A stretch of 64,000 nt of DNA. It comes from a virus. The stretch spans positions 1 to 64,000 of the IMG/VR virus record IMGVR_UViG_3300025929_000001. The stretch is one strand, 5' to 3'. Below the pieces are notes generated by a model. The model saw only the letters and a program-made list of their open reading frames with translations, did not search any database and was not told the origin of the DNA. The position numbers and the translations under genes were made by a program. Of this stretch, positions 1 to 64,000 are shown in pieces. Every line of letters starts with the position of its first letter. Position 1 is the first letter of the stretch.

Positions 1-509
1 CAACCATTTCCGTAAGTAAACTTCCCGCAGTGCAACACAATGGGGTCCGGGCCATCTATACTAGGTAAGGATACCGACCTCCCCATCTGGCTTCTCCAAC
101 GCCAATACCGCAACACTAAACCCCCACAACACCCCTAGCGCACACGGCAACCCCACTACAAGCGCACCAAACACCCTCCCCCATACCAACCCCTTACCCT
201 CCCATTAAACAGCGCACAACCCCATTTAACCCCCTTGCCCAGCCTCTCACAACCAGCCGTTAACCAGCCCGTAAGTGACCGTACCCCCATCTCCCCAATT
301 CCCAATTCCACCTGTCTAAAAAATTTAAAATTTTACAATGTTCCCCTATCAACACACAACTAAACCCCAAAATTCACCCATAAGACCGCAATAAACCCTA
401 AATTTCAGCTTGCGTACCCGCAAAGAAACCACGCATAATGTACCCACTGCAATAATGCAGCCACGGAACTATTTAACACCTAAAAACCATCTACGGAGCT
501 TATCGGACC
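1..509. other. Gene-free, G-poor left-end region
   Basis: No open reading frame of 60 codons lies on either strand here, and no convincing gene was seen; one 32-codon ATG frame (from base 40) has no ribosome binding site or recognisable product. The plus strand is strongly depleted in G (about 3 to 7 per 60 bases between 120 and 400) and rich in C runs. An AT-rich, partly palindromic patch lies near 316-335. The region ends in a candidate promoter in front of thyA. If the genome is circular or terminally redundant, this would sit between divergent left (plus) and right (minus) operons, a usual place for early promoters or an origin. That placement is inference. Confidence 0.6.
410..439 (+). 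promoter_or_regulatory. Candidate sigma70 promoter upstream of thyA
   Basis: TTGCGT (410-415) and CATAAT (434-439) are separated by 18 bases. A 5-bp inverted repeat, CTGCA/TGCAG (447-460), lies just downstream near the expected start of transcription and could be an operator. The -35 begins TTGC like the other candidate promoters in this window. It would drive the thyA operon. Confidence 0.4.
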
Positions 510-1454
510 ATGAATATTAGTATGGAACAACAATACCTCAACCTGATGGCTAGCATCCTAACCGACGGTGAGCGCGTCCAAAATCGTACAGGCATCGACT
601 CCCTTATGATTCCGGGTGCGCACCTTACCGCCGACCTCCGTCAAGGGTTCCCCGCCTTAACGACCAAAAAGCTTGCCTGGAAAGCATTACGCGGAGAGCT
701 GATCGCCTTCCTGGAAGCCAAGTCCAATGCAGCCGACTTCCGCAAGTACGATTGCAACATCTGGGACCAGAACGCTAACGAGAACAGTGTGTGGTTATCC
801 AATCCCCATCGCAAGGGTACGGACGACCTCGGCAAAATCTACGGCGTGCAATGGCGCAGCTTTGACAGCACAACTATCCAGATTAACAATACAACCGTAC
901 TCGACGTCGACGGAACAGACCAAATTGAAAACGCCCTCCAAACCGTCCTCTACAATCCCTCTTCTCGTCGCATACTCGTTAATGCTTGGAATCCCAATCA
1001 GCTCGACCAAATGGCACTCCCTCCCTGCCATATTCTGTTCCAGCTCCTCCCCAACCCCACAACCAAAGTAATGCACATGTGCATGTATCAGCGATCATGC
1101 GATATGTTCCTGGGCATTCCGTTCAACATTGCGTCTTACGCACTGCTACTCGAATTGTTCTGCCGCTGGACTGGTTACACTGCCGGCAAGCTCAATATGT
1201 TCCTGGCCGATTGCCACATATACGTTAACCACATCGACGCGGTTAAAACTCAGCTCGAGCGCAACCCTTACCCAATGCCGCAGCTATTCCTGGGCGACAC
1301 CATTCACACCGTCAGCACATTACCAAACGTCGGCCCGAACCTCACCAAGTATATGAAATTGGTCGACCGGTTCCTGGCACTTACCGATCTCGAAGACATC
1401 CATCTGAACAACTACGTCTGTCACAGTGCTATTAAAGCACCCATGGCGGTATGA
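510..1454 (+). CDS. thyA: Thymidylate synthase (ThyA type)
   Basis: Converts dUMP to dTMP with methylene-tetrahydrofolate, supplying thymidylate for phage replication. All key residues of the ThyA family are visible: Arg26 in the RTG loop, catalytic Cys173 in PPCH, Arg195-Ser196 and Asp198 in the QRSCD block, Asn206 in GIPFN, and His236/Tyr238 in DCHIY. The retained Asn206 favours dUMP; hydroxymethylases acting on dCMP carry Asp there. The usual Gly before the DxHxY Asp is Ala. At 314 residues it is longer than the E. coli enzyme (264), with extra residues in the middle. GGAG at 495-498 supports the start; a second Met at codon 5 is possible. The stop overlaps the next start (ATGA). Confidence 0.97.
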   Translation: MNISMEQQYLNLMASILTDGERVQNRTGIDSLMIPGAHLTADLRQGFPALTTKKLAWKALRGELIAFLEAKSNAADFRKYDCNIWDQNANENSVWLSNPHRKGTDDLGKIYGVQWRSFDSTTIQINNTTVLDVDGTDQIENALQTVLYNPSSRRILVNAWNPNQLDQMALPPCHILFQLLPNPTTKVMHMCMYQRSCDMFLGIPFNIASYALLLELFCRWTGYTAGKLNMFLADCHIYVNHIDAVKTQLERNPYPMPQLFLGDTIHTVSTLPNVGPNLTKYMKLVDRFLALTDLEDIHLNNYVCHSAIKAPMAV

Positions 1455-1600
1455 AATTCAAAACTCTATTAAAGCTCATCGGTAAGGTCTGGTTCGGCAA
1501 AGATCGGTACTTGCACAATCCGCTGGAAGTTGTCATTTACAGCTACAAGGTACTACTCTGCGTCCTACTAGCCCTTATCCTCTTATGGTGCCTTAAATGA
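1451..1600 (+). CDS. Small single-pass membrane protein, unknown function
   Basis: A 49-residue product, too short for usual ORF cut-offs. It starts on the ATGA shared with the thyA stop and itself ends in an ATGA overlap with the next gene, so it is likely translationally coupled. The N-terminus is basic and the last third (about residues 33-48) is a continuous hydrophobic stretch of Leu, Val, Ile and Trp, which predicts one transmembrane helix with a very short C-terminal tail. No family was recognised. Confidence 0.6.
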   Translation: MKFKTLLKLIGKVWFGKDRYLHNPLEVVIYSYKVLLCVLLALILLWCLK

Positions 1601-1812
1601 TCCCTCCCACCAACGCCCCTGAAGTCTTAGTAATCCAAATTACCCTGTACAAGGACGGTACAGTAACGACGAGCGCACACGACAATCCGTCAGAGCCTGT
1701 GGCACCGGGTATTGCTCCCCACTTGGCAACGTCCATGCTCTACCGCGCTCTGGACGCTATCTCGAGCGCTGGTTTCACCGCAGTCCCCTACAACCCAACA
1801 CAAAGGAAATAA
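1597..1812 (+). CDS. Conserved-type small hypothetical protein
   Basis: 71 residues, starting inside the ATGA of the preceding small membrane gene. It begins with a Pro-rich stretch, then a short beta-like segment, and ends in a helix (about 47-58) and a basic tail. No signal peptide, metal motif or known domain was seen. The AAAGGA just before its stop also serves as ribosome binding site for the next gene, so the two are probably co-translated. Confidence 0.55.
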   Translation: MIPPTNAPEVLVIQITLYKDGTVTTSAHDNPSEPVAPGIAPHLATSMLYRALDAISSAGFTAVPYNPTQRK

Positions 1813-1813
1813 A

Positions 1814-2314
1814 ATGTCTAATATGTTGAACTATGCAATGCGTGAGCTGGAGCTCGCTGGCTTCCCGATGTCCCTGAGCGCACGCAAGGACGATGACGAT
1901 TACTACGCTTACCAGACTGCGGAATGCGTCTACCAGCTCTTGAAGGTACTCGGCGAACAAGGTCACAGCGGTATGTCGATACAACCCGTCATCTCCCTGT
2001 TTACCAAGCTGGCACGATACCAACCACTTAGCCCGCTCACCGGTGCAGACGACGAATGGCTGGACGTGAGCGAAGCCAGCGGCTGTCCCATGTGGCAAAA
2101 CAAACGCGCTTCTGCTGTATTCAAAGACGAACGCGGCGCGTATTACCTGGACGCAGTGCAGTACGTCTACCCCGACGGCCGCACAACCACGGGTGGAAGG
2201 CATCCAATTACCTTCCCCTACACACCGACAACGAAATACATTCCAATCGACGAGTCTGGAATGCCCGTTGTGCCCATGTCGCCAAACAACCAGATCGAAC
2301 CGATCGAGCGATAA
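1814..2314 (+). CDS. Phage conserved hypothetical protein
   Basis: 166 residues, starting at the ATG just after AAAGGA and two bases beyond the previous stop; an upstream in-frame ATG at 1712 would overlap that gene by 100 bases and is less likely. The N-terminal half is helical and acidic (run of four Asp near residue 26). The middle contains the block DDEWLDV followed by WQNKRASAVFKDERG, which resembles a family of phage proteins seen near replication or accessory genes, function unknown. The C-terminus is Pro-rich. No catalytic motif can be assigned. Confidence 0.7.
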   Translation: MSNMLNYAMRELELAGFPMSLSARKDDDDYYAYQTAECVYQLLKVLGEQGHSGMSIQPVISLFTKLARYQPLSPLTGADDEWLDVSEASGCPMWQNKRASAVFKDERGAYYLDAVQYVYPDGRTTTGGRHPITFPYTPTTKYIPIDESGMPVVPMSPNNQIEPIER

Positions 2315-2350
2315 TCCACTAACCCTCTCAATGCCTTACAACCCCTCTCA

Positions 2351-2623
2351 ATGAATACGCCTATGTACTACCGTCGACGCCCTGAAATGGTCCTTGCCTA
2401 TCAATTATCCGTGGACAATATGCTTGCCCTGGAAGCTTGGTGCGGTGGCGCCATCAAAGGAACTAAACTTCCTGTCAACCAGCGTGTTATTGAAATACAC
2501 GTTCGCGGCGAGGAAATACGTGCCGAGATAGGGGACTGGATCGTTAAGGGCTTCAACGGTAGCTTTAGCGTCATGGACGCTGTTGCATTCCAACTTGCGT
2601 TCGAGCCTACAATTCCCCAATAA
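2351..2623 (+). CDS. Small phage protein of the PGDYIVKG-like family
   Basis: 90 residues. The pattern YYRRRPEMVLAYQ near the N-terminus and GDWIVKGFNGSF in the second half match a very common small phage protein of unknown function (typical members read PxxIEAFQW ... GDYIIKGVxGEFY). There is no Shine-Dalgarno sequence. Instead a 7-codon reading frame (2331-2354) ends in an ATGA overlapping this start, which suggests translational coupling. The sequence CCCTCTCAATG is repeated at both the mini-frame start (2323-2333) and this start (2343-2353). Confidence 0.7.
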   Translation: MNTPMYYRRRPEMVLAYQLSVDNMLALEAWCGGAIKGTKLPVNQRVIEIHVRGEEIRAEIGDWIVKGFNGSFSVMDAVAFQLAFEPTIPQ

Positions 2624-2648
2624 CACCATCCCCTAATAACAATAAACT

Positions 2649-2843
2649 ATGAGACTAGAAAAAATCTGTAACGCACTCACGGTCGTAGCCGCGCTAACTG
2701 CGACCCTTCCTTTATTCTCATCTTGCACACCATTAGACGAAATAATAGTCAATGGCTCGAACAACAAGACCCGAAAATTCTTCAACACCTGCGAACAAAA
2801 TGGTGGTATAAAGCAACTTAGCGCTGCCACCATTACCAACTAG
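2649..2843 (+). CDS. Possible small lipoprotein or exported protein
   Basis: 64 residues. A basic start (MRLEK) is followed by a hydrophobic core (about 9-23) and the sequence LFSSC with Cys26, which resembles a lipobox although Phe at -3 is unusual. The mature part would be only about 39 residues, hydrophilic and basic. No clear ribosome binding site precedes it. It could be a small spanin-like or superinfection-exclusion lipoprotein, but nothing decides this. Confidence 0.45.
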   Translation: MRLEKICNALTVVAALTATLPLFSSCTPLDEIIVNGSNNKTRKFFNTCEQNGGIKQLSAATITN

Positions 2844-2874
2844 ACCTTTATTAGACGATAACTGGAGCGCTCAA

Positions 2875-3126
2875 ATGGAAACGATTTATCAACACCCTGC
2901 TTACACCGAACTCCCAATTAAGGAAGCTGCCATGCCAAAGGCACCTACACAAGAAATTCCAACTGAGTACTGCGTCCAGCCTGACACCCGCAATGTCTGG
3001 ATCTTCGACGTCCCGCCAGCGAACCTCATGAACCGCAAAATTTTGCTGCTGACTATAATGGGTATCGGTGTGCACGCCATCTGGCAGGGTAATCTCGGCA
3101 CCCATTACACCGGCTATTCCGCATAG
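2875..3126 (+). CDS. Small hypothetical protein with one hydrophobic segment
   Basis: 83 residues. GGAG at about 2862 is a plausible ribosome binding site. The first 50 residues are Pro-rich and polar; residues about 54-68 (ILLLTIMGIGVHAIW) are hydrophobic and could be a membrane segment. No family was recognised. It precedes the three paralogous helix-turn-helix genes and is probably co-transcribed with them. Confidence 0.5.
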   Translation: METIYQHPAYTELPIKEAAMPKAPTQEIPTEYCVQPDTRNVWIFDVPPANLMNRKILLLTIMGIGVHAIWQGNLGTHYTGYSA

Positions 3127-3169
3127 CAAACCCGTACAACAAACCCTCCAATTCAATAGGAGTGTAGCA

Positions 3170-3583
3170 ATGCCAAAGAAATTCGCAACCTACCCAAACG
3201 AGTTCTTCGACCAAGTTAGGATTCGGCTTGGTGTGGCCAACGATTATCAGCTCGCGCGTGCTGTGCAAATCGACGGTAGCACCATCAAACGCATACGGGA
3301 AGGCGGGCTACAGCTCAGCGCCGCCAACCTGTTAAACATCTATGACCACACTGGTTGGTCGATCGAGGAGCTCCGTTCCCTGTTGTATCAGCGTATTATT
3401 GTGCGCGACCAATGGCGCAACATTACCCGCTTCTTCGAGCCCGAACTGCAAATAAAGATTAAACCAATTGAAGAAACATCAGATGTGCGGCGAGCAATGC
3501 AGCGTTTGTCTCGCCTCAGCAATCAGGAGCCTGAACCCTTCGAAAGACGTCAGCCTCGAGCTGACAGACGAATTGTCGGTTAA
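3170..3583 (+). CDS. Helix-turn-helix DNA-binding protein, paralog 1 of 3
   Basis: 137 residues, start set by AGGAG (3158-3162) 7 bases before the ATG. Residues about 8-70 follow a pattern shared by three consecutive genes: YPNEFFD, a short helix, NDYQLARAVQIDGSTIKRIREG (QLAR...STIKRIR is a Cro/XRE-like helix-turn-helix), then LLNIYDHTGWSIEELRSLLY. The C-terminal 60 residues are basic and probably disordered. Likely a sequence-specific DNA-binding regulator of phage genes. Its neighbours downstream (3645 and 4015) are diverged copies. Confidence 0.75.
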   Translation: MPKKFATYPNEFFDQVRIRLGVANDYQLARAVQIDGSTIKRIREGGLQLSAANLLNIYDHTGWSIEELRSLLYQRIIVRDQWRNITRFFEPELQIKIKPIEETSDVRRAMQRLSRLSNQEPEPFERRQPRADRRIVG

Positions 3584-3644
3584 CGCACTGTCCAAAACTT
3601 TTTCCAAATACAAACGAGCGACCGCTACTAAGCGCCCAAACAAA

Positions 3645-4088
3645 ATGTCCTTTAAAACTGATCACCTCAAACAGTATCCCAACGAGTTCTTTGACTTCAT
3701 TAAAAAGGAAATGGACTTAAAGAACGACGCGGAGCTAGCGCGTATGATTGGGATTAATCAAGCAACGGTTAGCCGGCTGCGCAGTAACACGCCGCACAAC
3801 TCCAACTGCATGTCGATGCCCCGCGTATCTGACACACATTTGCTAGCGCTGTACGACGCAACAGGAATGTCCATTGAGCAGTTGCGCGGCAAGCTGTACT
3901 TGAAGGAATTTACCAAACCCCTTTTGACGCCGCATGAGATTATCCAGCGTCGTCTGAAGGCTGAAAACGAAGTGATGGCAGAAAAGCAACGTAGATACCG
4001 CGAGAGCATTAAAAATGACCCAACCCGTAAAGACAGCAAAGCGTCCCACAATGACACCCCGCGACTTTTTACTGCTGGAGCCGATTGA
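3645..4088 (+). CDS. Helix-turn-helix DNA-binding protein, paralog 2 of 3
   Basis: 147 residues. It repeats the pattern of the preceding gene: YPNEFFD near residue 11, NDAELARMIGINQATVSRLRS as helix-turn-helix, then LLALYDATGMSIEQLRGKLY. The start at 3645 places YPNEFFD at the same distance from the N-terminus as in paralog 1, whereas the longer reading frame from 3468 would overlap that gene by 116 bases. No good ribosome binding site is visible. A 10-residue insertion lies between recognition helix and the following segment. The C-terminal third is highly charged and helical. Confidence 0.7.
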   Translation: MSFKTDHLKQYPNEFFDFIKKEMDLKNDAELARMIGINQATVSRLRSNTPHNSNCMSMPRVSDTHLLALYDATGMSIEQLRGKLYLKEFTKPLLTPHEIIQRRLKAENEVMAEKQRRYRESIKNDPTRKDSKASHNDTPRLFTAGAD

Positions 4089-4521
4089 CATTCCGCAGTA
4101 CCAATCGGAATTCATCGACGCTTTACGGGACTACATGGGGGCAAGGAATTACGCGCAGTTGGGCAGAGCGCTGCGGATACCTTGTGGAACCATCACCAAG
4201 CTGCGTTCCGGGGACTTGCGTGTCTCCGGAGGTTATTTGCTAAGAATATACGATACTACCGGTTTGAGTATTGAGCAGTTGCGCGAGATGCTGTATAAGC
4301 GTAAATTTACAGCGCCGCAAAAGCCCACCAACCCCGCATATCTTATGGCCAAGGAAAGAGGCTATAGACGCGATACGGACAATAAAGCGGTACCTAGCAT
4401 CGTTATGCCCAGCGACGTACAGAAGCGTCACAAGAAGGCAAAGACGCGTGAAGTAGTAGAGGAACCGGCAGAAAAGATCGTGCAGATTGCACCTAACATC
4501 ATGCGACACAGGATTCTGTAA
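4015..4521 (+). CDS. Helix-turn-helix DNA-binding protein, paralog 3 of 3
   Basis: 168 residues, overlapping paralog 2 by 74 bases in another frame; an alternative ATG at 4051 would shorten the overlap. It carries the same block: QSEFIDALRDYMGARNY, QLGRALRIPCGTITKLRSG (helix-turn-helix), LLRIYDTTGLSIEQLREMLYKR. A basic C-terminal tail follows. The three-gene array probably arose by tandem duplication and divergence, so the proteins may bind different operators or form hetero-oligomers. This is inference from sequence pattern only. Confidence 0.72.
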   Translation: MTQPVKTAKRPTMTPRDFLLLEPIDIPQYQSEFIDALRDYMGARNYAQLGRALRIPCGTITKLRSGDLRVSGGYLLRIYDTTGLSIEQLREMLYKRKFTAPQKPTNPAYLMAKERGYRRDTDNKAVPSIVMPSDVQKRHKKAKTREVVEEPAEKIVQIAPNIMRHRIL

Positions 4522-4727
4522 TGATTACCGAACAAGAACTAGAAGGTCTGAAGTCGCAGCTCCAGCTTATCAACAGCGACCTCGAGCTATACAGCGAGGA
4601 AGAACATCTCGAAGTAGAAAAGTTCCGCACTGACATGCGCAACCTCATTCGCTTCTACGGCAACACCGCCGAACTAGCGATTATTGCAATTTCCCTTGAA
4701 ATCACCATCAGAAAGGCCATGAATTAA
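4521..4727 (+). CDS. Small helical hypothetical protein
   Basis: 68 residues, starting on the last base of the preceding stop codon (TAATG). It is acidic and predicted to be almost wholly helical (ELEGLKSQLQLINSDLELYSEEE...), so a small coiled-coil or helical bundle protein is likely. The C-terminal 18 residues are hydrophobic (LAIIAISLEITI). No family was recognised. Confidence 0.55.
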   Translation: MITEQELEGLKSQLQLINSDLELYSEEEHLEVEKFRTDMRNLIRFYGNTAELAIIAISLEITIRKAMN

Positions 4728-4728
4728 A

Positions 4729-4974
4729 ATGGACTACAGACCAAACAACGACGGCATCATCCCGGGCAGCGAAACAATGCACATCAACACCAACCCACTG
4801 GCACAGGGCGCACAACTGCTGAAGCTAATCCAAAACGTGACAAAGGATTGGGATACAGTCATTGTGCTTGCTGACCATCAAGCCAAGCTGATCAAGCAAA
4901 AGTACGACTCTGCAATCCTCGCAGGGTTTACCGAGCAGCAAGCGCTGGACGTCTGTACCAAGCTCTGGGCGTAA
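4729..4974 (+). CDS. Small hypothetical protein
   Basis: 81 residues, one base after the previous stop. The N-terminal 25 residues are polar and flexible; the rest is helical and ends in AGFTEQQALDVCTKLW, a pattern seen in small phage proteins of unknown role that carry a degenerate helix pair. No cofactor or DNA-binding motif was seen. Confidence 0.55.
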   Translation: MDYRPNNDGIIPGSETMHINTNPLAQGAQLLKLIQNVTKDWDTVIVLADHQAKLIKQKYDSAILAGFTEQQALDVCTKLWA

Positions 4975-4983
4975 TCTCACATC

Positions 4984-5358
4984 ATGGGTCAATTATCCAA
5001 CATACTGCGTGACACCAGTGACAATGGTTTGATGTTCTGGTGTCCAGGCTGCAAACAAGAACATCGCATTCAGCATGGCGCTGGAGGCGGCCCGCGTTGG
5101 GGATGGAATAATGACGTTGAAAAGCCAACCTTCACGCCTTCGGTATTAGTTACTTGCGGTCATTACGCTACAGGTGAGGCGCCGGGTAACTGTTATTGCG
5201 ACGCTGAACAGCGAATACCGGGCTGGAGCAATGACGGCTGGAAATGCCTTCGCTGCCATAGTTTTGTAACCGACGGAAATATCCAGTTTTTGAGCGATTG
5301 CTCGCACGAACTAGCTGGACAGACCGTTCCACTGCCACCTTTTCCAATCAACGAGTAA
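4984..5358 (+). CDS. DUF6527-like zinc-binding protein
   Basis: 124 residues. The order FWCPGCKQEH (residues about 18-27), KPTFTPSVLV, then CLRCHSFVTDGNIQFLSDCSHELAGQTVPLP matches a common small phage family often annotated as DUF6527 or, misleadingly, as ammonia monooxygenase. The CPGC and CLRC pairs probably hold zinc. The internal CYCDAEQRIPGW insertion is longer than usual. Function in phage is unknown. The ribosome binding site is weak, so translation is probably coupled to the upstream gene. Confidence 0.75.
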   Translation: MGQLSNILRDTSDNGLMFWCPGCKQEHRIQHGAGGGPRWGWNNDVEKPTFTPSVLVTCGHYATGEAPGNCYCDAEQRIPGWSNDGWKCLRCHSFVTDGNIQFLSDCSHELAGQTVPLPPFPINE

Positions 5359-5360
5359 TC

Positions 5361-5507
5361 ATGGGTATGATATCATGGCAAATCACCACAAACACCCTCT
5401 CTCAAAACTTAAGAATCGCAAACCCGCCAGACCTCATGCTGGTGACGCTCACGATTGCTGGTATTGTGGTCATACTGGTGGCGATCCTGTGCAGACCGCC
5501 AAAATGA
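5361..5507 (+). CDS. Tiny membrane protein 1 of a four-gene run
   Basis: 48 residues. It starts two bases after the DUF6527-like stop. The second half (about residues 25-43) is hydrophobic (LMLVTLTIAGIVVILVAIL) and predicts one transmembrane helix, followed by a short basic tail ending RPPK. It ends in ATGA overlapping the next tiny gene. Upstream codons in the same frame reach back to 5298 but overlap the previous gene. Confidence 0.5.
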   Translation: MGMISWQITTNTLSQNLRIANPPDLMLVTLTIAGIVVILVAILCRPPK

Positions 5508-5575
5508 AGTCGAATGGGAACCTACTGCTTTCCATTGTCGCCTTCTTTCTTGCAATCCTGGTAGTAAAGCTGTAA
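5504..5575 (+). CDS. Tiny membrane protein 2 of a four-gene run
   Basis: 23 residues only (MKSNGNLLLSIVAFFLAILV plus VKL), almost entirely one hydrophobic helix with a polar basic N-terminus. The start overlaps the previous stop (ATGA) and the stop overlaps the next start (TAATG). Such small size makes it uncertain, but the coupling on both sides and the clean helix support expression. Confidence 0.4.
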   Translation: MKSNGNLLLSIVAFFLAILVVKL

Positions 5576-5673
5576 TGATCGTGCTGATAGTACCGGAGTT
5601 GGATTATCTGATGCTGGTATTCATCGCATTCTACATAATCGGACACATAATCCGTCGTGGGGGAGAGAAATAA
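5575..5673 (+). CDS. Tiny membrane protein 3 of a four-gene run
   Basis: 32 residues with a central hydrophobic segment (about residues 10-25, YLMLVFIAFYIIGHII) and a basic RRGGEK tail, so the C-terminus should face the cytoplasm. Start and stop both overlap neighbours as TAATG. The end of the gene, GGGAGAG, provides a ribosome binding site for the next tiny gene. Confidence 0.45.
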   Translation: MIVLIVPELDYLMLVFIAFYIIGHIIRRGGEK

Positions 5674-5750
5674 TGCTGTTACCATTCATTATCGGTGCGT
5701 TCATCATTGTGTTGGTTCCTCTTGCTGCCTATATCTGCGTAAAAGGGTGA
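5673..5750 (+). CDS. Tiny membrane protein 4 of a four-gene run
   Basis: 25 residues (MLLPFIIGAFIIVLVPLAAY then ICVKG), a single hydrophobic helix with hardly any soluble part. It is preceded by GGGAGAG with good spacing and begins on the previous stop (TAATG). Holin-like, small toxin-like or membrane-remodelling roles are all conceivable; nothing in the sequence decides. Confidence 0.45.
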   Translation: MLLPFIIGAFIIVLVPLAAYICVKG

Positions 5751-5754
5751 TGCC

Positions 5755-6009
5755 ATGCGTATCTCCTGCGACAAACTCGACCCTTCCTACAAACGTGACA
5801 CCACTTGGGTGATGGTTTACCTGGACGGTAAGCTGCAAAGCAACGTAATTACTGCTGACGAGGAGCAGGGTTTTATTACCAAGTACGAGCAAAACGAACT
5901 TGGCGAATACCTAATTGAAGGTGACGACTTGGTCTTAGTGAAGTATCTAGGCAACGTCGTCATACGTGGTACGCCCGGCAAGCGTGCTGACGGTCTATAC
6001 GCCAAATAA
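5755..6009 (+). CDS. Small hypothetical protein, paralog A
   Basis: 84 residues, beta-rich. Its core VMVYLDGKLQSNVITADEEQGFI matches the core of the next gene (MDAYCNGELISDCRIVDEEQGYI) at the same distance from the start, so the two are diverged tandem duplicates. The C-terminal part LVKYLGNVVIRGTPGKR also aligns with the neighbour (FRIEGKVVLAGMPYNR). No known family was recognised; a small beta-sandwich or barrel is plausible. Confidence 0.6.
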   Translation: MRISCDKLDPSYKRDTTWVMVYLDGKLQSNVITADEEQGFITKYEQNELGEYLIEGDDLVLVKYLGNVVIRGTPGKRADGLYAK

Positions 6010-6020
6010 CTGGATTCATC

Positions 6021-6296
6021 ATGCGAGTATCATTAGACCCGGAAGACAAAGCTTACGTTAAGAACGCGACCCATATGGACGCTTACTGCAACGGGGAGCT
6101 AATTAGCGATTGCCGCATTGTGGATGAGGAACAAGGTTATATCATCTACAACAAACGCAATGCAAATGGACACCTCGTTTGCGTCAAAGGCGTTGTGCAG
6201 CGCTTTCGGATCGAAGGCAAGGTCGTACTGGCAGGGATGCCCTACAACCGCACGTCCCAAATTCACTACCAAGATTTGCCCTCTAACAGGAGCTAG
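6021..6296 (+). CDS. Small hypothetical protein, paralog B
   Basis: 91 residues, homologous in pattern to the gene just upstream (shared DEEQG(F/Y)I and G(K)VV(I/L)xG(T/M)P blocks). It has a slightly longer polar C-terminus. The AGGAG that overlaps its end drives the following gene. Function unknown. Confidence 0.6.
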   Translation: MRVSLDPEDKAYVKNATHMDAYCNGELISDCRIVDEEQGYIIYNKRNANGHLVCVKGVVQRFRIEGKVVLAGMPYNRTSQIHYQDLPSNRS

Positions 6297-6297
6297 C

Positions 6298-6510
6298 ATG
6301 AGCCTTACCGACTGGTACGACCCAAAACAGAAGCCCACAAAAATTGGTGTATATCAGCGCGACCACGACGGCCGACTTTGGTATTCGTACTGGAACGGTA
6401 GCTATTGGGGCATGACTAGCGCCTTCGCTGACTTTGCCTTCCAATACCGTCTACAAAAATCCGCCTACCAAGAAATGCCTTGGCGCGGTCTGCAAAGGAA
6501 CCCAGAATGA
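6298..6510 (+). CDS. Small aromatic-rich hypothetical protein
   Basis: 70 residues. AGGAG at 6289-6293 fixes the start. The sequence is unusually rich in Trp and Tyr (DWYDPKQKP, LWYSYWNGSYWGM), a pattern seen in small phage proteins of the form PxxIGVYxRxxxGxxWYSYWNG. It ends in ATGA with the nuclease gene downstream. Function unknown. Confidence 0.6.
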   Translation: MSLTDWYDPKQKPTKIGVYQRDHDGRLWYSYWNGSYWGMTSAFADFAFQYRLQKSAYQEMPWRGLQRNPE

Positions 6511-6890
6511 CTCCGGAACAAGTTGCCAAGTCTGGCACCGAGCACGCACACCAATCCGCTTTATTTCTTTGGTTTGCGTATCAGCTGCACAAGTGGCCTG
6601 AGCTCAAGTACGCGTTTGCAATTCCTAACGGGGGCAAGCGCGATAAAATTACCGCAGCAAAGCTGAAAGCTGAAGGGGTTAAGTCGGGTACGAGCGACAT
6701 TATGATCCCGGTTGCACGTCGCGGATTCCATGGCTTCTTTCTGGAAATGAAAAAGCCAGGTGAGCGTAGCGGTGAGTCTGAAAAACAAAAAGAATTCGGT
6801 GCAGGTGTGGAAGGTCAAGGCTACTTCTATGCTGTTTGCGAGCATTGGGAAGAAGCCGCACATCTTGTTAGCTGGTATATGGGCGAGTAA
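6507..6890 (+). CDS. VRR-NUC domain nuclease
   Basis: 127 residues, the usual size for a stand-alone phage VRR-NUC protein of the PD-(D/E)xK superfamily. Visible motifs: QSALFLWFAY near residue 16, AIPNGGKRD at 38-46, GVKSGTSDIMIP with Asp64, and FLEMKKPG with Glu80 and Lys82, then Gln (SEKQKEF) that contacts DNA in this family. It probably cuts structured or Holliday-type DNA during replication, recombination or host takeover. The start at 6507 follows AAAGGA and overlaps the previous stop; a longer frame from 6480 lacks this. Confidence 0.88.
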   Translation: MTPEQVAKSGTEHAHQSALFLWFAYQLHKWPELKYAFAIPNGGKRDKITAAKLKAEGVKSGTSDIMIPVARRGFHGFFLEMKKPGERSGESEKQKEFGAGVEGQGYFYAVCEHWEEAAHLVSWYMGE

Positions 6891-7126
6891 TGGCAGAACA
6901 AAGTAAACTCGGAAGCGTCGTCGAAACCCTGGCTAGTGTGGCTAGCGGTTTTGTCATCGCAGTAATCACGCAGCTAATCATGTTTCCTTTCTTTAACGTT
7001 CATGTTACGCTTAACGACAATTTAAAGATGACGCTTATCTTTACAATCGTCAGCATCATACGCGGCTACTATGTGCGACGTTTCTTCAACTGGATACAAA
7101 GGAACTACGCGAATGGACACAATTGA
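6890..7126 (+). CDS. Small two-helix membrane protein (DUF7220-like)
   Basis: 78 residues with two hydrophobic stretches (about 16-35 and 46-60) separated by a short polar loop, and a basic end (RGYYVRRFFNWIQRN). The layout QSKLGSVVETLASVASGFVIA ... FPFF ... LIFTIVSIIRGYYVRRFFN matches small phage membrane proteins placed in DUF7220. The role is unknown. The start overlaps the nuclease stop (TAATG). Confidence 0.65.
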   Translation: MAEQSKLGSVVETLASVASGFVIAVITQLIMFPFFNVHVTLNDNLKMTLIFTIVSIIRGYYVRRFFNWIQRNYANGHN

Positions 7127-7598
7127 CTCGCTCAAGCAGCAATTGGCAGCTATCAGCATTGCTGCTCACGGTCAATACCAAAAGGGCCAGCAGGTTCCTC
7201 CCGGTTACGACTCCGCGCAATTGCACTTGGTTGCTGATTTGCACGACCGCGCTGTTAAGGCGGAACGTGATAACGAGCGACTCCGTCTGACCATTGAGAA
7301 GAACGGCGTACCACCGGAAGTAATTGACGCATTGCGGGTCGTGCTCGGCTTGAAAGCGCAAACCAAGGACTTACGCAATGCGGATCGTAAAATCGCACGA
7401 CAGTTTTTAACGCGGTACGTCCATGCGACTCGTGCGGCGCTTGGGCAATTGGTAGTCACGCGCAATTGGGATTGCGATTTCCGGTTGGAGAACGGGAACT
7501 ACGCGAACCACTGCGTGACATGTGGTCATCCATTTATGGGACACAAACGGCGCACTATTTGCCGCAAATGCGCACTAACAGATCCCATACCAGATTAA
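7113..7598 (+). CDS. Hypothetical protein with C-terminal zinc ribbon
   Basis: 161 residues. The N-terminal two thirds are helical (heptad-like segment about residues 39-62, rich in Arg and Glu). The C-terminus holds four Cys in CVTCGHPFMGHKRRTICRKC (about residues 132-151), a zinc ribbon. The chosen start follows AAAGGA and overlaps the previous gene by 14 bases. Likely a nucleic-acid or protein adaptor; no family was recognised. Confidence 0.65.
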   Translation: MDTIDSLKQQLAAISIAAHGQYQKGQQVPPGYDSAQLHLVADLHDRAVKAERDNERLRLTIEKNGVPPEVIDALRVVLGLKAQTKDLRNADRKIARQFLTRYVHATRAALGQLVVTRNWDCDFRLENGNYANHCVTCGHPFMGHKRRTICRKCALTDPIPD

Positions 7599-7611
7599 GT
7601 TATAATAAACC

Positions 7612-7992
7612 ATGGCACTTACTAAAAATATGAATGTTATGAAGGCTCTCATCGAAGAGATCCTTCGTCGTCGGGGCGCAAACCCTAATACCACTGCACG
7701 CGACATCCGTGTCGCCCTTGGTTGTCTCAAACTCATCATCGAAGAACCGATGGTGTACATCCTTGCCGACTCTGTGCGGTTTGCGGATGCGTTTAGGGAC
7801 TCGTTCGACCGTACCTGTTTATACATCGACACGATGGAAGATTGTCTGTCGGTGCAGTCCGGTACGGTAGTTGCTCTACACACCGGGGACAAATCCGACC
7901 GCCAACGTATTCGCTACAACCAGATGCTCGAGACATTGAAAGGGCGTCCTGAAGTTGTAGTCTGGCATATTGGAAGATGGGAGCCCCGGTGA
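7612..7992 (+). CDS. Hypothetical protein
   Basis: 126 residues, compact alpha/beta composition (VYILADSVRFADAFRDSF, LYIDTMEDC, GTVVALHTGDKSDRQRIRY), reminiscent of a Rossmann-like or HAD-like small fold, but no motif can be tied to a family. There is no Shine-Dalgarno sequence before the ATG; TATAAT at 7601-7606 lacks a -35 partner. A second ATG at 7630 is an alternative start. Confidence 0.55.
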   Translation: MALTKNMNVMKALIEEILRRRGANPNTTARDIRVALGCLKLIIEEPMVYILADSVRFADAFRDSFDRTCLYIDTMEDCLSVQSGTVVALHTGDKSDRQRIRYNQMLETLKGRPEVVVWHIGRWEPR

Positions 7993-8114
7993 GAACCGCT
8001 GTTCTAATCATGTCCTGTTTGAACGCACTGCTTGCAATTTACTGGGCGGCGCGAGGACAATATGCCAAGGCTGCTTTCTACATGGCGCTTGCTGCTTGGA
8101 TGGAACCTAAATGA
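7989..8114 (+). CDS. Small hydrophobic protein with GTG start
   Basis: 41 residues, starting with GTG on a GTGA overlap after GGGAG (7980-7984), or with ATG at codon 8. It ends in ATGA overlapping the next gene. Two hydrophobic stretches (about 4-19 and 27-37) flank a short ARGQYAK loop, a possible helical hairpin in the membrane. No family was recognised. Confidence 0.45.
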   Translation: MRTAVLIMSCLNALLAIYWAARGQYAKAAFYMALAAWMEPK

Positions 8115-8359
8115 CACATCCACTCTTCAATATCGACGATGTTGTACCGCTAACGCGTGAAGACATCCAAGCAGTTATGGATCGTGCAGCAGCAATCAGC
8201 AAAGAACCCAGGCCTGCACCCTGTCCGCTGTGCCACAGCACGCAAATTCAGGTATGCATTGATTACAACAATCGTAGCAAAGATTGGTGCCGTTGCCGCG
8301 AATGCAAATGCCAGGCACCCGCAGTAGCATGGAATAAAGGACAGGAGCAATTACGGTGA
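8111..8359 (+). CDS. Lar-like zinc-ribbon protein
   Basis: 82 residues. The pattern CPLCHST ... CRCRECKCQAPAVAWNKG (residues about 38-76) is that of the Lar/restriction-alleviation family: CPxC, then CxxC, then a Trp-Asn motif. Lar of Rac prophage relieves type I restriction, but most phage members are untested, so the role here is only suggested. The start overlaps the previous stop and the stop overlaps a GTG start. Confidence 0.7.
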   Translation: MTHPLFNIDDVVPLTREDIQAVMDRAAAISKEPRPAPCPLCHSTQIQVCIDYNNRSKDWCRCRECKCQAPAVAWNKGQEQLR

Positions 8360-8634
8360 ACACTCACATACTAAAAACCGACCCGTTACCCTTTCAAGCA
8401 GTACTTGACGGCGTCAAAACTCACGAGATCCGCAAAAACGACCGCAACTTCCAAGTTGGTGACAAGCTGATATTGCGCGAAACGACAATCTCCGGTGCTG
8501 ACATGGTCAAGTTCAAAACGCCATTTGCGCAATATACCGGTCGCGCTTTCCACTGCGTCATTACCCACATTCAAACCGGTTATGGTCTAATGCCGGACTG
8601 GTGCATTCTTTCCATCAAACAGCAGGACGAATAA
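8356..8634 (+). CDS. DUF3850 (ASCH/PUA-like) protein
   Basis: 92 residues with a GTG start on a GTGA overlap, preceded by AGGAG. The sequence HILKTDPLPFQAVLDGVKTHEIRKNDRNFQVGD, then LILRE and YTGR, is the signature of DUF3850, a small RNA- or nucleotide-binding ASCH/PUA-like domain common in phages. It covers the whole protein. Proposed roles for the superfamily include binding of modified nucleotides or RNA; none is shown for this family. Confidence 0.82.
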   Translation: MNTHILKTDPLPFQAVLDGVKTHEIRKNDRNFQVGDKLILRETTISGADMVKFKTPFAQYTGRAFHCVITHIQTGYGLMPDWCILSIKQQDE

Positions 8635-8653
8635 CCACACTTCAGGAGCAGTA

Positions 8654-8866
8654 ATGAGTCGCATAATAAAATACCACTACTACGCATTCAAAGAGATCGC
8701 GCCGGGGCAAATGATGCATTGGGATGGGATTGCAAACTACCGTCAACCAATTCAAACCCAAGAAGATTTTGATGCGCTAAAAATGCTGATTGGCGGCGAG
8801 CAATTTGCCCCGGGCATGATTATCGCTAACCTGTCGGTGCTGTCTGACGTCTTGCTGGAGGACTAA
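8654..8866 (+). CDS. Small hypothetical protein
   Basis: 70 residues, with AGGAGCA positioned 5 bases before the ATG. The pattern is beta (KYHYYAFKEIAPGQMMHWDGI) then helix (TQEDFDALKMLI) then beta. No known domain. The gap before it starts with CCACACT, one of three gaps to do so. Confidence 0.6.
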   Translation: MSRIIKYHYYAFKEIAPGQMMHWDGIANYRQPIQTQEDFDALKMLIGGEQFAPGMIIANLSVLSDVLLED

Positions 8867-8868
8867 TA

Positions 8869-9360
8869 ATGAAAAACTATCTGCTCAACAAGCTCGCCAA
8901 ATTCCTTGCACGTCCGGCCGTTGCAAACTACCTGATCGAACGTTCGTACAATACGCCATACCGTCACCTCGACGGTTACATGAACCGCTACTGGTTGTTC
9001 AACCCATACGAAGAGATGGGTCAACTGCGTCGGTTTAAGTGGTGCCCATTCTCCATTCGCGTGCATCACATACTGCGTGCAGATAATGCAGACCATCAGC
9101 ATGATCATCCGTGGGACGCACGCACCTTTATTCTGCGCGGTGGCTATTGCGAGAAACGCGAAGATAAAGAGTTCCTCCGTTGGGCAGGTGACACCGCAAC
9201 CGTATTGTTCAACGAGTACCATCATATATCACACGTTACACCCGGCGGCGTATTTACGTTGTTTGTGACGTTTAAATATCGCGGGACTTGGGGCTTTAAA
9301 GTCGACGGGGTTAAAGTGCCCTGGAAGAAGTACATCGCTGAACATCCGGAGCGTTCATAA
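8869..9360 (+). CDS. Cupin-like phage protein
   Basis: 163 residues. Around residues 60-130, SIRVHHILRADNADHQHDHPW, a GGY beta turn and FNEYHHISHVTPGG look like the two conserved cupin motifs, with His from HxHDH and the later HHISH as possible metal ligands. Phage members of this type are common near DNA metabolism genes, but substrates are unknown. The C-terminus (KVPWKKYIAEHPE) is basic. It overlaps the next start (TAATG). Confidence 0.7.
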   Translation: MKNYLLNKLAKFLARPAVANYLIERSYNTPYRHLDGYMNRYWLFNPYEEMGQLRRFKWCPFSIRVHHILRADNADHQHDHPWDARTFILRGGYCEKREDKEFLRWAGDTATVLFNEYHHISHVTPGGVFTLFVTFKYRGTWGFKVDGVKVPWKKYIAEHPERS

Positions 9361-9794
9361 TGACCGTTATTGTGTGGGACGGCTACCGACTTGCTGCGGA
9401 TAAGCGTGCAACATCCAACGGCAACCGACGCACTATTACTAAGATCAGGCGTCACGGGCACGAGTTGCTCGGCTTTAGCGGTGATCTTTGTCAAGCGTTA
9501 ACGCTGCAACAATGGTACATGGACGGTGCAATACCTCATGAATTTCCCAAGCAATGTGAAGAAGGCAATCAGACTTTGGTTGTCATCGGTGCAAAGCGGG
9601 AAATTATGTGCTACGTCGCATGTCCGTACCCGGAAGTCTACGAAGAATCCTATCACGCATGGGGTAGTGGACGCGACTACGCCTTAGCAGCTATGTTCTT
9701 AGGTCAGAACGCGATTGAAGCTGTGCGCATTGCGTCCCATTTCCAAGTGGATTGCGGAGATGGTTACGACGTTTTACCACATGGGGAAGAATAA
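9360..9794 (+). CDS. Proteasome-beta-like Ntn hydrolase fold protein
   Basis: 144 residues. MTVIVWDGYRLAADKRAT resembles the N-terminus of proteasome subunits and HslV, where Thr2 becomes the nucleophile once Met is removed; TKIRR and the GFSGD turn fit the next strands. The later AWGSGRDYALAAMFLG and AIRIASHFQVDCGDGYDV are the usual C-terminal helix pair. Phage relatives are annotated as 20S proteasome subunit A/B-like; activity and targets are untested. Residue order at the catalytic Lys position (Lys15 here rather than near 33) leaves activity uncertain. Confidence 0.75.
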   Translation: MTVIVWDGYRLAADKRATSNGNRRTITKIRRHGHELLGFSGDLCQALTLQQWYMDGAIPHEFPKQCEEGNQTLVVIGAKREIMCYVACPYPEVYEESYHAWGSGRDYALAAMFLGQNAIEAVRIASHFQVDCGDGYDVLPHGEE

Positions 9795-10075
9795 TGATTA
9801 TCCAACCACAAAAAGGCCTGGGCATCTTTGTGCGTGCAGACAGGGTCGACGAAATAACAGTGTGTGGTGAATTCGCACACATTTACATGGCAAGTGGCCA
9901 CACGCACTACATTCCGCAAGACAAAGGCAGTACAGCGCATGAAACCGCTATACGCATTCAGAAAATGGTGAACGACGTGCTTAAGGGTGAGAATCTCATC
10001 AGTAAAGACGAAATCTTCCACAGCCGTGTCGGTCAAACCGTATTTCCTTTTGGGGCCGCTCCGGACCATCCATGA
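9794..10075 (+). CDS. Small hypothetical protein
   Basis: 93 residues, starting on the previous stop (TAATG). Beta strands in the first half (GLGIFVRADRVDEITVCGEFAHIYMASG) suggest a small LytTR-like or PH-like sheet, followed by a helix (HETAIRIQKMVNDVL). No domain was recognised. Its end overlaps the start of the proline-rich exported protein. Confidence 0.55.
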   Translation: MIIQPQKGLGIFVRADRVDEITVCGEFAHIYMASGHTHYIPQDKGSTAHETAIRIQKMVNDVLKGENLISKDEIFHSRVGQTVFPFGAAPDHP

Positions 10076-10602
10076 AACAATTACTTCCAGCATTGTTACT
10101 GCTGCCCACATTGGCGTTCGGAGTCGACTGTGAAACTATCACGTATAGCACAATCCCTAAACCTGCTGTATCCAAACCGCGACGAGTTAGCCCTCATATG
10201 GGCGTCCCGCATGTACGAGCCAAGACCGTACCCCGAGCGAAGGTTCTGGCACCGCGAGTTACACGAACTGTATCTCGCTTTGACTGCCCTCCTCCCCATT
10301 CCGATGCGAATCCACCTCCAATTCCAGGGCTTCCCCCTTACATTGGTACTCCGCCTGTTTGGGGTTATCCGTACCCTATGCCGGAACCGACCGGACCTCA
10401 ACCTATTTGGCCCGGGACTCCTGACGATTTCCCACCTCAAACCACAATACCACCATATGGCTCTGGGCCCCCATGGATACCAACTCCAGGCAATCCCTCA
10501 CCTCCTATGGGGACGCCGCCTGTCGACGTACCCGAACCCCCGACCATAAGCATCTTTTTATTTGGCTTGGCTTTAATGCTAGCTAGGAGATTTATCAAAT
10601 GA
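10072..10602 (+). CDS. Exported proline-rich protein with PEP-CTERM-like C-terminus
   Basis: 176 residues. An N-terminal signal peptide (basic start, hydrophobic core about 4-15, likely cleavage after AFG at 17) is followed by a basic linker and a long Pro-rich region (about 72-156, PPPIPGLPPYIGTPP and similar). The last 24 residues are VPEP at 153-156, a hydrophobic helix (about 158-170) and RRFIK. This is the layout of PEP-CTERM proteins, which exosortases cut and sort to the outer surface in some Gram-negative bacteria. An alternative is a unimolecular spanin, also Pro-rich with a C-terminal helix, but Cys20 lacks a proper lipobox and the gene lies far from the lysis cassette. Confidence 0.65.
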   Translation: MKQLLPALLLLPTLAFGVDCETITYSTIPKPAVSKPRRVSPHMGVPHVRAKTVPRAKVLAPRVTRTVSRFDCPPPHSDANPPPIPGLPPYIGTPPVWGYPYPMPEPTGPQPIWPGTPDDFPPQTTIPPYGSGPPWIPTPGNPSPPMGTPPVDVPEPPTISIFLFGLALMLARRFIK

Positions 10603-11147
10603 GTAACCCAACGACATTTAGATTACCCATGCTGCTCAAAATGGCGCACAGTCCGGTTAAGAACTACATAATACCGGGCGTCACCAGTAGTTTGATTGGC
10701 GGCAATCCTGGGCCTGGTGGCTGCATACGTTTATTCGAATGCGAACGTGATCATCAAGAAAACGTCACCCCGCATAGCCACCGGTTCGAGTTCCAATGTT
10801 GGGTACTTCAGGGGAGTGTTACCAATCGCATTTGGACAACTGATTCTATACACAGTACCAGTGCTGACTTATTTGAACTGACGGAAATAAAGTTCGACGG
10901 CATGGGGAAGTACGAGCGCGTGACATCTGCGCGTGCAAAATATAGCTATGAGGATAAGACTTATAATCAGGGTGATTGGTATCGCATGACAGCAGCACAA
11001 ATCCACTCGATTAAATTCTCTCGCGGCGCAATTGTGCTGTTCTTCGAAGGTCCCACGGAATTCGCCACATCGTATATTCTGGAACCAGTGGTGGACGGGA
11101 TAGTCATACCCACGTTCAAAACCGAGCCCTGGATGTTCAAAAAATAG
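10599..11147 (+). CDS. Cupin-like phage protein
   Basis: 182 residues. TPHSHRFEFQCWVLQGSV (about residues 57-74) is a typical cupin first motif with two His, and QIHSIKFSRGAIVLFFEGP supplies the second motif His. The rest is beta-rich. It is a second cupin-fold protein in this operon and resembles the one at 8869 only in fold-level features. Substrate unknown. It overlaps the upstream stop by 4 bases (ATGA). Confidence 0.68.
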   Translation: MSNPTTFRLPMLLKMAHSPVKNYIIPGVTSSLIGGNPGPGGCIRLFECERDHQENVTPHSHRFEFQCWVLQGSVTNRIWTTDSIHSTSADLFELTEIKFDGMGKYERVTSARAKYSYEDKTYNQGDWYRMTAAQIHSIKFSRGAIVLFFEGPTEFATSYILEPVVDGIVIPTFKTEPWMFKK

Positions 11148-11157
11148 GAGCAATGCC

Positions 11158-11370
11158 ATGAAAGAGTACAACGACTATGTCCGCAACTGCGTGATATTTA
11201 GAAGCCAGCGCGATAAAGATAATAACTTGGAAATATTCGAGTATAAAGACAACCTCGTAATCCCACATCTTGACGGATATCTGATTACGCCCGTGGAATG
11301 CTACATTGAGCCAACACCCTGGAACTTGATTCGCACAGGTTTCAAAATGCTGATCGCGAGGTTCAAATGA
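11158..11370 (+). CDS. Small hypothetical protein
   Basis: 70 residues, with AGGAGCA before the start. Mixed charged N-terminus and a beta segment (NLVIPHLDGYLITPVECYI), then a short amphipathic basic helix (WNLIRTGFKMLIARFK) that could sit on the membrane. It ends in ATGA overlapping the next gene. No family was recognised. Confidence 0.55.
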   Translation: MKEYNDYVRNCVIFRSQRDKDNNLEIFEYKDNLVIPHLDGYLITPVECYIEPTPWNLIRTGFKMLIARFK

Positions 11371-11960
11371 TCGAACTTAAACCATGCCCGTTCTGCGGTA
11401 GCGAAGCTGTCTGCAAATATGATAGCGGGAACGAAGTCTGGAACCAGTCCTGGCAATGCAAGTGTTCTAAATGCGATGTACCAACCGCTAAATTTTTCGG
11501 CTCCAATAGTTGGGCTAGAAATAAGAAAGAAGATGCTAGCGCCGAACGTCAAGCAATTGAAGTTTGGAACCAACGCGCACCCGTAGCGCAGCAGGAGCCG
11601 GGCGCATGGCTATACGTTTGCTCAAAACCGGGAAAGCGAACGGTCTACGCCAGCGTTGACGAGAATGACACCGGCCATTGGCCGCTCGACCAGTGGACGA
11701 CCGTAACGAAACATCCACTCTATGCCGCACCCGTCGCAGCGCAAGCCGAGCAGGTGTACGAATCAGGTTGCTATACGCCAAGACCGCCAGCCGAGCAGGG
11801 CGAGCGCAAGTCGGTACAGGATGATATTTGCAATGCCTGCCCGGATGCTTATGCATGCATGTACAAGTGCCGGTGCAAGCTCAATGACGTTCCGATGCGC
11901 AAGTTGTTGCGCCTTGCCGCACCCGCAGCGCCAGCCGAGCAGGGCGAGCGCAAGTCATGA
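11367..11960 (+). CDS. Lar-like zinc-ribbon protein with extended C-terminus
   Basis: 197 residues. Residues 1-70 are a Lar/restriction-alleviation type ribbon: LKPCPFCGSEA, then CKCSKC, then AIEVWNQRAP. Residues about 75-120 (WLYVCSKPGK ... VTKHPLYAAPVAAQ) match the modular linker seen in many phage proteins that end in HPLYxxP. The final part holds a Cys-rich segment (CNACPDAYACMYKCRC) and two copies of PAEQGERKS, encoded by a 27-base direct repeat. The end overlaps the HNH endonuclease start. Confidence 0.72.
   Translation: MIELKPCPFCGSEAVCKYDSGNEVWNQSWQCKCSKCDVPTAKFFGSNSWARNKKEDASAERQAIEVWNQRAPVAQQEPGAWLYVCSKPGKRTVYASVDENDTGHWPLDQWTTVTKHPLYAAPVAAQAEQVYESGCYTPRPPAEQGERKSVQDDICNACPDAYACMYKCRCKLNDVPMRKLLRLAAPAAPAEQGERKS
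11786..11812 (+). repeat. 27-base direct repeat, copy 1
   Basis: The same 27 bases recur at 11931-11957 and encode (P)AEQGERKS both times. The second copy ends exactly at the ATG of the HNH endonuclease gene. It may be a slippage duplication or a trace of insertion of the endonuclease. Confidence 0.75.
11931..11957 (+). repeat. 27-base direct repeat, copy 2
   Basis: Second copy of the repeat at 11786-11812; see that entry. It forms the 3' end of the Lar-like gene and touches the start of the HNH endonuclease gene. Confidence 0.75.
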
Positions 11961-12526
11961 TTGAAAATCTACCTGATGAAAAATGGTTATATGTCGCAGG
12001 CTATGAAGGTAGATATCTAGTCAGCAACATGGGGCGCGTAATGTCTTTAGCCCGCAGCGAACCAAAGATACTAAAACCTTTGCCTAATAGCATGGGGTAT
12101 CCACAAGTGGGACTTTGTAAGGACGGATTGCGCAAAGCGTTCCTAATTCATAGGCTCGTCGTGACTGCTTTTAATCCAATTGCAGAACCTGATCTTTTTG
12201 AAGTAAACCATAAGAATTTCATTATTACGGACGCAAGACTGGAAAACTTAGAATGGTGCACACATGAAGAGAACCTAGCCCATTATTTGCAAAGCGGACG
12301 TGAGTCAGCAGGGTGTGCAGCTCTCTTCGGAGAACATCGAAAAATCATCGGGGCTAATCATCATTTGAGCAAACTAACTGACAACGACGTGCTTGAAATT
12401 CGTCGGTTATGTTCTACACGAAAACATGGAGTTAAACGAGAGGTAGCTAGGAGATATGGTATTAATATAGGCACGCTAGACCAAATTGTTTCCGGCAAAA
12501 CGTGGAAACATCTATTACCAGCATAA
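11957..12526 (+). CDS. HNH homing endonuclease with NUMOD4 domain
   Basis: 189 residues. Residues about 3-32 (WLYVAGYEGRYLVSNMGRVMSL) are a NUMOD4 module. Residues about 64-110 form the HNH_3 core: LIHRLVVTAFNP, EVNHKNFIITDARLENLEW, then CTHEENLAHY. The C-terminus (LTDNDVLEIRRLCSTRKHG ... VARRYGINIGTLDQIVSGKTW) is a helix-turn-helix DNA-recognition module typical of these enzymes. It is a free-standing selfish gene, AT-richer than its neighbours. It begins at the end of a 27-base direct repeat. Confidence 0.9.
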   Translation: MIENLPDEKWLYVAGYEGRYLVSNMGRVMSLARSEPKILKPLPNSMGYPQVGLCKDGLRKAFLIHRLVVTAFNPIAEPDLFEVNHKNFIITDARLENLEWCTHEENLAHYLQSGRESAGCAALFGEHRKIIGANHHLSKLTDNDVLEIRRLCSTRKHGVKREVARRYGINIGTLDQIVSGKTWKHLLPA

Positions 12527-12542
12527 ATGTAAAGGACGAACG

Positions 12543-12959
12543 ATGGACCATTTTGGAATAGGTGCAGCCATACAAACAGCGATAGACATGTACGGTCGTG
12601 CTGCTCGTGGAACTGGACGTACAACTTCGCTATTGGAAAGCGTCAAGACGGGCGACCGTGTTGTGTTTGTCCACATTCAACAAGCCAGAGAATTCGACGA
12701 GCAGTGCAAAGAGTGTGGTATAACCGTGGAGTGTGTGGTCTGCAATCCTGCTGATCCCACTACTTTGTTTGAGCGTGGATCATTGCCCAATGATGGTCGA
12801 ATGTTGTTTGATCACTTCTGGGTAGAGACATTTTACCGAAACGCAATATCAAGCGCTGCTAAAGAAATAGACGCGCTACAAGCACGCTTTTCAGGTTATG
12901 GCGCAAAGCACCGCGAAACAAAGCGCAACGCCATTGAACGCGCTAAATGGAATTTTTAA
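12543..12959 (+). CDS. Hypothetical protein with degenerate P-loop-like motif
   Basis: 138 residues, start set by AAAGGACG before the ATG. ARGTGRTTSLLESV (residues 21-34) looks like a Walker A loop with Arg in place of Lys, followed by a strand (DRVVFVHI). No Walker B is evident. Similar GTGRTT proteins occur in phages next to nucleotide metabolism genes, function unknown. The C-terminus is a basic helix. Confidence 0.62.
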   Translation: MDHFGIGAAIQTAIDMYGRAARGTGRTTSLLESVKTGDRVVFVHIQQAREFDEQCKECGITVECVVCNPADPTTLFERGSLPNDGRMLFDHFWVETFYRNAISSAAKEIDALQARFSGYGAKHRETKRNAIERAKWNF

Positions 12960-12973
12960 CTAGGAGCAATGAA

Positions 12974-13549
12974 ATGACAAGCAAAGATGAATTAATCCGT
13001 GGTGGCCATGCTATCTCTTTCGCGGACACCAAAGTGTATCCGGAAATGCCCAACCCAAGTCAGGCAGAACTGTTTGACCCAATATTCCACCGCATTTGGC
13101 AGGTGATTAAAGATTGGGACATCAATGTGCCTACGCATTACAGCGGATACATGGGCGCCAATGGTTCGCATGCAAAGATGCTACTCGACGCGGTTAAGCC
13201 ACCAGCAGAAGATTACCATGAGCGCGTATTACGCGTCGTCGAAGAACTGGTTGGTCACAATCCGGATCCCGGTACCAAGAACGGTGATCTGCTGAATGTG
13301 TTGGCAGATGCTCTAATTCTGTATGAAAATAAGTACTTCCCAATCACTGAGCGAGAAATTGCAAATTCGAAGCATCCACTGGTACGGCGCGGCATCCCGG
13401 GAGGTCTGGTGCCGGTGTATCAATGTCGCATAATAGGGCCAGAAGCGAGTTGGAGTGACGTGACTCCAGAAAAGATAGAAATATATAAGACGAAACCCGA
13501 CTACTTCGCTAAGCTCGAGTTCCGAACACTTTACCGGGGATGGGAGTGA
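12974..13549 (+). CDS. Hypothetical phage protein
   Basis: 191 residues; AGGAG at 12962-12966 points to the ATG at 12974 rather than an upstream frame start at 12947. Two recognisable pieces: IWQVIKDWDINVPTHYSGYMGANGSHAKMLLDAV, a block found in small phage proteins, and VEELVGHNPDPGTKNGDLLNVLADALILYENKYFPI, which resembles the antitoxin-like segment that ends in YExxxYPI. The C-terminal third is a separate beta part. The product may be a fusion of small modules; no function can be assigned. Confidence 0.6.
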   Translation: MTSKDELIRGGHAISFADTKVYPEMPNPSQAELFDPIFHRIWQVIKDWDINVPTHYSGYMGANGSHAKMLLDAVKPPAEDYHERVLRVVEELVGHNPDPGTKNGDLLNVLADALILYENKYFPITEREIANSKHPLVRRGIPGGLVPVYQCRIIGPEASWSDVTPEKIEIYKTKPDYFAKLEFRTLYRGWE

Positions 13550-13719
13550 AGACGCGCTGTGTATGTGGTCATCCCGAGAACGAAACGATAGTGCATCGGG
13601 AGAATGGTGGATGCTACAGCAAAGGTGGGGATCAACCGCCACAGAAGATCCCCGTTTCCAATACGTTGTGGTCTGAAAAGGAAACAAGCCAAAGGCTTGA
13701 CCCTACAATACCACAATAG
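13540..13719 (+). CDS. Small Cys-containing protein
   Basis: 59 residues, overlapping the previous gene by 10 bases; GGGGATGGGAG lies around the start. CVCGHPENETIVHRENGGCY (residues 7-26) has spaced Cys and His that could bind one metal ion, a pattern common in tiny phage zinc-knuckle proteins. The tail is polar. It is the last gene before the terminase promoter region. Confidence 0.5.
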   Translation: MGVKTRCVCGHPENETIVHRENGGCYSKGGDQPPQKIPVSNTLWSEKETSQRLDPTIPQ

Positions 13720-13724
13720 TTTAA

Positions 13725-13744
13725 ACGCTCGCTAGCGTGTTTTT
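13725..13744 (+). terminator. Candidate Rho-independent terminator
   Basis: A 5-bp stem ACGCT/AGCGT with a 4-base loop (13725-13738) is followed by G and a T run (13740-13744). It stands 6 bases after the last stop of the left operon. The stem is short, so termination may be partial. Confidence 0.4.
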
Positions 13745-13855
13745 ATACCGGTGCACGCTAGCACACCTCCCCGCTATTAAAAACGCTTGCCCGCGCTGTT
13801 TTGTACCCTGCCGCGTGCGTTTTACACTACCCGCAGCAACTTCCGCAAATAACGC

Positions 13856-13914
13856 TTGCCTCCCGGTAACAGGCCACAATATACTCCATGCTATATTAAA
13901 TGCATCTGGAGTAT
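13856..13914 (+). promoter_or_regulatory. Candidate terminase promoter with overlapping inverted repeat
   Basis: TTGCCT (13856-13861) and TATACT (13880-13885) are 18 bases apart, with GGTAA in the spacer as in two other candidate promoters. An 8-bp perfect inverted repeat, ATACTCCA (13881-13888) and TGGAGTAT (13907-13914), overlaps the -10 at one end and the GGAG ribosome binding site of terS at the other. It could be a repressor operator, or a hairpin that hides the ribosome binding site in mRNA. Confidence 0.5.
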
Positions 13915-13917
13915 TTC

Positions 13918-14442
13918 ATGTCGGAAGACTATTTCGGACCAATCGGCGAGCCTGAAGAAGGCCCGGAGCTAACCTTTCGTGAGAAAGCGTTACGCGACCA
14001 ATTTGTCGGCGAATATTTGACCGATTACAGCCCTTTGGCCGCTGCAATCCGCATCGGCTATCCCAAAGCATACGCAAAAGAGATGGCAGCGCGGTTCATG
14101 GAAGAACCGTATGTCCTGAAAAAAATCCGCGAGCAAGAATCTACCAGCGAAGATGTAAGCCCGGACGTCATGAAGAAACGCATCATGGCGGGTCTGGTGC
14201 GCGAAGCAAACGATCGTGGTCCGGGTTCGTCACAAGCAGCACGCGTTGCAGCATTGTCCAAGCTTGCACAGATGCATGGCATGGATGCTCCGCGGCGTAC
14301 AGAAATCACTGGTGCTGACGGCGCACCCCTCGGTGAAGGTGCATTCGTTGTGCCTGGCGTCATTACCATGGAAGAATGGGAACGCGCTGCGGAGCAGCAA
14401 CAGGCTGAGCTCGTTAAACCTGATGCTCCATCGGTTCACTAA
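13918..14442 (+). CDS. terS: Terminase small subunit
   Basis: 174 residues, directly upstream of the large terminase with an overlapping ATG (TAATG). LTFREKALRDQFVGEYLTDYSPLAAAIRIGYP then AYAKEMAARFMEEPYVLKKI is the usual N-terminal DNA-binding helical domain of this family. The central part (SPDVMKKRIMAGLVREANDRG ... RVAALSKLAQMHGMD) would form the oligomerisation core. It recognises phage DNA for packaging. Start supported by GGAG at 13908-13911. Confidence 0.88.
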   Translation: MSEDYFGPIGEPEEGPELTFREKALRDQFVGEYLTDYSPLAAAIRIGYPKAYAKEMAARFMEEPYVLKKIREQESTSEDVSPDVMKKRIMAGLVREANDRGPGSSQAARVAALSKLAQMHGMDAPRRTEITGADGAPLGEGAFVVPGVITMEEWERAAEQQQAELVKPDAPSVH

Positions 14443-15896
14443 TGTCCTCAATTATTTTACCGAGTCAGCAGATAGCCACACCTAGGCGCATTGTCGCTCC
14501 GGTGTGGAAAGCACTGCCTGGCTCACAAAGTCTGTTTTTGCAAAGCCCGATACGAGAAGTCTGTTTTGCTGGAACTCGTGGTCCTGGTAAAACCGATTCA
14601 ATGTTATTCTCTTTTGCGCAATGGTGCGGGCGGGGTTATGGAGATTACTGGCGCGGCGTTATATTTCGACGAAACTACAAACACTTGGATGACATTATCT
14701 CTAAGTCGAAGCGGTGGTTTAATCGTTCAGCACAGAAGCCTCGCTTTCTTGCAGGAAGTTCGAGCCTTAAGTGGGTTTGGCCCACTGGAGAAGAATTGTT
14801 GCTCCGTGCTTTTGAGGACGAGGAAGATTACTGGTCGTACCATGGCCATGAATATCCTTTCGTTGGATGGGAAGAACTTACCAGTTGGGCCAGTATTAAC
14901 TGCTATGAAAGTATGAAGTCTTGCAACCGTTCCTCGTTTCAACCGAGGGAAGGTTTGCCAATGATCCCACGCTGGATTCGCAGCAGCACGAATCCCTATG
15001 GTGTGGGCCACAATTGGGTGAAGAACTACTTTATTGATCCGGCACCTTATGGAAAAGTCATCTCAGACAAGGACGGAAACAAACGTGTGGCCCTATTCGG
15101 TTCGGTCAAGGAGAATCCATACCTTGGCGAGGACTACATCAAAACTCTCCAGTCCATCACAGACCCCAACAAACGCAAAGCCTGGCTCGAAGGTAGTTGG
15201 GACATTACTTCTGGCGGCATGTTTGACGATCTTTGGGACGCCAAGAAGCACATTGTCAAGCCCTTCAAAATACCTGCGTCGTGGAAGATTGATCGCTCCT
15301 TCGATTGGGGGTCATCGAAACCTTTCAGTGTTGGTTGGTGGGCGCAAACCGACGGCACAGATGCTACTATGGCTGACGGCACGCGCCGTTCCTTTCCGCC
15401 GAAAACGCTTATCCGTATTGGCGAATGGTATGGTAGCACCGGTAAGCCAAACGAAGGTCTGCGAATGACTGCTAAGAATGTCGCGCTCGGCATTCTGCAA
15501 CGTGAGATACAAATGGGCATCCAAAACCGTGTACAAGCGGGACCGGCTGACTCTGCGATTTACAACGTAACTGACGACGCGTCTATCGGACAGAACATGG
15601 AGTCCGAAGGTGTGTTTTGGAACTTGGCTGATAAAAAGGCCGGTAGCCGTAAAAACGGTTGGGAACTGATGCGCGATCGTTTCTCCGCGACCGCGAATGA
15701 TGATGCCGACAAACCCGGCTTGCTCTGCTTTGAGACATGCCGTGACTTTATCCGCACTGTGCCGCCAATTCCGAGGGATGACCGCGACCCGGACGATGTT
15801 AATACTGATGCCGAAGATCATATTTGCGACGACGTGCGTTACCGCGTCCTAGCATCTGATCAGACCGTTAAGAAAATCAAAATTGGTGGATACTAA
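14442..15896 (+). CDS. terL: Terminase large subunit
   Basis: 484 residues, the ATP-driven packaging motor and nuclease. Walker A is GTRGPGKT (44-51), the Walker B region FVGWEELTSW (140-149, catalytic Glu144/145). The C-terminal RNase H-like nuclease shows Asp288 in RSFDWGSS, Asp370 in AGPADSAIY, and the DAEDHICDDVRY cluster (456-465). Spacing and length fit the family. It lies between the small subunit and the portal, the usual order. Confidence 0.97.
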   Translation: MSSIILPSQQIATPRRIVAPVWKALPGSQSLFLQSPIREVCFAGTRGPGKTDSMLFSFAQWCGRGYGDYWRGVIFRRNYKHLDDIISKSKRWFNRSAQKPRFLAGSSSLKWVWPTGEELLLRAFEDEEDYWSYHGHEYPFVGWEELTSWASINCYESMKSCNRSSFQPREGLPMIPRWIRSSTNPYGVGHNWVKNYFIDPAPYGKVISDKDGNKRVALFGSVKENPYLGEDYIKTLQSITDPNKRKAWLEGSWDITSGGMFDDLWDAKKHIVKPFKIPASWKIDRSFDWGSSKPFSVGWWAQTDGTDATMADGTRRSFPPKTLIRIGEWYGSTGKPNEGLRMTAKNVALGILQREIQMGIQNRVQAGPADSAIYNVTDDASIGQNMESEGVFWNLADKKAGSRKNGWELMRDRFSATANDDADKPGLLCFETCRDFIRTVPPIPRDDRDPDDVNTDAEDHICDDVRYRVLASDQTVKKIKIGGY

Positions 15897-15898
15897 TC

Positions 15899-17464
15899 AT
15901 GCCCGTAAAAAATCAACACCGTCAATATTTGGCGATGAAATCCAAGTGGGACCGCTGCATTCACGTTGCATGTGGCCAAGACAAAATCTACGAAATGGGC
16001 GAGCTGTACTTGCCGCGTCTGCTCAAGCAGAACGACGACCAGTATAAAGCCTACATGATGCGCACGATGTTTTACAATGCGACATGGCGCACCATCGTCG
16101 GTCTGCAAGGTATGATCTTCCGCCGGCCACCGGAATGGGAAGTGCCGGAAACGGTCAAACCCATGATGGACAATGTCGACCTGAAGGGTGCCAATCTGCA
16201 CATGTTCTCTTTGAACTGTGTGGAGCAAGTGCTTACGACCGGGCGTATAGGTATCTTCACTGACTATCCGACGTCGGTGGAAGGGCTTACGCTTGCTGAC
16301 GCAAAGCGCATGAATCTGCGTCCATCCATGTCGATGTACAAAGCGCAGTCCATCATTAACTGGAAGACGCGCACAGTCGGCAATCGCACAATGCTGACGC
16401 TGGTAGTCCTGGCCGAAGAAATCGACGTTGCTAAGGACGAGTTCACCGACACATGCGAAACCCAATACCGCGTACTGGAACTGGTGCCGCAGATTGTAGA
16501 TCTTGGTGTGGTCAAAGACGTGTACCGCGTGCGGGTTATGAAAGTCGTCCCGGATCCTGCTGTGCCAGGCAAAGAGATGGACGTTCAAGTGAGCGTTGCT
16601 TACCCAAAGATTAATGGTGAGTACCTCGAAGAAATCCCGTTCCAGTTTGTTGGTGTTGACGACAACAGTCCAGAAATCGACGAGCCGCCAATGATCGACT
16701 TGGTGGACGTCAACCTTGCTCACTACCGCGTGTCGGCCGATTACGAGCATGGTTGCCATTTCACCGGTTTGCCCACACCGGTCGTTTCCGGTTACACGGA
16801 AGATGCCGACGCTGAGTCGTTCAACATTGGCAGCTCAGAAGCATGGGTGTTCCGCAATCCCAACGCGAAAGCAACCTATCTCGAGTTCACCGGTCAAGGA
16901 CTTAGTGCACTGGAGCGCAACCTCGACAAGAAGGAAGGCTATATGGCCGTCCTGGGCGCTCGCATGCTGGAAGCGCAGCAAACCGGTCACGTTGAAGCTG
17001 CGGACACTGTGACCATACGTCGCGGTGGTGAACAGTCGATGCTGGCTAGTGTGGCCCAAGCTATATCGATCGGCATCCTGCAAGCGCTCAAAACCTTCTG
17101 CCGTTTTGCTAACGCAGACGACAAAGGTGTTAGGTTCGCGCTGAACAAGGACTTCTTCCCTGTACCGATGGACTCGCTGGAGCTCACCGCATACGTCGCT
17201 GCATGGCAGAACCAAGCTATCAGCTACGACACTCTGCATCGTAAGATGAAGCGTGCAGACGTTGTGGACTTCGAAAGCACCGTGGAGGAGGAGCTTAAGA
17301 AAATTAAAGACAACCCGCCACCAGTGCAAGAGTCGGCAGTTCCAACGACACCCGGTAATGTGAAAAAGCAGAAGGGTGACGCGGCAGCAAAAGGTCCAAA
17401 AATGAAGAATAGTCCTACAACACTGGCTCCGACGCAAACTCAGCTACAAAAGGGCAACGGTTAA
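15899..17464 (+). CDS. Portal protein (DUF4055 family)
   Basis: 521 residues. The start NQHRQYLAMKSKWDRCIHVACGQDKIYEMGELYLPRL, the segment WRTIVGLQGMIFRRPP, and the LTTGRIGIFTDYP stretch match DUF4055 portal-type proteins. It would form the dodecameric ring through which DNA enters the head. Position directly after TerL agrees. The last 50 residues are Lys/Pro-rich and probably disordered. A gap of 140 bases with a strong promoter follows. Confidence 0.88.
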   Translation: MPVKNQHRQYLAMKSKWDRCIHVACGQDKIYEMGELYLPRLLKQNDDQYKAYMMRTMFYNATWRTIVGLQGMIFRRPPEWEVPETVKPMMDNVDLKGANLHMFSLNCVEQVLTTGRIGIFTDYPTSVEGLTLADAKRMNLRPSMSMYKAQSIINWKTRTVGNRTMLTLVVLAEEIDVAKDEFTDTCETQYRVLELVPQIVDLGVVKDVYRVRVMKVVPDPAVPGKEMDVQVSVAYPKINGEYLEEIPFQFVGVDDNSPEIDEPPMIDLVDVNLAHYRVSADYEHGCHFTGLPTPVVSGYTEDADAESFNIGSSEAWVFRNPNAKATYLEFTGQGLSALERNLDKKEGYMAVLGARMLEAQQTGHVEAADTVTIRRGGEQSMLASVAQAISIGILQALKTFCRFANADDKGVRFALNKDFFPVPMDSLELTAYVAAWQNQAISYDTLHRKMKRADVVDFESTVEEELKKIKDNPPPVQESAVPTTPGNVKKQKGDAAAKGPKMKNSPTTLAPTQTQLQKGNG

Positions 17465-17482
17465 TAAAAATATTTCTTATGG

Positions 17483-17582
17483 ATACGCACTAAACTCGTT
17501 GCATTCGGTAAATGGACGCAATATAATTGGTGCGTATTCGTAATCTGATTAAGTCAGATTCTATTAACCGCGACTAAGTCGC
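17483..17582 (+). promoter_or_regulatory. Strong candidate promoter with flanking inverted repeat and leader hairpins
   Basis: TTGCAT (17499-17504), a 17-base spacer and TATAAT (17522-17527) give a near-ideal sigma70 promoter for the scaffold and coat genes. ATACGCAC (17483-17490) and GTGCGTAT (17530-17537) form an inverted repeat just outside the -35 and -10. Two hairpins follow in the leader: AATCTGA/TCAGATT (17542-17560) and GCGAC/GTCGC (17570-17582). Neither has a T run, so they look like mRNA-stabilising or regulatory structures and not terminators. Confidence 0.6.
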
Positions 17583-17605
17583 TTCACATTCCCGAGGGGA
17601 TCAAG

Positions 17606-18445
17606 ATGTTCAAAACAAATAAGCAATATAGCACACGTCGTCAAGTCACCATGTTCGTCGCAGCAGATGGCGATGAAGCCGCAGCAGCAGCAGCAGAAGC
17701 AGCACAACGCGAAGCATCGGAAGCAGCGCAACGTGATGCAGCAGCCTCGGAAGCAGCGCGTGAAGCGGAGATCACCCGCCGTATCAATGAAGCAGTCGAA
17801 GCCCGCACTAAGGGTCTGAAAGACAAGAACAACGAACTCCTGGGCACTGTCAAAGCGACCAAGGACAAGTTGAAAGAATTCGATGGTCTTGACGCCGCAA
17901 AGGCTCGTGAGCTTATCAGCAACCTCGAAAACGACGAGGACACGAAGCTCTGGAACGACGGCAAGAAGGATGTGGTTATCGCCAAGTACACCGAGCGCGA
18001 GCGTATCCGCCTCGAAGCAGTGGTCGAGCAGGAACGTCAGGCTCGTATCGCAGCAGAACAAGTACGTGATGGTTACAAGACTCACGTGCTCGATAACCAG
18101 ATTCGCAGCGTAGCAAACGGGCTGCACCCCGGAGCCGTCGAGGACGCTCTGCTGCATGCACGTCAGATTTTTCAGTTGGATGCCAAGGGCAATGCTGTAA
18201 AACTGGGCGCCGATGGCACCCCGGAGCTGGATGCGGATGGGCAACCATTCACCCCGGCAAAATGGATTGAGTCGCAAAAAGCGACCAAGCCACACTGGTT
18301 TCCGGCGAACACTTCGGGATCTGGTGGCAGTGGTGCTCGCGATGGAAATGGCACCGGCACTACAATCACTCGTGCTGCTTTTGCACAGATGTCGCCGCTG
18401 GAACGGGCAGCAGCAGTGCAGAACGGCTCCAAAATCATTGATTAA
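17606..18445 (+). CDS. Head scaffolding protein
   Basis: 279 residues, placed between portal and coat protein, preceded by GAGGGG. Ala/Glu-rich coiled coil from about residue 20 to 175 (EAAQREASEAAQRDAAASEA, then charged helices), followed by a Gly/Ser-rich linker (about 235-250) and a helical C-terminus (MSPLERAAAVQNGSKIID). This composition is typical for scaffolds that guide capsid assembly and then leave. A later ATG at 17651 is an alternative start. No protease domain is visible. Confidence 0.78.
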   Translation: MFKTNKQYSTRRQVTMFVAADGDEAAAAAAEAAQREASEAAQRDAAASEAAREAEITRRINEAVEARTKGLKDKNNELLGTVKATKDKLKEFDGLDAAKARELISNLENDEDTKLWNDGKKDVVIAKYTERERIRLEAVVEQERQARIAAEQVRDGYKTHVLDNQIRSVANGLHPGAVEDALLHARQIFQLDAKGNAVKLGADGTPELDADGQPFTPAKWIESQKATKPHWFPANTSGSGGSGARDGNGTGTTITRAAFAQMSPLERAAAVQNGSKIID

Positions 18446-18457
18446 TTAGGAAAAATC

Positions 18458-19606
18458 ATGGCCCAGAATACCCTTACCAACCTGATTCCATCGCTGTACG
18501 CATCGATGGACATCATCTCCCGCGAGCTGGTCGGCGCAATCCCTTGCGCAACCCTGTCCGCCGAAGTCGCCCGCGCTGCGGTCGGCCAAACGGTCTACTC
18601 GTACAACTCCAACGCGTCGGCTGCAACCGACATCACCCCAGGCGTGACCTCCCCGGACGACGGTGAGCAATCGTTCGGCAGCACCCCGCTGCAAATCACG
18701 AAGGCTCGTCGGGTTCCTTTCCGCTGGAACGGCGAGCAACAGCGCGCCCTGAACAACGGCGGCCCTGGCTACCAAGCTCTGCGCGGTTCGCAGATGGTGC
18801 AAGCAATGCGCACGCTGGTCAACGAGATGGAAGTGGACGTCGTCCGCGCTGCCTACCTGGCATCCAGCCGCGCTGTCGGCACCGCCGGTACGACCCCGTT
18901 CGCATCCGGTGTGGGCGACTCCGCTCAGCTGCGCAAAGTGCTGGATGACAACGGTTGCCCACTGGGCTCGCGTTCGGTCATCATCGACACGTCGGCCGGC
19001 GCCAACATCCGTACCAACACCCAACTGACCAAGGCCAACGAGGCTGGTACCACCATGACCCTGCGTGACGGCGAGATCGTCGACCTGCATGGCATGTCGT
19101 ATCACGAATCGGCTGCGGTGTCGCAAGTTGCCAAGGGTACGGGTACGGGCTACACGTCGAACACCGCTGGCTACGCTGCTGGCGCAACCGACATCACGTT
19201 GATCACCGGTTCGGGCACCGTCCTGGCTGGCGACATCGTGACCTTCGCTGGTGACACGAACCAGTACGTCGTCGCTGTCGGCGCTGCCGGCCCTGGCGTC
19301 ATCAGCCTGGCTGCTCCAGGCCTGCGCAAAGCCATCCCGGCTTCCGCCACCGCAATGACCATCGTCGCGAGCTCGGTTCGCAACGTGGCATTCCATCAGT
19401 CGGCACTGGTGCTGGCAACCCGCGCACCGGCCCTGCCGGAAGAAGGCGACTCCGCTGCCGACCGCATGATCATCACCGATCCGCGCTCGGGCATCAGCTT
19501 TGAAGTCTCGATGTACCCGCAATATCGCCAGATGCTGTATGAAGTGGCGATCGCTTGGGGCGTCAAAGGCATCAAGCCTGCGCACAGCGCAATCCTGCTC
19601 GGCTAA
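18458..19606 (+). CDS. Major capsid protein (P22 coat-like)
   Basis: 382 residues. The N-terminus LTNLIPSLYASMDIISRELVGAIP, the segment QITKARRVPFRWNGEQQRAL and the insertion-domain stretch TGSGTVLAGDIVTFAGDTNQYVV resemble the P22 gene 5 coat family with the HK97 fold and an added I-domain. Codons are strongly biased (C at wobble positions, CTG, GTC), as expected of the most expressed late gene. AGGAAAAATC precedes the ATG. A terminator follows at once. Confidence 0.88.
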   Translation: MAQNTLTNLIPSLYASMDIISRELVGAIPCATLSAEVARAAVGQTVYSYNSNASAATDITPGVTSPDDGEQSFGSTPLQITKARRVPFRWNGEQQRALNNGGPGYQALRGSQMVQAMRTLVNEMEVDVVRAAYLASSRAVGTAGTTPFASGVGDSAQLRKVLDDNGCPLGSRSVIIDTSAGANIRTNTQLTKANEAGTTMTLRDGEIVDLHGMSYHESAAVSQVAKGTGTGYTSNTAGYAAGATDITLITGSGTVLAGDIVTFAGDTNQYVVAVGAAGPGVISLAAPGLRKAIPASATAMTIVASSVRNVAFHQSALVLATRAPALPEEGDSAADRMIITDPRSGISFEVSMYPQYRQMLYEVAIAWGVKGIKPAHSAILLG

Positions 19607-19624
19607 TCGGCCGGCAGTCAATGA

Positions 19625-19655
19625 AGCCCTCAACTCGCAAGGTTGGGGGCTTTTT
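19625..19655 (+). terminator. Rho-independent terminator after the coat gene
   Basis: AGCCCTCAAC (19625-19634) pairs with GTTGGGGGCT (19642-19651), ten pairs with one G-T, 7-base loop, followed by a T run (19651-19655). It would end most transcripts from the 17499 promoter and give the coat gene a discrete mRNA. Confidence 0.8.
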
Positions 19656-19682
19656 CACATCTACCATTTTAGGAGTCTAAAA

Positions 19683-19910
19683 ATGTCCCAAGACGTCGAA
19701 ACCGTAGTCGTACAGCGTGAAGTTTCCGAAGACAACCCAACCGGTCGCGTTATCATCAACAAGGCTGACTTCGACGAAGCCAACGACAAGATGGCAGTCG
19801 ATGAAGCACCGGCAGCGTCGACGGACCCCGCAGCAGCAGCTACGACCGAAACCACGACCGCGCCTGAAGCTGGTACGGATAGTGTGGTCAAACAGCCTTG
19901 GGCAAAGTAA
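19683..19910 (+). CDS. Small acidic structural-region protein
   Basis: 75 residues, start set by TAGGAGTC 7 bases upstream. The N-terminal 35 residues are ordered-looking (VETVVVQREVSEDNPTGRVIINKADFD); the rest is Ala/Thr/Pro-rich and probably disordered, ending in VVKQPWAK. Proteins of this type in head operons are often minor head or connector factors; no family was recognised. Confidence 0.6.
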   Translation: MSQDVETVVVQREVSEDNPTGRVIINKADFDEANDKMAVDEAPAASTDPAAAATTETTTAPEAGTDSVVKQPWAK

Positions 19911-19973
19911 TAGCCCTGCCTGTGGCCTAAACGACCTTGTTTGGGCTCAAGTAGCAGTTTCAAAATTAATGTC

Positions 19974-20013
19974 TTGCACGGAATTTTATTCCCTGCTAAC
20001 ATTGGGTCCAATG
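19974..20013 (+). promoter_or_regulatory. Candidate promoter with palindrome at +1
   Basis: TTGCAC (19974-19979), 17 bases, TAACAT (19997-20002). The palindrome CATTGG-GT-CCAATG (20000-20013) overlaps the -10 and the expected transcription start and is a plausible operator. It would drive the genes from 20043 on, beyond the coat terminator. Confidence 0.4.
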
Positions 20014-20042
20014 TAGGTCTTTAAATCACAAGGGGAATTGCC

Positions 20043-20222
20043 ATGGCAGTTGAAATTGGTAAACGTGCCCGGTTGATCCAGCCTGTAGTCGAAGGCGAAG
20101 TGATCGATACCGAGTACGACAAGAGCGCAAAGTCCTTGCGTCATCTGGTCGAATATACGGACGCAGCGGGCGATGTTCAAACCCGTTGGTTCACCGAAGC
20201 CCAACTGGAAGAGGTGGTCTAA
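20043..20222 (+). CDS. Small head-region hypothetical protein
   Basis: 59 residues, preceded by AAGGGGAATTGCC. A compact beta-rich sequence: GKRARLIQPVVEGEVIDTEY then SLRHLVEYTDAAGDVQTRWF then a short helix. Small proteins with this pattern (RVxLIQPVVxGxVxDxxYD ... WFxExQLE) occur after coat genes in phages and conjugative elements, perhaps SH3-like. The stop overlaps the next start (TAATG). Confidence 0.65.
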   Translation: MAVEIGKRARLIQPVVEGEVIDTEYDKSAKSLRHLVEYTDAAGDVQTRWFTEAQLEEVV

Positions 20223-20788
20223 TGGATAACCACAACGAACGCGCTCTGGCTGGCATGGCTGCTGGCGCCGGTATCGCTCGCAATGGTGGCGTGTCGGAAG
20301 ATGCCCACGCAAGCGGCTTCTATACCGTCACCTGTATCGGCCCGGACGGTAAAGAGAAGTGGGCGGACACCATCAACAATTTGGTGACAACCGTCGGCAA
20401 AAACTTCGCCCTGGATACGGTTCTGGCGGGTTCCGCCTATACCGCAGCCTGGTACCTCGGCCTGATGTCCTCGGCGTCCTACGGCGTCGGTGCTGCTGTT
20501 GGCGATACCGCAGCTTCGCACGCTGGCTGGACGGAAGATCAGAACTACTCGCAAGGTGCACGTCCGACGGCAGCTTGGTCGGCAGCGTCTGCTGGTTCCA
20601 AGGCCCTGTCGGCAGCACTGGCGTTCTCGATCAACGCAAGCACGACCATCAAAGGCTGCTTCCTGATCTCGAACTCCACCAAAGGCGGCACGACCGGCAC
20701 GCTGTACTCTGCTGGCCTGTTTACCGGCGGCGACAAGGTTGTGGCTTCCGGCGACACCATCAACGTGTCCTACACCGCAACGATGTAA
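20222..20788 (+). CDS. Structural protein, probable head decoration or minor capsid protein
   Basis: 188 residues, with the coat-like codon bias that marks a strongly expressed gene. The sequence WADTINNLVTTVGKNFALD, AAWYLGLMSS, then TGTLYSAGLFTGGDKVVASGDTINVSYTA is a beta-rich pattern often found just after the coat protein in phage head operons. A decoration or minor capsid role is inferred from position and expression signs. No ribosome binding site precedes it, so it is coupled to the previous gene. Confidence 0.65.
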   Translation: MDNHNERALAGMAAGAGIARNGGVSEDAHASGFYTVTCIGPDGKEKWADTINNLVTTVGKNFALDTVLAGSAYTAAWYLGLMSSASYGVGAAVGDTAASHAGWTEDQNYSQGARPTAAWSAASAGSKALSAALAFSINASTTIKGCFLISNSTKGGTTGTLYSAGLFTGGDKVVASGDTINVSYTATM

Positions 20789-20800
20789 TTAGGAGCGACA

Positions 20801-21256
20801 ATGACACCCGATCAGCAATCTGCACTTGAATCCCTTGTTGGTCGGGTGCTATCTTCCGACGAAGTAGCGCTGCTGGATCAATATCTTCCCACTCGCAATG
20901 ACGTAGAGATCGCAAACATTTTGTCTGTCGGTCGCATTAGGGTCGATAGCAAACAAATCGGCATAGGCACCATTTTGATGGCCCTTAGCCCGCATGGCGG
21001 AATATTCTTAGATCAGTTGGTTGAATTGGGTCAAACGGACCGCAATGTTTATTGGTCGTTTGAATTAATCCGAGCTGGTACCTTTGATATCGGTTTACCG
21101 GGCACTCGTGAACAGTTGATCGAGTTGAAAAACGAATTTCCAGCGGTAGGCCCTGCGCTCGACATACTCATGAAGACCGCTGAATCTCCCGACCCAATAC
21201 CGTATGGTGCGGTATCCGACGCACTTAATATTGCTGAAAGGCAGATGACATTATGA
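20801..21256 (+). CDS. Hypothetical protein in the head module
   Basis: 151 residues, preceded by AGGAGCG. Helical, with an N-terminal segment DQQSALESLVGRVLSSDEVALLDQYLPTRNDVEIANILSVGR seen in phage proteins of unknown function located near head genes. It ends in ATGA overlapping the next gene. Possibly an internal or chaperone protein for the neighbour, inferred only from place. Confidence 0.6.
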   Translation: MTPDQQSALESLVGRVLSSDEVALLDQYLPTRNDVEIANILSVGRIRVDSKQIGIGTILMALSPHGGIFLDQLVELGQTDRNVYWSFELIRAGTFDIGLPGTREQLIELKNEFPAVGPALDILMKTAESPDPIPYGAVSDALNIAERQMTL

Positions 21257-21699
21257 GCGGCGAAACTATCGTAGTCTTTGGCTCAACGGTTAAAACGCTC
21301 GCGTCCAGTGGCGCAGCTATCGCCAATAACGCCATTGGACAAGCTGCTACTGCTAACTATGGTGTTATAGCAGATGGCGGCGGATATCCGGATGCAGACT
21401 TCGTGCTGACAGGATCGTTTGCGACCGCGCCAACAGAGAATACCGTCCTGGGCCTTTATGCTCGTCCATTGGACATTGACGGTACGCTCGATACAGATGT
21501 GCCTGAAACTACTCGGCCGACGTTGTTTATCGGTAGCTTCGTATTGAACAACGTCACTACCGCACAGACCCTATTGCTCACGGCGCGAGATTTGCCTCGT
21601 TTAGCTGACTACTACGTCCATAACAACGGATCTGGTCAAACGTTAGCTGCGGGTTGGACCTTGAAGGCTACCCCTCGCTCATACAGCGTTGCTGTCTAA
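21253..21699 (+). CDS. Structural-region hypothetical protein
   Basis: 148 residues, beta-rich, with Thr/Ser/Gly/Asn-rich strands (ADFVLTGSFATAPTENTVLGLYARPLDIDG; LFIGSFVLNNVTTAQTLLLTA). The pattern resembles small virion beta-sandwich proteins encoded before large surface or fibre proteins. No defined family was recognised. Confidence 0.6.
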   Translation: MSGETIVVFGSTVKTLASSGAAIANNAIGQAATANYGVIADGGGYPDADFVLTGSFATAPTENTVLGLYARPLDIDGTLDTDVPETTRPTLFIGSFVLNNVTTAQTLLLTARDLPRLADYYVHNNGSGQTLAAGWTLKATPRSYSVAV

Positions 21700-21720
21700 A
21701 AACTCAATTGCGGGCTTATT

Positions 21721-24700
21721 ATGACCAAGGCTGCATTGCCGAGGAGAGTTGCTACCTCTCTGCCCCAAGAAACATCTAAGCCTGCCCGATTTACTGCACC
21801 GATGCGATTTGCAGCGGCTGCAAATCGGATGATTCCTCGCGATCTGTCTGGTAATAATTTCCATGCATTACCCGGCGGCAGTGTATCTCTTGTGCCCGCA
21901 CTGTACAACGGCGTCGGCTTACAATCATGGTTGCCAGGCGCTGGCGGCAGTGGGTCGATTCCCCTAACTGCATCTGCTTTGAGGTACGATTCTCCAATTA
22001 CAATGTTGGCGATTGTCAAGCCACCGTCAACCAGCACTTTCAACATTAGAACTTCAAGTACTACAGGGTCGCCCTTAATTTGGCAATTGAGCTCTACTGG
22101 ACTTCAGACCTTAACAATCTCAGGTGTTGGTAGTAAAGGGAGCACAGTCACGGCAATCCCTTTAGGGTCGTTCACTGCTATTATTTGTCAGTACACTCCC
22201 GGAACTACTGGCGGCACAAAATTCTATTTCCCGGGCACTACTCAAACGGTCGCGGGTAGTACGGGTAATGCTACAACTGGCACCGGTCCGGTGATATCTG
22301 GTGGCGGTACGGGTGCGGGACAGTGCGCACTCTATGTAGAATGGGATGGGATCTTAACTGACGCCGAATGTAGAGCGTTGCTGACAAATCCGTTCTCTGC
22401 CTTCGAATCTAACGCGCCCTACAGTAACCGTTCAAGGCTGCAAGTCAGGACTTCACCGGTTCGATACGTGCGGGATAGCGCTAACGGCTCGGATGTTGAT
22501 CCTGGTGTGTTCTGGTCTGAAATACAAGCGTTCGACGTTAACGGCGTAGCCCTTGCGAATTCGGCGAGTCAGTACACGTTCAGCCAAGCTGTTGATACAA
22601 GTTCTGTTGCAAATATACCCTATCTATATGACGGGTTGATGAACACGAACGGAGTGATTATCTCCGGCGCCGGCGTTCATACCGCTACTCTTGATCTAGG
22701 GTCAATCGTCCAAGTCTCAAAGGTGCGCATCGGTCACTACCCGACGGCCACCTTCCACAACACAAAGACGGAAATATCACCAGATGGTCAGACTTGGTAC
22801 ACGCTGTATGATTCAACTGTCTCTGGTGAGTATGTAGAAACAACCTCAGGCAAGAATTATCTGCCGCCAAGCTATACCTACACGGCACCCGTCGCATCGA
22901 CGCCGCCTACACTTCGCACGGACTGGTTCAACGCTACTGAATCGACGAACCTTAGTGTGGTCACGTCGACCACTGCACACGACGTCCTGATTGCTTACGC
23001 AGCTAGCGATAATAACAACACGAACTTTACATTTCCGTCAGGATTTACCGCACTACAACAGCTTCATCCGACATATGATGCCAGCGTACTGAACGTAGGC
23101 ATCAAGCAGGATGCATCTGGTAGTGAAGGTACGTTAACACTCACATCCCCTGATGCAATTATCGGTGGCGTATTAGCGTTCTCAAATGTTGACAACGTAA
23201 CGTCGTTGGACGTTGCGGCCCAGGGCGTGCTTGGTTCTGGTGGACCAGATTTTACCGCAACAGCGTCCCTAACCACCGTCACGAATGGCTGTCTGCTGGT
23301 CGCTATTGTAGACGAGGACGTAGCAAACCCGGTAAGTGTTACTTCAACTACGGTCGCTAGTTCTCCTGCGCTGACTTGGACTAAAGTTCGTCACATCAAC
23401 AATGGCGCATACGCAAACGTCAGCGTATTCACCGCTACCCAGACGACCAAGGGGGCCATATCCGTCACGTCAACATCGACGGGTTATACTGGTCAGTCTG
23501 GCATTGTGCTGCTGGCTTTGCGTCCAGCGACCACTGCTGCGGCTGGAACCACGTACCCCGTTAGTATCACTGAAGCTGTAACCGCATCGGACACCAATGT
23601 AAGTAACGGATCGTTGCCAGTAACTCTTTCAGAAGCTGCGGTTGCTGCCGACAGTCTCAGTGCTATTAAGACCGCCCCGGCTAGCATCTCCGAAGCTGGA
23701 ACTGCGGCCAACACCGCTACAGCATCGACGGTCGCACCTGTCACAATCTCCGAAGCTGCGACTGCTGCGGATAGCTCTGTTGTTATCAAAACTGCACCCG
23801 CTAGCATCTCCGAATCTGCAACTGCTGCTGAAAGCTCGACGCGCACCACTGTAAGTCCGACCGCAATCTCTGAGCCCGCAACTGCCGCAGACGCTGTTGC
23901 AACGACGAACGTTAGTGTGGTCAACAGCGCTGAAGCCGTAACTGCTGCGGAAGGTTCTGACGCGCTTGTCGTACGTGCAGTTAGCATAGCTGAATCTGCA
24001 ACTGCTTCCGACTCGTCGACTAACACGGTAGTTCTGGGCGTGCCTGTTACTGCACAGCTCTGTTATTTAGAGATTGATTGGGATACCCATGATCTCGGTA
24101 TCTATCCGGGTCGTATTAACGCTATTCGTCTGTTGGACGCACAGGGTAACAATCTACTCATCGGCGCAACTTGGAATAGCAATCTTGCCAATGGCGGAGA
24201 AAAAAGCACATATACGGATGGTAACAACATATATCTCGTTGATGAAAATCCGAGCACGTATGCTGACTTATCTTCATATGGCAACGCAGGCGCTAGTGAC
24301 TATATAGGTTGGAGTTTTGAGAATTCACCATACCTGACTGAGGACGGCTATGTCGACGCTGTCGCATTGGAGATCGATTGGTCGCCTGCGCCTGGTGACT
24401 CTCGTATCCCTAACTTTTACATTTATGGTTATCCCCTTGAGGGCAGCGACTTCCTTGAGATCAACGCCTATACTCCGGACAATTTTGCTAACGGCTTGAC
24501 CCATATTGATTTACCACAAATCACGGACATACCTAAGCCTGCTGTCAGGGGTAAGTCTCTGCGGTTAGAATTTTCTGGTTTAGAAGTTCCGTCCAATGGT
24601 GCTGCAAGTCTGCAGATATTTTGGCTGTACGGCACAGACCGAGTAAATGAGCCTGTTTTTTCAAACAGAACCTCTGGCGGATCAACAACGAATCAGGTTA

Positions 24701-27213
24701 CATACTCGTTAATCAAAGGCTCTATTGCGCCCGACCATGATTACGGTTATACGTCTGGGGTAATGCCTTTAACCAACATCAATCTTGGCTATGACATAGT
24801 TCACAATACATCCTTCTTTGCGGCAATAATGCCCGACCCAGAGGGGAATGCAACAATTCAAGTCGATACGGTTGGCGGGCTTCTGTATAGGCCTATCTCG
24901 TTTAACGTCCAAGCCGTAACCGTAAATCAAGCCGCGACTGGTCAAGCGCAGCTTGCAAGTCTGAAGTTCTTTATAACTTATGACGGTATCCATTATCATC
25001 AGCAATATTACACCGACACGTATGAGATATTAACTCCGCAAGAGCCTGCATATCTCGTTAATGGTAACTTTAGTAATGACTTTCTGGTAACGCCATTTGC
25101 CGAAGAGACAATTACAGGCACAATCTACGCAGTAGGTGTGTCTGAGAACGCTGGCGCTTATGATGACGCAGTCGTATCCGCACAATTGCCGGTCACAGGC
25201 GCTGAAGCGGGTAGCTTGGTTGACGCCGCAACTGCGTCTAGTGTCTTGCTGGTGGTCACTAACGAGTCTGCAACTGCTAGCGAATCGGAAACTGCTGCGG
25301 CGTCTAAAGGTGCTGCTATCACAGAGACTGCTACGCTAACGGACTCTGAAAGCAATACGGTTGCAGCTAGCGCAGCTATCAGCGAAGCTGGCGCTCTGTC
25401 TGACTCCGAAAATAGCACTGCTGTCAAGGGTGCTGCAATCTCCGAAGCGGGTACGCTCGCTGACGCTGAAACTGTGACGTTGGTTGCGGTTAGTGTGGTC
25501 AGCGAACCCCTTACCGGTAGCGATGCAAGCACTGTGCAGATGCAGAACCTTGCAAGCGTCAGCGAAGCTGGTAGCGCAAACGACCAGTCTGCAACGGGTG
25601 CGAACGCTGTGGCGGTTGCTGCTAGCGAGTCCGCAACGCCTGCGGATAGCTCCAGCGTAGCTGCTATCGACGCAGCCTCAGTTAGCGAGTCGGGTTCACT
25701 GGTGGATGCACCAAGCGTAACCGCGTCGTTCGTATCTGCAACGACGGAATCCGCTACGTCCGTTGATTCGCAAACGGTAAGCGGCGTGCGTCCTGCATCA
25801 ACGTCGGAAGCTGCTACCGCCTCTGACAGCAACACTGCTGGAACTGCTACGTCTGCAAGCAACTCGGAGTCGGGTTCTGCTGCTGACACAACCGTTGCAG
25901 CAAAAACGACCAACAGCGCAATCTCGGAACCGTTGACTGCAAGCGACACCGAGTCTGTGAGTGCTGTGGTGGTGGCTGCAAACACGGAGTCCGGTGCTGC
26001 AAGCGATGCGCTGACCGTAACCGCTATCAACTTGGTCGCTGTTAGCGAACCTTTGTCTGCAAGCGAGTCAGTCACGCTGCTGGCTGCTGGCACTGTAACC
26101 ATCACAGAAACGGTCGCACTGGTAGAAGCTACGAGCGTTAATGTCGCGGGTACTGCTGCTATCACTGAAGCTGGTGGCGCTGCGGATGCGCCTGTTGGAC
26201 TTAGAACTACCAACGCGGCAGCTAGCGAGGCTGTAACGCCGTCTGATAGCGAATCCGTATCCGCTATTATGGTTGCTACGGAAACGGAACCCGCAACCGC
26301 GAGCGAAAGTTCCAGCCTTACGCAAGCTACTACCGCGAGCACAACCGAAGCTCTTGCTGCTGACCACACTCAGGTTCTTCTTGCTGCGGGTACGGTCACA
26401 GTTGTTGAGGTCTTGAACGCTGCTGAAGCGCCAACGGCTGCTGCAACTGTCAACAGCGCAGTGACCGAATCCGGTAATCCCGCGGAGTCTGTTGCTGCTA
26501 CCGCAGTCATGCCAGCCAACACCACGGAGCCGGCAAGCGCCGCGGAACAAGTTGCGCAAGGCAGTGTGGTCAACGGGAATACGTCGGAAGCTGCTGCGCC
26601 AACGGACGCTAGTGCGCCTACATTATCCAGCACGCGCAACGTGACGGAATCCGCAAACGCCCTGGAGTCGGTCAGCAATACGGCCGCGCTAGGTGTCAGC
26701 GTCGCAGAAGCTGCAATTAGCTCCGATACATTGGTTGTGTCTGCGCAGTACCTTGTGGCGCAGGCGGAAGCTGCAACGCTCGCAGATGCAGCAATTGGTG
26801 GATACAACACCAACGCGATAGTCTTGAACCCTGCAACTGCTGGTGACAGTGTTGATGGTCAGAAGATAAATGACGCGGGTGCTGCTATCACAGAAACACT
26901 GGTGCCTAGCGAGCAGTCTGTAACCCGTTTGGATTATGGTGTAAATGTCACGGAAGTTGTAGACAGCGATAGCGATGCAAGTGTGCAGATGATCTATGTT
27001 GTGTCACAGACAGAACTTGCATCGTTGCGTGAAAGCGTGTATGTTTACTTCCTAACGGAACACAAGCAATATCCGCTCGCAGGTAAGTCAAGTGCATTCC
27101 CGTCAGCATCTAAAGCAACCAGCTATCCGCTTAACGGCCAGTCCATTGTGTACCCGTCAAGCTCTAAGGCAAGAAATTATCCACTGTACGGTAAAAATAG
27201 GAGCTACCCATGA
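21721..27213 (+). CDS. Giant repetitive virion surface protein
   Basis: 1830 residues. The N-terminal part (to about residue 610) has a LamG/concanavalin-like section ending ALYVEWDGILTDAECRALL, then a discoidin-like beta segment. Residues 613-772 hold eight 20-residue repeats, about 773-1136 a separate beta region, and 1137 to about 1777 thirty-two more repeats. The repeat consensus has S/T-E at positions 5-6 and D/E at 12 (for example PASISEAGTAANTATASTVA). The last 50 residues carry an 18-residue repeat of the type YPLxGxSxxFPSxSKAxx. Acidic, Ala/Ser/Thr-rich repeats fit an elongated head fibre or adhesin. Location between head and neck genes is unusual for a tail fibre. Confidence 0.75.
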   Translation: MTKAALPRRVATSLPQETSKPARFTAPMRFAAAANRMIPRDLSGNNFHALPGGSVSLVPALYNGVGLQSWLPGAGGSGSIPLTASALRYDSPITMLAIVKPPSTSTFNIRTSSTTGSPLIWQLSSTGLQTLTISGVGSKGSTVTAIPLGSFTAIICQYTPGTTGGTKFYFPGTTQTVAGSTGNATTGTGPVISGGGTGAGQCALYVEWDGILTDAECRALLTNPFSAFESNAPYSNRSRLQVRTSPVRYVRDSANGSDVDPGVFWSEIQAFDVNGVALANSASQYTFSQAVDTSSVANIPYLYDGLMNTNGVIISGAGVHTATLDLGSIVQVSKVRIGHYPTATFHNTKTEISPDGQTWYTLYDSTVSGEYVETTSGKNYLPPSYTYTAPVASTPPTLRTDWFNATESTNLSVVTSTTAHDVLIAYAASDNNNTNFTFPSGFTALQQLHPTYDASVLNVGIKQDASGSEGTLTLTSPDAIIGGVLAFSNVDNVTSLDVAAQGVLGSGGPDFTATASLTTVTNGCLLVAIVDEDVANPVSVTSTTVASSPALTWTKVRHINNGAYANVSVFTATQTTKGAISVTSTSTGYTGQSGIVLLALRPATTAAAGTTYPVSITEAVTASDTNVSNGSLPVTLSEAAVAADSLSAIKTAPASISEAGTAANTATASTVAPVTISEAATAADSSVVIKTAPASISESATAAESSTRTTVSPTAISEPATAADAVATTNVSVVNSAEAVTAAEGSDALVVRAVSIAESATASDSSTNTVVLGVPVTAQLCYLEIDWDTHDLGIYPGRINAIRLLDAQGNNLLIGATWNSNLANGGEKSTYTDGNNIYLVDENPSTYADLSSYGNAGASDYIGWSFENSPYLTEDGYVDAVALEIDWSPAPGDSRIPNFYIYGYPLEGSDFLEINAYTPDNFANGLTHIDLPQITDIPKPAVRGKSLRLEFSGLEVPSNGAASLQIFWLYGTDRVNEPVFSNRTSGGSTTNQVTYSLIKGSIAPDHDYGYTSGVMPLTNINLGYDIVHNTSFFAAIMPDPEGNATIQVDTVGGLLYRPISFNVQAVTVNQAATGQAQLASLKFFITYDGIHYHQQYYTDTYEILTPQEPAYLVNGNFSNDFLVTPFAEETITGTIYAVGVSENAGAYDDAVVSAQLPVTGAEAGSLVDAATASSVLLVVTNESATASESETAAASKGAAITETATLTDSESNTVAASAAISEAGALSDSENSTAVKGAAISEAGTLADAETVTLVAVSVVSEPLTGSDASTVQMQNLASVSEAGSANDQSATGANAVAVAASESATPADSSSVAAIDAASVSESGSLVDAPSVTASFVSATTESATSVDSQTVSGVRPASTSEAATASDSNTAGTATSASNSESGSAADTTVAAKTTNSAISEPLTASDTESVSAVVVAANTESGAASDALTVTAINLVAVSEPLSASESVTLLAAGTVTITETVALVEATSVNVAGTAAITEAGGAADAPVGLRTTNAAASEAVTPSDSESVSAIMVATETEPATASESSSLTQATTASTTEALAADHTQVLLAAGTVTVVEVLNAAEAPTAAATVNSAVTESGNPAESVAATAVMPANTTEPASAAEQVAQGSVVNGNTSEAAAPTDASAPTLSSTRNVTESANALESVSNTAALGVSVAEAAISSDTLVVSAQYLVAQAEAATLADAAIGGYNTNAIVLNPATAGDSVDGQKINDAGAAITETLVPSEQSVTRLDYGVNVTEVVDSDSDASVQMIYVVSQTELASLRESVYVYFLTEHKQYPLAGKSSAFPSASKATSYPLNGQSIVYPSSSKARNYPLYGKNRSYP
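23557..24036 (+). repeat. Block of eight 60-base coding repeats
   Basis: Eight degenerate units of 60 bases (20 residues) each, in frame in the giant surface protein. Each unit has the ISEAxTAADS-type core. Units differ by many substitutions, so the duplication is old or under selection for protein shape. Confidence 0.85.
25129..27053 (+). repeat. Block of thirty-two 60-base coding repeats
   Basis: About 32 further units of the same 20-residue repeat, two of them one or more residues longer. They are separated from the first block by a non-repetitive domain of about 364 residues. Together the two blocks make some 40 units. Confidence 0.85.
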
Positions 27214-27773
27214 CACTCATCGTTGAAGATGGATCCAAATTACCGGATGCCGAATCTTATATCTCTGTTGACGAATGCACCGCATATCATGTTAAGCGGG
27301 GTAACACCGTTTGGGGTGATATGTCTTTGCAGGAGATGGAAGAAGCGCTTGTTCGCGCAACAGATTTCATGCGAGCCCGTTACCGAGGCAAGTGGAAAGG
27401 TCACGTTGCAACTTATGAACAGGGTTTGGATTGGCCGCGTATGGGTGTCAAGGTTACTGACGGGATATTGGCTAGTGGCCCTTATCCGTATGTGACTGCA
27501 TATCGTCGGCCTTACTTGCCTCCACAGATATTGCCGGATAACGTCATTCCGAAAGAAGTAAAGAACGCTTGCGCTGAGCTAGCATTCCGCGCTGCCCAAG
27601 GCCCGTTGATCATTGATGAAACCAGGCAACCAATCCGTGAGACTGTTGGCCCCATCACTGTTCAATATAGCGAGTACACATCGCAGCAAGTGTCCTATCC
27701 AATGATTGACGATATGTTGCGACCTTTCTTGACCACCGGAGGCAATAGTAGCGTCAAGCTGACCCGCGTTTAA
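27210..27773 (+). CDS. Head-tail connector (DnaT-like family)
   Basis: 187 residues. MTLIVEDGSKLPDAESYISVDECTAYHVKRGN, EEALVRATDFMRARYRGKWKG and PKEVKNACAELAFRAAQGPL are the conserved blocks of the phage protein family labelled putative DnaT-like; members act as head-completion adaptor proteins. It begins the neck module and starts on an ATGA with the giant protein. Confidence 0.82.
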   Translation: MTLIVEDGSKLPDAESYISVDECTAYHVKRGNTVWGDMSLQEMEEALVRATDFMRARYRGKWKGHVATYEQGLDWPRMGVKVTDGILASGPYPYVTAYRRPYLPPQILPDNVIPKEVKNACAELAFRAAQGPLIIDETRQPIRETVGPITVQYSEYTSQQVSYPMIDDMLRPFLTTGGNSSVKLTRV

Positions 27774-27790
27774 GAGTTGTATTTTAGTCG

Positions 27791-27819
27791 TTGCATGTGG
27801 TAAAGGACTGTGTTACTAT
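27791..27819 (+). promoter_or_regulatory. Candidate promoter in the neck module
   Basis: TTGCAT (27791-27796), 17 bases, TACTAT (27814-27819). The first 13 bases from TCG through TTGCAT to GGTAAA match the 17499 promoter almost exactly, which supports a common regulatory class. It precedes the gene at 27849. Confidence 0.5.
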
Positions 27820-27848
27820 CCGCGTAGTTCGTCTAAACAGAGATTCAC

Positions 27849-28229
27849 ATGGACTTCTACGATAGAGCCGCTGCAACGACCCTGCGCATGATCAAGCAAT
27901 ACGGCATGCCTGTGACGTTGCGCCGGCAGTCCGTAGGAAACTATGATCCCTCTACCCTCGGTGCCACAGTGCAGACCGAGGATTCGACACGTTATATGCT
28001 TAAGCTGGATCAACCAGGCTCGCAGATTGCGCAGCGGTTCGGCAGCAACTTCGAAAAAGAAACTTTGCGTGAACGCAATGAGAAGTGGGGCTACATGGAT
28101 GCAAACGGCCCTGCTCCGCAGTTGCAAGATCGCATTATCATGGAAGGTATCGAATACACCCTCCAAGACGTGCAGATGTGTGGCCCGGGCGGCAAAGTTG
28201 TGTTCTATCAGCTTGTGATGCGTGCATAA
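27849..28229 (+). CDS. Neck protein (head closure type)
   Basis: 126 residues. DFYDRAAATTLRMIKQYGMPVTLRR at the start and IEYTLQDVQMCGPGGKVVFYQLVMRA at the end are the usual ends of phage head closure or stopper-type proteins, whose C-terminus reads YxVxDVxPxxPGGxxVxYxLxVR. It lies between the connector and the tail-completion gene as expected. The stop overlaps the next start (TAATG). Confidence 0.75.
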   Translation: MDFYDRAAATTLRMIKQYGMPVTLRRQSVGNYDPSTLGATVQTEDSTRYMLKLDQPGSQIAQRFGSNFEKETLRERNEKWGYMDANGPAPQLQDRIIMEGIEYTLQDVQMCGPGGKVVFYQLVMRA

Positions 28230-28726
28230 TGGCAAGCTCTCGGCATACTGGATTTAAAGTCCGAGATGATGTAATGAATTACATCAAAGGCAGCAAGGGC
28301 TTCATTCAGGCTGTTCACAAAGCTGCGTTGGAAGAAGTGGGTTGGCGGTTGATTAAGTATTCTGCGGTTGGTGATCCGACACTTTGGCACCCGCCGTACT
28401 GGCCGAAAGGCTATTCGCCCGGACACCTCCGCGCTAACTGGCAAGTTGGGATTGACTCTAAGCCTGCTGGTGAGATTAAAGGCGTCGACCCAATGGGTTA
28501 CAAGACGCAAGAGCGCTACAAGTTCGGACGCTGGACGATTAACCACAAGTTCTATTTCGTCAATACTGCGCCGTATTCGTACCGTATTGAAACAGGCACA
28601 CATTCGACGCAAGTGCCACCCGGTGGGATGGTTGGGCGTGTAAAGCGAGAATGGCGTCAGATAGTTCAACAAGCGGCAATGGACGTTAGAAGTACAGGCA
28701 AGTGGCGCAACCAAGGAACTGAGTGA
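28229..28726 (+). CDS. Tail completion / HK97 gp10-like protein
   Basis: 165 residues. An N-terminal helix (FIQAVHKAALEEVGWRLIKYSAVGDP), then HPPYWPKGYSPGHLRANWQVGI and NTAPYSYRIETGTHSTQVPPGGMVG follow the HK97 gp10-like layout (helix, loop with PxxxGxLRxxW, then the EyG turn). It would sit at the head-tail joint. The start at 28229 overlaps the previous stop. Confidence 0.75.
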   Translation: MASSRHTGFKVRDDVMNYIKGSKGFIQAVHKAALEEVGWRLIKYSAVGDPTLWHPPYWPKGYSPGHLRANWQVGIDSKPAGEIKGVDPMGYKTQERYKFGRWTINHKFYFVNTAPYSYRIETGTHSTQVPPGGMVGRVKREWRQIVQQAAMDVRSTGKWRNQGTE

Positions 28727-29367
28727 TGTCCATTCTTACCATTAAGTCGATATTAGAGCAAGCGATTGCCGACATGCCGGGATTGATCCCTAGTGTGGCT
28801 ATCGAAGCGTCTAACAATGGTGAGTTCCAAACTGCGGAGCCACACGGACTTGTCAACGGTTTAGTTGTAGAAGTATCAGGCCATACAGGTTCCGTCCCCG
28901 ACCTGAATGGTGAGTATTATGTTGTTGTGACGGCTGCGAATCGGTTTAAACTGCAACATATACTAACGAAAACCCCAATAGCAAGCGCGGCACCGGGGGT
29001 AGGCGGGGTTATAATCGCTAAGCTAATAGCATGGGAAGGGGTAAACTTTAAACCGTTTGCCGGGGTTCCTATGCAGCGTGTTAATCTCATCTGGTCACAG
29101 CCGCAAAACCCGTCGTACGGTGACAATCTAGCCCGCGAATCTGGATTTATGCAAGTCACCTTGTATTACCCGTTAGGCTTCGGAACACATGATGTATTAA
29201 CAAGAGCTCAGTTGATCAAGTCAACTTTCCCAAGGGGACACTCTTTCAGCAATAACGGAATTACGGTGCACATCGATGGAACCGCAGAAATTATGGGCGG
29301 CGTACCACTCGAGGAGCATTATGTCGTACCTGTCAGAATCCCCTTTTGGGCGGACGTTTACAATTAA
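28726..29367 (+). CDS. Tail terminator (DUF4128-like) with inserted beta domain
   Basis: 213 residues from ATG at 28726 (AAGGAAC upstream), or 214 from GTG at 28723. The flanks (ILTIKSILEQAIADMPGL and GVPMQRVNLIWSQPQNPSYGD ... VHIDGTAEIMGGVPLEEHYVVPVRIPFW) resemble DUF4128 tail terminators. Residues about 30-75 are an extra module (TAEPHGLVNGLVVEVSGHTG ... LNGEYYVVVTAANRFKL) otherwise found in phage fibres and virion proteins. The insertion falls near where strand 2 should start. It would cap the finished tail tube. Confidence 0.72.
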   Translation: MSILTIKSILEQAIADMPGLIPSVAIEASNNGEFQTAEPHGLVNGLVVEVSGHTGSVPDLNGEYYVVVTAANRFKLQHILTKTPIASAAPGVGGVIIAKLIAWEGVNFKPFAGVPMQRVNLIWSQPQNPSYGDNLARESGFMQVTLYYPLGFGTHDVLTRAQLIKSTFPRGHSFSNNGITVHIDGTAEIMGGVPLEEHYVVPVRIPFWADVYN

Positions 29368-29380
29368 CTGAGGAACAATC

Positions 29381-30532
29381 ATGACTATCGCAACTGGCGT
29401 AAATAAGCTTCTTACGTTCAAGAAGCAAGCTGGCCTGGGCGTCGTCGCTGGCGCATCCGGCGGCCAAAACCTGCGTCGTACCCAATCCACCCTGGACCTG
29501 AAAAAGGCCACCTACAGCTCGAAAGAACTGCGCCCATCGCAACAGATCGCCGATATGCGTCACGGCGTGCGTTCGGTCGAAGGCACGATCTCTGGCGAAC
29601 TGTCCGTGGGCACCTACCAGTCCTTCATCGAGTCTGTGTTGCGCCGCGCTGCTACGGGCACCACGACCTTCGACTCGACCGGTGGCGCTGTTACGGGCAA
29701 CATTATCACCGTGACTGGTGATAAGACCGGCCAGACTGCAAAAGTCGGTACCGTCGTCGCAGCCGCTGGCGTCAACTACCTGATCGCAAAGTGCACGACC
29801 GCACAATCGATCCTGGTTCGTCTGGATGGTGGCACCGCAGTCGCTGGCACGATGACAGAAGTCGGCAAGCACACCTATGTACCGCAGACCGGTCAGACCC
29901 GCGACTACTACACCATCGAACACAACTTCCAGGACATCGTCCAGGCCGAGCGTTTCACGGACTGCATGATCACCCAGATGGACGTGAAGCTGCCTGCGTC
30001 CGGTATGGCGGGTGTTGACTTCATGGTCAAGGGTCTGAATGTGGTCACAGGCACGACGGGTTACTTCACTTCGCCTGTTGCCGCAACGTCGGGTTCGGTG
30101 CTCGCGGCTGCAAACGGCGTGTTGACGCTGGCTGGTGCCCCGATCGCTCTGATCACCGGTATGAACTTCTCCATCAAAGGCGGTCATACCACAATCGGCG
30201 GTGTCGTTGGTTCGAACGTTGAGCCAGACATCTTCCCAGGCAACGTCGAGGCAGACGGTCAAGTTACCGTACTGTTCCAAGACGCCACCATGCGCGACAT
30301 CTTCATCAACGAAACCGAAGTTTCGATCGTCGCTGCATTCACCGGCTCCAATGCCGCCAACGCTCCTTTCGTTTCGATTTGCTTCCCACGCGTTAAGCTG
30401 GGCGGCGCACAGAAGGACGACGGCGAAAAAGGCCTGGTTATGACGATGCCGTTCACGGCACTCGAAGCGCTGCCGACCGACACCGGCTCGTATCAAACCA
30501 CGGTCTTTATCCAGGACAGCGCATTTGTTTAA
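29381..30532 (+). CDS. Major tail tube protein
   Basis: 383 residues, with strong coat-like codon bias and AGGAAC before the start. MTIATGVNKLLTFKKQAGLG, ATYSSKELRPSQQIADMRHGVRSVEGTISGEL and a C-terminal VTMPFTALE-type strand fit the Phage_tube family. The middle contains one or two inserted beta domains (about residues 100-150 and 225-265). It polymerises into the tail tube. A perfect terminator follows. Confidence 0.85.
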   Translation: MTIATGVNKLLTFKKQAGLGVVAGASGGQNLRRTQSTLDLKKATYSSKELRPSQQIADMRHGVRSVEGTISGELSVGTYQSFIESVLRRAATGTTTFDSTGGAVTGNIITVTGDKTGQTAKVGTVVAAAGVNYLIAKCTTAQSILVRLDGGTAVAGTMTEVGKHTYVPQTGQTRDYYTIEHNFQDIVQAERFTDCMITQMDVKLPASGMAGVDFMVKGLNVVTGTTGYFTSPVAATSGSVLAAANGVLTLAGAPIALITGMNFSIKGGHTTIGGVVGSNVEPDIFPGNVEADGQVTVLFQDATMRDIFINETEVSIVAAFTGSNAANAPFVSICFPRVKLGGAQKDDGEKGLVMTMPFTALEALPTDTGSYQTTVFIQDSAFV

Positions 30533-30575
30533 TGCGTAACCGAACAGGCCGAATTGACTCCTCGGTCTGTGCTTT

Positions 30576-30604
30576 CCTCCCGGTTGATAGCCGGGAGGTT
30601 TTTT
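30576..30604 (+). terminator. Rho-independent terminator after the tail tube gene
   Basis: CCTCCCGG (30576-30583) and CCGGGAGG (30591-30598) form a perfect 8-bp GC-rich stem with 7-base loop, followed by six T (30599-30604). It isolates the strongly expressed tube gene from the chaperones. Confidence 0.9.
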
Positions 30605-30628
30605 CAACTCAAAATGGAAATATATAAA

Positions 30629-31078
30629 ATGAACCAAGCACAAGCAATCATCAACGGCGCTTTCGAACTCTCCGCACTGGACAGCGTCGACATGGGTCAA
30701 GTTACGCACGACGTCGCCCTCGTCGAAGATGCAGACGGCAATGCTGTCGTCGGCTTCAAGATTGTGGGCAAGAACAGCCCCGAATACGTTGCAGCGAACA
30801 ACCAAGTTCGCCGCGAAAACATCAAGCGCGCCTCCAAGCGTAGCAAAGCGATCGACGCCAGCACCGACGACGGCGCGGATGCAGTAGCCCGCACTGTTGA
30901 AAACAACGAACGGACTGTGGCATCCGCAGTCGTCGTCGGCTGGTTCGGCTTTAACCTGGAAGGTTCGCCGATGAATTTCGACAAAGCATACGTCGAAAAG
31001 TTGCTGAACAAGTACCCGACATGGGTTCAGAAAGTTAGCAACGCCCTGGAAAACGACGCAAATTTTATGAAGGTCTGA
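30629..31078 (+). CDS. Tail assembly chaperone (G-type)
   Basis: 149 residues, located between tail tube and tape measure as expected. It starts at 30629 with GGAAA upstream; an in-frame ATG at 30614 is possible. VDMGQVTHDVALVEDADGNAVVGFKIVGKNSPEY is the beta core common in these chaperones. Near the 3' end the bases A-AAT-TTT (31060-31066), in phase, form a -1 slippery heptamer, so a fraction of ribosomes should continue into the next frame. Confidence 0.82.
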   Translation: MNQAQAIINGAFELSALDSVDMGQVTHDVALVEDADGNAVVGFKIVGKNSPEYVAANNQVRRENIKRASKRSKAIDASTDDGADAVARTVENNERTVASAVVVGWFGFNLEGSPMNFDKAYVEKLLNKYPTWVQKVSNALENDANFMKV

Positions 31079-31452
31079 TCCGAGACTTGGTGGCGTTTGC
31101 CACCTATCGCTTTTATTGGGGCGGCAAGGAGTCTGATGGTGCAACGAAGCAAGAACACGTTGACAAAGCCAAACAGAACGCCTTTGCCGCCTCTCTTATT
31201 ACGGATCAGACATTTGCAGACGTACCTGAAGAAGCGGATTGCCCTTATGAGCTTCAACACATTTGGGAATGGTTTTACGAGTTAGATTCAACCCGTATTA
31301 ATGGTATGTCGGCTGGACCGATAACCAATGTAGAGATCACAGCTTGGTCGGATGGTATGGGTTACGACTTACTACCAATCGAGCGCAAGGCATTACTTGC
31401 GGTAGATAGAGCGTTTCAGATGCATAACTCGAAACCGAAAGAGAAAACATAA
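30629..31452 (+). CDS. Tail assembly chaperone fusion (GT-type) by -1 frameshift
   Basis: Predicted 274-residue product: 146 residues of the G frame, then slip at 31060-31066 and 128 residues in the -1 frame. The -1 frame is open from 31039 to 31452 and, read from the slip, gives YEGLIRDLVAFATYRFYWGG, the usual start of the T domain. Without frameshifting this domain would have only a TTG/GTG start and no ribosome binding site, which supports a fusion. In other siphophages G and GT recruit the tape measure protein to tube subunits. Confidence 0.8.
31060..31066 (+). promoter_or_regulatory. Programmed -1 ribosomal frameshift site
   Basis: A-AAT-TTT in the zero frame fits X-XXY-YYZ: the Asn (AAT) and Phe (TTT) codons re-pair as AAA and TTT after a one-base slip. 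It lies 12 bases before the zero-frame stop, and the -1 frame is open only from 31039. Confidence 0.75.
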
Positions 31453-34400
31453 TGAGCACTCCAGGCGGCAACGGACCAGATACCAACAGCGAATTAGGTC
31501 TAAACGTATCCACGAATGCGCCAGAAGCGGCTGCACAACTGGATGCGTTCGGTACCGTTGTCGTCAAACTTATTGACAGTGTTGACAAGCTAGCAGCTAG
31601 CTTGGATAAACAAGCTGAGAAGCAAGAAAAAGCCAAGAAGTCTACAACCCAACTGACCGAAGCTCAGCGCGAGCAGCAACGTCAGCAGGCAGCGTCTTTG
31701 GAACTGCAAAAGCAAGCTGACAAAGCGGCTGAACAAGCACTCGCTGCGGGCGAAAAGCTGATTGCTCAACTGCAAGACGAGATTGCCACGTTCGGCATGT
31801 CGCGTCTGGAAGTCAAAGCATACCGCGCTGAGATCCTGGGCGTTAGCGAAGCTGCTGACCCATTGATTGCTAAACTGGAAGCACTTACCCGCGCACAGTT
31901 CGAGTTGACCACACAACAGCGCCGCGACATCGAAACCATGCGCGAGCAACAAGGCGCCTACGTCGCTCAGCAGCGGATGGTTGAAGACCGGGATATGTGG
32001 TTACACAACCAACGCGCCAAAGATTACGCTGATTATATTAGCTGGTGGGAAAAGACCCTGGCTACGGAAGATGCCAACCAAGCTAAGATGATGGAGATTG
32101 GGCAGTCGCGCGACCTCTGGCATCACGAGCAGCGTGCAAAAGACTACGCTGATTATATCTCATGGTGGGAAAAGACGCTTGCTGCTGAAGAAGCGGCATC
32201 TGCACGCATGATTGCTATCGAGCAAGCACGCGACGTCGAGCTCAACAACATGCGCAATGCGCAGATCGCAGCAGATGCAGAAGCGGCCGCTAAGCGTCAG
32301 GCAATCGTGGAAAACCGCGATATGCAGATGCACAACATGCGCACCAAGATGGCAGAGGATGAAATGAAGCTGGCCGAACGCCAAGCTATCAATGACATCC
32401 GCTACGCCGAGATGTCTACGTCTGCTAAGATCCGCGAGCTCGAGAAGCTTACCGCGTATCAAGCAGCGCATGCGGCGGGGTCAATCTCAGCAGAGACAAT
32501 GGCTAATAACTTTAGCCCCGCAATGATTAAGGATCTGCCGAACCTTAGCAACTATCGTCGTGAGCTGGATGCAGTTAGAGCATCGCTGGAAGGTGCAACA
32601 CACTCGACAGAAGGTCTGCAACTGACGAACAAGAGCTTTGCACGCGAACTGATTGTTATCGGTCACGAATTTGTGACAGGTAACTGGTCGCGTATCCCCG
32701 GTTCCATGATGGTGCTGGGCGAGCGAATGAACGCGGCTGCACTGCTGTTTAGCGGAATGGGCCTTGCTGCACTGAGCGCGGTCGTCGCCCTCGGCGGGTT
32801 CGTCTACGCTACTGCAAAAGCGATCGAAGCGCAGCACGAGATGAACAACGCGATGATCCTGACGAACAACTACGCAGGCATCACGGAAGGTCGCATAACA
32901 GGCATGGCTGCTGCAATCGCAAACAGCGGTCAAAATATTGCGATTGCTACCGAAGCAATCACCGCACTGACCGCAAGCGGCAAGTTCACCGCAGAGCAGA
33001 TCGGTACGATTAGCGAAGCGATTGTCAACCTGGAACGTACTACCGGTTACTCCATCGGTAACAGCGTTAAGAACTTTGAAAGCTTGCAAGTCAAGGTAGG
33101 TGACTCTGCAACTGCTATCCGGGACAAACTGCTCCAGTCTGTACTTAAACTGGACGAGCAGTTCCACTACCTCGACAGCACGATGATCAACCAGATCCTC
33201 ACATATACCCGCATGGGCGATATGCAGAAGGCATCTAGTGTGGCCACAGACCAGCTCACCGAAGCAACGAACCGCATGGCTCGCGAAGGTGAAGCGCAAC
33301 TCGGTTACTTCGCAAAGCGCTGGCTCGAACTGAAAGACGCTGTACAGCAAACGATTCACGCGATGGGTGAATGGGGTAAGACCCAGACCTCTGCAATGAA
33401 GGTTGGTTCGCTCTCCGCTGAGCTGGCTGCAATGGACGCTTCCCAAAATGCAGCACTCAGCCGCGCAGCGCTGCCCGGTCAGTCCGGTGGTGCAGCACAG
33501 ATCGAAGCAATGCGCAAGAACTTCGCTGAGCAGCGTGCTAAGAAGTCTGCTGAGCTTACCGCAGCCATTGAGCAGAACAATAAAGAAGTCGCAGACGCTG
33601 AGCGTCGCGGCCAAGAAACCCGTTTGCAATCACAGGTTAACTTCTACAAGATTAGCGACGAGCGCGATCGTGTAGCAATGGAACGTAAGGTCAAAGGCGT
33701 AACCGCCACAGAAGAAAAGATCGAGCAGTACATGACCCGCGTTAAAGCGGCTAAAGAATTGGAGAAGCTCAACGGCGTAGTTGATCCGCAATACTCCGAT
33801 GAAGCAGTTGCGCACCAAATCGACCTGATCAAACAAACTTCCGAAAAGAAAGCAAAGGCGGTTAGCGACGGTCGTAAGCAAACGCTGCTGATGAATATGG
33901 CGGACGCTGCTGCTGAGTTCAAGCTGTTGGAAGACCAGACCAAAGCGGAAGAAGCTCTGATTAAGAGCGACATGCGCACGAAGGAAATTACTACCGAAGA
34001 AGGGTACGCTAAGATCCGCGCAGGTCGTGAACAAGAACTGGTTGCGCTGGACAACACCTACGCCAAGCAGAAGAAAATCCTGGACGATTACAACGCCAAG
34101 GATGCTAAAGACGCTGCGGAGAAAGAACGCCGCCAGCATGCGCTGCTCGCTGCATACAACCTGACCAAACAAAAGATCAACGAAGCTATCGACAAAAACG
34201 ATAGCGACGAGGACTTAGCTAAGTACAAGGAAAAAGAAGCGCTGCTGAAGTCCATCAACAAGGAAGGCAAAGCCGTCACAGACAGCCTGCAAAAGCAAAT
34301 CGATAAAGAGCGTTTGCACAACGAAGAGATCGGTAAGACCAAAGAGCAAATCGAACTGGCTAAGAAAGCGCAGCAAGATGCAGAGGTCGCTGACTTGGAG

Positions 34401-37400
34401 AACCAAGCGAGCGCTTACTCGTTTGCTATCCAAAATCTTGCGCTGAACGAAGCTGAAAGGGAACTCTATACCGCCAAGCTGCAACAGATCCAGTCTGAGA
34501 TTGCACTGCGTAAAGACCTTGCTAACGTCCAGGCAGCAGGCGCAGGCATTGCTAGCGACAGCCCTGATGTTGTGGGCAAGCTTGCAGATGAAACCGCTAG
34601 GAAGTGGAAGAAGGCTGGCGAGGACATCAAGAAGTCGCTGCGGGATGCGTTTGGTGATGTTGGCGGTGCTATCGGCGACATGTTCAAAGTGTACGCTGAC
34701 GGTCAAGCTAACACCATCAAGATCAACGACGAGTACAACAAGAAACGTGCTGCCGCACTCGGTACCGAGAACATGCAGCAACGTCTGCTTGCTGCTGAGC
34801 AGGAAAAGGCCAACGAGCTTACCGCTAACCAGATGCATCAATGGGGCGGTATGGCGGATGCTGCGTCCAACTACTTTGACCAGTCCTCGACCGGTTACAA
34901 GACGTTGCATGCGGTTGCCCAAGTGTTCCACGCTGCTGAAATGGCGCTCATCATTGCCAAGCAAGTCCCGCTTGCGATCAACGCTGTGTTGGGTCAAGGC
35001 GCAGGCGATCCGTACACTGCCTTCGCTCGCATGGCTGCAATGGCGGCGGTTGTGACTGGTCTTGGTGTGGCCATCAGTGCTAGCCAGGCCGGTGCAATGC
35101 GTGAGGACGTTGCTAAGAAAGCGCAAGAAACTCAAGGAACCGGAACTGTACTTGGTGACAGCACCGCTAAGTCCAACTCGATCCAAAAAGCACTCGACCT
35201 TATTGGCGACAATTCCGACGTCACGCTGCGCTACACTTCGCAAATGGCGCAGTCGCTGAAGAATATCGAAAGCGGCATCGGTGGACTTGCTAACATCATC
35301 TTCCGCACTAGCGGCATGACGTCGGGTCAAAACTTTGGTGTTCAAACTGGTATCCTGGCCACTAACAAAGGCGACCCGATCGCAAATGCGCTTGGTCTGG
35401 GCGGCGTTGCAAGCACGCTCGCTAACATGACCCCATTCCTGGGCGGCATCATCAACAAGCTGCAAAGCCTTTGGGGTAAGACCGAGCAAAGCATCGTTGA
35501 CACCGGTCTGGAAGTTAAGGGTTCGATTAACGACCTGATGAACGGTACGGGTGTGCAGCAGTACGTCAACGTTGAGCAGAAAAAGACTAGCTGGTTCGGT
35601 CTGGTTAAGGACTATAGCTATAACACAGTCGAGCAGAACGCGGGTTCTGAGATTGCGCAGCAGTTTGGCACCATCTTTACCAACCTGAACAAGACCCTGA
35701 CGGCTGCCGGTGCAGCGCTCGGTATGGGTGGCCAGCGCCTGCAAGAAGCTTTGGCTACTACGCAAATCAGCGTTGACCCGACTAGCTTTAAAGACCTGAA
35801 AGGTCAAGAGCTCGTCGATGCGCTGAACGCAGTTGTCAGCAAAGCGTCCGACCAAGTCGCGCAAGCTGTATTGCCCGGCCTGGACAAGTTCATGCAAGTT
35901 GGTGAAGGCTACGCACAGACCGCGATTCGTGTGGCTACCGGTGCCGAGAAGGCGCAAGTATCCCTCCAGAAGCTGGGCATCAGCGCAATCAACTATGGTG
36001 ACATCGTCAACAAGCAAGGTGACGTTGCTGCGGAAATTGTGCGTCAGTCTTTGGTTGCACGCGAGACGAGCAGCCAGTTTATCATCTCCTGGAGCGGGAT
36101 GTTCAACACCATTGCTTACACGACCAGCGGCATCGGTGACATCATGAGCACCCTGAACGGTACTGCTGATGAAATGATTGCGACCTACAAGTCGCTCGTT
36201 GAAATCCGTCGTATTATGATGGCCACAAACAGCAATCCGAACAACAATCGGACGGGTGGCAACCTGACGCAAGCTACTGTCGCTGGTGCGGGTGGCGTTG
36301 AAGACCTTGCTAGCGGTACAAGGGACTTCCTGGACAAATACTTCTCGGATACCGAAAAGACCCGCATCGAAACGCAACGCTTGACGGAAGAATTTAACCG
36401 CCTGGGTCTGCAACTGCCGCGCTCCAAAGAGGAGTTTCGTTCTCTGCTGGTTGGTATCGACCAAACGACCGAAGCAGGTCAAGCGCTGTACGGTAGCATG
36501 ATTGTGCTGTCGGGTTCGTTTGCTGACCTGATGGACAGCGCTAAGAATGCTTCCGCTACGACCAACACCATCATTGACGACCAAATTGCTCGGGTTAACG
36601 ACCTGAGCGAGAAGGCGCAGCGTTGGTTAGCGGTTCGTAACAGCGCAAGTGATCTGCAAGACAGCCTTACCGAGAACATGGGCGGCAAGGTTGACACTAG
36701 CGCACGTCAGGAAGCTCTGTGGGCGATGCTTGCACAAGGCGACAAGATCAGCCCTGAGCAGCAAATCTCGCTGGCGACCGAGCTGCAAAATCTGATACTG
36801 AAGAAGTACCAGACCGAGAAAGCTAACGCGACCGACCTGCTGAATGTGGCTAAGTCGCTGCGTAGCTACCTGGACAGCTTGAAGGTTGGCGATCTTGCTC
36901 CGGGTACCAGTACCGAGAAGCTGAACGAAGCTAAGTCGCAGTACCAACTGACGCTGAGCAAAGCACAAGGCGGTGACGCAACGGCTGCGGGTGATCTGCA
37001 AAACAAGGCGCAAGCTTACCTGTCCCTGGCTCGTGATTACTACGCTTCGTCTGACCCATACAAGGAGATATTTGCTAGCGTCTACTCGTCGCTTGATCAA
37101 TACGCTACGACCGCAGAAAGCGCTGAGCAGTTGCAAGCTGAAGGCAATGCAATTGCCCAAGGCCAGATCGACGAGCTGAGCAAGCTGCGCGATATCGTAA
37201 GTGTGGTCATGGAGCACGCAGATACCAACTACGAACAAACCGTGACCGAGCTGCAAGCATCGCTCAACGCTCTGCAGATGATCAATACGTCACTGAATGT
37301 ACTGTCGACGGTACCAGACCTGCTCCGCGGTATGCCTGCGGAGCTGGCTGCGAACTTGCAGCAATCGCTTGGTGGTATCATCAACGCGGTTGGAAGTGCG

Positions 37401-37988
37401 AACGACCAAGCTGCAATCCAAGCAGCAGCCGTCGCAGCACAACAGCAACGGGTTCTGGATGCAGCAGCTCAAGCAGCACAGGCGGCAGCGGCCTCCGCAG
37501 CATCTGCTCAAGCAGCGGCAGCAAACGCAACAAACGCCTACGGTGGCGCACAGGTTCCGCAAGGGCCAACGCCGTTCTATCAACTGTATTTCCAACACGC
37601 AAACGGTCTGAACTTCGTGCCTTACGACGGGTATCAAGCTGAGTTGCATCGCGGTGAGCGAGTCTTGACAGCAGCGGAGAACGAAAAGTACACGTTCGAC
37701 AAAGTCTACAGGGCTCCTGACGATGAAAAGGTGTTGACCTCTACCGCGAACCGCAGTAGTATAGGTGCGGGACAAAATACTGCATCTAGTGGCGCTCTTG
37801 CCCAGGAAATCAAAGCACTCCGCGAAGAACTAGCCGCGTTGCGCGAAGATCAAGCTAAGCAACATCAAGAGTCTATTGCAACCAACTACGATGCGAACGA
37901 CCGGGCAGCTAACAAGGTCGCATCCGCAACGTGTGATGCAGCAGACAAAGCTAACTGGCAAAAGCGCTCTGCCGCGACACTTAGATAG
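31452..37988 (+). CDS. Tape measure protein
   Basis: 2178 residues, the second longest gene. The N-terminal 350 residues are charged helices that include two near-identical copies of AKDYADYISWWEKTLA. A hydrophobic segment (about residues 425-450) and another near 1170-1210 could insert in the host membrane. Long coiled coils fill about 680-1070. The C-terminus is Ala/Gln-rich (about 1985-2030) then charged. Applying 1.5 angstrom per residue predicts a tail near 320 nm. No lysozyme or peptidase motif was recognised. Start on TAATG with the frame above. Confidence 0.93.
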   Translation: MSTPGGNGPDTNSELGLNVSTNAPEAAAQLDAFGTVVVKLIDSVDKLAASLDKQAEKQEKAKKSTTQLTEAQREQQRQQAASLELQKQADKAAEQALAAGEKLIAQLQDEIATFGMSRLEVKAYRAEILGVSEAADPLIAKLEALTRAQFELTTQQRRDIETMREQQGAYVAQQRMVEDRDMWLHNQRAKDYADYISWWEKTLATEDANQAKMMEIGQSRDLWHHEQRAKDYADYISWWEKTLAAEEAASARMIAIEQARDVELNNMRNAQIAADAEAAAKRQAIVENRDMQMHNMRTKMAEDEMKLAERQAINDIRYAEMSTSAKIRELEKLTAYQAAHAAGSISAETMANNFSPAMIKDLPNLSNYRRELDAVRASLEGATHSTEGLQLTNKSFARELIVIGHEFVTGNWSRIPGSMMVLGERMNAAALLFSGMGLAALSAVVALGGFVYATAKAIEAQHEMNNAMILTNNYAGITEGRITGMAAAIANSGQNIAIATEAITALTASGKFTAEQIGTISEAIVNLERTTGYSIGNSVKNFESLQVKVGDSATAIRDKLLQSVLKLDEQFHYLDSTMINQILTYTRMGDMQKASSVATDQLTEATNRMAREGEAQLGYFAKRWLELKDAVQQTIHAMGEWGKTQTSAMKVGSLSAELAAMDASQNAALSRAALPGQSGGAAQIEAMRKNFAEQRAKKSAELTAAIEQNNKEVADAERRGQETRLQSQVNFYKISDERDRVAMERKVKGVTATEEKIEQYMTRVKAAKELEKLNGVVDPQYSDEAVAHQIDLIKQTSEKKAKAVSDGRKQTLLMNMADAAAEFKLLEDQTKAEEALIKSDMRTKEITTEEGYAKIRAGREQELVALDNTYAKQKKILDDYNAKDAKDAAEKERRQHALLAAYNLTKQKINEAIDKNDSDEDLAKYKEKEALLKSINKEGKAVTDSLQKQIDKERLHNEEIGKTKEQIELAKKAQQDAEVADLENQASAYSFAIQNLALNEAERELYTAKLQQIQSEIALRKDLANVQAAGAGIASDSPDVVGKLADETARKWKKAGEDIKKSLRDAFGDVGGAIGDMFKVYADGQANTIKINDEYNKKRAAALGTENMQQRLLAAEQEKANELTANQMHQWGGMADAASNYFDQSSTGYKTLHAVAQVFHAAEMALIIAKQVPLAINAVLGQGAGDPYTAFARMAAMAAVVTGLGVAISASQAGAMREDVAKKAQETQGTGTVLGDSTAKSNSIQKALDLIGDNSDVTLRYTSQMAQSLKNIESGIGGLANIIFRTSGMTSGQNFGVQTGILATNKGDPIANALGLGGVASTLANMTPFLGGIINKLQSLWGKTEQSIVDTGLEVKGSINDLMNGTGVQQYVNVEQKKTSWFGLVKDYSYNTVEQNAGSEIAQQFGTIFTNLNKTLTAAGAALGMGGQRLQEALATTQISVDPTSFKDLKGQELVDALNAVVSKASDQVAQAVLPGLDKFMQVGEGYAQTAIRVATGAEKAQVSLQKLGISAINYGDIVNKQGDVAAEIVRQSLVARETSSQFIISWSGMFNTIAYTTSGIGDIMSTLNGTADEMIATYKSLVEIRRIMMATNSNPNNNRTGGNLTQATVAGAGGVEDLASGTRDFLDKYFSDTEKTRIETQRLTEEFNRLGLQLPRSKEEFRSLLVGIDQTTEAGQALYGSMIVLSGSFADLMDSAKNASATTNTIIDDQIARVNDLSEKAQRWLAVRNSASDLQDSLTENMGGKVDTSARQEALWAMLAQGDKISPEQQISLATELQNLILKKYQTEKANATDLLNVAKSLRSYLDSLKVGDLAPGTSTEKLNEAKSQYQLTLSKAQGGDATAAGDLQNKAQAYLSLARDYYASSDPYKEIFASVYSSLDQYATTAESAEQLQAEGNAIAQGQIDELSKLRDIVSVVMEHADTNYEQTVTELQASLNALQMINTSLNVLSTVPDLLRGMPAELAANLQQSLGGIINAVGSANDQAAIQAAAVAAQQQRVLDAAAQAAQAAAASAASAQAAAANATNAYGGAQVPQGPTPFYQLYFQHANGLNFVPYDGYQAELHRGERVLTAAENEKYTFDKVYRAPDDEKVLTSTANRSSIGAGQNTASSGALAQEIKALREELAALREDQAKQHQESIATNYDANDRAANKVASATCDAADKANWQKRSAATLR

Positions 37989-37996
37989 GAAACCAA

Positions 37997-40900
37997 ATGG
38001 CCGACGTAATCCGCACAGTAACAGACAACGCATCATTCCAGGCAGCATGCAACACCGCGAATGGATTTGATTGCGTCGGCCAAGCGGCTAACTTTCGCAT
38101 TCAACTCACCAACAGTTTTGTTCCAAGTGGTATCAGCGTAGGTGCTGGAACCAGTAGCGATGACTATAAAGTCATTGTCGAAGCTGCACCCGGCATGGGT
38201 CACGCAGACCTTGCGAACACCGGCGCATACAACTACGGCAATCAGGGTATCGAACTGACGCTTAACAACGACAGCGCGATTATCGCTCATTCTGGTGTGT
38301 GGTTTCACAACCTCCGTATTACCTCCAATGCATATCACGGCTTTCTTGCGCAGAGCGGTGGCAATGGCGTATTACCACGCATCAACGAATGTAAGGTACG
38401 CTGTGAAGCATACGGCGCTATCGGTATCCAAGCATACCAGTCTCTTGAAGTCTACTCCTCATTGTTTGTGCGTAGCTCGACAAGCGGTGGCCCGCTGATC
38501 GACGGCTCCTGGAGCTTGACCGCATTCTTCAGCACGTTCGTACTCCTGCCAGGCGCTACCGCAGAGAAAGCGCACTCGGGCGGATGGGGCGGTCAGTACT
38601 CTGTCTTGATCGACAACCTGTATGTCGGTTTTGCAAACCCTTACGACGGTTCGTTCTGGTGCGTCAACAATTACTCGAACTACGGTAGCGCGAACAACTG
38701 CACAGTCGTATCCAACATTGTTGTTGATACGAGCAACGACTTCCGCGCAGGCTCCAGCGTCCGTGGCCTGGGTACTAGCGAGATGATATCCACGCTGGAC
38801 GGTCGCGGTAACAATCGCGGCAACTTCCCTGATCCAGGCGCAGTGATGTACAATCCGGCAGAAGCTGCTGCGATCCCAACCATCACCAGTCAAACATTTT
38901 CGAACGGTACGCTGACACTCAGCGGCACCTATACCAACAACGCCACGGGCGGATTGCTCGTTGTCGATCCTCTGTACCGGACTGCGGGCGTACCGCGTCA
39001 ACAAACCAGCAGCATCTCGATCAACTCCGGTAACAAGACGTTCTCAGTTACGCTGTCCGGTATGCCGCGTGAGATTTACCGCGTCCCCGTTATGCGGCTG
39101 TCGAACACTGGTGGCCTTGGCCCTAAAGCGACCGTCGGCGTCAGTGCAATCACGAACTACGTTGCGCTCGGTGCAAACCCAACTCCTCCGCCTACCATCC
39201 TGCAACCGAACCGGTGGCAGCCGGCATGGAGCAGCAGCACAAACCTCGGCGACCGCAAAGTCGAACATCGCCGCAACGGTCAAGTCCTTGCAACCTACGG
39301 TGAACTTGGCGATCTGCTCGGGCCCGACCAACGTTACGGCGGCACGCAGTTCCCACTCTTGCCAGGTGACGAAATTCTGGTCTACCCTGCACGCTATTAC
39401 AAAGCCGTCTGGTTCGGCATGCCTAGCGGTGGCGCTGGCGGTAATTCGTCAAGCCCGCTGACCGGTGTTACAGTTCGCGGTCTAACCATTAACGGCGAGC
39501 GTCCTGTTATCTGGTGGAAGTACCTTGACGGGACGGAAGGTCAATACGGTTACGCCAAAGGTAACGGCGCGATCTACGGTACGGGTGTCGTCTATGTAGG
39601 CTACACCGGCGACGGTTGTGTGTGGGATAACATTGACATTATCGACGTCGATGGTTGGACGGGTAAGTCGTTGCTGTACATCAACAACGGCGTTGAAGGC
39701 ATGGTTACGTTCAAGAACATGCGTGTTATGGGTGCTATCATTAGCGGTCATAACGGCATCCTGTCTGCGCATGGTACCCGTTGCGGTCTGACGTTTGAGA
39801 ACGTGGAAACTGCATACCTTGGCGGCGGTGCGACAACCCCTCCGGACATCAACGAAGCACTTGCGCATGGCTACTATATCACGCGTCACGAGCCTAACGC
39901 TCAAGGCGTGTACCCGCAAATTAACTTCAAAGGTTGTTACTTCCATCACGGCTGGTACGGTCACTTGCTGAAGGTTCGTAACCCGCAACTGACGGTTGAA
40001 GGCTGCTATTTCATGGGCGTCAACTCCAAAGCGTTTGGCGACTCGCTGACCCCAGACTTCTGGCGCATGCCTCAGTCGGGTGCAGCACCTTCTGTTAACG
40101 ACTCCGCAGAAGTTTCAAACCTGGATATGCCGAACGGCGGTACGCTGACGTTCATCAATAATGTGGTTGTCAAGAACTACACCGGTCGCGACGTTGGTAT
40201 ATTCTGCCTGAATTGGGGTGCTGAATCAAACATCGGTTGGAGCGGTGGCGAAGCTGGCGTCGACGGTAAAATTACCATCGAGAACAATACGTTTGTGGCC
40301 ATGTCGAACAAGGTGCGGGTTGAAGGCAGTAGCGGTAGCGCTGTCCCTCCGGTTCCCTTGGGCTTCTCCAATGGCCAAGACCATCCCACCAGTGATACAT
40401 GGCCACATGACCGCGTGCCTGTATCCATCCGGAACAACGTGTACGCGGGCTTCGTCGACGAAAGCTGGAAAGAACCAAGCGCACAAATCCTCACCATCGA
40501 CCAAATTAACCTGCCGGGTCGTGATAGCGGTGTGCCGTTCTCGCCGAAGGTCACGCAAGGTTCGATTGGTACTAATGGCGGTCAAGGTCGTCCGATGTAC
40601 GCTCACCGCACGTCCTGGGCTACTCGTACCGACACAAACAAGGGCGGTGTTGGCGACTTCCAAAGCACGCTGTCTGCTACGGGTAACGGTACCGGCCAAC
40701 TGCCGATGATAACCCCATTCCGCAACACAGATGCTCAAGCACTGTCAGGCGGTCAGAATGGCGCAGTGGCTTATCCGCTGCAATACGAATGGTCTGTAAC
40801 CGGTTCGTCTGCGGTGACTGTGAACAGCGGCACTGCTGGCGCTCAAGCTGACGAAGTTGTCCCATCTGGTAGCAGTGGCGGTACGGGTGGAACCGGCGGC

Positions 40901-43900
40901 GGTGGAACCACACCTCCTGATACGGGTGGCGGCACCACGGGCGCTCCAACAAACACGACGCAAGCGTCCGGAGCACCGGTCAACTTTACGGCTGCTAAAT
41001 TGTGGTCATTTGACACCGATACGCAAGGTTGGGTCATGGAGGGTTACGGCTCTCCGTCCGGCGGCCCTAACGTGTTCGACGTGCAGATGGGTACGCTGCG
41101 GGTCTTCCCGAACTACGCAGATAACGTTATCAAGTCGCCAGGTAGCTTGGGCGTGAATGGTGCCGCCAATCCTAAAGTGCAAGTTAGCGTCAAACGCGTC
41201 AACGGTAGCACATGGGAAGGCGGTTTGCGCTGGATCACTACTACCGACAGCAATTGGGACGACGTCAAGTATAAGCAGGTCAACAATACCATCAATTCGT
41301 CGGGTTACACGACGTTGGATTGGGACATGTCGACCATGACCAACTGGACGGGCGGCACCATTAGCCAGATTCGTCTTGACCTTGGCGTGTCACTGGACGA
41401 CGAATTCTTTGTTGACTGGATTGCTATTGGTGCAGCAGCCGCATCCGGTGGCGGAACAAATCCTCCAGGCAGCACTACGGGCACTGTCACCGTCGACCGC
41501 ACCAATGCGCTAGGCGCGAAGGTTATTGCCTTCTACCCTCTGAATGGTTCAGACGGTGAGATTGTTTCAGGTCTGCCTCTGACACTGGTTGCTGGTACTT
41601 ACGTCACGGACGCAACATACGGCAAGGTGCTCCAAGGTTCCACAGACCAAGTTGGCGCTACTATCAATCTTGACCTTAGCACTAAGAACCAGATCTCGTT
41701 CTCATTCCGTGCTAAAAACATAGGTGAGAAAGACATCTTCCAGCATGGCGGAAACTGGCAGCTCAACGAAAACGGTGGCGCAATTATGGTTTCCGGTAAC
41801 TTCGGAGGCGAATACATTGCTGGTGTCAACCATGGACGTAACGGATACGCGGGAACCGGCTTCCCACATCCTGGCGTAGACAGTGCTGCATGGAACTACC
41901 ACATCATTACCCTCGATAACACCAATAAACCTGAACCGTTTGCGACTTGGATGGTCAACGGTACCGAGCTGACCGAATGGAATAGCTTTGGTACTAGCGG
42001 CACATCGTTTAAATCCGGTCTGCTGGAAATCATGAAAACCAGCGGCGGTCAAATACAAAACCTAACGTTCTTTGACGGTATCCTATCATCAGCTGAACGT
42101 ACATCGCTCAACACAAACCCGTCACAGTATTACAAGGTCAATGTTACTAATCCGGGTGGCGGCACCGGTGGCGGAACGGGCGGTAGCGGCACTGTCACAA
42201 TCAATACGAGCAACGCGCTCGGTGCGAAGGTGCTTAAGTACTTCCCGTTCAATGGTGTCGACGGTGAGATCATTAGCGGTAACTCGCTTAACGTGAACAG
42301 TAACGGTCTGTTTATTACGGACTCGACTTACGGTAAAGCGCTCCAGCTCAATGGCGCTGGCCCTGCTGCGACCGTGAACGTCGACCTTAGCGGTCACAAT
42401 ACCATCACGCTCGCCTTCCGCGCAAAGAACATCACCAATGCTAGCCTTATCCAGCACGTTGGTGATCCGTACAATGCAAACTATACGACGGAGCATGGCT
42501 TCTTGGTTCGCGGTCGTGATACAGAGATTAACAACACGAACTTCTTTGTTACGAATCATGGTAGCGGTTGGTCTGCAACCCATTTCAACTACGACTACCG
42601 CAATCTGGACGATACCGGCTGGCATTACCATATTGTCACTCTTATCAACACCTTGGAAGGCGTGCCTCATGGAACGTGGTACACAGACGGCGTAGCTAAT
42701 ACCGTCAACGGCGGCTATGGTTCCGCTGGCTACAAGTTCATCAACGGTTTGATGTCCTTCTTGCTGACTGGTGGTGCAGCAATCCAAAACCTTGCAATCT
42801 TTGCAGACACACTCACGTCCGCAGAGATCACCAGCCTTAGCAACAACCCGGCACAACTGGTCAACGTCGCAACTACGGAAGGCCCGGGCTTCAGCATCTC
42901 GAGCGCGGTCATCCCTGATAACGCACGTAACACGATCGTCTTGCAACTTGGTGCTAGTCTGGACACGACGCACGCTGCGCCAGCTTTCAGCCAGTGGTCA
43001 ATCACTAACCACACAGTGACGTCCTACACCTACCCGAACGGCGCAAACAGCTTCATCGTAACGCTGATTATGAACTCGGAGTTTGCATACGGTGATGTGG
43101 TCAAGCTCAGCTACACGCGACCAACCGCTCCAGCGGGTTTCGCAACGACCGGTAACAGCTATCTGGTTAACACGACGAACTTCTCGGTTACAAACGCTAT
43201 CGCAGCGCCGGCAGTTGGTGAAGGTGCAGCAATCAGCGTCGTAAGCGCAACCATCACCAACGCTAACACGAACGCAATTGTGGTCGTGCTCAGCGGTAAT
43301 ATTGATACGTCGCATGCTGCTCCGCCTTTCGGTCAGTGGATTCTAACAGGTCGCACCGTCACCGGTTACAGCTATCCAAATGGTACTAGCGGTAACACAG
43401 TCCAACTGACGGTTAGCGGCGCTGCATTCGCCTATGGTGATGTAGTCACCTTGGGATATACGCGTCCGAGTGCTCCGGTCGGCTTTGCGGCTGCGGGTAA
43501 CAGTTATCTGGCGTCGTTCAGCAACCTTGCAGTGACGAATAGCATTCCGTCCGGTAGCGGTACGTCCGAAGGCACACCAATTACCATTCTCAGCGCAACG
43601 GTGAACAACTCGTCGCCTGGTTCTGTGTCCGTGGTGCTAAGCGACTTCCTGGACCGTTCGCACGCTGACCCTGCTTATGGTCAATGGGCCGTGACTGGCC
43701 ATAGCGTTACCGCATACGAGTTCGACCAGACCAACGCCAACAAGCTCAACTTGGTTCTAAACTCGCCTGTTGTGTACGGTACAACTCTGTCGCTCGGCTA
43801 CACCAGGCCTACAGCGCCCGCAGGCTTTGCTGCGTCGGGCAATCGGTACCTGTCGACCTTTTCGGGTTTGAGCATCACCAATAACGTTGCCTACGTCTAT

Positions 43901-45451
43901 GTACCGTCGGATATTCCTAAGGGTATCTCCGCTTTTGTCATGGCTACACCAAGCACGAACCCTGTGCCTACAGGTTTTGTGTTCGCGCAAAGCTATCAAG
44001 ACTGGTTGACGTCAGACAACGCTGCACGCTGCTTGCTGGTCGAAGTCTCGGTACTGGATAGCGGTGGCAATCCGCAAACGATCTTCCTGTCCAGCACTGG
44101 TTACGTCACGAGCCCAACCGACAGCCCTGCTAACGTCCACTATCTGCCAGTGGTGTCCAATGGCGTTAGCTTCTCGGAGAAGTTGGCAGTTGACTCCGCA
44201 CAACTGTCTTACGGTGACATCGAGCTCGACAATAGCTCCGCTGAGCTCGACCCATACCTGTCGTATGTGTGGGCAAACAAAGCAATTAAGATTTACTCCG
44301 GTGACGTGCGTTGGTCGCGTTCGCAGTTCCAGCTGATCTTTACGGGCTTGGTCGAGAATATCGACAGCAGTTCGCGCACTACGCTGAATCTGAAGCTGCG
44401 TGACAAAATGCAGCAACTGAACACGCCGCTGACCGATGTCAAGGTAGGCGGTACGTCGCAGTTTAAAGACTCACTGATACCATTGGTGTTCGGCGAAGTA
44501 CACAACATGACGCCGGTTCTGGTCGACGCAGCATTGCACACCTACCAGTTCCATCAACGTCGTGCAAACTATGTAATCGAAGTTCGCGACAATGGTGCAC
44601 CAGTGGTTGTGACCTCTGATCCATTTATCGGCATGTTCCAGTTGTCGGGTTCGCCAGCGGGTGCGATCACTTGCAGCGTGCAAGGCGATATGCCCAATGG
44701 TGTGTGGCCAGTGACCGTTGCTAGCATCATTAAAACAATCGTCACGAGCTTTGGTAAAGCTAGCACGCGCTTGACCCTTGCAGACATCGACACCGCTAAC
44801 TTCGATGCGTTCGACGCAGCAAACCCGCAACCTGTCGGCTTCTGCGCCACAAACACCATCAACGTAATCGACGCTTGCCAGCAGCTTGCAGCGACGGTTG
44901 GCGCTCAGTTGATGTTCAACCGCCTTGGACTGCTGCAACTGGTGAAGCTGCAAATTCCGGGTCTGGGTACGCCGCAAGCAATTGGGCCAGCAGACATGTT
45001 GACGCATACGCTGCACGTTGCAGCTAGGCCTGACATCCAAGCTGCGGTGAAGCTTGGTTACTGCAAGAACTGGACTGTTCAAGCTAACCTGCAAACCGGC
45101 ATTCTGGAAGAACACAAAGCTCGCTATGCGACCGAGTGGGACACCAAGACGGTTGTGAATTCCACGGTTGCAGCTACATACAATCTGGACGTTGAGCCTA
45201 CCCAACGCGACACAATGTTCCTGCGTTCATCTGAAGCTGAGGTCGAAGCCAACCGTCTGTTGTTCATAATGGGCGCTGCAAGAACTGTGTATGAGTTCAC
45301 CGGTTTGCCGATCTGCCAAAACCTGTATCTGGGCCAGGCGGTAACACTCACACACGGTCGGTTCGGTTTGGATACCGGAAAAGCGGGAGTTGTGGTAGGA
45401 TTAGACCCGGACTGGTTAACCGGCCGCGTTGTAGTCCAAGTCCTCATATAA
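37997..45451 (+). CDS. Tail tip hub protein fused to beta-helix and lectin-like domains
   Basis: 2484 residues, the largest product. Residues 1 to about 950 look like a right-handed beta helix (repeated short strands with Asn/Gly turns), followed by Gly/Pro linkers (about 955-985), a beta-sandwich (about 995-1150), two LamG-like domains (about 1165-1375 and 1400-1625) and three ~105-residue repeats (1632-1968) with HAAPPFGQW and YTRPTAPAGFA. The last 515 residues (LAVDSAQLSYGDIELDNSSAELDPYL, then LKLRDKMQQLNTPL, FGEVHNMTPVLVD) match the central hub protein of many proteobacterial siphophages. It should bind the host surface and carry the tip. Confidence 0.8.
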   Translation: MADVIRTVTDNASFQAACNTANGFDCVGQAANFRIQLTNSFVPSGISVGAGTSSDDYKVIVEAAPGMGHADLANTGAYNYGNQGIELTLNNDSAIIAHSGVWFHNLRITSNAYHGFLAQSGGNGVLPRINECKVRCEAYGAIGIQAYQSLEVYSSLFVRSSTSGGPLIDGSWSLTAFFSTFVLLPGATAEKAHSGGWGGQYSVLIDNLYVGFANPYDGSFWCVNNYSNYGSANNCTVVSNIVVDTSNDFRAGSSVRGLGTSEMISTLDGRGNNRGNFPDPGAVMYNPAEAAAIPTITSQTFSNGTLTLSGTYTNNATGGLLVVDPLYRTAGVPRQQTSSISINSGNKTFSVTLSGMPREIYRVPVMRLSNTGGLGPKATVGVSAITNYVALGANPTPPPTILQPNRWQPAWSSSTNLGDRKVEHRRNGQVLATYGELGDLLGPDQRYGGTQFPLLPGDEILVYPARYYKAVWFGMPSGGAGGNSSSPLTGVTVRGLTINGERPVIWWKYLDGTEGQYGYAKGNGAIYGTGVVYVGYTGDGCVWDNIDIIDVDGWTGKSLLYINNGVEGMVTFKNMRVMGAIISGHNGILSAHGTRCGLTFENVETAYLGGGATTPPDINEALAHGYYITRHEPNAQGVYPQINFKGCYFHHGWYGHLLKVRNPQLTVEGCYFMGVNSKAFGDSLTPDFWRMPQSGAAPSVNDSAEVSNLDMPNGGTLTFINNVVVKNYTGRDVGIFCLNWGAESNIGWSGGEAGVDGKITIENNTFVAMSNKVRVEGSSGSAVPPVPLGFSNGQDHPTSDTWPHDRVPVSIRNNVYAGFVDESWKEPSAQILTIDQINLPGRDSGVPFSPKVTQGSIGTNGGQGRPMYAHRTSWATRTDTNKGGVGDFQSTLSATGNGTGQLPMITPFRNTDAQALSGGQNGAVAYPLQYEWSVTGSSAVTVNSGTAGAQADEVVPSGSSGGTGGTGGGGTTPPDTGGGTTGAPTNTTQASGAPVNFTAAKLWSFDTDTQGWVMEGYGSPSGGPNVFDVQMGTLRVFPNYADNVIKSPGSLGVNGAANPKVQVSVKRVNGSTWEGGLRWITTTDSNWDDVKYKQVNNTINSSGYTTLDWDMSTMTNWTGGTISQIRLDLGVSLDDEFFVDWIAIGAAAASGGGTNPPGSTTGTVTVDRTNALGAKVIAFYPLNGSDGEIVSGLPLTLVAGTYVTDATYGKVLQGSTDQVGATINLDLSTKNQISFSFRAKNIGEKDIFQHGGNWQLNENGGAIMVSGNFGGEYIAGVNHGRNGYAGTGFPHPGVDSAAWNYHIITLDNTNKPEPFATWMVNGTELTEWNSFGTSGTSFKSGLLEIMKTSGGQIQNLTFFDGILSSAERTSLNTNPSQYYKVNVTNPGGGTGGGTGGSGTVTINTSNALGAKVLKYFPFNGVDGEIISGNSLNVNSNGLFITDSTYGKALQLNGAGPAATVNVDLSGHNTITLAFRAKNITNASLIQHVGDPYNANYTTEHGFLVRGRDTEINNTNFFVTNHGSGWSATHFNYDYRNLDDTGWHYHIVTLINTLEGVPHGTWYTDGVANTVNGGYGSAGYKFINGLMSFLLTGGAAIQNLAIFADTLTSAEITSLSNNPAQLVNVATTEGPGFSISSAVIPDNARNTIVLQLGASLDTTHAAPAFSQWSITNHTVTSYTYPNGANSFIVTLIMNSEFAYGDVVKLSYTRPTAPAGFATTGNSYLVNTTNFSVTNAIAAPAVGEGAAISVVSATITNANTNAIVVVLSGNIDTSHAAPPFGQWILTGRTVTGYSYPNGTSGNTVQLTVSGAAFAYGDVVTLGYTRPSAPVGFAAAGNSYLASFSNLAVTNSIPSGSGTSEGTPITILSATVNNSSPGSVSVVLSDFLDRSHADPAYGQWAVTGHSVTAYEFDQTNANKLNLVLNSPVVYGTTLSLGYTRPTAPAGFAASGNRYLSTFSGLSITNNVAYVYVPSDIPKGISAFVMATPSTNPVPTGFVFAQSYQDWLTSDNAARCLLVEVSVLDSGGNPQTIFLSSTGYVTSPTDSPANVHYLPVVSNGVSFSEKLAVDSAQLSYGDIELDNSSAELDPYLSYVWANKAIKIYSGDVRWSRSQFQLIFTGLVENIDSSSRTTLNLKLRDKMQQLNTPLTDVKVGGTSQFKDSLIPLVFGEVHNMTPVLVDAALHTYQFHQRRANYVIEVRDNGAPVVVTSDPFIGMFQLSGSPAGAITCSVQGDMPNGVWPVTVASIIKTIVTSFGKASTRLTLADIDTANFDAFDAANPQPVGFCATNTINVIDACQQLAATVGAQLMFNRLGLLQLVKLQIPGLGTPQAIGPADMLTHTLHVAARPDIQAAVKLGYCKNWTVQANLQTGILEEHKARYATEWDTKTVVNSTVAATYNLDVEPTQRDTMFLRSSEAEVEANRLLFIMGAARTVYEFTGLPICQNLYLGQAVTLTHGRFGLDTGKAGVVVGLDPDWLTGRVVVQVLI

Positions 45452-45472
45452 CCACACTTAATCGGGCGATCA

Positions 45473-47806
45473 ATGAGCGCAATTATTAATGACCGCGACG
45501 TCTGGCTTGAGTCCTTCTTAAGCCGGTTCGGTGTTTCCACTGTTCAGCCCGCTTCCGGGATTGGTTCGCTGCAAGCGTCTACAACCGGCGTCAACATTGC
45601 TGCGGCTAAGAAACTGGACTTGGTCGCAACTACGCAAACATTCACGACGGCAAACGGCTCAACCGAACCGCCAGTGATTATTGTGTCGCCAACGCTGCGC
45701 AATCTGACAGGCACGCCGTCGTATAGTGTGGTCAGCGGGTCTGCTACGCTCAACGCGTCGGGCACTGGCGTACAGGTGTTCTTCAATTCAATGGGGAACA
45801 AGGTAACTATCAAGGGTCAGATTACAGACTCCGGTGTTACCTATATGGATCAGGTAACACTGGTGAAGCTTAGCAGCGGAACCGGTGTTACCACTCTCCT
45901 GACGAACGAGTACCATGCCTATCTTGCCGACACCTTTGGCAACATCTTCAATTACATGGGCGGCAGCGGCACGTTCCGGGTGTGGGACGGCACGTTCGAA
46001 GTCACCAATGCTTGCACATTCTCTGTCTTAACGAATACAAACAATCTGCTAGTAAGCATATCCAATATCGGTCAGTACGCTGTCACTGGTATGCCTAGCA
46101 ACGTGGACAATGCGACGATCACATTCCGCGCAGTCTATAAGACCGTCAACTACGACCTAACGCTCACGCTAGCAAAGCTCAAAGCGGCAGCAGGAAGTCC
46201 CGCTGATCCTACACAGTACACGGCTGGCGGATTGCGCATACCTGTCAAGGTTAGTGCGCCTATTGGTGCGAGCTCCTGGAGCAATGCGACCGCAACTTCG
46301 TTGTTCTCGTCGGTTGGTGGCCCGGTGCTAAACGACGTCGTAACCGAGTACAATAATTCCACGAACCCACCATTCCAGGAAACTCGGTTCTACGCTAACA
46401 ATACGTGGAACCTGCTGACTGCGTCCATTGACGGCAACTTGCTTGTGAACGGTACGGTCGGTGCGGATAAGATTGCTGCGGGTTCCATTACTGCTGACAA
46501 GCTAGCTATTGGCGCAATCAGTGTTAGCAATGCTCCGGGTTCGATTACCGGAACCATGATTGCGGACGGTACCATCACGACCGCTAAAATCGCAGCGAAC
46601 CAGATTACTGCTGCGCTGATCGCAGCGAATACCATCACCGCGGATAAGCTCGCGATTGGTGTGGTCAACAGCACGCTTGGCCAACCCGGTACCATTACCG
46701 GGACGATGATCGCTGACGGCACAATCACTACTGCTAAGATTGCAGCTAACTCCATTACCGCCGATCGTATCGCGGTTGGTGTTATTCCGTCCAGTACTGT
46801 AGGTCAACCGGGTTCGATTACTGGTACCATGATCGCCAATGGTACGATCCTCACTGCTAACATCGGCGCGAACCAAATTACGTCAGCGCTGATCGCAGCG
46901 GGTACGATCACAGCAGATCGCATTGCAGTAGGTGTGATCCCAAGCAGCAACGTCGGACAGCCTGGTTCCATCACCGGTACCATGATTGCCGATGGGACGA
47001 TTACCACTGCCAAGATTGCAGCGAACCAAATAACCGCAGATAAAATCTCGGTTGGTAGCCTTGGTGCGATCTCTGCCAACATTGGCACTGTGACCTCTGG
47101 TTTCATCAAGGGTAATGTAATTGTCGGCGGTCCTGGATACACCACTACAAACTATCAATGGCCTGGAGATCAAGGAAATGGTGGATCTGCTGGCGGCTTC
47201 CATCTGAGCCCTGCCGGCCTTTTGATGGGCAATCCTAGCAGCGGCAGATATGTACAGATAACCGAGGGCGGTAATATCTACTGCCCGAACTTTAGCATTG
47301 TGAACGGCTCAGTCGGCATCAACGGTAACGGTTCTTTCTCCGGCAACGTGTACGCTTACGACGGTTATTTTGCTGGCGACATCTCCGCTTCACGCGGTAA
47401 TATTTCGGGTACTGCGTATATTGCTGACGCTAGTATTCTAAACGCAAAGATCGGCAACCTGCAAGTCGATACAATTAAGATTGCAAATTCATCTGTTTCC
47501 AATATCTTAGGCTTTGGTGCAATCAACGTAGATGAATTTTGGGCGTACTACTTTGATGTCCCGGGAGATACGTTTGCAGCAATTCTAGTTTCATTTTATT
47601 CGAATACAACGGACTACTTTGGGAATACGCTGGTTCAGTACGTCAGTGACGGTGGCGATAACCATGTCTTGAATAACTCAGGTAGCGGCTCGTTTACGCA
47701 ACTGGCTTTCGTGCCGCCTGGACGGTATTATATTCGTATGCGGTCACAAGGTTACGCCACGTACCATCAGGAAAGCCTGACGCAAGTGATTATCTTAAAG
47801 AAATAG
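45473..47806 (+). CDS. Tail fibre / tip protein with helical ladder repeats
   Basis: 777 residues. The N-terminal 320 residues are beta-rich domains that should attach to the tip. Residues about 325-540 carry four copies of a 40-50 residue repeat with SITGTMIADGTITTAKIAAN and ITADRIAVGVI, a ladder pattern typical of trimeric fibre shafts. The C-terminal 230 residues are Gly/Asn-rich and end in an aromatic receptor-type tip (VPPGRYYIRMRSQGYATYHQ). Probably host-range determining. Confidence 0.8.
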   Translation: MSAIINDRDVWLESFLSRFGVSTVQPASGIGSLQASTTGVNIAAAKKLDLVATTQTFTTANGSTEPPVIIVSPTLRNLTGTPSYSVVSGSATLNASGTGVQVFFNSMGNKVTIKGQITDSGVTYMDQVTLVKLSSGTGVTTLLTNEYHAYLADTFGNIFNYMGGSGTFRVWDGTFEVTNACTFSVLTNTNNLLVSISNIGQYAVTGMPSNVDNATITFRAVYKTVNYDLTLTLAKLKAAAGSPADPTQYTAGGLRIPVKVSAPIGASSWSNATATSLFSSVGGPVLNDVVTEYNNSTNPPFQETRFYANNTWNLLTASIDGNLLVNGTVGADKIAAGSITADKLAIGAISVSNAPGSITGTMIADGTITTAKIAANQITAALIAANTITADKLAIGVVNSTLGQPGTITGTMIADGTITTAKIAANSITADRIAVGVIPSSTVGQPGSITGTMIANGTILTANIGANQITSALIAAGTITADRIAVGVIPSSNVGQPGSITGTMIADGTITTAKIAANQITADKISVGSLGAISANIGTVTSGFIKGNVIVGGPGYTTTNYQWPGDQGNGGSAGGFHLSPAGLLMGNPSSGRYVQITEGGNIYCPNFSIVNGSVGINGNGSFSGNVYAYDGYFAGDISASRGNISGTAYIADASILNAKIGNLQVDTIKIANSSVSNILGFGAINVDEFWAYYFDVPGDTFAAILVSFYSNTTDYFGNTLVQYVSDGGDNHVLNNSGSGSFTQLAFVPPGRYYIRMRSQGYATYHQESLTQVIILKK

Positions 47807-47813
47807 GTGCAGC

Positions 47814-48377
47814 ATGGACGAAACACCGGAAGTTCCATTCCCAGAAATGCCCGTCGTAAACCCCAACAATCGTCCAGATGATTGGGTGGCACCGCAACGA
47901 CCGGTCGACATACCACTTGATCCGTCTGTAGTCATGCGGCCGTCTAAATATAACTGCTTGATTTATCATTACTATACGGGCGAAATACGCGGCAATTTTG
48001 ACGTACCTTCGCCTGCATTGGATGATTGGTTGGAATATCATTCGACAAACCATTTAATGTTCGCAGGTGATCCGCTGACGCAATATGTCGACATTGTAAA
48101 CAAAGTCTTGATTGACCGTCCCGAGAATCCCGCAGCACTGGACGGTGGCTTTATTCGCAACGTACCATCTCCAACGATCCCCGCAGCTATTGCTGACGGT
48201 CCAATTGAAGGGGTACAACTAAAGACAACCGTACTCGTTAGCGTCAACGGCAGCAACAAGTGGCAGTTCTTTGAAACAGAGGACGATGAAATCGAGTTGG
48301 ACTTTGCACCGGGTAGTTATAAAGTCGAAATCCGCGCATTCCCATACAAGAACAAAATCATAGAGGTCACAATATGA
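47814..48377 (+). CDS. Tail-associated hypothetical protein
   Basis: 187 residues. A Pro-rich N-terminus (about 40 residues) precedes a beta-rich part (YNCLIYHYYTGEIRGNFDVP; EGVQLKTTVLVSVNGSNKWQFFETEDDEIELDFAPGSYKVEIRAFPY), a pattern of proteins that follow phage fibres. Likely tip or fibre associated, perhaps a fibre chaperone. It ends in ATGA with the next gene. Confidence 0.65.
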   Translation: MDETPEVPFPEMPVVNPNNRPDDWVAPQRPVDIPLDPSVVMRPSKYNCLIYHYYTGEIRGNFDVPSPALDDWLEYHSTNHLMFAGDPLTQYVDIVNKVLIDRPENPAALDGGFIRNVPSPTIPAAIADGPIEGVQLKTTVLVSVNGSNKWQFFETEDDEIELDFAPGSYKVEIRAFPYKNKIIEVTI

Positions 48378-48742
48378 AGCTTACCATCCTGGACAATTCC
48401 TATAAAGAGCAAACATGGGAACGGCTGAAAGCTGTCCGGGACGCTGCGGAGTACGGCGGGTTCACATATAACGGCGCAGTGTTTGATTCAGATGAAACTA
48501 GCGTGCGTCGGATTACCGGCGCGGTGACGCTTGCAATGATTGCGCAAAGCACCGGCGAACCCTACAGCGAGACTTGGATTCTTGCCGACAATAGCACCAT
48601 GCAGCTTGACGCCCAAGGTGTTATCGGGCTCGGTGTGGCCATGGGAGCACACGTCAAAGCATTGTTTGCACGATCGGTTGCAGCACGAATAGAAGTAGAA
48701 GCAGCAACGACCAAAGCTCAACTAGACGCAATTGTCTGGTAA
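48374..48742 (+). CDS. DUF4376 domain protein
   Basis: 122 residues. WERLKAVRDAAEYGGFTYNGAVFDSDETSVRRITGAVTLA, then WILADNSTMQLDAQGVIGLGVAMGAHV and the C-terminal AATTKAQLDAIVW are the standard DUF4376 signatures. The domain is common in phage tail fibre genes or as a separate fibre-assembly gene. It follows the fibre, so fibre assembly or attachment is likely. Confidence 0.85.
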   Translation: MKLTILDNSYKEQTWERLKAVRDAAEYGGFTYNGAVFDSDETSVRRITGAVTLAMIAQSTGEPYSETWILADNSTMQLDAQGVIGLGVAMGAHVKALFARSVAARIEVEAATTKAQLDAIVW

Positions 48743-48762
48743 TAACCACACTAGGACACATC

Positions 48763-49569
48763 ATGCCGAACTTACGCATAGTCTCAAACAACCTTGCTGA
48801 CACAGGCACGCTGTCTGGTACCACGGGCGCGGGTACGCTCGTGCTGGCTAACTTGAGAAAGGACGCTAAGAGCTTAGTGTGGCGAGTATCAGCAACGACC
48901 GCGACCATAACGCTTATTCTGCCCACTTCGCAGCTGATCCGGTTTGTAGGACTTGCGTTCACTAATCTTACTGCAAACGCAACCATGTCTGTGTCTGGTG
49001 CGGGTAGCACTGTATCCGCACAAGCTTGTGTCCCTGCTGTCTATCCAAAGCCTTTTGATTGGGGTACTGCTGCAAACGGCGCAAATACATTCACGTATGG
49101 TGGCGGCAACTTTGCACGTCTGTACTTCGCTGGTGGCTCAACTACTTCCATCACAATAACTATCAACGATCCGTCGAACCCAGACGGTTATATCGAAGCA
49201 TCCCGACTTATCGTTGGCGACTATTGGGAACCAACATACAACGTCGACATCGGTGCTTCTGCTAATGTGGTCGACCAAAGCACCAACAATCGCAGCGATG
49301 CGGGCGACCTTATAACCGACCGCGGATCTCGCCACCGCACAATGACGGTTGCGCTCAGCACCCTTACCGCAGCAGATCGTTCTACGTTATACAAGATATT
49401 AAACGGTAACGGTATGAGCCGGGCGATGTTTGCTAGCGTCTATCCGCAGTCCGCAGATGGTGATTTGGAACGCGACCATCAAATGTATTGTAAGCTGAGT
49501 GAACTATCACAAATCTCTTACCAGTTTATTAATATGTTTAGCGGAAACCTTACATTCGAAGAAGTTTAA
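48763..49569 (+). CDS. Tail-associated beta-rich protein
   Basis: 268 residues. Two beta regions: LRIVSNNLADTGTLSGTTGAGTLVLANLRKD, followed by strands with Thr/Ser/Ala, and the C-terminal SDAGDLITDRGSRHRTMTVALSTLTAADRSTLYKIL with MYCKLSELSQIS. This C-terminal pattern is known from proteins of unknown function in siphophage tip modules. A carbohydrate-binding role is possible. The 20-base gap before it contains TAACCACACT. Confidence 0.65.
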   Translation: MPNLRIVSNNLADTGTLSGTTGAGTLVLANLRKDAKSLVWRVSATTATITLILPTSQLIRFVGLAFTNLTANATMSVSGAGSTVSAQACVPAVYPKPFDWGTAANGANTFTYGGGNFARLYFAGGSTTSITITINDPSNPDGYIEASRLIVGDYWEPTYNVDIGASANVVDQSTNNRSDAGDLITDRGSRHRTMTVALSTLTAADRSTLYKILNGNGMSRAMFASVYPQSADGDLERDHQMYCKLSELSQISYQFINMFSGNLTFEEV

Positions 49570-49582
49570 TTAAAACAAGTAC

Positions 49583-49611
49583 TTGCACTCTGCAAAAAGA
49601 CGCTTTAAACT
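49583..49611 (+). promoter_or_regulatory. Candidate promoter for the lysis genes
   Basis: TTGCAC (49583-49588), 17 bases, TAAACT (49606-49611). It lies in the 146-base gap in front of the lysis region. Further down a 6-bp hairpin CGGGTT/AACCCG (49685-49702) sits just before the ribosome binding site of the next gene. Confidence 0.4.
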
Positions 49612-49715
49612 TCCGCTTAGTGACCATACATACATCTGTCATGTCATCAGTCTCTCGTAGCTTTATGACCTGACCTGCATCCTGCGGGTTGAAACTAACC
49701 CGTATAGGACGCAGC

Positions 49716-50045
49716 ATGACTCTCGACCAATCCTTCCTACTACCCGGACTTTTTGGCATTATCCTTTCATGCCTTTCTTGGTGGATCAATACCACCTGGG
49801 CCAAGGTCCAATCTCTCAGCTCAGAACTCGGTGCAGCAAAAGCTGACCTAGCTAACTTCAAGACTGAGGTTGCCCGGGACTGTGTGGCCAAAGCTGACCT
49901 CGAGAAGATCACAGACCGCATCTTCGACAAGCTCGATGAAGTTGGTAAAGAACTCAACCACATAAGTCGCAATCAAGCCCAAGTCAAAACACTTGCAGAC
50001 GCTCTGCGGGATGTACGGCGCGATCGCGACGGACATAACGGCTAG
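49716..50045 (+). CDS. Membrane-anchored coiled-coil protein, lysis region
   Basis: 109 residues. One N-terminal membrane helix (about 8-26, LLPGLFGIILSCLSWWINTTW) and a long coiled coil (about 30-100) facing one side. This resembles inner-membrane spanins and also small phage proteins of unknown role with VAKADLEKITDRIFDKLDEV. A spanin role is possible, but no matching outer-membrane lipoprotein gene is embedded here. Start supported by AGGAC. Confidence 0.6.
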   Translation: MTLDQSFLLPGLFGIILSCLSWWINTTWAKVQSLSSELGAAKADLANFKTEVARDCVAKADLEKITDRIFDKLDEVGKELNHISRNQAQVKTLADALRDVRRDRDGHNG

Positions 50046-50053
50046 GAGCGATT

Positions 50054-50497
50054 ATGCCATACCGTCGAATTGTATCAGCTTGCGCCATAGCTGTAGGGGC
50101 TATCTCAACAGTCGCGGTTGTGACTGCGGGTTACAGCATCGCGGTTGACAAACCCTATTTGCAATATAAGAATCTGCCTTTCCCGACCAAGCAGCTAGCG
50201 GTGAAGGCTGGTCAGGTGATGCCGTTGCAAGTCGAAAGATGCAATACAGATTCTGTTCCGCACAATTACAGCACATCCCATGCGATGCAGAATCTCGTTA
50301 CGCGTGAAAGCTATATTCTGCCGGAAGCAATTGTTAACATCATGCCAGGCTGTACGTCTTCCGAAAGTCGTGTAAACAGACTACCAGATAACGTCACACC
50401 CGGTAAATATCGTCTGTTTGGCATCGCAGAGATACAGGGTCGGTTTACTACCCATTTTGTCGAATGGCACTCACAACCTTTTGAGGTAGTCCAGTGA
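50054..50497 (+). CDS. Exported or membrane-anchored hypothetical protein
   Basis: 147 residues with AGGAGCG before the start. An N-terminal hydrophobic segment (about 8-29) acts as signal or anchor. The remainder is periplasmic-type, beta-rich, with two Cys (CNTDSVPHNY and PGCTSSESRVNRLP) that could form a disulfide. The block YLQYKNLPFP recurs in phage proteins next to endolysins. The role is unknown. Confidence 0.6.
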   Translation: MPYRRIVSACAIAVGAISTVAVVTAGYSIAVDKPYLQYKNLPFPTKQLAVKAGQVMPLQVERCNTDSVPHNYSTSHAMQNLVTRESYILPEAIVNIMPGCTSSESRVNRLPDNVTPGKYRLFGIAEIQGRFTTHFVEWHSQPFEVVQ

Positions 50498-50976
50498 CTC
50501 CAAACATGTATGCTTTTCTTACGATGATTGCTTGCTCTGAAGGCACGCACGATCATCCGCTGACACACTGGCAAGGTTACGACGTAATTGTAACTGGTGT
50601 GGACAGGAAGCCGGAAATCTTTACTGACTTTACAACGCATCCATTTGCCAAGCGTAAAGCTAAGCTGATTAACGCGCACGACGGTTTGTATTCAACCGCG
50701 TCAGGCCGTTACCAGTTCTTGTACAAGTATTGGGAGCATTACCGCGACCTGCTGAAGCTCAACGACTTCGGCCCGGTGTCACAAGACCGTTGGGCAATAC
50801 AGCTAATCCGCGAATGCAATGCCATCTCACTAATTGAACGGGGTTTGTTCAAGCAAGCTGTGATTGCGTGCAATAGCCGTTGGGCGTCTTTGCCTGGTGC
50901 TGGATACAACCAGCACGAAAACTCGGTCGACAAGCTTGCAGTCATTTATGAAATTTGCGGAGGTAAGATAGCATGA
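50494..50976 (+). CDS. Endolysin (lambda R-like transglycosylase)
   Basis: 160 residues with a GTG start that overlaps the previous stop. MIACSEGTHDHPLTHWQGYDVIVTGVDRKPEIF, then HPFAKRK and STASGRYQFLYKYWEHYRDLLKL, are the lambda R (P22-type glycoside hydrolase 104) motifs, with catalytic Glu16. No signal peptide is present, so it needs a holin to reach the murein. Length fits the family (158 in lambda). Confidence 0.95.
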   Translation: MTPNMYAFLTMIACSEGTHDHPLTHWQGYDVIVTGVDRKPEIFTDFTTHPFAKRKAKLINAHDGLYSTASGRYQFLYKYWEHYRDLLKLNDFGPVSQDRWAIQLIRECNAISLIERGLFKQAVIACNSRWASLPGAGYNQHENSVDKLAVIYEICGGKIA

Positions 50977-51233
50977 GCACAGTTTGCCTGAGATGCAAGA
51001 ACCTTAGCTTGGTTTGCTCCTGCTCCAAAGAGCCATTGGCAGACCCGCAGATACCAGTTCGCGCCAAAGCTGCGGACGAAATGAAACCGCGCAAGTATGT
51101 GACCCAGGACCGGCTCGAGCTACTCGAGGAATTGAGCCGCATTGTTGAAGAGATTATCGAAGTTGAGGAGCGCGGCGAGATACTACTCTGCAAGCAAGAA
51201 GACATCCTCGAACTTTTAAGGAACACGCCATGA
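50973..51233 (+). CDS. Small protein with Cys cluster and coiled coil
   Basis: 86 residues. The N-terminus has CLRCKNLSLVCSC (residues 5-17), probably a small metal knuckle. Residues about 42-80 form an acidic coiled coil (LELLEELSRIVEEIIEVEERGEILL). It overlaps both neighbours by 4 bases. No family was recognised. Confidence 0.6.
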   Translation: MSTVCLRCKNLSLVCSCSKEPLADPQIPVRAKAADEMKPRKYVTQDRLELLEELSRIVEEIIEVEERGEILLCKQEDILELLRNTP

Positions 51234-51703
51234 AGAAGCTATTTGTTTTTGTCGCCCTATCCTTGTTGTGTGGTCATCTGTTTGCGGGTGAGCTGCCCGA
51301 CGCTATTGTCACGCCTGGGTACACTAACCCGGACGTCACGCAAGAGAATATTGACGAAACGATTTGCGTTTCGGGTTACACCAAGACCATTCGGCCGACG
51401 ACCAGCTACACCAATGCACTCAAGCTCAAGCAGCTAACGGAACTGCCGTACATGTCCACCGAGCCCATGAGCGCATTCGAGGAAGACCATCTGATTAGCT
51501 TGCAGCTAGGCGGCAACCCGGTCGACGAGCGCAACCTATGGCCACAGCCTTACGGCGGCGAGTGGGGCGCTCGTAAGAAAGATGTGTTGGAAACCAAGCT
51601 CAAGCGATTGGTGTGTAACGGGGATGTCACGCTTGAAGAAGCCCAGCTTGCAGTCGCGCAAGACTGGATTGCAGCCTATAAAAAGTATGTGGGGAAGAAA
51701 TGA
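51230..51703 (+). CDS. Secreted HNH-like protein
   Basis: 157 residues. A clear signal peptide (MKKLFVFVALSLLCGHLFAG, cleavage after about residue 19) precedes a domain with EEDHLISLQLGG (about 84-95), NLWPQPYGGEWGARKKDVLE and a Cys in RLVCNGD. The EDHLIxLxLGG...NLWPQ layout is a known HNH-related fold of phage and bacterial secreted proteins. Cys46 and Cys127 may pair. Nuclease activity in the periplasm is possible but untested. It sits in the lysis cassette. Confidence 0.7.
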   Translation: MKKLFVFVALSLLCGHLFAGELPDAIVTPGYTNPDVTQENIDETICVSGYTKTIRPTTSYTNALKLKQLTELPYMSTEPMSAFEEDHLISLQLGGNPVDERNLWPQPYGGEWGARKKDVLETKLKRLVCNGDVTLEEAQLAVAQDWIAAYKKYVGKK

Positions 51704-52170
51704 ATAAGATAATTGCAATCATCGACCTGTTTCGGAAGGGGAGTCAAGTTGCTAACCCTGAAGTCTGGAAAGACAACACCAACCTCGGCCTTCTGCTTGG
51801 CGCACTCATTATGTCTGTGCTGTCCGCGCTTAAGATTTTCTTTGATATCGATCTTGGCATGGATCTCAATACTGCTAACAGCATCGGTGCAGGCTTCGGA
51901 TGCCTTATCGCCTTTGTCGTCAATAACATTAGCTCCAAGCGAGCCGGTGTTTTGCCGTCCAAGAATCCCGAACACCCTATTGCAGTGCCTGACACTCCCG
52001 TACCTCACGGAGCCAATGAACTTTATTTCGAGCATCCCGAGGAACACCCGAAAGCGATCCCTGAAATTCCAGAGGGATCGGCGGCAGCTCGCGGCGTACC
52101 AACTGCCGGGATGCCGCAAGTCGATGACGCCGCTCTTAAAGCAGCACTTAGAGCTCTCCGAGCTAAGTAA
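51700..52170 (+). CDS. Probable holin
   Basis: 156 residues with two membrane helices (about 28-46, LGLLLGALIMSVLSALKIFF, and 58-75, IGAGFGCLIAFVVNNI), then a Pro-rich soluble tail (about 80-156). This helix pair resembles small phage holins that follow endolysin genes. Pro-rich tail length is greater than in most holins. The identification rests on context and topology. Confidence 0.6.
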   Translation: MNKIIAIIDLFRKGSQVANPEVWKDNTNLGLLLGALIMSVLSALKIFFDIDLGMDLNTANSIGAGFGCLIAFVVNNISSKRAGVLPSKNPEHPIAVPDTPVPHGANELYFEHPEEHPKAIPEIPEGSAAARGVPTAGMPQVDDAALKAALRALRAK

Positions 52171-52238
52171 TGAACTTAGCCTGGACGTTATAGACGGTAT
52201 CAGTTTTTCTGTGAAGTGCCTTTACTAGGAGTCATAAA

Positions 52239-52454
52239 ATGCAATACGTTCTCATTATCCAATCTCTGCTGTCCCTGATCAAAGCAATCGAAGCTTTCAT
52301 GCCCAATAGCTCGGGCAAGGAAAAACTCGACGCGGTGTTAGCTGCCTTGGAAGGCCTGTACGGTCAAGTCCCGAACGTGATCCCTGTGATCAACACGTTT
52401 GTGGCCACACTGCACGCCACCGGCATCTTCTCCAAGAAACCTTCAGGTGCCTGA
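52239..52454 (+). CDS. Small hypothetical protein
   Basis: 71 residues; AGGAGTC precedes the start. Mostly helical (IIQSLLSLIKAIEAFMP; DAVLAALEGLYGQVPNVIPVINTFVATLHATGIF) with amphipathic helices. It may associate with membranes or act as a lysis inhibitor. No family recognised. Stop overlaps the next start. Confidence 0.55.
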   Translation: MQYVLIIQSLLSLIKAIEAFMPNSSGKEKLDAVLAALEGLYGQVPNVIPVINTFVATLHATGIFSKKPSGA

Positions 52455-52873
52455 TGTTTGGTTATGACCTCGACGAGCTAGAAAAGCTATCCAACTGTCT
52501 GTTCTTTGCGGTTGCGCTTTTCTGCCGTCGACTCGTCAAGGGGGAGCGCGGTTATTTCACGATGCGCAAATCGGACTACGGTCGCTTCCCTCACTTCCTC
52601 TATGTGCGCGTAGACCCGCTTGGCAAAGAACGCTTTGTGTCTTTCGTGCCCAACGAACCTATTCCACGAGACTTCCCGCCACCCTTCTTTAAGGGTCATG
52701 TACAGTGGGGAGATCCTAAGCCGACTAAAGGGTGTCAAAGAAATGAGCTACATGACTGTTTGGCTGATTGTATGGAACATGTGGTGGATTCAAATGCACC
52801 CTGCAAGCACTACCAGCAAACACCCTGCCGCAAACGGCAAGCACCCGGCAAGCGCATAAAAATAACCCGCTAG
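52454..52873 (+). CDS. Conserved phage hypothetical protein
   Basis: 139 residues. DELEKLSNCLFFAVALFCRRLVKGERGYFTMRKSDYGRFPHFLYV, then FVPNEPIPRDFPPPFFKGHVQWGD, matches a small family found at the end of lysis modules in proteobacterial phages. The C-terminal 45 residues (Cys/His-rich then basic) are less typical. Its stop codon lies within the stem of the bidirectional terminator. Confidence 0.65.
   Translation: MFGYDLDELEKLSNCLFFAVALFCRRLVKGERGYFTMRKSDYGRFPHFLYVRVDPLGKERFVSFVPNEPIPRDFPPPFFKGHVQWGDPKPTKGCQRNELHDCLADCMEHVVDSNAPCKHYQQTPCRKRQAPGKRIKITR
52743..52859 (+). CDS. Possible tiny membrane protein within the previous gene
   Basis: 38 residues in another frame, with a Trp-rich hydrophobic segment (MTVWLIVWNMWWIQM) and a polar tail rich in His, Ala, Ser and Lys. 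No clear ribosome binding site. Could be a nested lysis peptide or chance. Confidence 0.2.
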   Translation: MSYMTVWLIVWNMWWIQMHPASTTSKHPAANGKHPASA

Positions 52874-52898
52874 TACCTACCTAGCGGGTTTTATTTTA
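52864..52898. terminator. Bidirectional Rho-independent terminator between convergent operons
   Basis: AACCCGCTAG (52864-52873) pairs perfectly with CTAGCGGGTT (52881-52890), 7-base loop. T-rich tract on the plus side (52889-52898) and A-rich tract upstream (52857-52862), which reads as T on the minus strand. It ends both the plus-strand late genes and the minus-strand replication operon. Confidence 0.92.
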
Positions 52899-52918
52899 AA
52901 CAGCTTAAAACGCTTGTA

Positions 52919-53524
52919 TTAGCTTTGCGTCATCATGTAAGACGTCCAAGGGTGCATTTCATCTGTGCGGTATTCGAAGTCCTCCAAGACCAGCAGCATT
53001 TCCCGGAACAGTACCAGCGCGCCTTCGAACTGGACTAATAGCCCGTTCTCTTGTTGAATCAAGTTATCCAGGATTGCGGTCATTGGGTTGTCGTCTGTTT
53101 TAGACGACATGCGGTTGCGCACATTGGTGATGCGCTCGATCTTAGCGGTGCTAGTAGACTCGCGCGCTTCGAACTGTTTAACCTGCTGTTCCGTCATCTG
53201 ACGCATGTGCGACAGAATGCTAGTGTGGTTAAAGTCAATACGCGGGTCGTTCATAAGCGCATTCAACATCGCTGCAAACTCCTGCATTACCCGGTCACGC
53301 AGTGGAGGTTGGTTCTTTCCAACTTGCCCGGTGCGGTCGTATTCTTCACGCCGCAGCACGTCACCTAAGATGTCGTAAGCTTCTTGCACGCGCTTGAATA
53401 TAGTACCATCGTCATTACCTTTATCCGGATGCCACATCTGCGCAAGGCTGCGGTAAGCCCTTTTAATTTCATCTGCGGTAGAGTCTTTCGCAACTCCGAG
53501 GACTTCATACAGGTTCTTGTTCAT
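52919..53524 (-). CDS. J-domain (DnaJ-like) protein
   Basis: 201 residues from the ATG at 53524, which has AAGGAGTC upstream on the minus strand; longer frames upstream overlap the polymerase further. Residues 1-65 are a full J domain (LYEVLGVAKDSTADEIKRAYRSLAQMWHPDKG) with HPD at 32-34. The remainder is a helical domain of unknown type, without the Gly/Phe or zinc regions of DnaJ. It should recruit host DnaK, perhaps to remodel replication or capsid complexes. It overlaps the polymerase gene by 20 bases. Confidence 0.9.
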   Translation of the reverse strand: MNKNLYEVLGVAKDSTADEIKRAYRSLAQMWHPDKGNDDGTIFKRVQEAYDILGDVLRREEYDRTGQVGKNQPPLRDRVMQEFAAMLNALMNDPRIDFNHTSILSHMRQMTEQQVKQFEARESTSTAKIERITNVRNRMSSKTDDNPMTAILDNLIQQENGLLVQFEGALVLFREMLLVLEDFEYRTDEMHPWTSYMMTQS

Positions 53525-55712
53525 CTTGTGACTCCTTAGGTGTATGGCCAATATTAGCCAAGATGTTATACGTTTCCGTGATGTACCATTGATAATCAAT
53601 ATCCGTCGGGAACTCATCGGGCAAGTCCATCAACGGTTGTGCCCCTTCACTACGAGGCACTTTATTTCCAGTCTTTGCTGCAATAATCTCACCTTCCGCA
53701 TTCGTGCCGTAATACCAACGAATGATAGTTCCAAGGTACTGACCCTTACCGGCGCTCTGACACGCAACCGCATAAGCATCGCGCAAGCTGCGAGCTTCCC
53801 ATTCTGCTTCACCGGGGAAGCGCCACAACAGTTCGTCTTGCGGGAAAGCGCCTTTAGCTTTAACCGCTTCGATCATTTGCGACTCGGTAGCGTTAGGGTT
53901 GAAACTGTCTTTCGCAAGCTTGACCGCGCCACCGTTTACCCGACGCATTGTGGTGAACTGCGTTATGTCGCGCACTTGCGGAATAAAGTCTTCCGGCTTG
54001 GTACCATGCTCGATGTAAGCCTTCAGCGCTTCAATGCAAACTTCGTTCACCGCATTTTTCTTAGGCGCTGTCTCTGCGTACAGACCCTTCGTTTTAAACA
54101 ATTTGCCCTTTTGCGGAGTCTCATAGACGGCGATATAATTGTTAATATCTTTGGAGTAAGTAGCGCGGTACCGTGTTTCTTCAGTACCAAGGCCAGTTTC
54201 CTGCTCCCATTGGGTGACGATCTGATGGAAAATATGCTCCAAACTCCGTTTGCACTTAACCACGATACCGTCGGTGTTGACCGATGTAACTTCGATGCCT
54301 GCAAGTTCAAACCTTTCTGCCAGCATTAAAATAGACAGCTGGCCTGTCAGTGTAACCTGGATCAGCAGGTTAGGTGCATACAGGATAGACCATTTACTTC
54401 CAAGCTTACCGAACGATCCGTTAACCACAATCTTAAGCACTTCGGCCATAATCTTGTCGTCATTCTTCTTAGCTGCAACACGCTCTTGCAGGATGTTGTA
54501 ATACACTTGCAAAAATGCCGAACCTAAGTTCTCCGGTACCAGGCCAGCGTTCACAATCAGGTACGGGTAGTAGGACGTAACGTCAGTATCGACAACCACA
54601 TACTCGTCGTCTGAAACGTGTGCAATGCTCTTTTCTTTACTGTGCAATCCACCGATACCCATTTGGTAAGTGCTCTTGTTCATGGTAATAGCCATGTTCG
54701 CGAGCTCGGGTGGAATAATAACTGCGCCGTCCATGTCGTCAACAAAGAACGTTGCATTGCGTACCGTGTCCAGCACCCAATTCATTAGCGGTGTGGAGTA
54801 CTTAATGTACGCTGGAACCTGATACTTAAAGTTGGTACCGTTCGGAAGCTCTAAACGTTTGAGATGCTTCCTGCCGCTAATGCGCCGGACTTCGCTTGCA
54901 ATGATCGCTTCCGCCATTTGCGCATCGGAGTGGCTGCGCAAGTCCAAACCGTACTTATCACCCTGCGATGCGCGAATGTCAATAAGCTTTTTGACGTTGC
55001 GGTATAGCAGTCCGGTATTGTCCAAGTCGTTAATACAATAACGACGCGTAATTGCAATCTGATTCTCAGTAAGGAACGAACCGGGTTTGAATGGTAAGTC
55101 CTGCATGCGCTTTGCGTGCAGACGTCCAGCAACCACTTTCAAGCCGGGCCCGAGCGCGGTAAGCTCAATAAGGTCGACTTGGTTGATCTGTAACGGCTTG
55201 GTCTTATATTTCTTGTAGACTTCTTGCGCTTGCAGTTGAAATTCAATGATCATCTGCGTAGCGTCCCACAAATCTTCTGTACCGTAACCAGCCAGAGCTA
55301 GTGTGGTAACTGGAAAGTCATACTTGCGGCCGTTAAAGTTAATGATGCAGAAGTGGTGCAGAATCCAATTCAGCTTTGCAATCTCTTCATCCCAAAGGCG
55401 GTCATGGAAATCGTTGTCGAATTCAAGGTAAACGACCTTACCCGTATCTACACCCTTAAAAGCAAACAAGCAGTAGTTCGGGTAGCACTCTATATCGAAT
55501 AACAACGGTTCAAAATTGTGCGCAGCTTGAACCAATTCCTCATCTGTATAAAGGTCAGGCTTAAAATTTATAGCCTCCTCCAAACCAGGCAAATAATCAG
55601 GCTCTAGCCAAAACGGTTCAGGTGGCAGCCGCTTGACCTTTTCCTTCTTTTCTTTTTTAATCTTGGACAGATCTTCCCAGAACAATCCAATGCTGTCGAC
55701 ACGCTTACCCAT
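53505..55712 (-). CDS. Family B-like DNA polymerase
   Basis: 735 residues with an N-terminal 3'-5' exonuclease and a polymerase domain. Exo I: Asp73-x-Glu75 (LLFDIECYP); Exo II: INFNGRKYDF (Asn127, Asp132); Exo III: RRYCINDLD (Tyr225, Asp229). Polymerase motif A: DVTSYYPYL with Asp377; motif B: KIVVNGSFG (Lys427-Gly435); motif C: SVNTDGIVV with Asp481, where the first Asp of the usual DTD is Asn. It replicates the phage genome. Start at 55712; its 3' end overlaps the J-domain gene. Confidence 0.93.
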   Translation of the reverse strand: MGKRVDSIGLFWEDLSKIKKEKKEKVKRLPPEPFWLEPDYLPGLEEAINFKPDLYTDEELVQAAHNFEPLLFDIECYPNYCLFAFKGVDTGKVVYLEFDNDFHDRLWDEEIAKLNWILHHFCIINFNGRKYDFPVTTLALAGYGTEDLWDATQMIIEFQLQAQEVYKKYKTKPLQINQVDLIELTALGPGLKVVAGRLHAKRMQDLPFKPGSFLTENQIAITRRYCINDLDNTGLLYRNVKKLIDIRASQGDKYGLDLRSHSDAQMAEAIIASEVRRISGRKHLKRLELPNGTNFKYQVPAYIKYSTPLMNWVLDTVRNATFFVDDMDGAVIIPPELANMAITMNKSTYQMGIGGLHSKEKSIAHVSDDEYVVVDTDVTSYYPYLIVNAGLVPENLGSAFLQVYYNILQERVAAKKNDDKIMAEVLKIVVNGSFGKLGSKWSILYAPNLLIQVTLTGQLSILMLAERFELAGIEVTSVNTDGIVVKCKRSLEHIFHQIVTQWEQETGLGTEETRYRATYSKDINNYIAVYETPQKGKLFKTKGLYAETAPKKNAVNEVCIEALKAYIEHGTKPEDFIPQVRDITQFTTMRRVNGGAVKLAKDSFNPNATESQMIEAVKAKGAFPQDELLWRFPGEAEWEARSLRDAYAVACQSAGKGQYLGTIIRWYYGTNAEGEIIAAKTGNKVPRSEGAQPLMDLPDEFPTDIDYQWYITETYNILANIGHTPKESQDEQEPV

Positions 55713-55728
55713 GGATTAGTTCCTGATA

Positions 55729-56025
55729 TTATTCTGCGGTTACTTCACGCGAGAATGGCGCAAGTACCAAATTAGTCGCTTTTACAAGCTCGGTCATTGT
55801 CTCGTAACTGTCTACGGTCATAGCGGCATAGAATGTGCCGTCAGCTCTGTAGTGATAACCATACGCAGTCCAACGATAACAATCAATTAATCGGTTGGTA
55901 CGGTATGCACCCGTAGCCGGATAGATGTGTTCGGGCAACCAAGTTAATTTTACTCCCGCAGCGTTAAGCGGAAAGCTCTTTTGCAGAAGCTTAGCGAGCC
56001 TTTGTCTGGTGCGCCCGATTGTCAT
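55729..56025 (-). CDS. Hypothetical protein upstream of the polymerase
   Basis: 98 residues, basic N-terminus (RTRQRLAKLLQKSF), then a Tyr-rich beta part (YRWTAYGYHYRADGTFYAAMT) and a helix. The start overlaps the SLOG gene by 4 bases. No family recognised; linkage to the polymerase suggests a DNA metabolism role. Confidence 0.6.
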   Translation of the reverse strand: MTIGRTRQRLAKLLQKSFPLNAAGVKLTWLPEHIYPATGAYRTNRLIDCYRWTAYGYHYRADGTFYAAMTVDSYETMTELVKATNLVLAPFSREVTAE

Positions 56026-56405
56026 TTCTTCAACTCCGGTAGGTGCAAGTATTTGACCGGGTACACGTCAATGCCGCGTGCTCGCGCTTGGTCGCACATG
56101 TTTCTAGTCCCGCTACCGCCTGGGAATGCAATAATCAGGTCGGGTAAACCCCAATCAAGCATCCACATATTGCGAACAGGTCCAGCGTTGTTGCCGTAGT
56201 ACTGCCAGTTAGCTGGCATCTTGATGATGGGCACACCACGTTCCGCAGCCCAAGCTATGGCCATGCGGTCTGCACCTTTTGCATCACCGCTAATAACGCA
56301 GAACTGGTTGGAGAAGTAGGGCTCGCACTGAGACATTGTGTGGTTAAACAATTCCAGATGTGCGAAGTCCCTACCGCCGCAGACAAGTATTCGTTTTTTA
56401 TTCAT
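56022..56405 (-). CDS. SLOG-domain protein (DUF2493, YspA-like)
   Basis: 127 residues from ATG at 56405, overlapping the previous stop. ILVCGGRDF (6-14), ISGDAKGADRMAIAWAAERGVP and IIAFPGGSGT are the nucleotide-binding motifs of the Rossmann-like SLOG superfamily. YspA-type members are common in phages and may sense or process a nucleotide ligand. No catalytic proof. In this operon the protein could act in nucleotide pools. Confidence 0.85.
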   Translation of the reverse strand: MNKKRILVCGGRDFAHLELFNHTMSQCEPYFSNQFCVISGDAKGADRMAIAWAAERGVPIIKMPANWQYYGNNAGPVRNMWMLDWGLPDLIIAFPGGSGTRNMCDQARARGIDVYPVKYLHLPELKK

Positions 56406-56584
56406 CAGTCTTGGTAGCACGTTTGAGGCGCACGCGCCAGATCGAAGGCGGCTCGCGTGTAGCCGACGATGTCGAACTCAATATGCTTATTTTCTGCATC
56501 CTTGTCAGCAGGTACAAACTTGACAAATTGCATTTTAAGCGTCGTGATTTCATCCAGGGTTAGGTCGCGTACCATCTTCATCAT
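56405..56584 (-). CDS. Small hypothetical protein
   Basis: 59 residues. Minus-strand GGGAG just before the ATG fixes the start. Helix then beta (LTLDEITTLKMQFVKFVPADKDAENKHIEFDIVGYT). A longer frame to 56608 lacks a ribosome binding site. No family recognised. Confidence 0.5.
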   Translation of the reverse strand: MMKMVRDLTLDEITTLKMQFVKFVPADKDAENKHIEFDIVGYTRAAFDLARAPQTCYQD

Positions 56585-56753
56585 AAGACTCCCAATTGAG
56601 TGGACCAAAGCCGTTAGTCCCTACATAGCGGCCACGTTGCCCATTATAACTGAACTCTAGGGTTGATGCGCTAGCTAAATATAGGGTCTGATCGTGCATC
56701 GGACCCCCATTACAGGTGAAAGATCGTTTAGCTTGTGTCTTAGACCTTGCCAT
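56550..56753 (-). CDS. Small phage protein (CNGGPM family)
   Basis: 67 residues, starting at the ATG that leads into basic residues and then CNGGPMHDQTLYL ... LEFSYNGQRGRYV, a pattern I recognise in small phage proteins (xCxGGPMDGxxL ... GxRGRYx) of unknown role. A later ATG at 56699 would give 49 residues. It overlaps both neighbours. Confidence 0.55.
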   Translation of the reverse strand: MARSKTQAKRSFTCNGGPMHDQTLYLASASTLEFSYNGQRGRYVGTNGFGPLNWESYDEDGTRPNPG

Positions 56754-56940
56754 GGAATATAGTCTCCGCATTAGACCGCTTACCAGCATTGAAGCCTTTC
56801 TCGTAAGCACAAGTGTAGACTGCCGACATGAGCGCAATGATTAGCACAATGATGACTGCTAAAGGAAAGAATGGGAAGATTGGAGCGTCTATGTCGCCTG
56901 TGACGTCCTGGGCGTAAGGTCTGTCAATATACTTAGTCAT
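56740..56940 (-). CDS. Small single-pass membrane protein
   Basis: 66 residues from the ATG at 56940, which lies within the clamp-like gene's stop region. Polar N-terminus, then one hydrophobic helix (about 21-43, IFPFFPLAVIIVLIIALMSAVYT) and a basic C-terminus. Upstream codons to 56991 overlap the clamp gene. Function unknown. Confidence 0.5.
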   Translation of the reverse strand: MTKYIDRPYAQDVTGDIDAPIFPFFPLAVIIVLIIALMSAVYTCAYEKGFNAGKRSNAETIFHGKV

Positions 56941-57896
56941 CGTTTCATTCCGATAATGGCACCGCGTAACCTTGCGCTTTGAAACTGGCAAGGGCCTGGG
57001 TACTTAGACCAGTCGATAGTTTGCACTGTGTCCTTGAGCAGCTCGAGCATCTTGACGTTGTAGCAGCCGGTGTACGGCATATCAAGGTCGAAGCTAGCGC
57101 CTTCGTTTTCTTCCTTATGTGTGGCCATACGACCGTCAATAAAGAACACCGACCCCATTTGGTCGACAAAAGGTTTGATAACTTCGATACCCGCAAATAT
57201 AGCAGGGTTGATAGGCTTTTGCTCGGACGGTTGGTCAAGGATGCGGCTAATGTCCGGCCAGCTTGACGCGTCAAACAGTTGTGTGCGCAGCCAGCGATCT
57301 TCGCTGTAGTGAAAGGTAACGCTATGCTCAGTCACTTGCGCAAAGATAGGCGGTTCATTGATGCGCAACATTTCCTTTACAGCTTCACGCGGGATGTTGA
57401 CCACACATGGGAAGCTGAAGCCAACCCAATACTGGACGAGCGTGACGTTGTTAGTCGCGAGCAAGCAGTCCTTTTCGAACAGTACACCGTTGGCCCAACG
57501 TCGCGATGCGTCGTCACCAATGAACGGCGCGACTTCCTTTAACCCTGTGAGCAGTGCTGCGCCGTCAAAGTGCACAATCTCGCCTTCCGGGGTAGCGTGC
57601 GGGGTTTCTTCTTGTACGCAATCGACGAAGGCTTTGAATGCACCCGACTTAACGCTGAGTCTCCCTGCCGGGGTAAGTGCAAGCTGGACGGTATCGTCGC
57701 AGTTGCTAATCGCTTTGATAAGTGTGTCAGCGCGGGGTTTGCAGCTGATGTTAAAAGGGATCGGACTGGACAGTGCGAGCGTGCCGTTGAAGCCGCGCAC
57801 ATGTCCATTCTCGATAACAAAGTGCTTGAGGCTCGGTACAAAGTCTTTCTTTGCAATGGAACCCTGGCAAAACTTCAATGCGTTAATTATGGACAT
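56937..57896 (-). CDS. Sliding-clamp-like protein
   Basis: 319 residues. The sequence INALKFCQGSIAKKDFVPSLKHFVIENGHVRGFNGTLALSSPIP, then TLIKAISNCDDTVQLALTPAGRLSVKSGAFKAFVDC, has the DnaN-like rhythm of two-strand hairpins and helices; the central TNNVTLVQY and VNIPREAVKEML also fit. It precedes the polymerase in the same operon. A processivity clamp for the phage polymerase is the best explanation, though the match is by pattern only. Confidence 0.7.
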   Translation of the reverse strand: MSIINALKFCQGSIAKKDFVPSLKHFVIENGHVRGFNGTLALSSPIPFNISCKPRADTLIKAISNCDDTVQLALTPAGRLSVKSGAFKAFVDCVQEETPHATPEGEIVHFDGAALLTGLKEVAPFIGDDASRRWANGVLFEKDCLLATNNVTLVQYWVGFSFPCVVNIPREAVKEMLRINEPPIFAQVTEHSVTFHYSEDRWLRTQLFDASSWPDISRILDQPSEQKPINPAIFAGIEVIKPFVDQMGSVFFIDGRMATHKEENEGASFDLDMPYTGCYNVKMLELLKDTVQTIDWSKYPGPCQFQSARLRGAIIGMKR

Positions 57897-58173
57897 GTAT
57901 GCTCCCGTAATCCATCATATTGATTAATTTGTCGTCAACTTCGCCACGGCTTTTGAGTTGCAAGGTTTCGGAGTCGCCATGGCAACCTTCTTCTATAGCG
58001 GTCGATGAAATAAAGCCCGCGCTAACCGGACGCACTAATGCGCCTCGGTATTGCTGACGCAGTGCACGATCAAAGCCAAACGCCATGGTTGAATGTACGC
58101 ACACTTCAGGGAACACGAAGGGGAGTTCTATATTTAACTCGCCTAGTCTAACTGACATAACAACGTATTTCAT
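57883..58173 (-). CDS. Hypothetical protein upstream of the clamp
   Basis: 96 residues. Minus-strand AGGAGTC precedes the ATG at 58173. Beta-rich start (VVMSVRLGELNIELPFVFP), one possible zinc-like CHGD and a polar end. It overlaps the clamp gene by 14 bases. Unknown function. Confidence 0.6.
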   Translation of the reverse strand: MKYVVMSVRLGELNIELPFVFPEVCVHSTMAFGFDRALRQQYRGALVRPVSAGFISSTAIEEGCHGDSETLQLKSRGEVDDKLINMMDYGSIHVHN

Positions 58174-58190
58174 CTTGACTCCTCGCGGTA

Positions 58191-58406
58191 TTATTTTATC
58201 GTTAGGATGACAGGTGGTTGGACTGAGTTCCATACCGGGTAAAACACTTCTTCGCCTTCTTTAAGATCAGGCTCTGCGCGATTGTGTCGGTAGGCTTCTC
58301 GTGAGCTTATGCGAGCTATTTCAATGTAATAGAACGCCATCTGATATTTGCGTTGCTCGAGATTACCGTCCACCAGAACATCCATTGTGCCATCAGCGTG
58401 TATCAT
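58191..58406 (-). CDS. Small hypothetical protein
   Basis: 71 residues, start on the ATGA of the preceding gene with GAGGG upstream. Alternating beta and helix, ending in a strand (QPPVILTIK). No family recognised. Confidence 0.55.
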   Translation of the reverse strand: MIHADGTMDVLVDGNLEQRKYQMAFYYIEIARISSREAYRHNRAEPDLKEGEEVFYPVWNSVQPPVILTIK

Positions 58407-58636
58407 TAATCCCTCATCAGTTTAAAAGGTACACCAAAGATTGTTTCTTCACCTCTAGCGTTTATGCTAAAGGCAATGCGTGCGTCTTTCTCGCACTTGA
58501 TATTGTAATAGTCCTGCGGGCTAGCAACGAACGCATCTATCACATTACCTTCAGCGACAGATTTGTAGTACGCAAGACGCATACCCATGAGGGAAGTCGC
58601 TTGCACAAGGTTCTGTTGAACGGTCGCGTTTGTCAT
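58406..58636 (-). CDS. Small hypothetical protein
   Basis: 76 residues, first gene after the candidate promoter at 58640-58700, AGGGA upstream. Helical (NATVQQNLVQATSLMGMRLAYYKSVAEGNVIDAF) then beta (DARIAFSINARGEETIFGVPFKL). No family recognised. Confidence 0.55.
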   Translation of the reverse strand: MTNATVQQNLVQATSLMGMRLAYYKSVAEGNVIDAFVASPQDYYNIKCEKDARIAFSINARGEETIFGVPFKLMRD

Positions 58637-58644
58637 TTTTAGTA

Positions 58645-58696
58645 TTCCCTGTAAAAGTTGAATTAGCTGCTGTAAAGCAAAACATTATACAGGGAA
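58645..58696 (-). promoter_or_regulatory. Candidate promoter region with inverted repeat
   Basis: On the minus strand TATAAT lies at 58684-58689, just upstream of the 58636 gene. TTCCCTGTA (58645-58653) and TACAGGGAA (58688-58696) form a 9-bp perfect inverted repeat 34 bases apart around it. No good -35 is visible, so activation or another sigma factor may be needed. It may start the replication operon. Confidence 0.4.
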
Positions 58697-58730
58697 ACAT
58701 TTTAATCGCTCGCGAATTTTGAGTGTCTTT

Positions 58731-59660
58731 TTAAAAAAGTTGTTGGGACATTGCACACGGATACTGATAGTTATTGCGTCTAGCATCCTCGTTTACAAGG
58801 TCGTTGAGCTCCATGTAACCTAGCATGTTGTAGATTGCGCGGCTCTCGTAAATCGAGCTAAGCCGATCATAATTAAAACCCTTACGATCCAACATGTTAG
58901 CGAGCTGTTGCTGCTCTAACTCTGTAAGTGTGGTAAAATGACGCCCGTTCTCATGCTTGCTTGGACTGTCCTTGGAAACCGCGATTGGGCCGTGTTCACT
59001 GGTAAAGATGCTTCCAAACGCAGCAGCCTGAATCCAGGAGGACGAGTCACAAGAATGCCAAGGGTAGCGCATCATCAGGTTGGGCGACGTCATACCAAAC
59101 CCATGCACTTTGAGCTTCGCACGACCCGACCCGTCCATCATGCGTTCCCACACGCGGTCTAACCACACTTCTTGGTCTTTAGCCGACTTACCGACCAGAC
59201 CTCCAATCGTGATGTACGAGTAGCGCTCCACATACCAGTCAAGATAACGTATGTCCTCACCGTAGTGGAAGCAGGGTAGCGGTTTAGCATCCTGCCGTTC
59301 CATCTCGAGTTGGTTTTGCCAGGTCTTTAGCGGATCACCAATGCCGTCAAGTACGGAAGCCATGACAGCACCATCTTCAACGCGTAGGATGTCCCGGTTG
59401 CGACGGATGTAATCACAATAATCATCAATGCTAATATGCACGCCAAGGCTGTGAGCCGAGAAAGCACCTGAGTCCAGGAACACCTTGTGGCCTTGTTGTC
59501 TGATGACATCGACGAAGCGCTGTCCAGATATGTAATGATAGGATTCCAAAATGTGGGGTACACAACCGACGATTTCTTTTTCGATGTCTGTGAGTTTTTC
59601 ATAACGTGCCTGTGTCTCTCGATAGTTATTTGTGAAAACTGCCGCAAGGAACAAATTCAT
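58731..59660 (-). CDS. dpdA: DNA guanine transglycosylase (phage DpdA)
   Basis: 309 residues, a TGT-fold enzyme that swaps guanine in DNA for a 7-deazaguanine such as preQ0. Visible blocks: FLDSGAFSAHS (Asp63, candidate catalytic Asp), the ITIGGLVGKS turn, then KVHGFGMTSPNLMMRYPWHSCDSSSW with Asp205 as the likely nucleophile. Length and motifs fit phage DpdA, not tRNA Tgt (no C-terminal CxCxxC zinc site). The four preQ0 genes lie upstream in the same half. It overlaps the HNH gene start by 4 bases. Confidence 0.9.
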   Translation of the reverse strand: MNLFLAAVFTNNYRETQARYEKLTDIEKEIVGCVPHILESYHYISGQRFVDVIRQQGHKVFLDSGAFSAHSLGVHISIDDYCDYIRRNRDILRVEDGAVMASVLDGIGDPLKTWQNQLEMERQDAKPLPCFHYGEDIRYLDWYVERYSYITIGGLVGKSAKDQEVWLDRVWERMMDGSGRAKLKVHGFGMTSPNLMMRYPWHSCDSSSWIQAAAFGSIFTSEHGPIAVSKDSPSKHENGRHFTTLTELEQQQLANMLDRKGFNYDRLSSIYESRAIYNMLGYMELNDLVNEDARRNNYQYPCAMSQQLF

Positions 59661-60160
59661 TTGTTTAAATCCTCCAAACTAATACGGTTGCGCTTAGCCT
59701 TATTCTCTGATTCGGTAAGATATTGCAAATTGCCAAGTACATGTAAACCCGACACTAATTCACCTTGCAGCGGAATAATGTGGTCAACGTGCAGACCTTC
59801 AGGACAATTAGCATAAAACGCTTCTATTAAATCAAGCTCTGCCCAAAATGGTACGCGCATTAAACGTCTGGCCCTTATCAAGCTTTGACTAGCCCGAATC
59901 TTTACCGCATTTCGTGCATAGTAATTGCGTTGCAGCTCTCGTGATCGTTCACGATTTGCCTGACGCCATTCTACGGTTTCTTGGTTCTTTTTCTTTGCAT
60001 GCTTAGCATAGGACTTCTGCGTATGCTCTCGCTGACAGGTTGCGCAACCTCCCGTCACATAGCGAATATCGATGTGCCCAAACTTGCAGGGTTTGCCCGT
60101 GAAGTAATGTTTTAATCCGCGGGCTTTTGCTTCCTTGCAACTTATGATTTCCACAATCAA
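59657..60160 (-). CDS. HNH endonuclease
   Basis: 167 residues. Cys pairs in GKPCKFGHIDIRYVTGGCATC (about 23-43) probably hold zinc, followed by a basic helical linker (RQANRERSRELQRNYYARN) and the HNH core LHVDHIIPLQGELVSGLHVLGNLQYLTESENKAKRN (about 122-158). Likely a selfish or genome-interfering endonuclease inserted next to dpdA. It overlaps neighbours on both sides by 4 bases. Confidence 0.9.
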   Translation of the reverse strand: MIVEIISCKEAKARGLKHYFTGKPCKFGHIDIRYVTGGCATCQREHTQKSYAKHAKKKNQETVEWRQANRERSRELQRNYYARNAVKIRASQSLIRARRLMRVPFWAELDLIEAFYANCPEGLHVDHIIPLQGELVSGLHVLGNLQYLTESENKAKRNRISLEDLNK

Positions 60161-60387
60161 TCCACCTTAATACCGAACGCTTCCAGTTTTTCTTCCAGCG
60201 CATCGAGTTCTTGTAAGAGTTCGCGCAACACATGCGGACGAATTTTATCGACAAAGTCGTCGTTTTGATACCGACCGCCAAAAGTGACGCCCAACGCGAC
60301 ACCACTTTGGATTTCTCGGTAGACTTTCCGCTTGTCCACGTACAGTTGTGATATAGCGTTTGCTTCTTGCATATCGCTAAGTTTCAT
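60157..60387 (-). CDS. Hypothetical protein upstream of the HNH endonuclease
   Basis: 76 residues, GGAGC upstream on the minus strand. Helical (MQEANAISQLYVDKRKVYREIQSG ... RPHVLRELLQELDALEEKLEAFGIKVD). Small proteins with VDKRKVYREIQSGVALGVTFGG occur in phage replication regions; role unknown. Confidence 0.6.
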   Translation of the reverse strand: MKLSDMQEANAISQLYVDKRKVYREIQSGVALGVTFGGRYQNDDFVDKIRPHVLRELLQELDALEEKLEAFGIKVD

Positions 60388-60443
60388 TGTGGTAAAGCTC
60401 CTATAATAGCGCTGCCGTACGTTTAAACAGCGGGCAACGCGTT

Positions 60444-60476
60444 AAAAAAGCGGGTACACCCCAAAGCATACCCGCT
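60444..60476 (-). terminator. Rho-independent terminator of the preQ0 operon
   Basis: AGCGGGTA (60449-60456) and TACCCGCT (60469-60476) form an 8-bp stem with a 12-base loop. On the minus strand it is followed by six T (60444-60449). It lies just downstream of the 60501 gene stop. Confidence 0.82.
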
Positions 60477-60480
60477 TGAT

Positions 60481-60506
60481 TTAAAACGCTTAAAACGCGT
60501 TTAAAC
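60481..60506. repeat. Tandem TTAAAACGC repeats and GTTTAAAC palindrome
   Basis: TTAAAACGC occurs twice in tandem (60481-60498), then GTTTAAAC (60499-60506). Related short words lie at 13719-13726, 52905-52913 and 60420-60427, all at operon ends. Confidence 0.6.
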
Positions 60507-60899
60507 CTTTGGGTCTTCCGCTGGAAATTCGGACGACACTGCCTGGTCTGCGACCTTGGCGTCAACAAACTTGCCCGTACTGTTCACGGTCTTTGGCGAC
60601 AACTTGCCAGCGGCAATCTCAGCGGCCGAAACTGCACCAGACAGGTCGTACTTGGAAGCTTGCTCTTTCTGGTAAGGCATCCAGCAAGCATACGCGCCGT
60701 TCGGCGGAGTTTCGTCGCCTTGCACCAGATACAGATCACGCAGTGCGAACGGGGTGCCGGTGTAGTCGAAACCACCGACGTTGATCTTGTTGTCAGCATG
60801 CACATAGCAGACCAGCGCGGGTTCCGGCTCGGTACCGGGTTCGTTGCGAAAGACCAGTACGACGCGGCCGACGGTAGGTTTGATGATAGGTGTGGTCAT
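60501..60899 (-). CDS. Hypothetical phage protein
   Basis: 132 residues. IIKPTVGRVVLVFRN ... PALVCYVHADNKINVGGFDYTG ... VQGDETPPNGAYACWMPYQKEQA matches a phage family of unknown function (PxxGRVVxY ... AxWMPYQxxQ). The Ala/Asp-rich tail is flexible. Last gene of the queE operon before the terminator. Confidence 0.68.
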   Translation of the reverse strand: MTTPIIKPTVGRVVLVFRNEPGTEPEPALVCYVHADNKINVGGFDYTGTPFALRDLYLVQGDETPPNGAYACWMPYQKEQASKYDLSGAVSAAEIAAGKLSPKTVNSTGKFVDAKVADQAVSSEFPAEDPKV

Positions 60900-61300
60900 T
60901 GTGTTACCTCTGTGAAGTTAAAGTTAGGAAGGCGCTCTTTCACCTTGGACATCATTTCGGCAAAGAGCGCAGCGTCCATTGTCTCAGCACGAATGGCTTC
61001 TGTCAAGGCTGCGGATGACAAGTAGCCAAGTTGGACAGCGCGGAGCAATGCAACCATAGATGGAAGATCACGCCGGCAAATATCATTGTAAAGCAGATAG
61101 ATGTTGCTGTCATAAATACTAAGCGTATCCAAGAACAGCACACAACCCAGGCCGCCCATAATGTCATCGGGGTCAATAGCAGCGGCTTCTTTCTGAAGGC
61201 GTACTACTGCTTCCATGGCGCCTGGATTGCCACCCGACATCTTTATCACGACGTCAAGAATGGTGTCTGTCAATTGAATACGCGAGTCTTTCTTCAACAT
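60896..61300 (-). CDS. Hypothetical helical protein
   Basis: 134 residues, wholly helical (DTILDVVIKMSGGNPGAMEAVVRLQKEAAAIDP ... LFLDTLSIYDSNIYLLYNDICRRDLPSMVALLRAVQLGYL). MSGGNPGAM and LDTLxIYxxxIYxLYxDxC recur in phage proteins of unknown function. It overlaps the next gene by 4 bases. Confidence 0.65.
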   Translation of the reverse strand: MLKKDSRIQLTDTILDVVIKMSGGNPGAMEAVVRLQKEAAAIDPDDIMGGLGCVLFLDTLSIYDSNIYLLYNDICRRDLPSMVALLRAVQLGYLSSAALTEAIRAETMDAALFAEMMSKVKERLPNFNFTEVTQ

Positions 61301-61315
61301 GGTACTGCTCCTAAG

Positions 61316-61939
61316 TTACATTGCGATTTTGAGGAACTCTGCACGAGTCTCGGCCTGGTCTTTCATCACACCGCGCAGAGCGGAAGTAACAGTGTGATGT
61401 CCCTGCTGGCAAATGCCGCGTGACTCCATGCACATGTGCCTAGCTTTTATGACAACACCGACGCCCTTTGGCTGCAAGTGCAATTGCAGCGCGTCTGCGA
61501 TCTGGCAAGTAAGACGTTCTTGCACTTGGAGGCGACGTGCAAAAGCGTCAGCAAGGCGAGACAGTTTGCTAAGACCAACAATATTACCATCAGGGATATA
61601 AGCAATAGTAGCGGTGCCAAAAATATCAGCAAGATGATGCTCACACTTCGAGTAAATCGGGATGTCTTTAACGACGACCATTTCATCATAACCCTCCGAG
61701 CCGTCTTTGAACACCTTGAGGAGTTTAGCGATGTCGACGGAATACCCGCTAGTCCAGTGCTTCCAAGCTTTGACCACACGCGCTGGCGTTTCTGCCAAAC
61801 CTTCGCGGTCTGCATTCTCACCTTGCACGACGCCGCCAAGCAGGTCGTAAATAATCCCTTCCTTGCTCTTTTGGGCAAGGTAGTCCATCTCGCGTTCTTC
61901 CTCGATCGCGGTCAGTTGTGCGTTGATATTGTTATCCAT
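61316..61939 (-). CDS. folE: GTP cyclohydrolase I
   Basis: 207 residues. Makes dihydroneopterin triphosphate from GTP, the first step to preQ0. Zinc ligands Cys99 (SKCEHHL), His102 and Cys170 (RHMCMESRG), the GLSKLSRLADAFARRLQVQERLT block and the usual length identify it clearly. It lies in one operon with queD, queC and queE. It bypasses dependence on host enzyme supply. Confidence 0.97.
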   Translation of the reverse strand: MDNNINAQLTAIEEEREMDYLAQKSKEGIIYDLLGGVVQGENADREGLAETPARVVKAWKHWTSGYSVDIAKLLKVFKDGSEGYDEMVVVKDIPIYSKCEHHLADIFGTATIAYIPDGNIVGLSKLSRLADAFARRLQVQERLTCQIADALQLHLQPKGVGVVIKARHMCMESRGICQQGHHTVTSALRGVMKDQAETRAEFLKIAM

Positions 61940-61942
61940 GTC

Positions 61943-62392
61943 TCACCCTGTATAAACTGCTGAGTTAGCGCCGTGTTCTTTTACTTCGCATGACACAAGC
62001 TTAACGCGACCGATTTGTCTAACATCGAACAACCATTGCACGACCATGTCGAATACCATCTTTGCGAACATCTCGCAACCGACTGCCGGAACGGTAATGA
62101 CTTCTGCTATGCCTAAGCCAGCAAGCGCACAGATTTCGTCATGTTGCGGGTCATCTTCTGCGACCAGCAATTTATGGTCGAAGGTATCTTGCAGCATCTT
62201 TTTAATGCTAGCAAGACCGCCAAAGTCAATGACCCACATGCGCTCGTCGAGCAGTTCCGACTCGAACACCAGCTTGACCGCTATTGCATAGCCATGCAGA
62301 TATTGGCAGTGTGAATGCGTTGCACGCCATTGACGGAATGCGCAGCTAAGGCCAATATCATGCCCCCATTGTTTTGTGCTTTGGAATGGCAT
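61943..62392 (-). CDS. queD: 6-carboxy-tetrahydropterin synthase (QueD)
   Basis: 149 residues. Converts dihydroneopterin triphosphate to 6-carboxy-tetrahydropterin. Catalytic Cys29 (SHCQYLHGY), Asp72 and His73 (FDHKLLVAEDDP) and Glu in the C-terminal CEVKEHG are present. Two of three expected zinc His (E. coli His16 and His33) appear as Phe19 and Tyr35. The opening GHDIGLSCAFRQWRATHSHC belongs to a recognisable QueD subtype with HGY, so this change may be a subfamily feature. Confidence 0.9.
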   Translation of the reverse strand: MPFQSTKQWGHDIGLSCAFRQWRATHSHCQYLHGYAIAVKLVFESELLDERMWVIDFGGLASIKKMLQDTFDHKLLVAEDDPQHDEICALAGLGIAEVITVPAVGCEMFAKMVFDMVVQWLFDVRQIGRVKLVSCEVKEHGANSAVYTG

Positions 62393-63174
62393 TATACCTC
62401 CGCAGACGTGCCGCGTTCGATGTCGTAGTTGCTGCTGAGCGGCAGCTCCATCAGACCAGCTTTAACCGCACGCATCACCAGCGGGTCAGGGACACCGGCT
62501 TCTTCGAAGCCTTTTGCACGCAGCAGCGTCGCATGGTCGTGACCGGTCGGCGGATACTTGCCGTCGTAAGATGTGTGGCTATACGCCAGCGCTGCCATGC
62601 AATCGTGTAAGCTCATTGCAAGCTTGACCGATTCCGCCTTGGTAAGCGACATCAGCGGGGTCAAAATGCGCAGTGGTGGGATTGTGCCAGCTTCGCCGGT
62701 GAAGGTACCATAGTTGCAAGCTTCTTGCAGGGTGTTGATAAATACTGCGCGGCAGTCAGGATACCCGCCGTTATCTTCCTGGCAAACACCGGTCACAAGG
62801 ATGTTGCAGCCCAGGACGTATGCGCGGTTCGCTGCAACGGTGATGAACAACTGGTTGCGCATGGGTACGAAGGTCTTTTCCAGACCGCCGGGCAGCGACT
62901 GATGGTCAGCGTACTGTTCGAGCTCGACCGACTTGTTAGTCAGTGGGGACGTACCAGCGAGGATGCCGTCGCCAAGACGGATGAACTCGTGCTTCTCGCG
63001 GGGAATACCAGCCATCATGGCAACGTGCTGTGCGGCGTCGAGTTCGATGCGGTGTTTTTGACCGTAGTCGAAAGTCACGCAGTGCACGTCGTAACCTTCG
63101 TTGATTGCCCAGAACAGGCAGGTCGTGCTATCTTGACCGCCGGACAGAATTACAAGTGCCTTTTGCTTAGCCAT
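62392..63174 (-). CDS. queC: 7-cyano-7-deazaguanine (preQ0) synthase
   Basis: 260 residues from the ATG at 63174 with GGAGTC upstream. Makes preQ0 from CDG with ATP and ammonia. The PP-loop SGGQDST (11-17), FDYGQKH (35-41), FVPMRNQLF (102-110) and GYPDCRAVFI are canonical. The C-terminal zinc finger is altered: Cys192 remains, but the three later Cys positions read Thr210, Asp213 and Thr216 in YPPTGHDHATLLRAKGF. Its stop overlaps queD. Confidence 0.95.
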   Translation of the reverse strand: MAKQKALVILSGGQDSTTCLFWAINEGYDVHCVTFDYGQKHRIELDAAQHVAMMAGIPREKHEFIRLGDGILAGTSPLTNKSVELEQYADHQSLPGGLEKTFVPMRNQLFITVAANRAYVLGCNILVTGVCQEDNGGYPDCRAVFINTLQEACNYGTFTGEAGTIPPLRILTPLMSLTKAESVKLAMSLHDCMAALAYSHTSYDGKYPPTGHDHATLLRAKGFEEAGVPDPLVMRAVKAGLMELPLSSNYDIERGTSAEV

Positions 63175-63184
63175 TTTTAGACTC

Positions 63185-63886
63185 CTATTCAACATCAATT
63201 ATCTTGTGGGTCTGCAATTGCAGGATGTAACCATGCTTCATGCAGCTAGCTTTGACCGCATCGACGTTGACCTTGTAAATGACTTCGTCTTTGGGGTCCA
63301 TGGGCTGCACATAGATAGGCCTGGTATTGTCTTTGGGCGGCCGAGCAAGTTGCGGCGATGCTGTGTGGCCAAGCGCTTGGACTGGCAAACCGTCCGCGTC
63401 GTTAAGGCTGTCAGCGCTTAAGACGTATTTGAAGGCGTTGATATGGCTGAGCAGCTTGGGGCTGACCTTACCCGTCTTGGGGCTGCAAATGACCACAACC
63501 TTAGAGGGGAAGTCCTCCGGCGGTGCGAGCGTGCCGTTAGTCTCGACCTGAACGGTGAAACCTGCCGACAACAGCTTTTTGCATAGCGGGGTGATGTTTT
63601 GGCGGAATGGTTCGCCGCCGGTTATGACAACCAGGCAAGGCTTGTCAAGTGGGTTAAAGAAGAACACCTGATCGACTACGTCATGCATCGACATTTCCTT
63701 GCGACCAACCGTGTAGTCGGTATCGCAACCTGGGCACTGTAGATTACAGCCAGCCAGACGGACGAATACAGCGGGGTGTCCGCTGAAAGGGCCTTCGCCT
63801 TGGATTGTGTAGAAGATGCTATGAACCGAGAGGATGATGCCGTTTGAGTCCCGATATTTTTCAATCGGTTGTTGGTTCTGGTTCAA
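63185..63886 (-). CDS. queE: 7-carboxy-7-deazaguanine synthase (QueE)
   Basis: 233 residues from TTG at 63886, which has GAGG 5 bases upstream; another TTG at 63910 would add 8 residues. Radical SAM enzyme that makes CDG from 6-carboxy-tetrahydropterin. The cluster motif CNLQCPGC (Cys47, Cys51, Cys54, CxxxCxxC), TIQGEGPFSG and TGGEP (89-93) are present. It overlaps the queC region by a gap of 10 bases, with the queC ribosome binding site inside its end. Confidence 0.93.
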   Translation of the reverse strand: MNQNQQPIEKYRDSNGIILSVHSIFYTIQGEGPFSGHPAVFVRLAGCNLQCPGCDTDYTVGRKEMSMHDVVDQVFFFNPLDKPCLVVITGGEPFRQNITPLCKKLLSAGFTVQVETNGTLAPPEDFPSKVVVICSPKTGKVSPKLLSHINAFKYVLSADSLNDADGLPVQALGHTASPQLARPPKDNTRPIYVQPMDPKDEVIYKVNVDAVKASCMKHGYILQLQTHKIIDVE

Positions 63887-64000
63887 TGTAACCTCACGAG
63901 GAACAGACAAGCCCTAGGCCTGTTGTGTACGGGTTTTGATGCGGGAGGGAGTGAACGGTTTTTACCGGGAAGCGCACGTTCCTTCTAGGTGGTGCACTTG

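Follow-up and report, generated by a model that had tools for sequence, protein, structure and literature searches.

Carbohydrate-binding decoration proteins and fibres on phage heads are already known. According to the review PMC7602432, the decoration proteins Hoc (T4), pb10 (T5), gp12 (SPP1) and phi29 gp8.5 bind surface carbohydrates, and gp8.5 is an alpha-helical coiled-coil fibre. The protein considered here is encoded by an ATG-initiated open reading frame of 1830 residues (21721-27213, + strand) in a window of 64 kb, the whole stretch analysed, out of a 95,417-base virus record. It resembles Hoc, pb10 and gp12 in its dispensable-type head-region gene, its modular, putatively adhesive domains and a proposed concentration of the phage on surfaces. 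However, it lacks the Hoc architecture and has an array of 20-residue repeats, and its C-terminal tail of nine-residue repeats (nonamers) is not described for Hoc, pb10 or gp12 in the available part of the same source. The papers searched for this motif, or for repeats of nine residues in general, likewise contained no description of such a tail. The likeness to phi29 gp8.5, a head fibre that is not needed for infectivity, lies in being a candidate long head-region fibre; in contrast to gp8.5, the window protein has predicted strands, and no relatedness between the two was detected.

Two further comparisons concern position and domain content. The Rhizobium phages P106B and X2_24 have the same slot between a P22-type coat gene and the neck genes, with coats 52-54% identical, but their slot proteins are of the SGNH-hydrolase/esterase type (L003:7797-10661 and L288:10985-12283), and that of P106B has neither a repeat array nor a nonamer tail. 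F5/8C proteins such as those of Bacillus phage BSTP12 and Listeria phage P100 share a discoidin-like domain with the window protein (by BLAST, 32-51% identity with baseplate/minor tail proteins of Bacillus and Listeria phages), but these are tail or baseplate proteins by annotation, and the repeats and nonamer tail are unmatched in them.

Gene order of the locus

The structural genes run from small terminase, large terminase, portal (DUF4055), scaffold and P22-type coat through three small genes to the 1830-residue ORF, followed by Ad1 (DnaT_2 family), Hc1, Ne1 (neck), Tc1 (tail terminator) and the tail tube, and then by chaperones, the tape measure (2178 aa), a 2484-aa protein and a tail-tip fibre, an order that indicates a long-tailed siphovirus type. 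The major capsid protein (18458-19606, +) is of the P22-coat type (PF11651, 3.6e-11; phrog_283, 2.2e-90), and the head-tail adaptor Ad1 (27210-27773, +) matches PF20557 (3.9e-43) and phrog_477 (1.2e-48). Between the coat and the 1830-residue gene lie a phrog_8123 protein of unknown function (20186-20788, +), with homologues at the same slot in L008 and L088, and two small slot genes: one (20801-21256, +) is 51% identical to a homologue that immediately precedes the tail-motif gene of L110, and the other, directly upstream of the large ORF (21253-21699, +), is 65% identical to its L110 homologue. The stop codon of the 1830-residue ORF overlaps the Ad1 start (ATGA), and a Shine-Dalgarno-like AGGAG for Ad1 sits within its final codons.

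An earlier note on this DNA had given the ORF with exact coordinates and length and had placed it between head and neck genes, which is borne out by the coat gene upstream and Ad1 downstream. The gene is sited after the coat gene, as is characteristic of the head module, and precedes Ad1, whereas a tail fibre or spike gene is looked for in or after the tail-tip module. A separate tail-tip/straight-fibre protein is encoded about 18 kb away (45473-47806, +; PF24168 PB4_spike, 3.7e-12; PF09327 Phage_Tail_Tip, 1.7e-5), so that the 1830-residue protein is not the phage's only fibre. The note's view of a head/neck slot, not a tail fibre, is supported by the gene order, by this separate gene and by about 20 other phages that carry tail-motif genes at the same slot; gene position thus favours the head or collar over a tail fibre.

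Elsewhere in the window, the 2484-residue protein after the tape measure gene (37997-45451) has a weak SWM_repeat match as its sole match, and thymidylate synthase is encoded at 510-1454 (PF00303, 9.3e-85). The - strand carries, at 52919-57896, a DNA polymerase (phrog_1252, weakly similar to DNA polymerase II) and a polymerase processivity factor (phrog_947), with a DnaJ-like protein at 52919-53617, and, at 58731-63910, an apparent 7-deazaguanine DNA-modification set comprising a queuine tRNA-ribosyltransferase-like protein (phrog_887) and homologues of GTP cyclohydrolase FolE, QueD, QueC and QueE.

Domains and repeat arrays

Residues 1-245 (21721-22455, +) gave no Pfam match on the window protein itself. 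An N-terminal LamG-like (concanavalin A-like) domain is suggested by the signature WDGILTDAECRALLTNPFSAFE, seen by eye, together with a Laminin_G_3 match in the family member L110 (9.3e-08). It is followed by a putative F5/8 type C (discoidin-like) domain at residues 246-400 (22456-22920, +), homologous to the L223 slot protein; its PF00754 match (E=1.5e-4, residues 316-383) scores 22.3 bits and is thus below the curated cut-off of 28.2, its backing being the BLAST identity to annotated phage proteins given above. A further domain at residues 402-604 (22924-23532, +), a beta-sandwich by appearance, has a counterpart in the slot protein of L008 (41% over 198 aa, E=7e-21). The non-repetitive middle region (residues 777-1155; 24049-25185, +) is without a detected relative, and neither it nor the N-terminal 246 residues retrieved relatives when used as queries against IMG/VR. 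A match of L087 to the middle domain was discarded as an iteration artefact, the L087 protein being a ClpP-type protease by sequence. Binding of carbohydrate by the N-terminal domains is plausible, with all domain matches in the window protein lying below curated cut-offs.

The 20-residue repeats form two blocks, of 8 units (residues 617-776; 23569-24048, +) and of about 31 units (residues 1156-1775; 25186-27045, +), the last of them degenerate. The earlier count of 8 + 32 units therefore holds for the first block, whereas about 31 units were counted in the second (27 form a strict chain when anchored on the E). Identity at lag 20 is 0.353 in block 1 and 0.281 in block 2, against a best value at any lag of 0.18 and 0.15 on average, and 0.236 and 0.17 at most, in 500 shuffles for which the highest value over all lags was taken; the periodicity of both blocks is far above chance. 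Successive units are spaced by exactly 20 residues in 7/7 steps of block 1, 25/26 of block 2 and 21/21 of L213. When 84 units from the window protein and three relatives (four phages) were pooled and placed by their E, the consensus was x-A-V-F-V-V-S-I-T-E-A-A-T-A-S-D-S-S-T-A. The spacing pointed out previously, S/T-E and then D/E six residues on, is evident in these units, with T/S before the E in 66 of 84 and D/E at +6 (position 16) in 78; the hydrophobic position 8 is I/V in 60. The number of units, which the note had proposed to compare, differs among relatives (about 39 in the window protein, 14 in L008 and 22-23 in L213).

With the repeat block as query, cultured phages gave no relatives. 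The E..D 20-residue repeats turn up in L089 and L090 as well, where the gene context is different, and so do not in themselves mark a head gene. Near those repeat proteins, too, are phrog_8123 proteins (L089:2193-2801 and L090:7339-7857), as at 20186-20788 of the window.

The C-terminal nonamer tail and its slot

The protein ends in a tail (27067-27210, +) that reads YPLAGKSSA, FPSASKATS, YPLNGQSIV, YPSSSKARN, YPLYGKNRS and a final YP. The earlier note had described a third repeat of 18 residues (YPLxGxS) here; the true unit is nine residues, Y-P-L-x-G-x-x-Q-x, and the apparent period of 18 arises because nonamers of the YPLxG and YPSxS kinds alternate in the window protein. Across the whole family the spacing is 9 residues 35 times, 18 seven times and 8 four times. 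Among 51 nonamers from 22 proteins, chosen by the pattern Y/F/R-P-L/I-x-G, the last position is mostly Q/E and the residue preceding the G mostly A. BLAST relates the window tail to those of L167, L151 and L146 (E=4e-8, 9e-7 and 5e-6), the remaining parts of the protein being without a match. The copies differ by synonymous codon changes, and selection therefore appears to act at the protein level.

When 2.9 million viral contigs were scanned, without regard to location, for DNA coding for two nonamers in a row, 17 tail genes with readable downstream sequence emerged, and all 17 end between -3 and +13 nt from Ad1. Sixteen lie at -3 to +10 nt (L093, L096, L099, L110, L117, L125, L140, L142, L146, L151, L155, L156, L160, L167, L170 and L178, with the same tail common to L093, L125, L156 and L170), and the seventeenth, L105, at +13 nt. 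Leftover matches had no Ad1 on the fragment and were mostly a short HYPLQGLFLIYPLRG ORF, besides L176, which is cut by the contig end. Matches of the HYPLQGLFLIYPLRG type were excluded as short ORFs in bacterial-looking DNA with no Ad1 nearby; this frame recurs in L106, L112, L126, L128, L149, L166, L171, L188 and L190, and the motif mimic is probably a dispersed DNA element.

With searches that started from coat and from Ad1 included, the distinct tail proteins number about 22, and all members come from metagenomic contigs. These proteins have in common only the nonamer tail and the gene position, and the window gene has both, C-terminal YPLxGxxQx repeats and a gene end beside Ad1. Exceptions to strict adjacency are L088, with a 66-nt gap, and L008, with two genes between. 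Fragments that include a coat gene all have one of the same P22 type.

Of 3039 distinct C-termini scanned for a period of nine residues, whatever the sequence, 17 passed, and most of these are YPL tails. In L223, L015 and L238 a different nonamer (YTVPAENRT-like) is carried by genes of the same slot, which a gene of about 110 residues separates from Ad1. A Gordonia phage match to this ENRT type was dropped, as it sits at the gene start and not at the C-terminus. A third kind of nonamer (RVVSFEGTG, RVISFDGTN, RTIPFN) closes a 69-residue ORF of L207 (8270-8479) that precedes a short YPL-tail ORF and Ad1. A tblastn search for the tail in 50,697 phage records, with the low-complexity filter on, gave no convincing match, and the strict nonamer pattern found five stretches in 84,980 genomes, none of them the C-terminal repeat tail of a long ORF. 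Nonamer patterns are insensitive, missing the window protein, L008, L088, L059 and L019 alike, so this absence from genomes and cultured phages is no proof.

Among relatives, the distance from coat to Ad1 is anything between 49 bp and 8.4 kb, a variation that marks the contents of the slot as accessory; the slot measures only 49-301 bp in L014, L023 and L032, whose coats are 58-66% identical. The N-termini of the family vary from LamG-, discoidin- or Ig-like to almost none, with lectin-like or adhesive matches to Laminin_G_3, F5_F8_type_C (two members), BNR_2 and Ig_3. L213, L019, L040 and L178 retain the array and tail behind an N-terminal domain of only ~18-55 residues, so what stays constant and resembles an attachment element is the tail and not the N-terminus. 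Between the two lie arrays of repeats 20-24 residues long, with sequences unrelated between types: a 20-residue unit of the E..D type (window, L008, L088 and L213) or of the LTGNSASATQGALTP type (L059, L099, L105 and L142), a 22-residue unit of the GNASATGLxASV type (L040, L178 and L140) or of the HHELTA type (L019 and L110), and a 24-residue unit in L160. The array of L110 differs in type from that of the window, although its two upstream genes are those 51% and 65% identical to the window's, which suggests module exchange between relatives. The conserved tail, the most telling feature, and the carbohydrate-binding-like N-terminal half had both escaped the earlier note.

Possible roles of the protein

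Because about 20 other uncultivated phages carry the tail motif at the corresponding gene position, the window protein probably serves as an accessory fibre of the head or collar. The more detailed picture of an accessory, surface-exposed head- or collar-borne adhesin with docking C-terminal nonamers, a beta-rich spacer and glycan-binding N-terminal domains is one that we hold with slightly more belief than doubt. For this protein we infer presence and location in the virion, docking via the tail, a beta-rod fold, and glycan binding with its ligand. Exchangeable modules would build one surface-exposed accessory virion protein, in which the tail (YPLxGxxQx repeated) may dock onto the head or neck, the 20-residue repeats may form a regular beta-rich spacer and set the reach, and the LamG-like, discoidin-like and related N-terminal domains may bind glycans on cells, mucus or particles.

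Attachment could be confined to the neck, as a collar whisker present in 6 or 12 copies and held by Ad1 or by some other ring protein of the neck, instead of head-wide decoration. The 17/17 tail genes ending beside Ad1 point that way, as does the frequent ATGA overlap of the tail gene with Ad1, which suggests coupled translation; yet such adjacency is also expected if the gene simply comes last in a slot whose contents are exchanged and whose border is formed by conserved neck genes, and the gap in L088 and the two intervening genes in L008 also speak against a whisker, which we hold to be less likely than not. Classic tail fibres attach by the N-terminus, with the C-terminus distal, and many phage fibres are trimeric, with folding elements conserved at the C-terminus. 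The conserved C-terminus could accordingly be a distal tip or an intramolecular chaperone or trimerisation element, with attachment elsewhere or in an ordinary receptor-binding fibre. Low confidence in the monomer models is compatible with an obligate oligomer, but members have no N-terminal part in common, some being almost without one, and the gene lies outside the tail module of a phage that has a tail-tip fibre gene; we judge this reading unlikely. That the protein is absent from the virion, for instance as a released adhesin or assembly factor, is highly improbable given a gene within the structural operon and the fusion of lectin-like and fibre-like modules.

Disorder bears on the spacer. 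AlphaFold2 modelled residues 1576-1830 (11-row alignment) as all-beta without helix, with two predicted strands per 20-residue unit in register with the units, at a mean pLDDT of only 46.6; L178, with 22-residue units, likewise gave strands only (pLDDT 42.6), and Foldseek found no match at E<=0.001, an outcome that the low confidence of the model makes uninterpretable. Both models are too weak to name a fold, and a monomer prediction may fail for a trimer. The regular rod or solenoid suggested by the earlier note finds weak support in the regular all-beta model. The low pLDDT values, and Ser/Thr/Ala-rich units with little identity among them, would suit intrinsically disordered spacers in place of a folded rod. 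However, a unit length fixed at 20 with almost no indels (25/26 and 21/21 steps), the D/E kept six residues after the E, the hydrophobic I/V at position 8 and the in-register strands make disorder rather unlikely.

With the head- or collar-borne adhesin as the preferred reading, a wider proposal can be made, to which we give a little less than even credence: the YPLxG tail and its ENRT-type counterpart would act as a docking tag that can pass from protein to protein, the hallmark of a so far undescribed class of head/collar fibres in siphoviruses with P22-type coats, in which rods of 20-24-residue units and adhesive heads are swapped. Provided that the tail does act in docking, it would be the sequence signature of an entire class of accessory phage fibres that current annotation misses, their common part being the last 20-50 residues alone. 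It would also be a short portable peptide with which to display proteins on the head or neck of a phage, and would allow a clear test of surface-adhesin exchange by recombination at a conserved 3' end. The swapping of unrelated repeats at near-constant unit length is in itself a useful case for the study of repeat-protein evolution.
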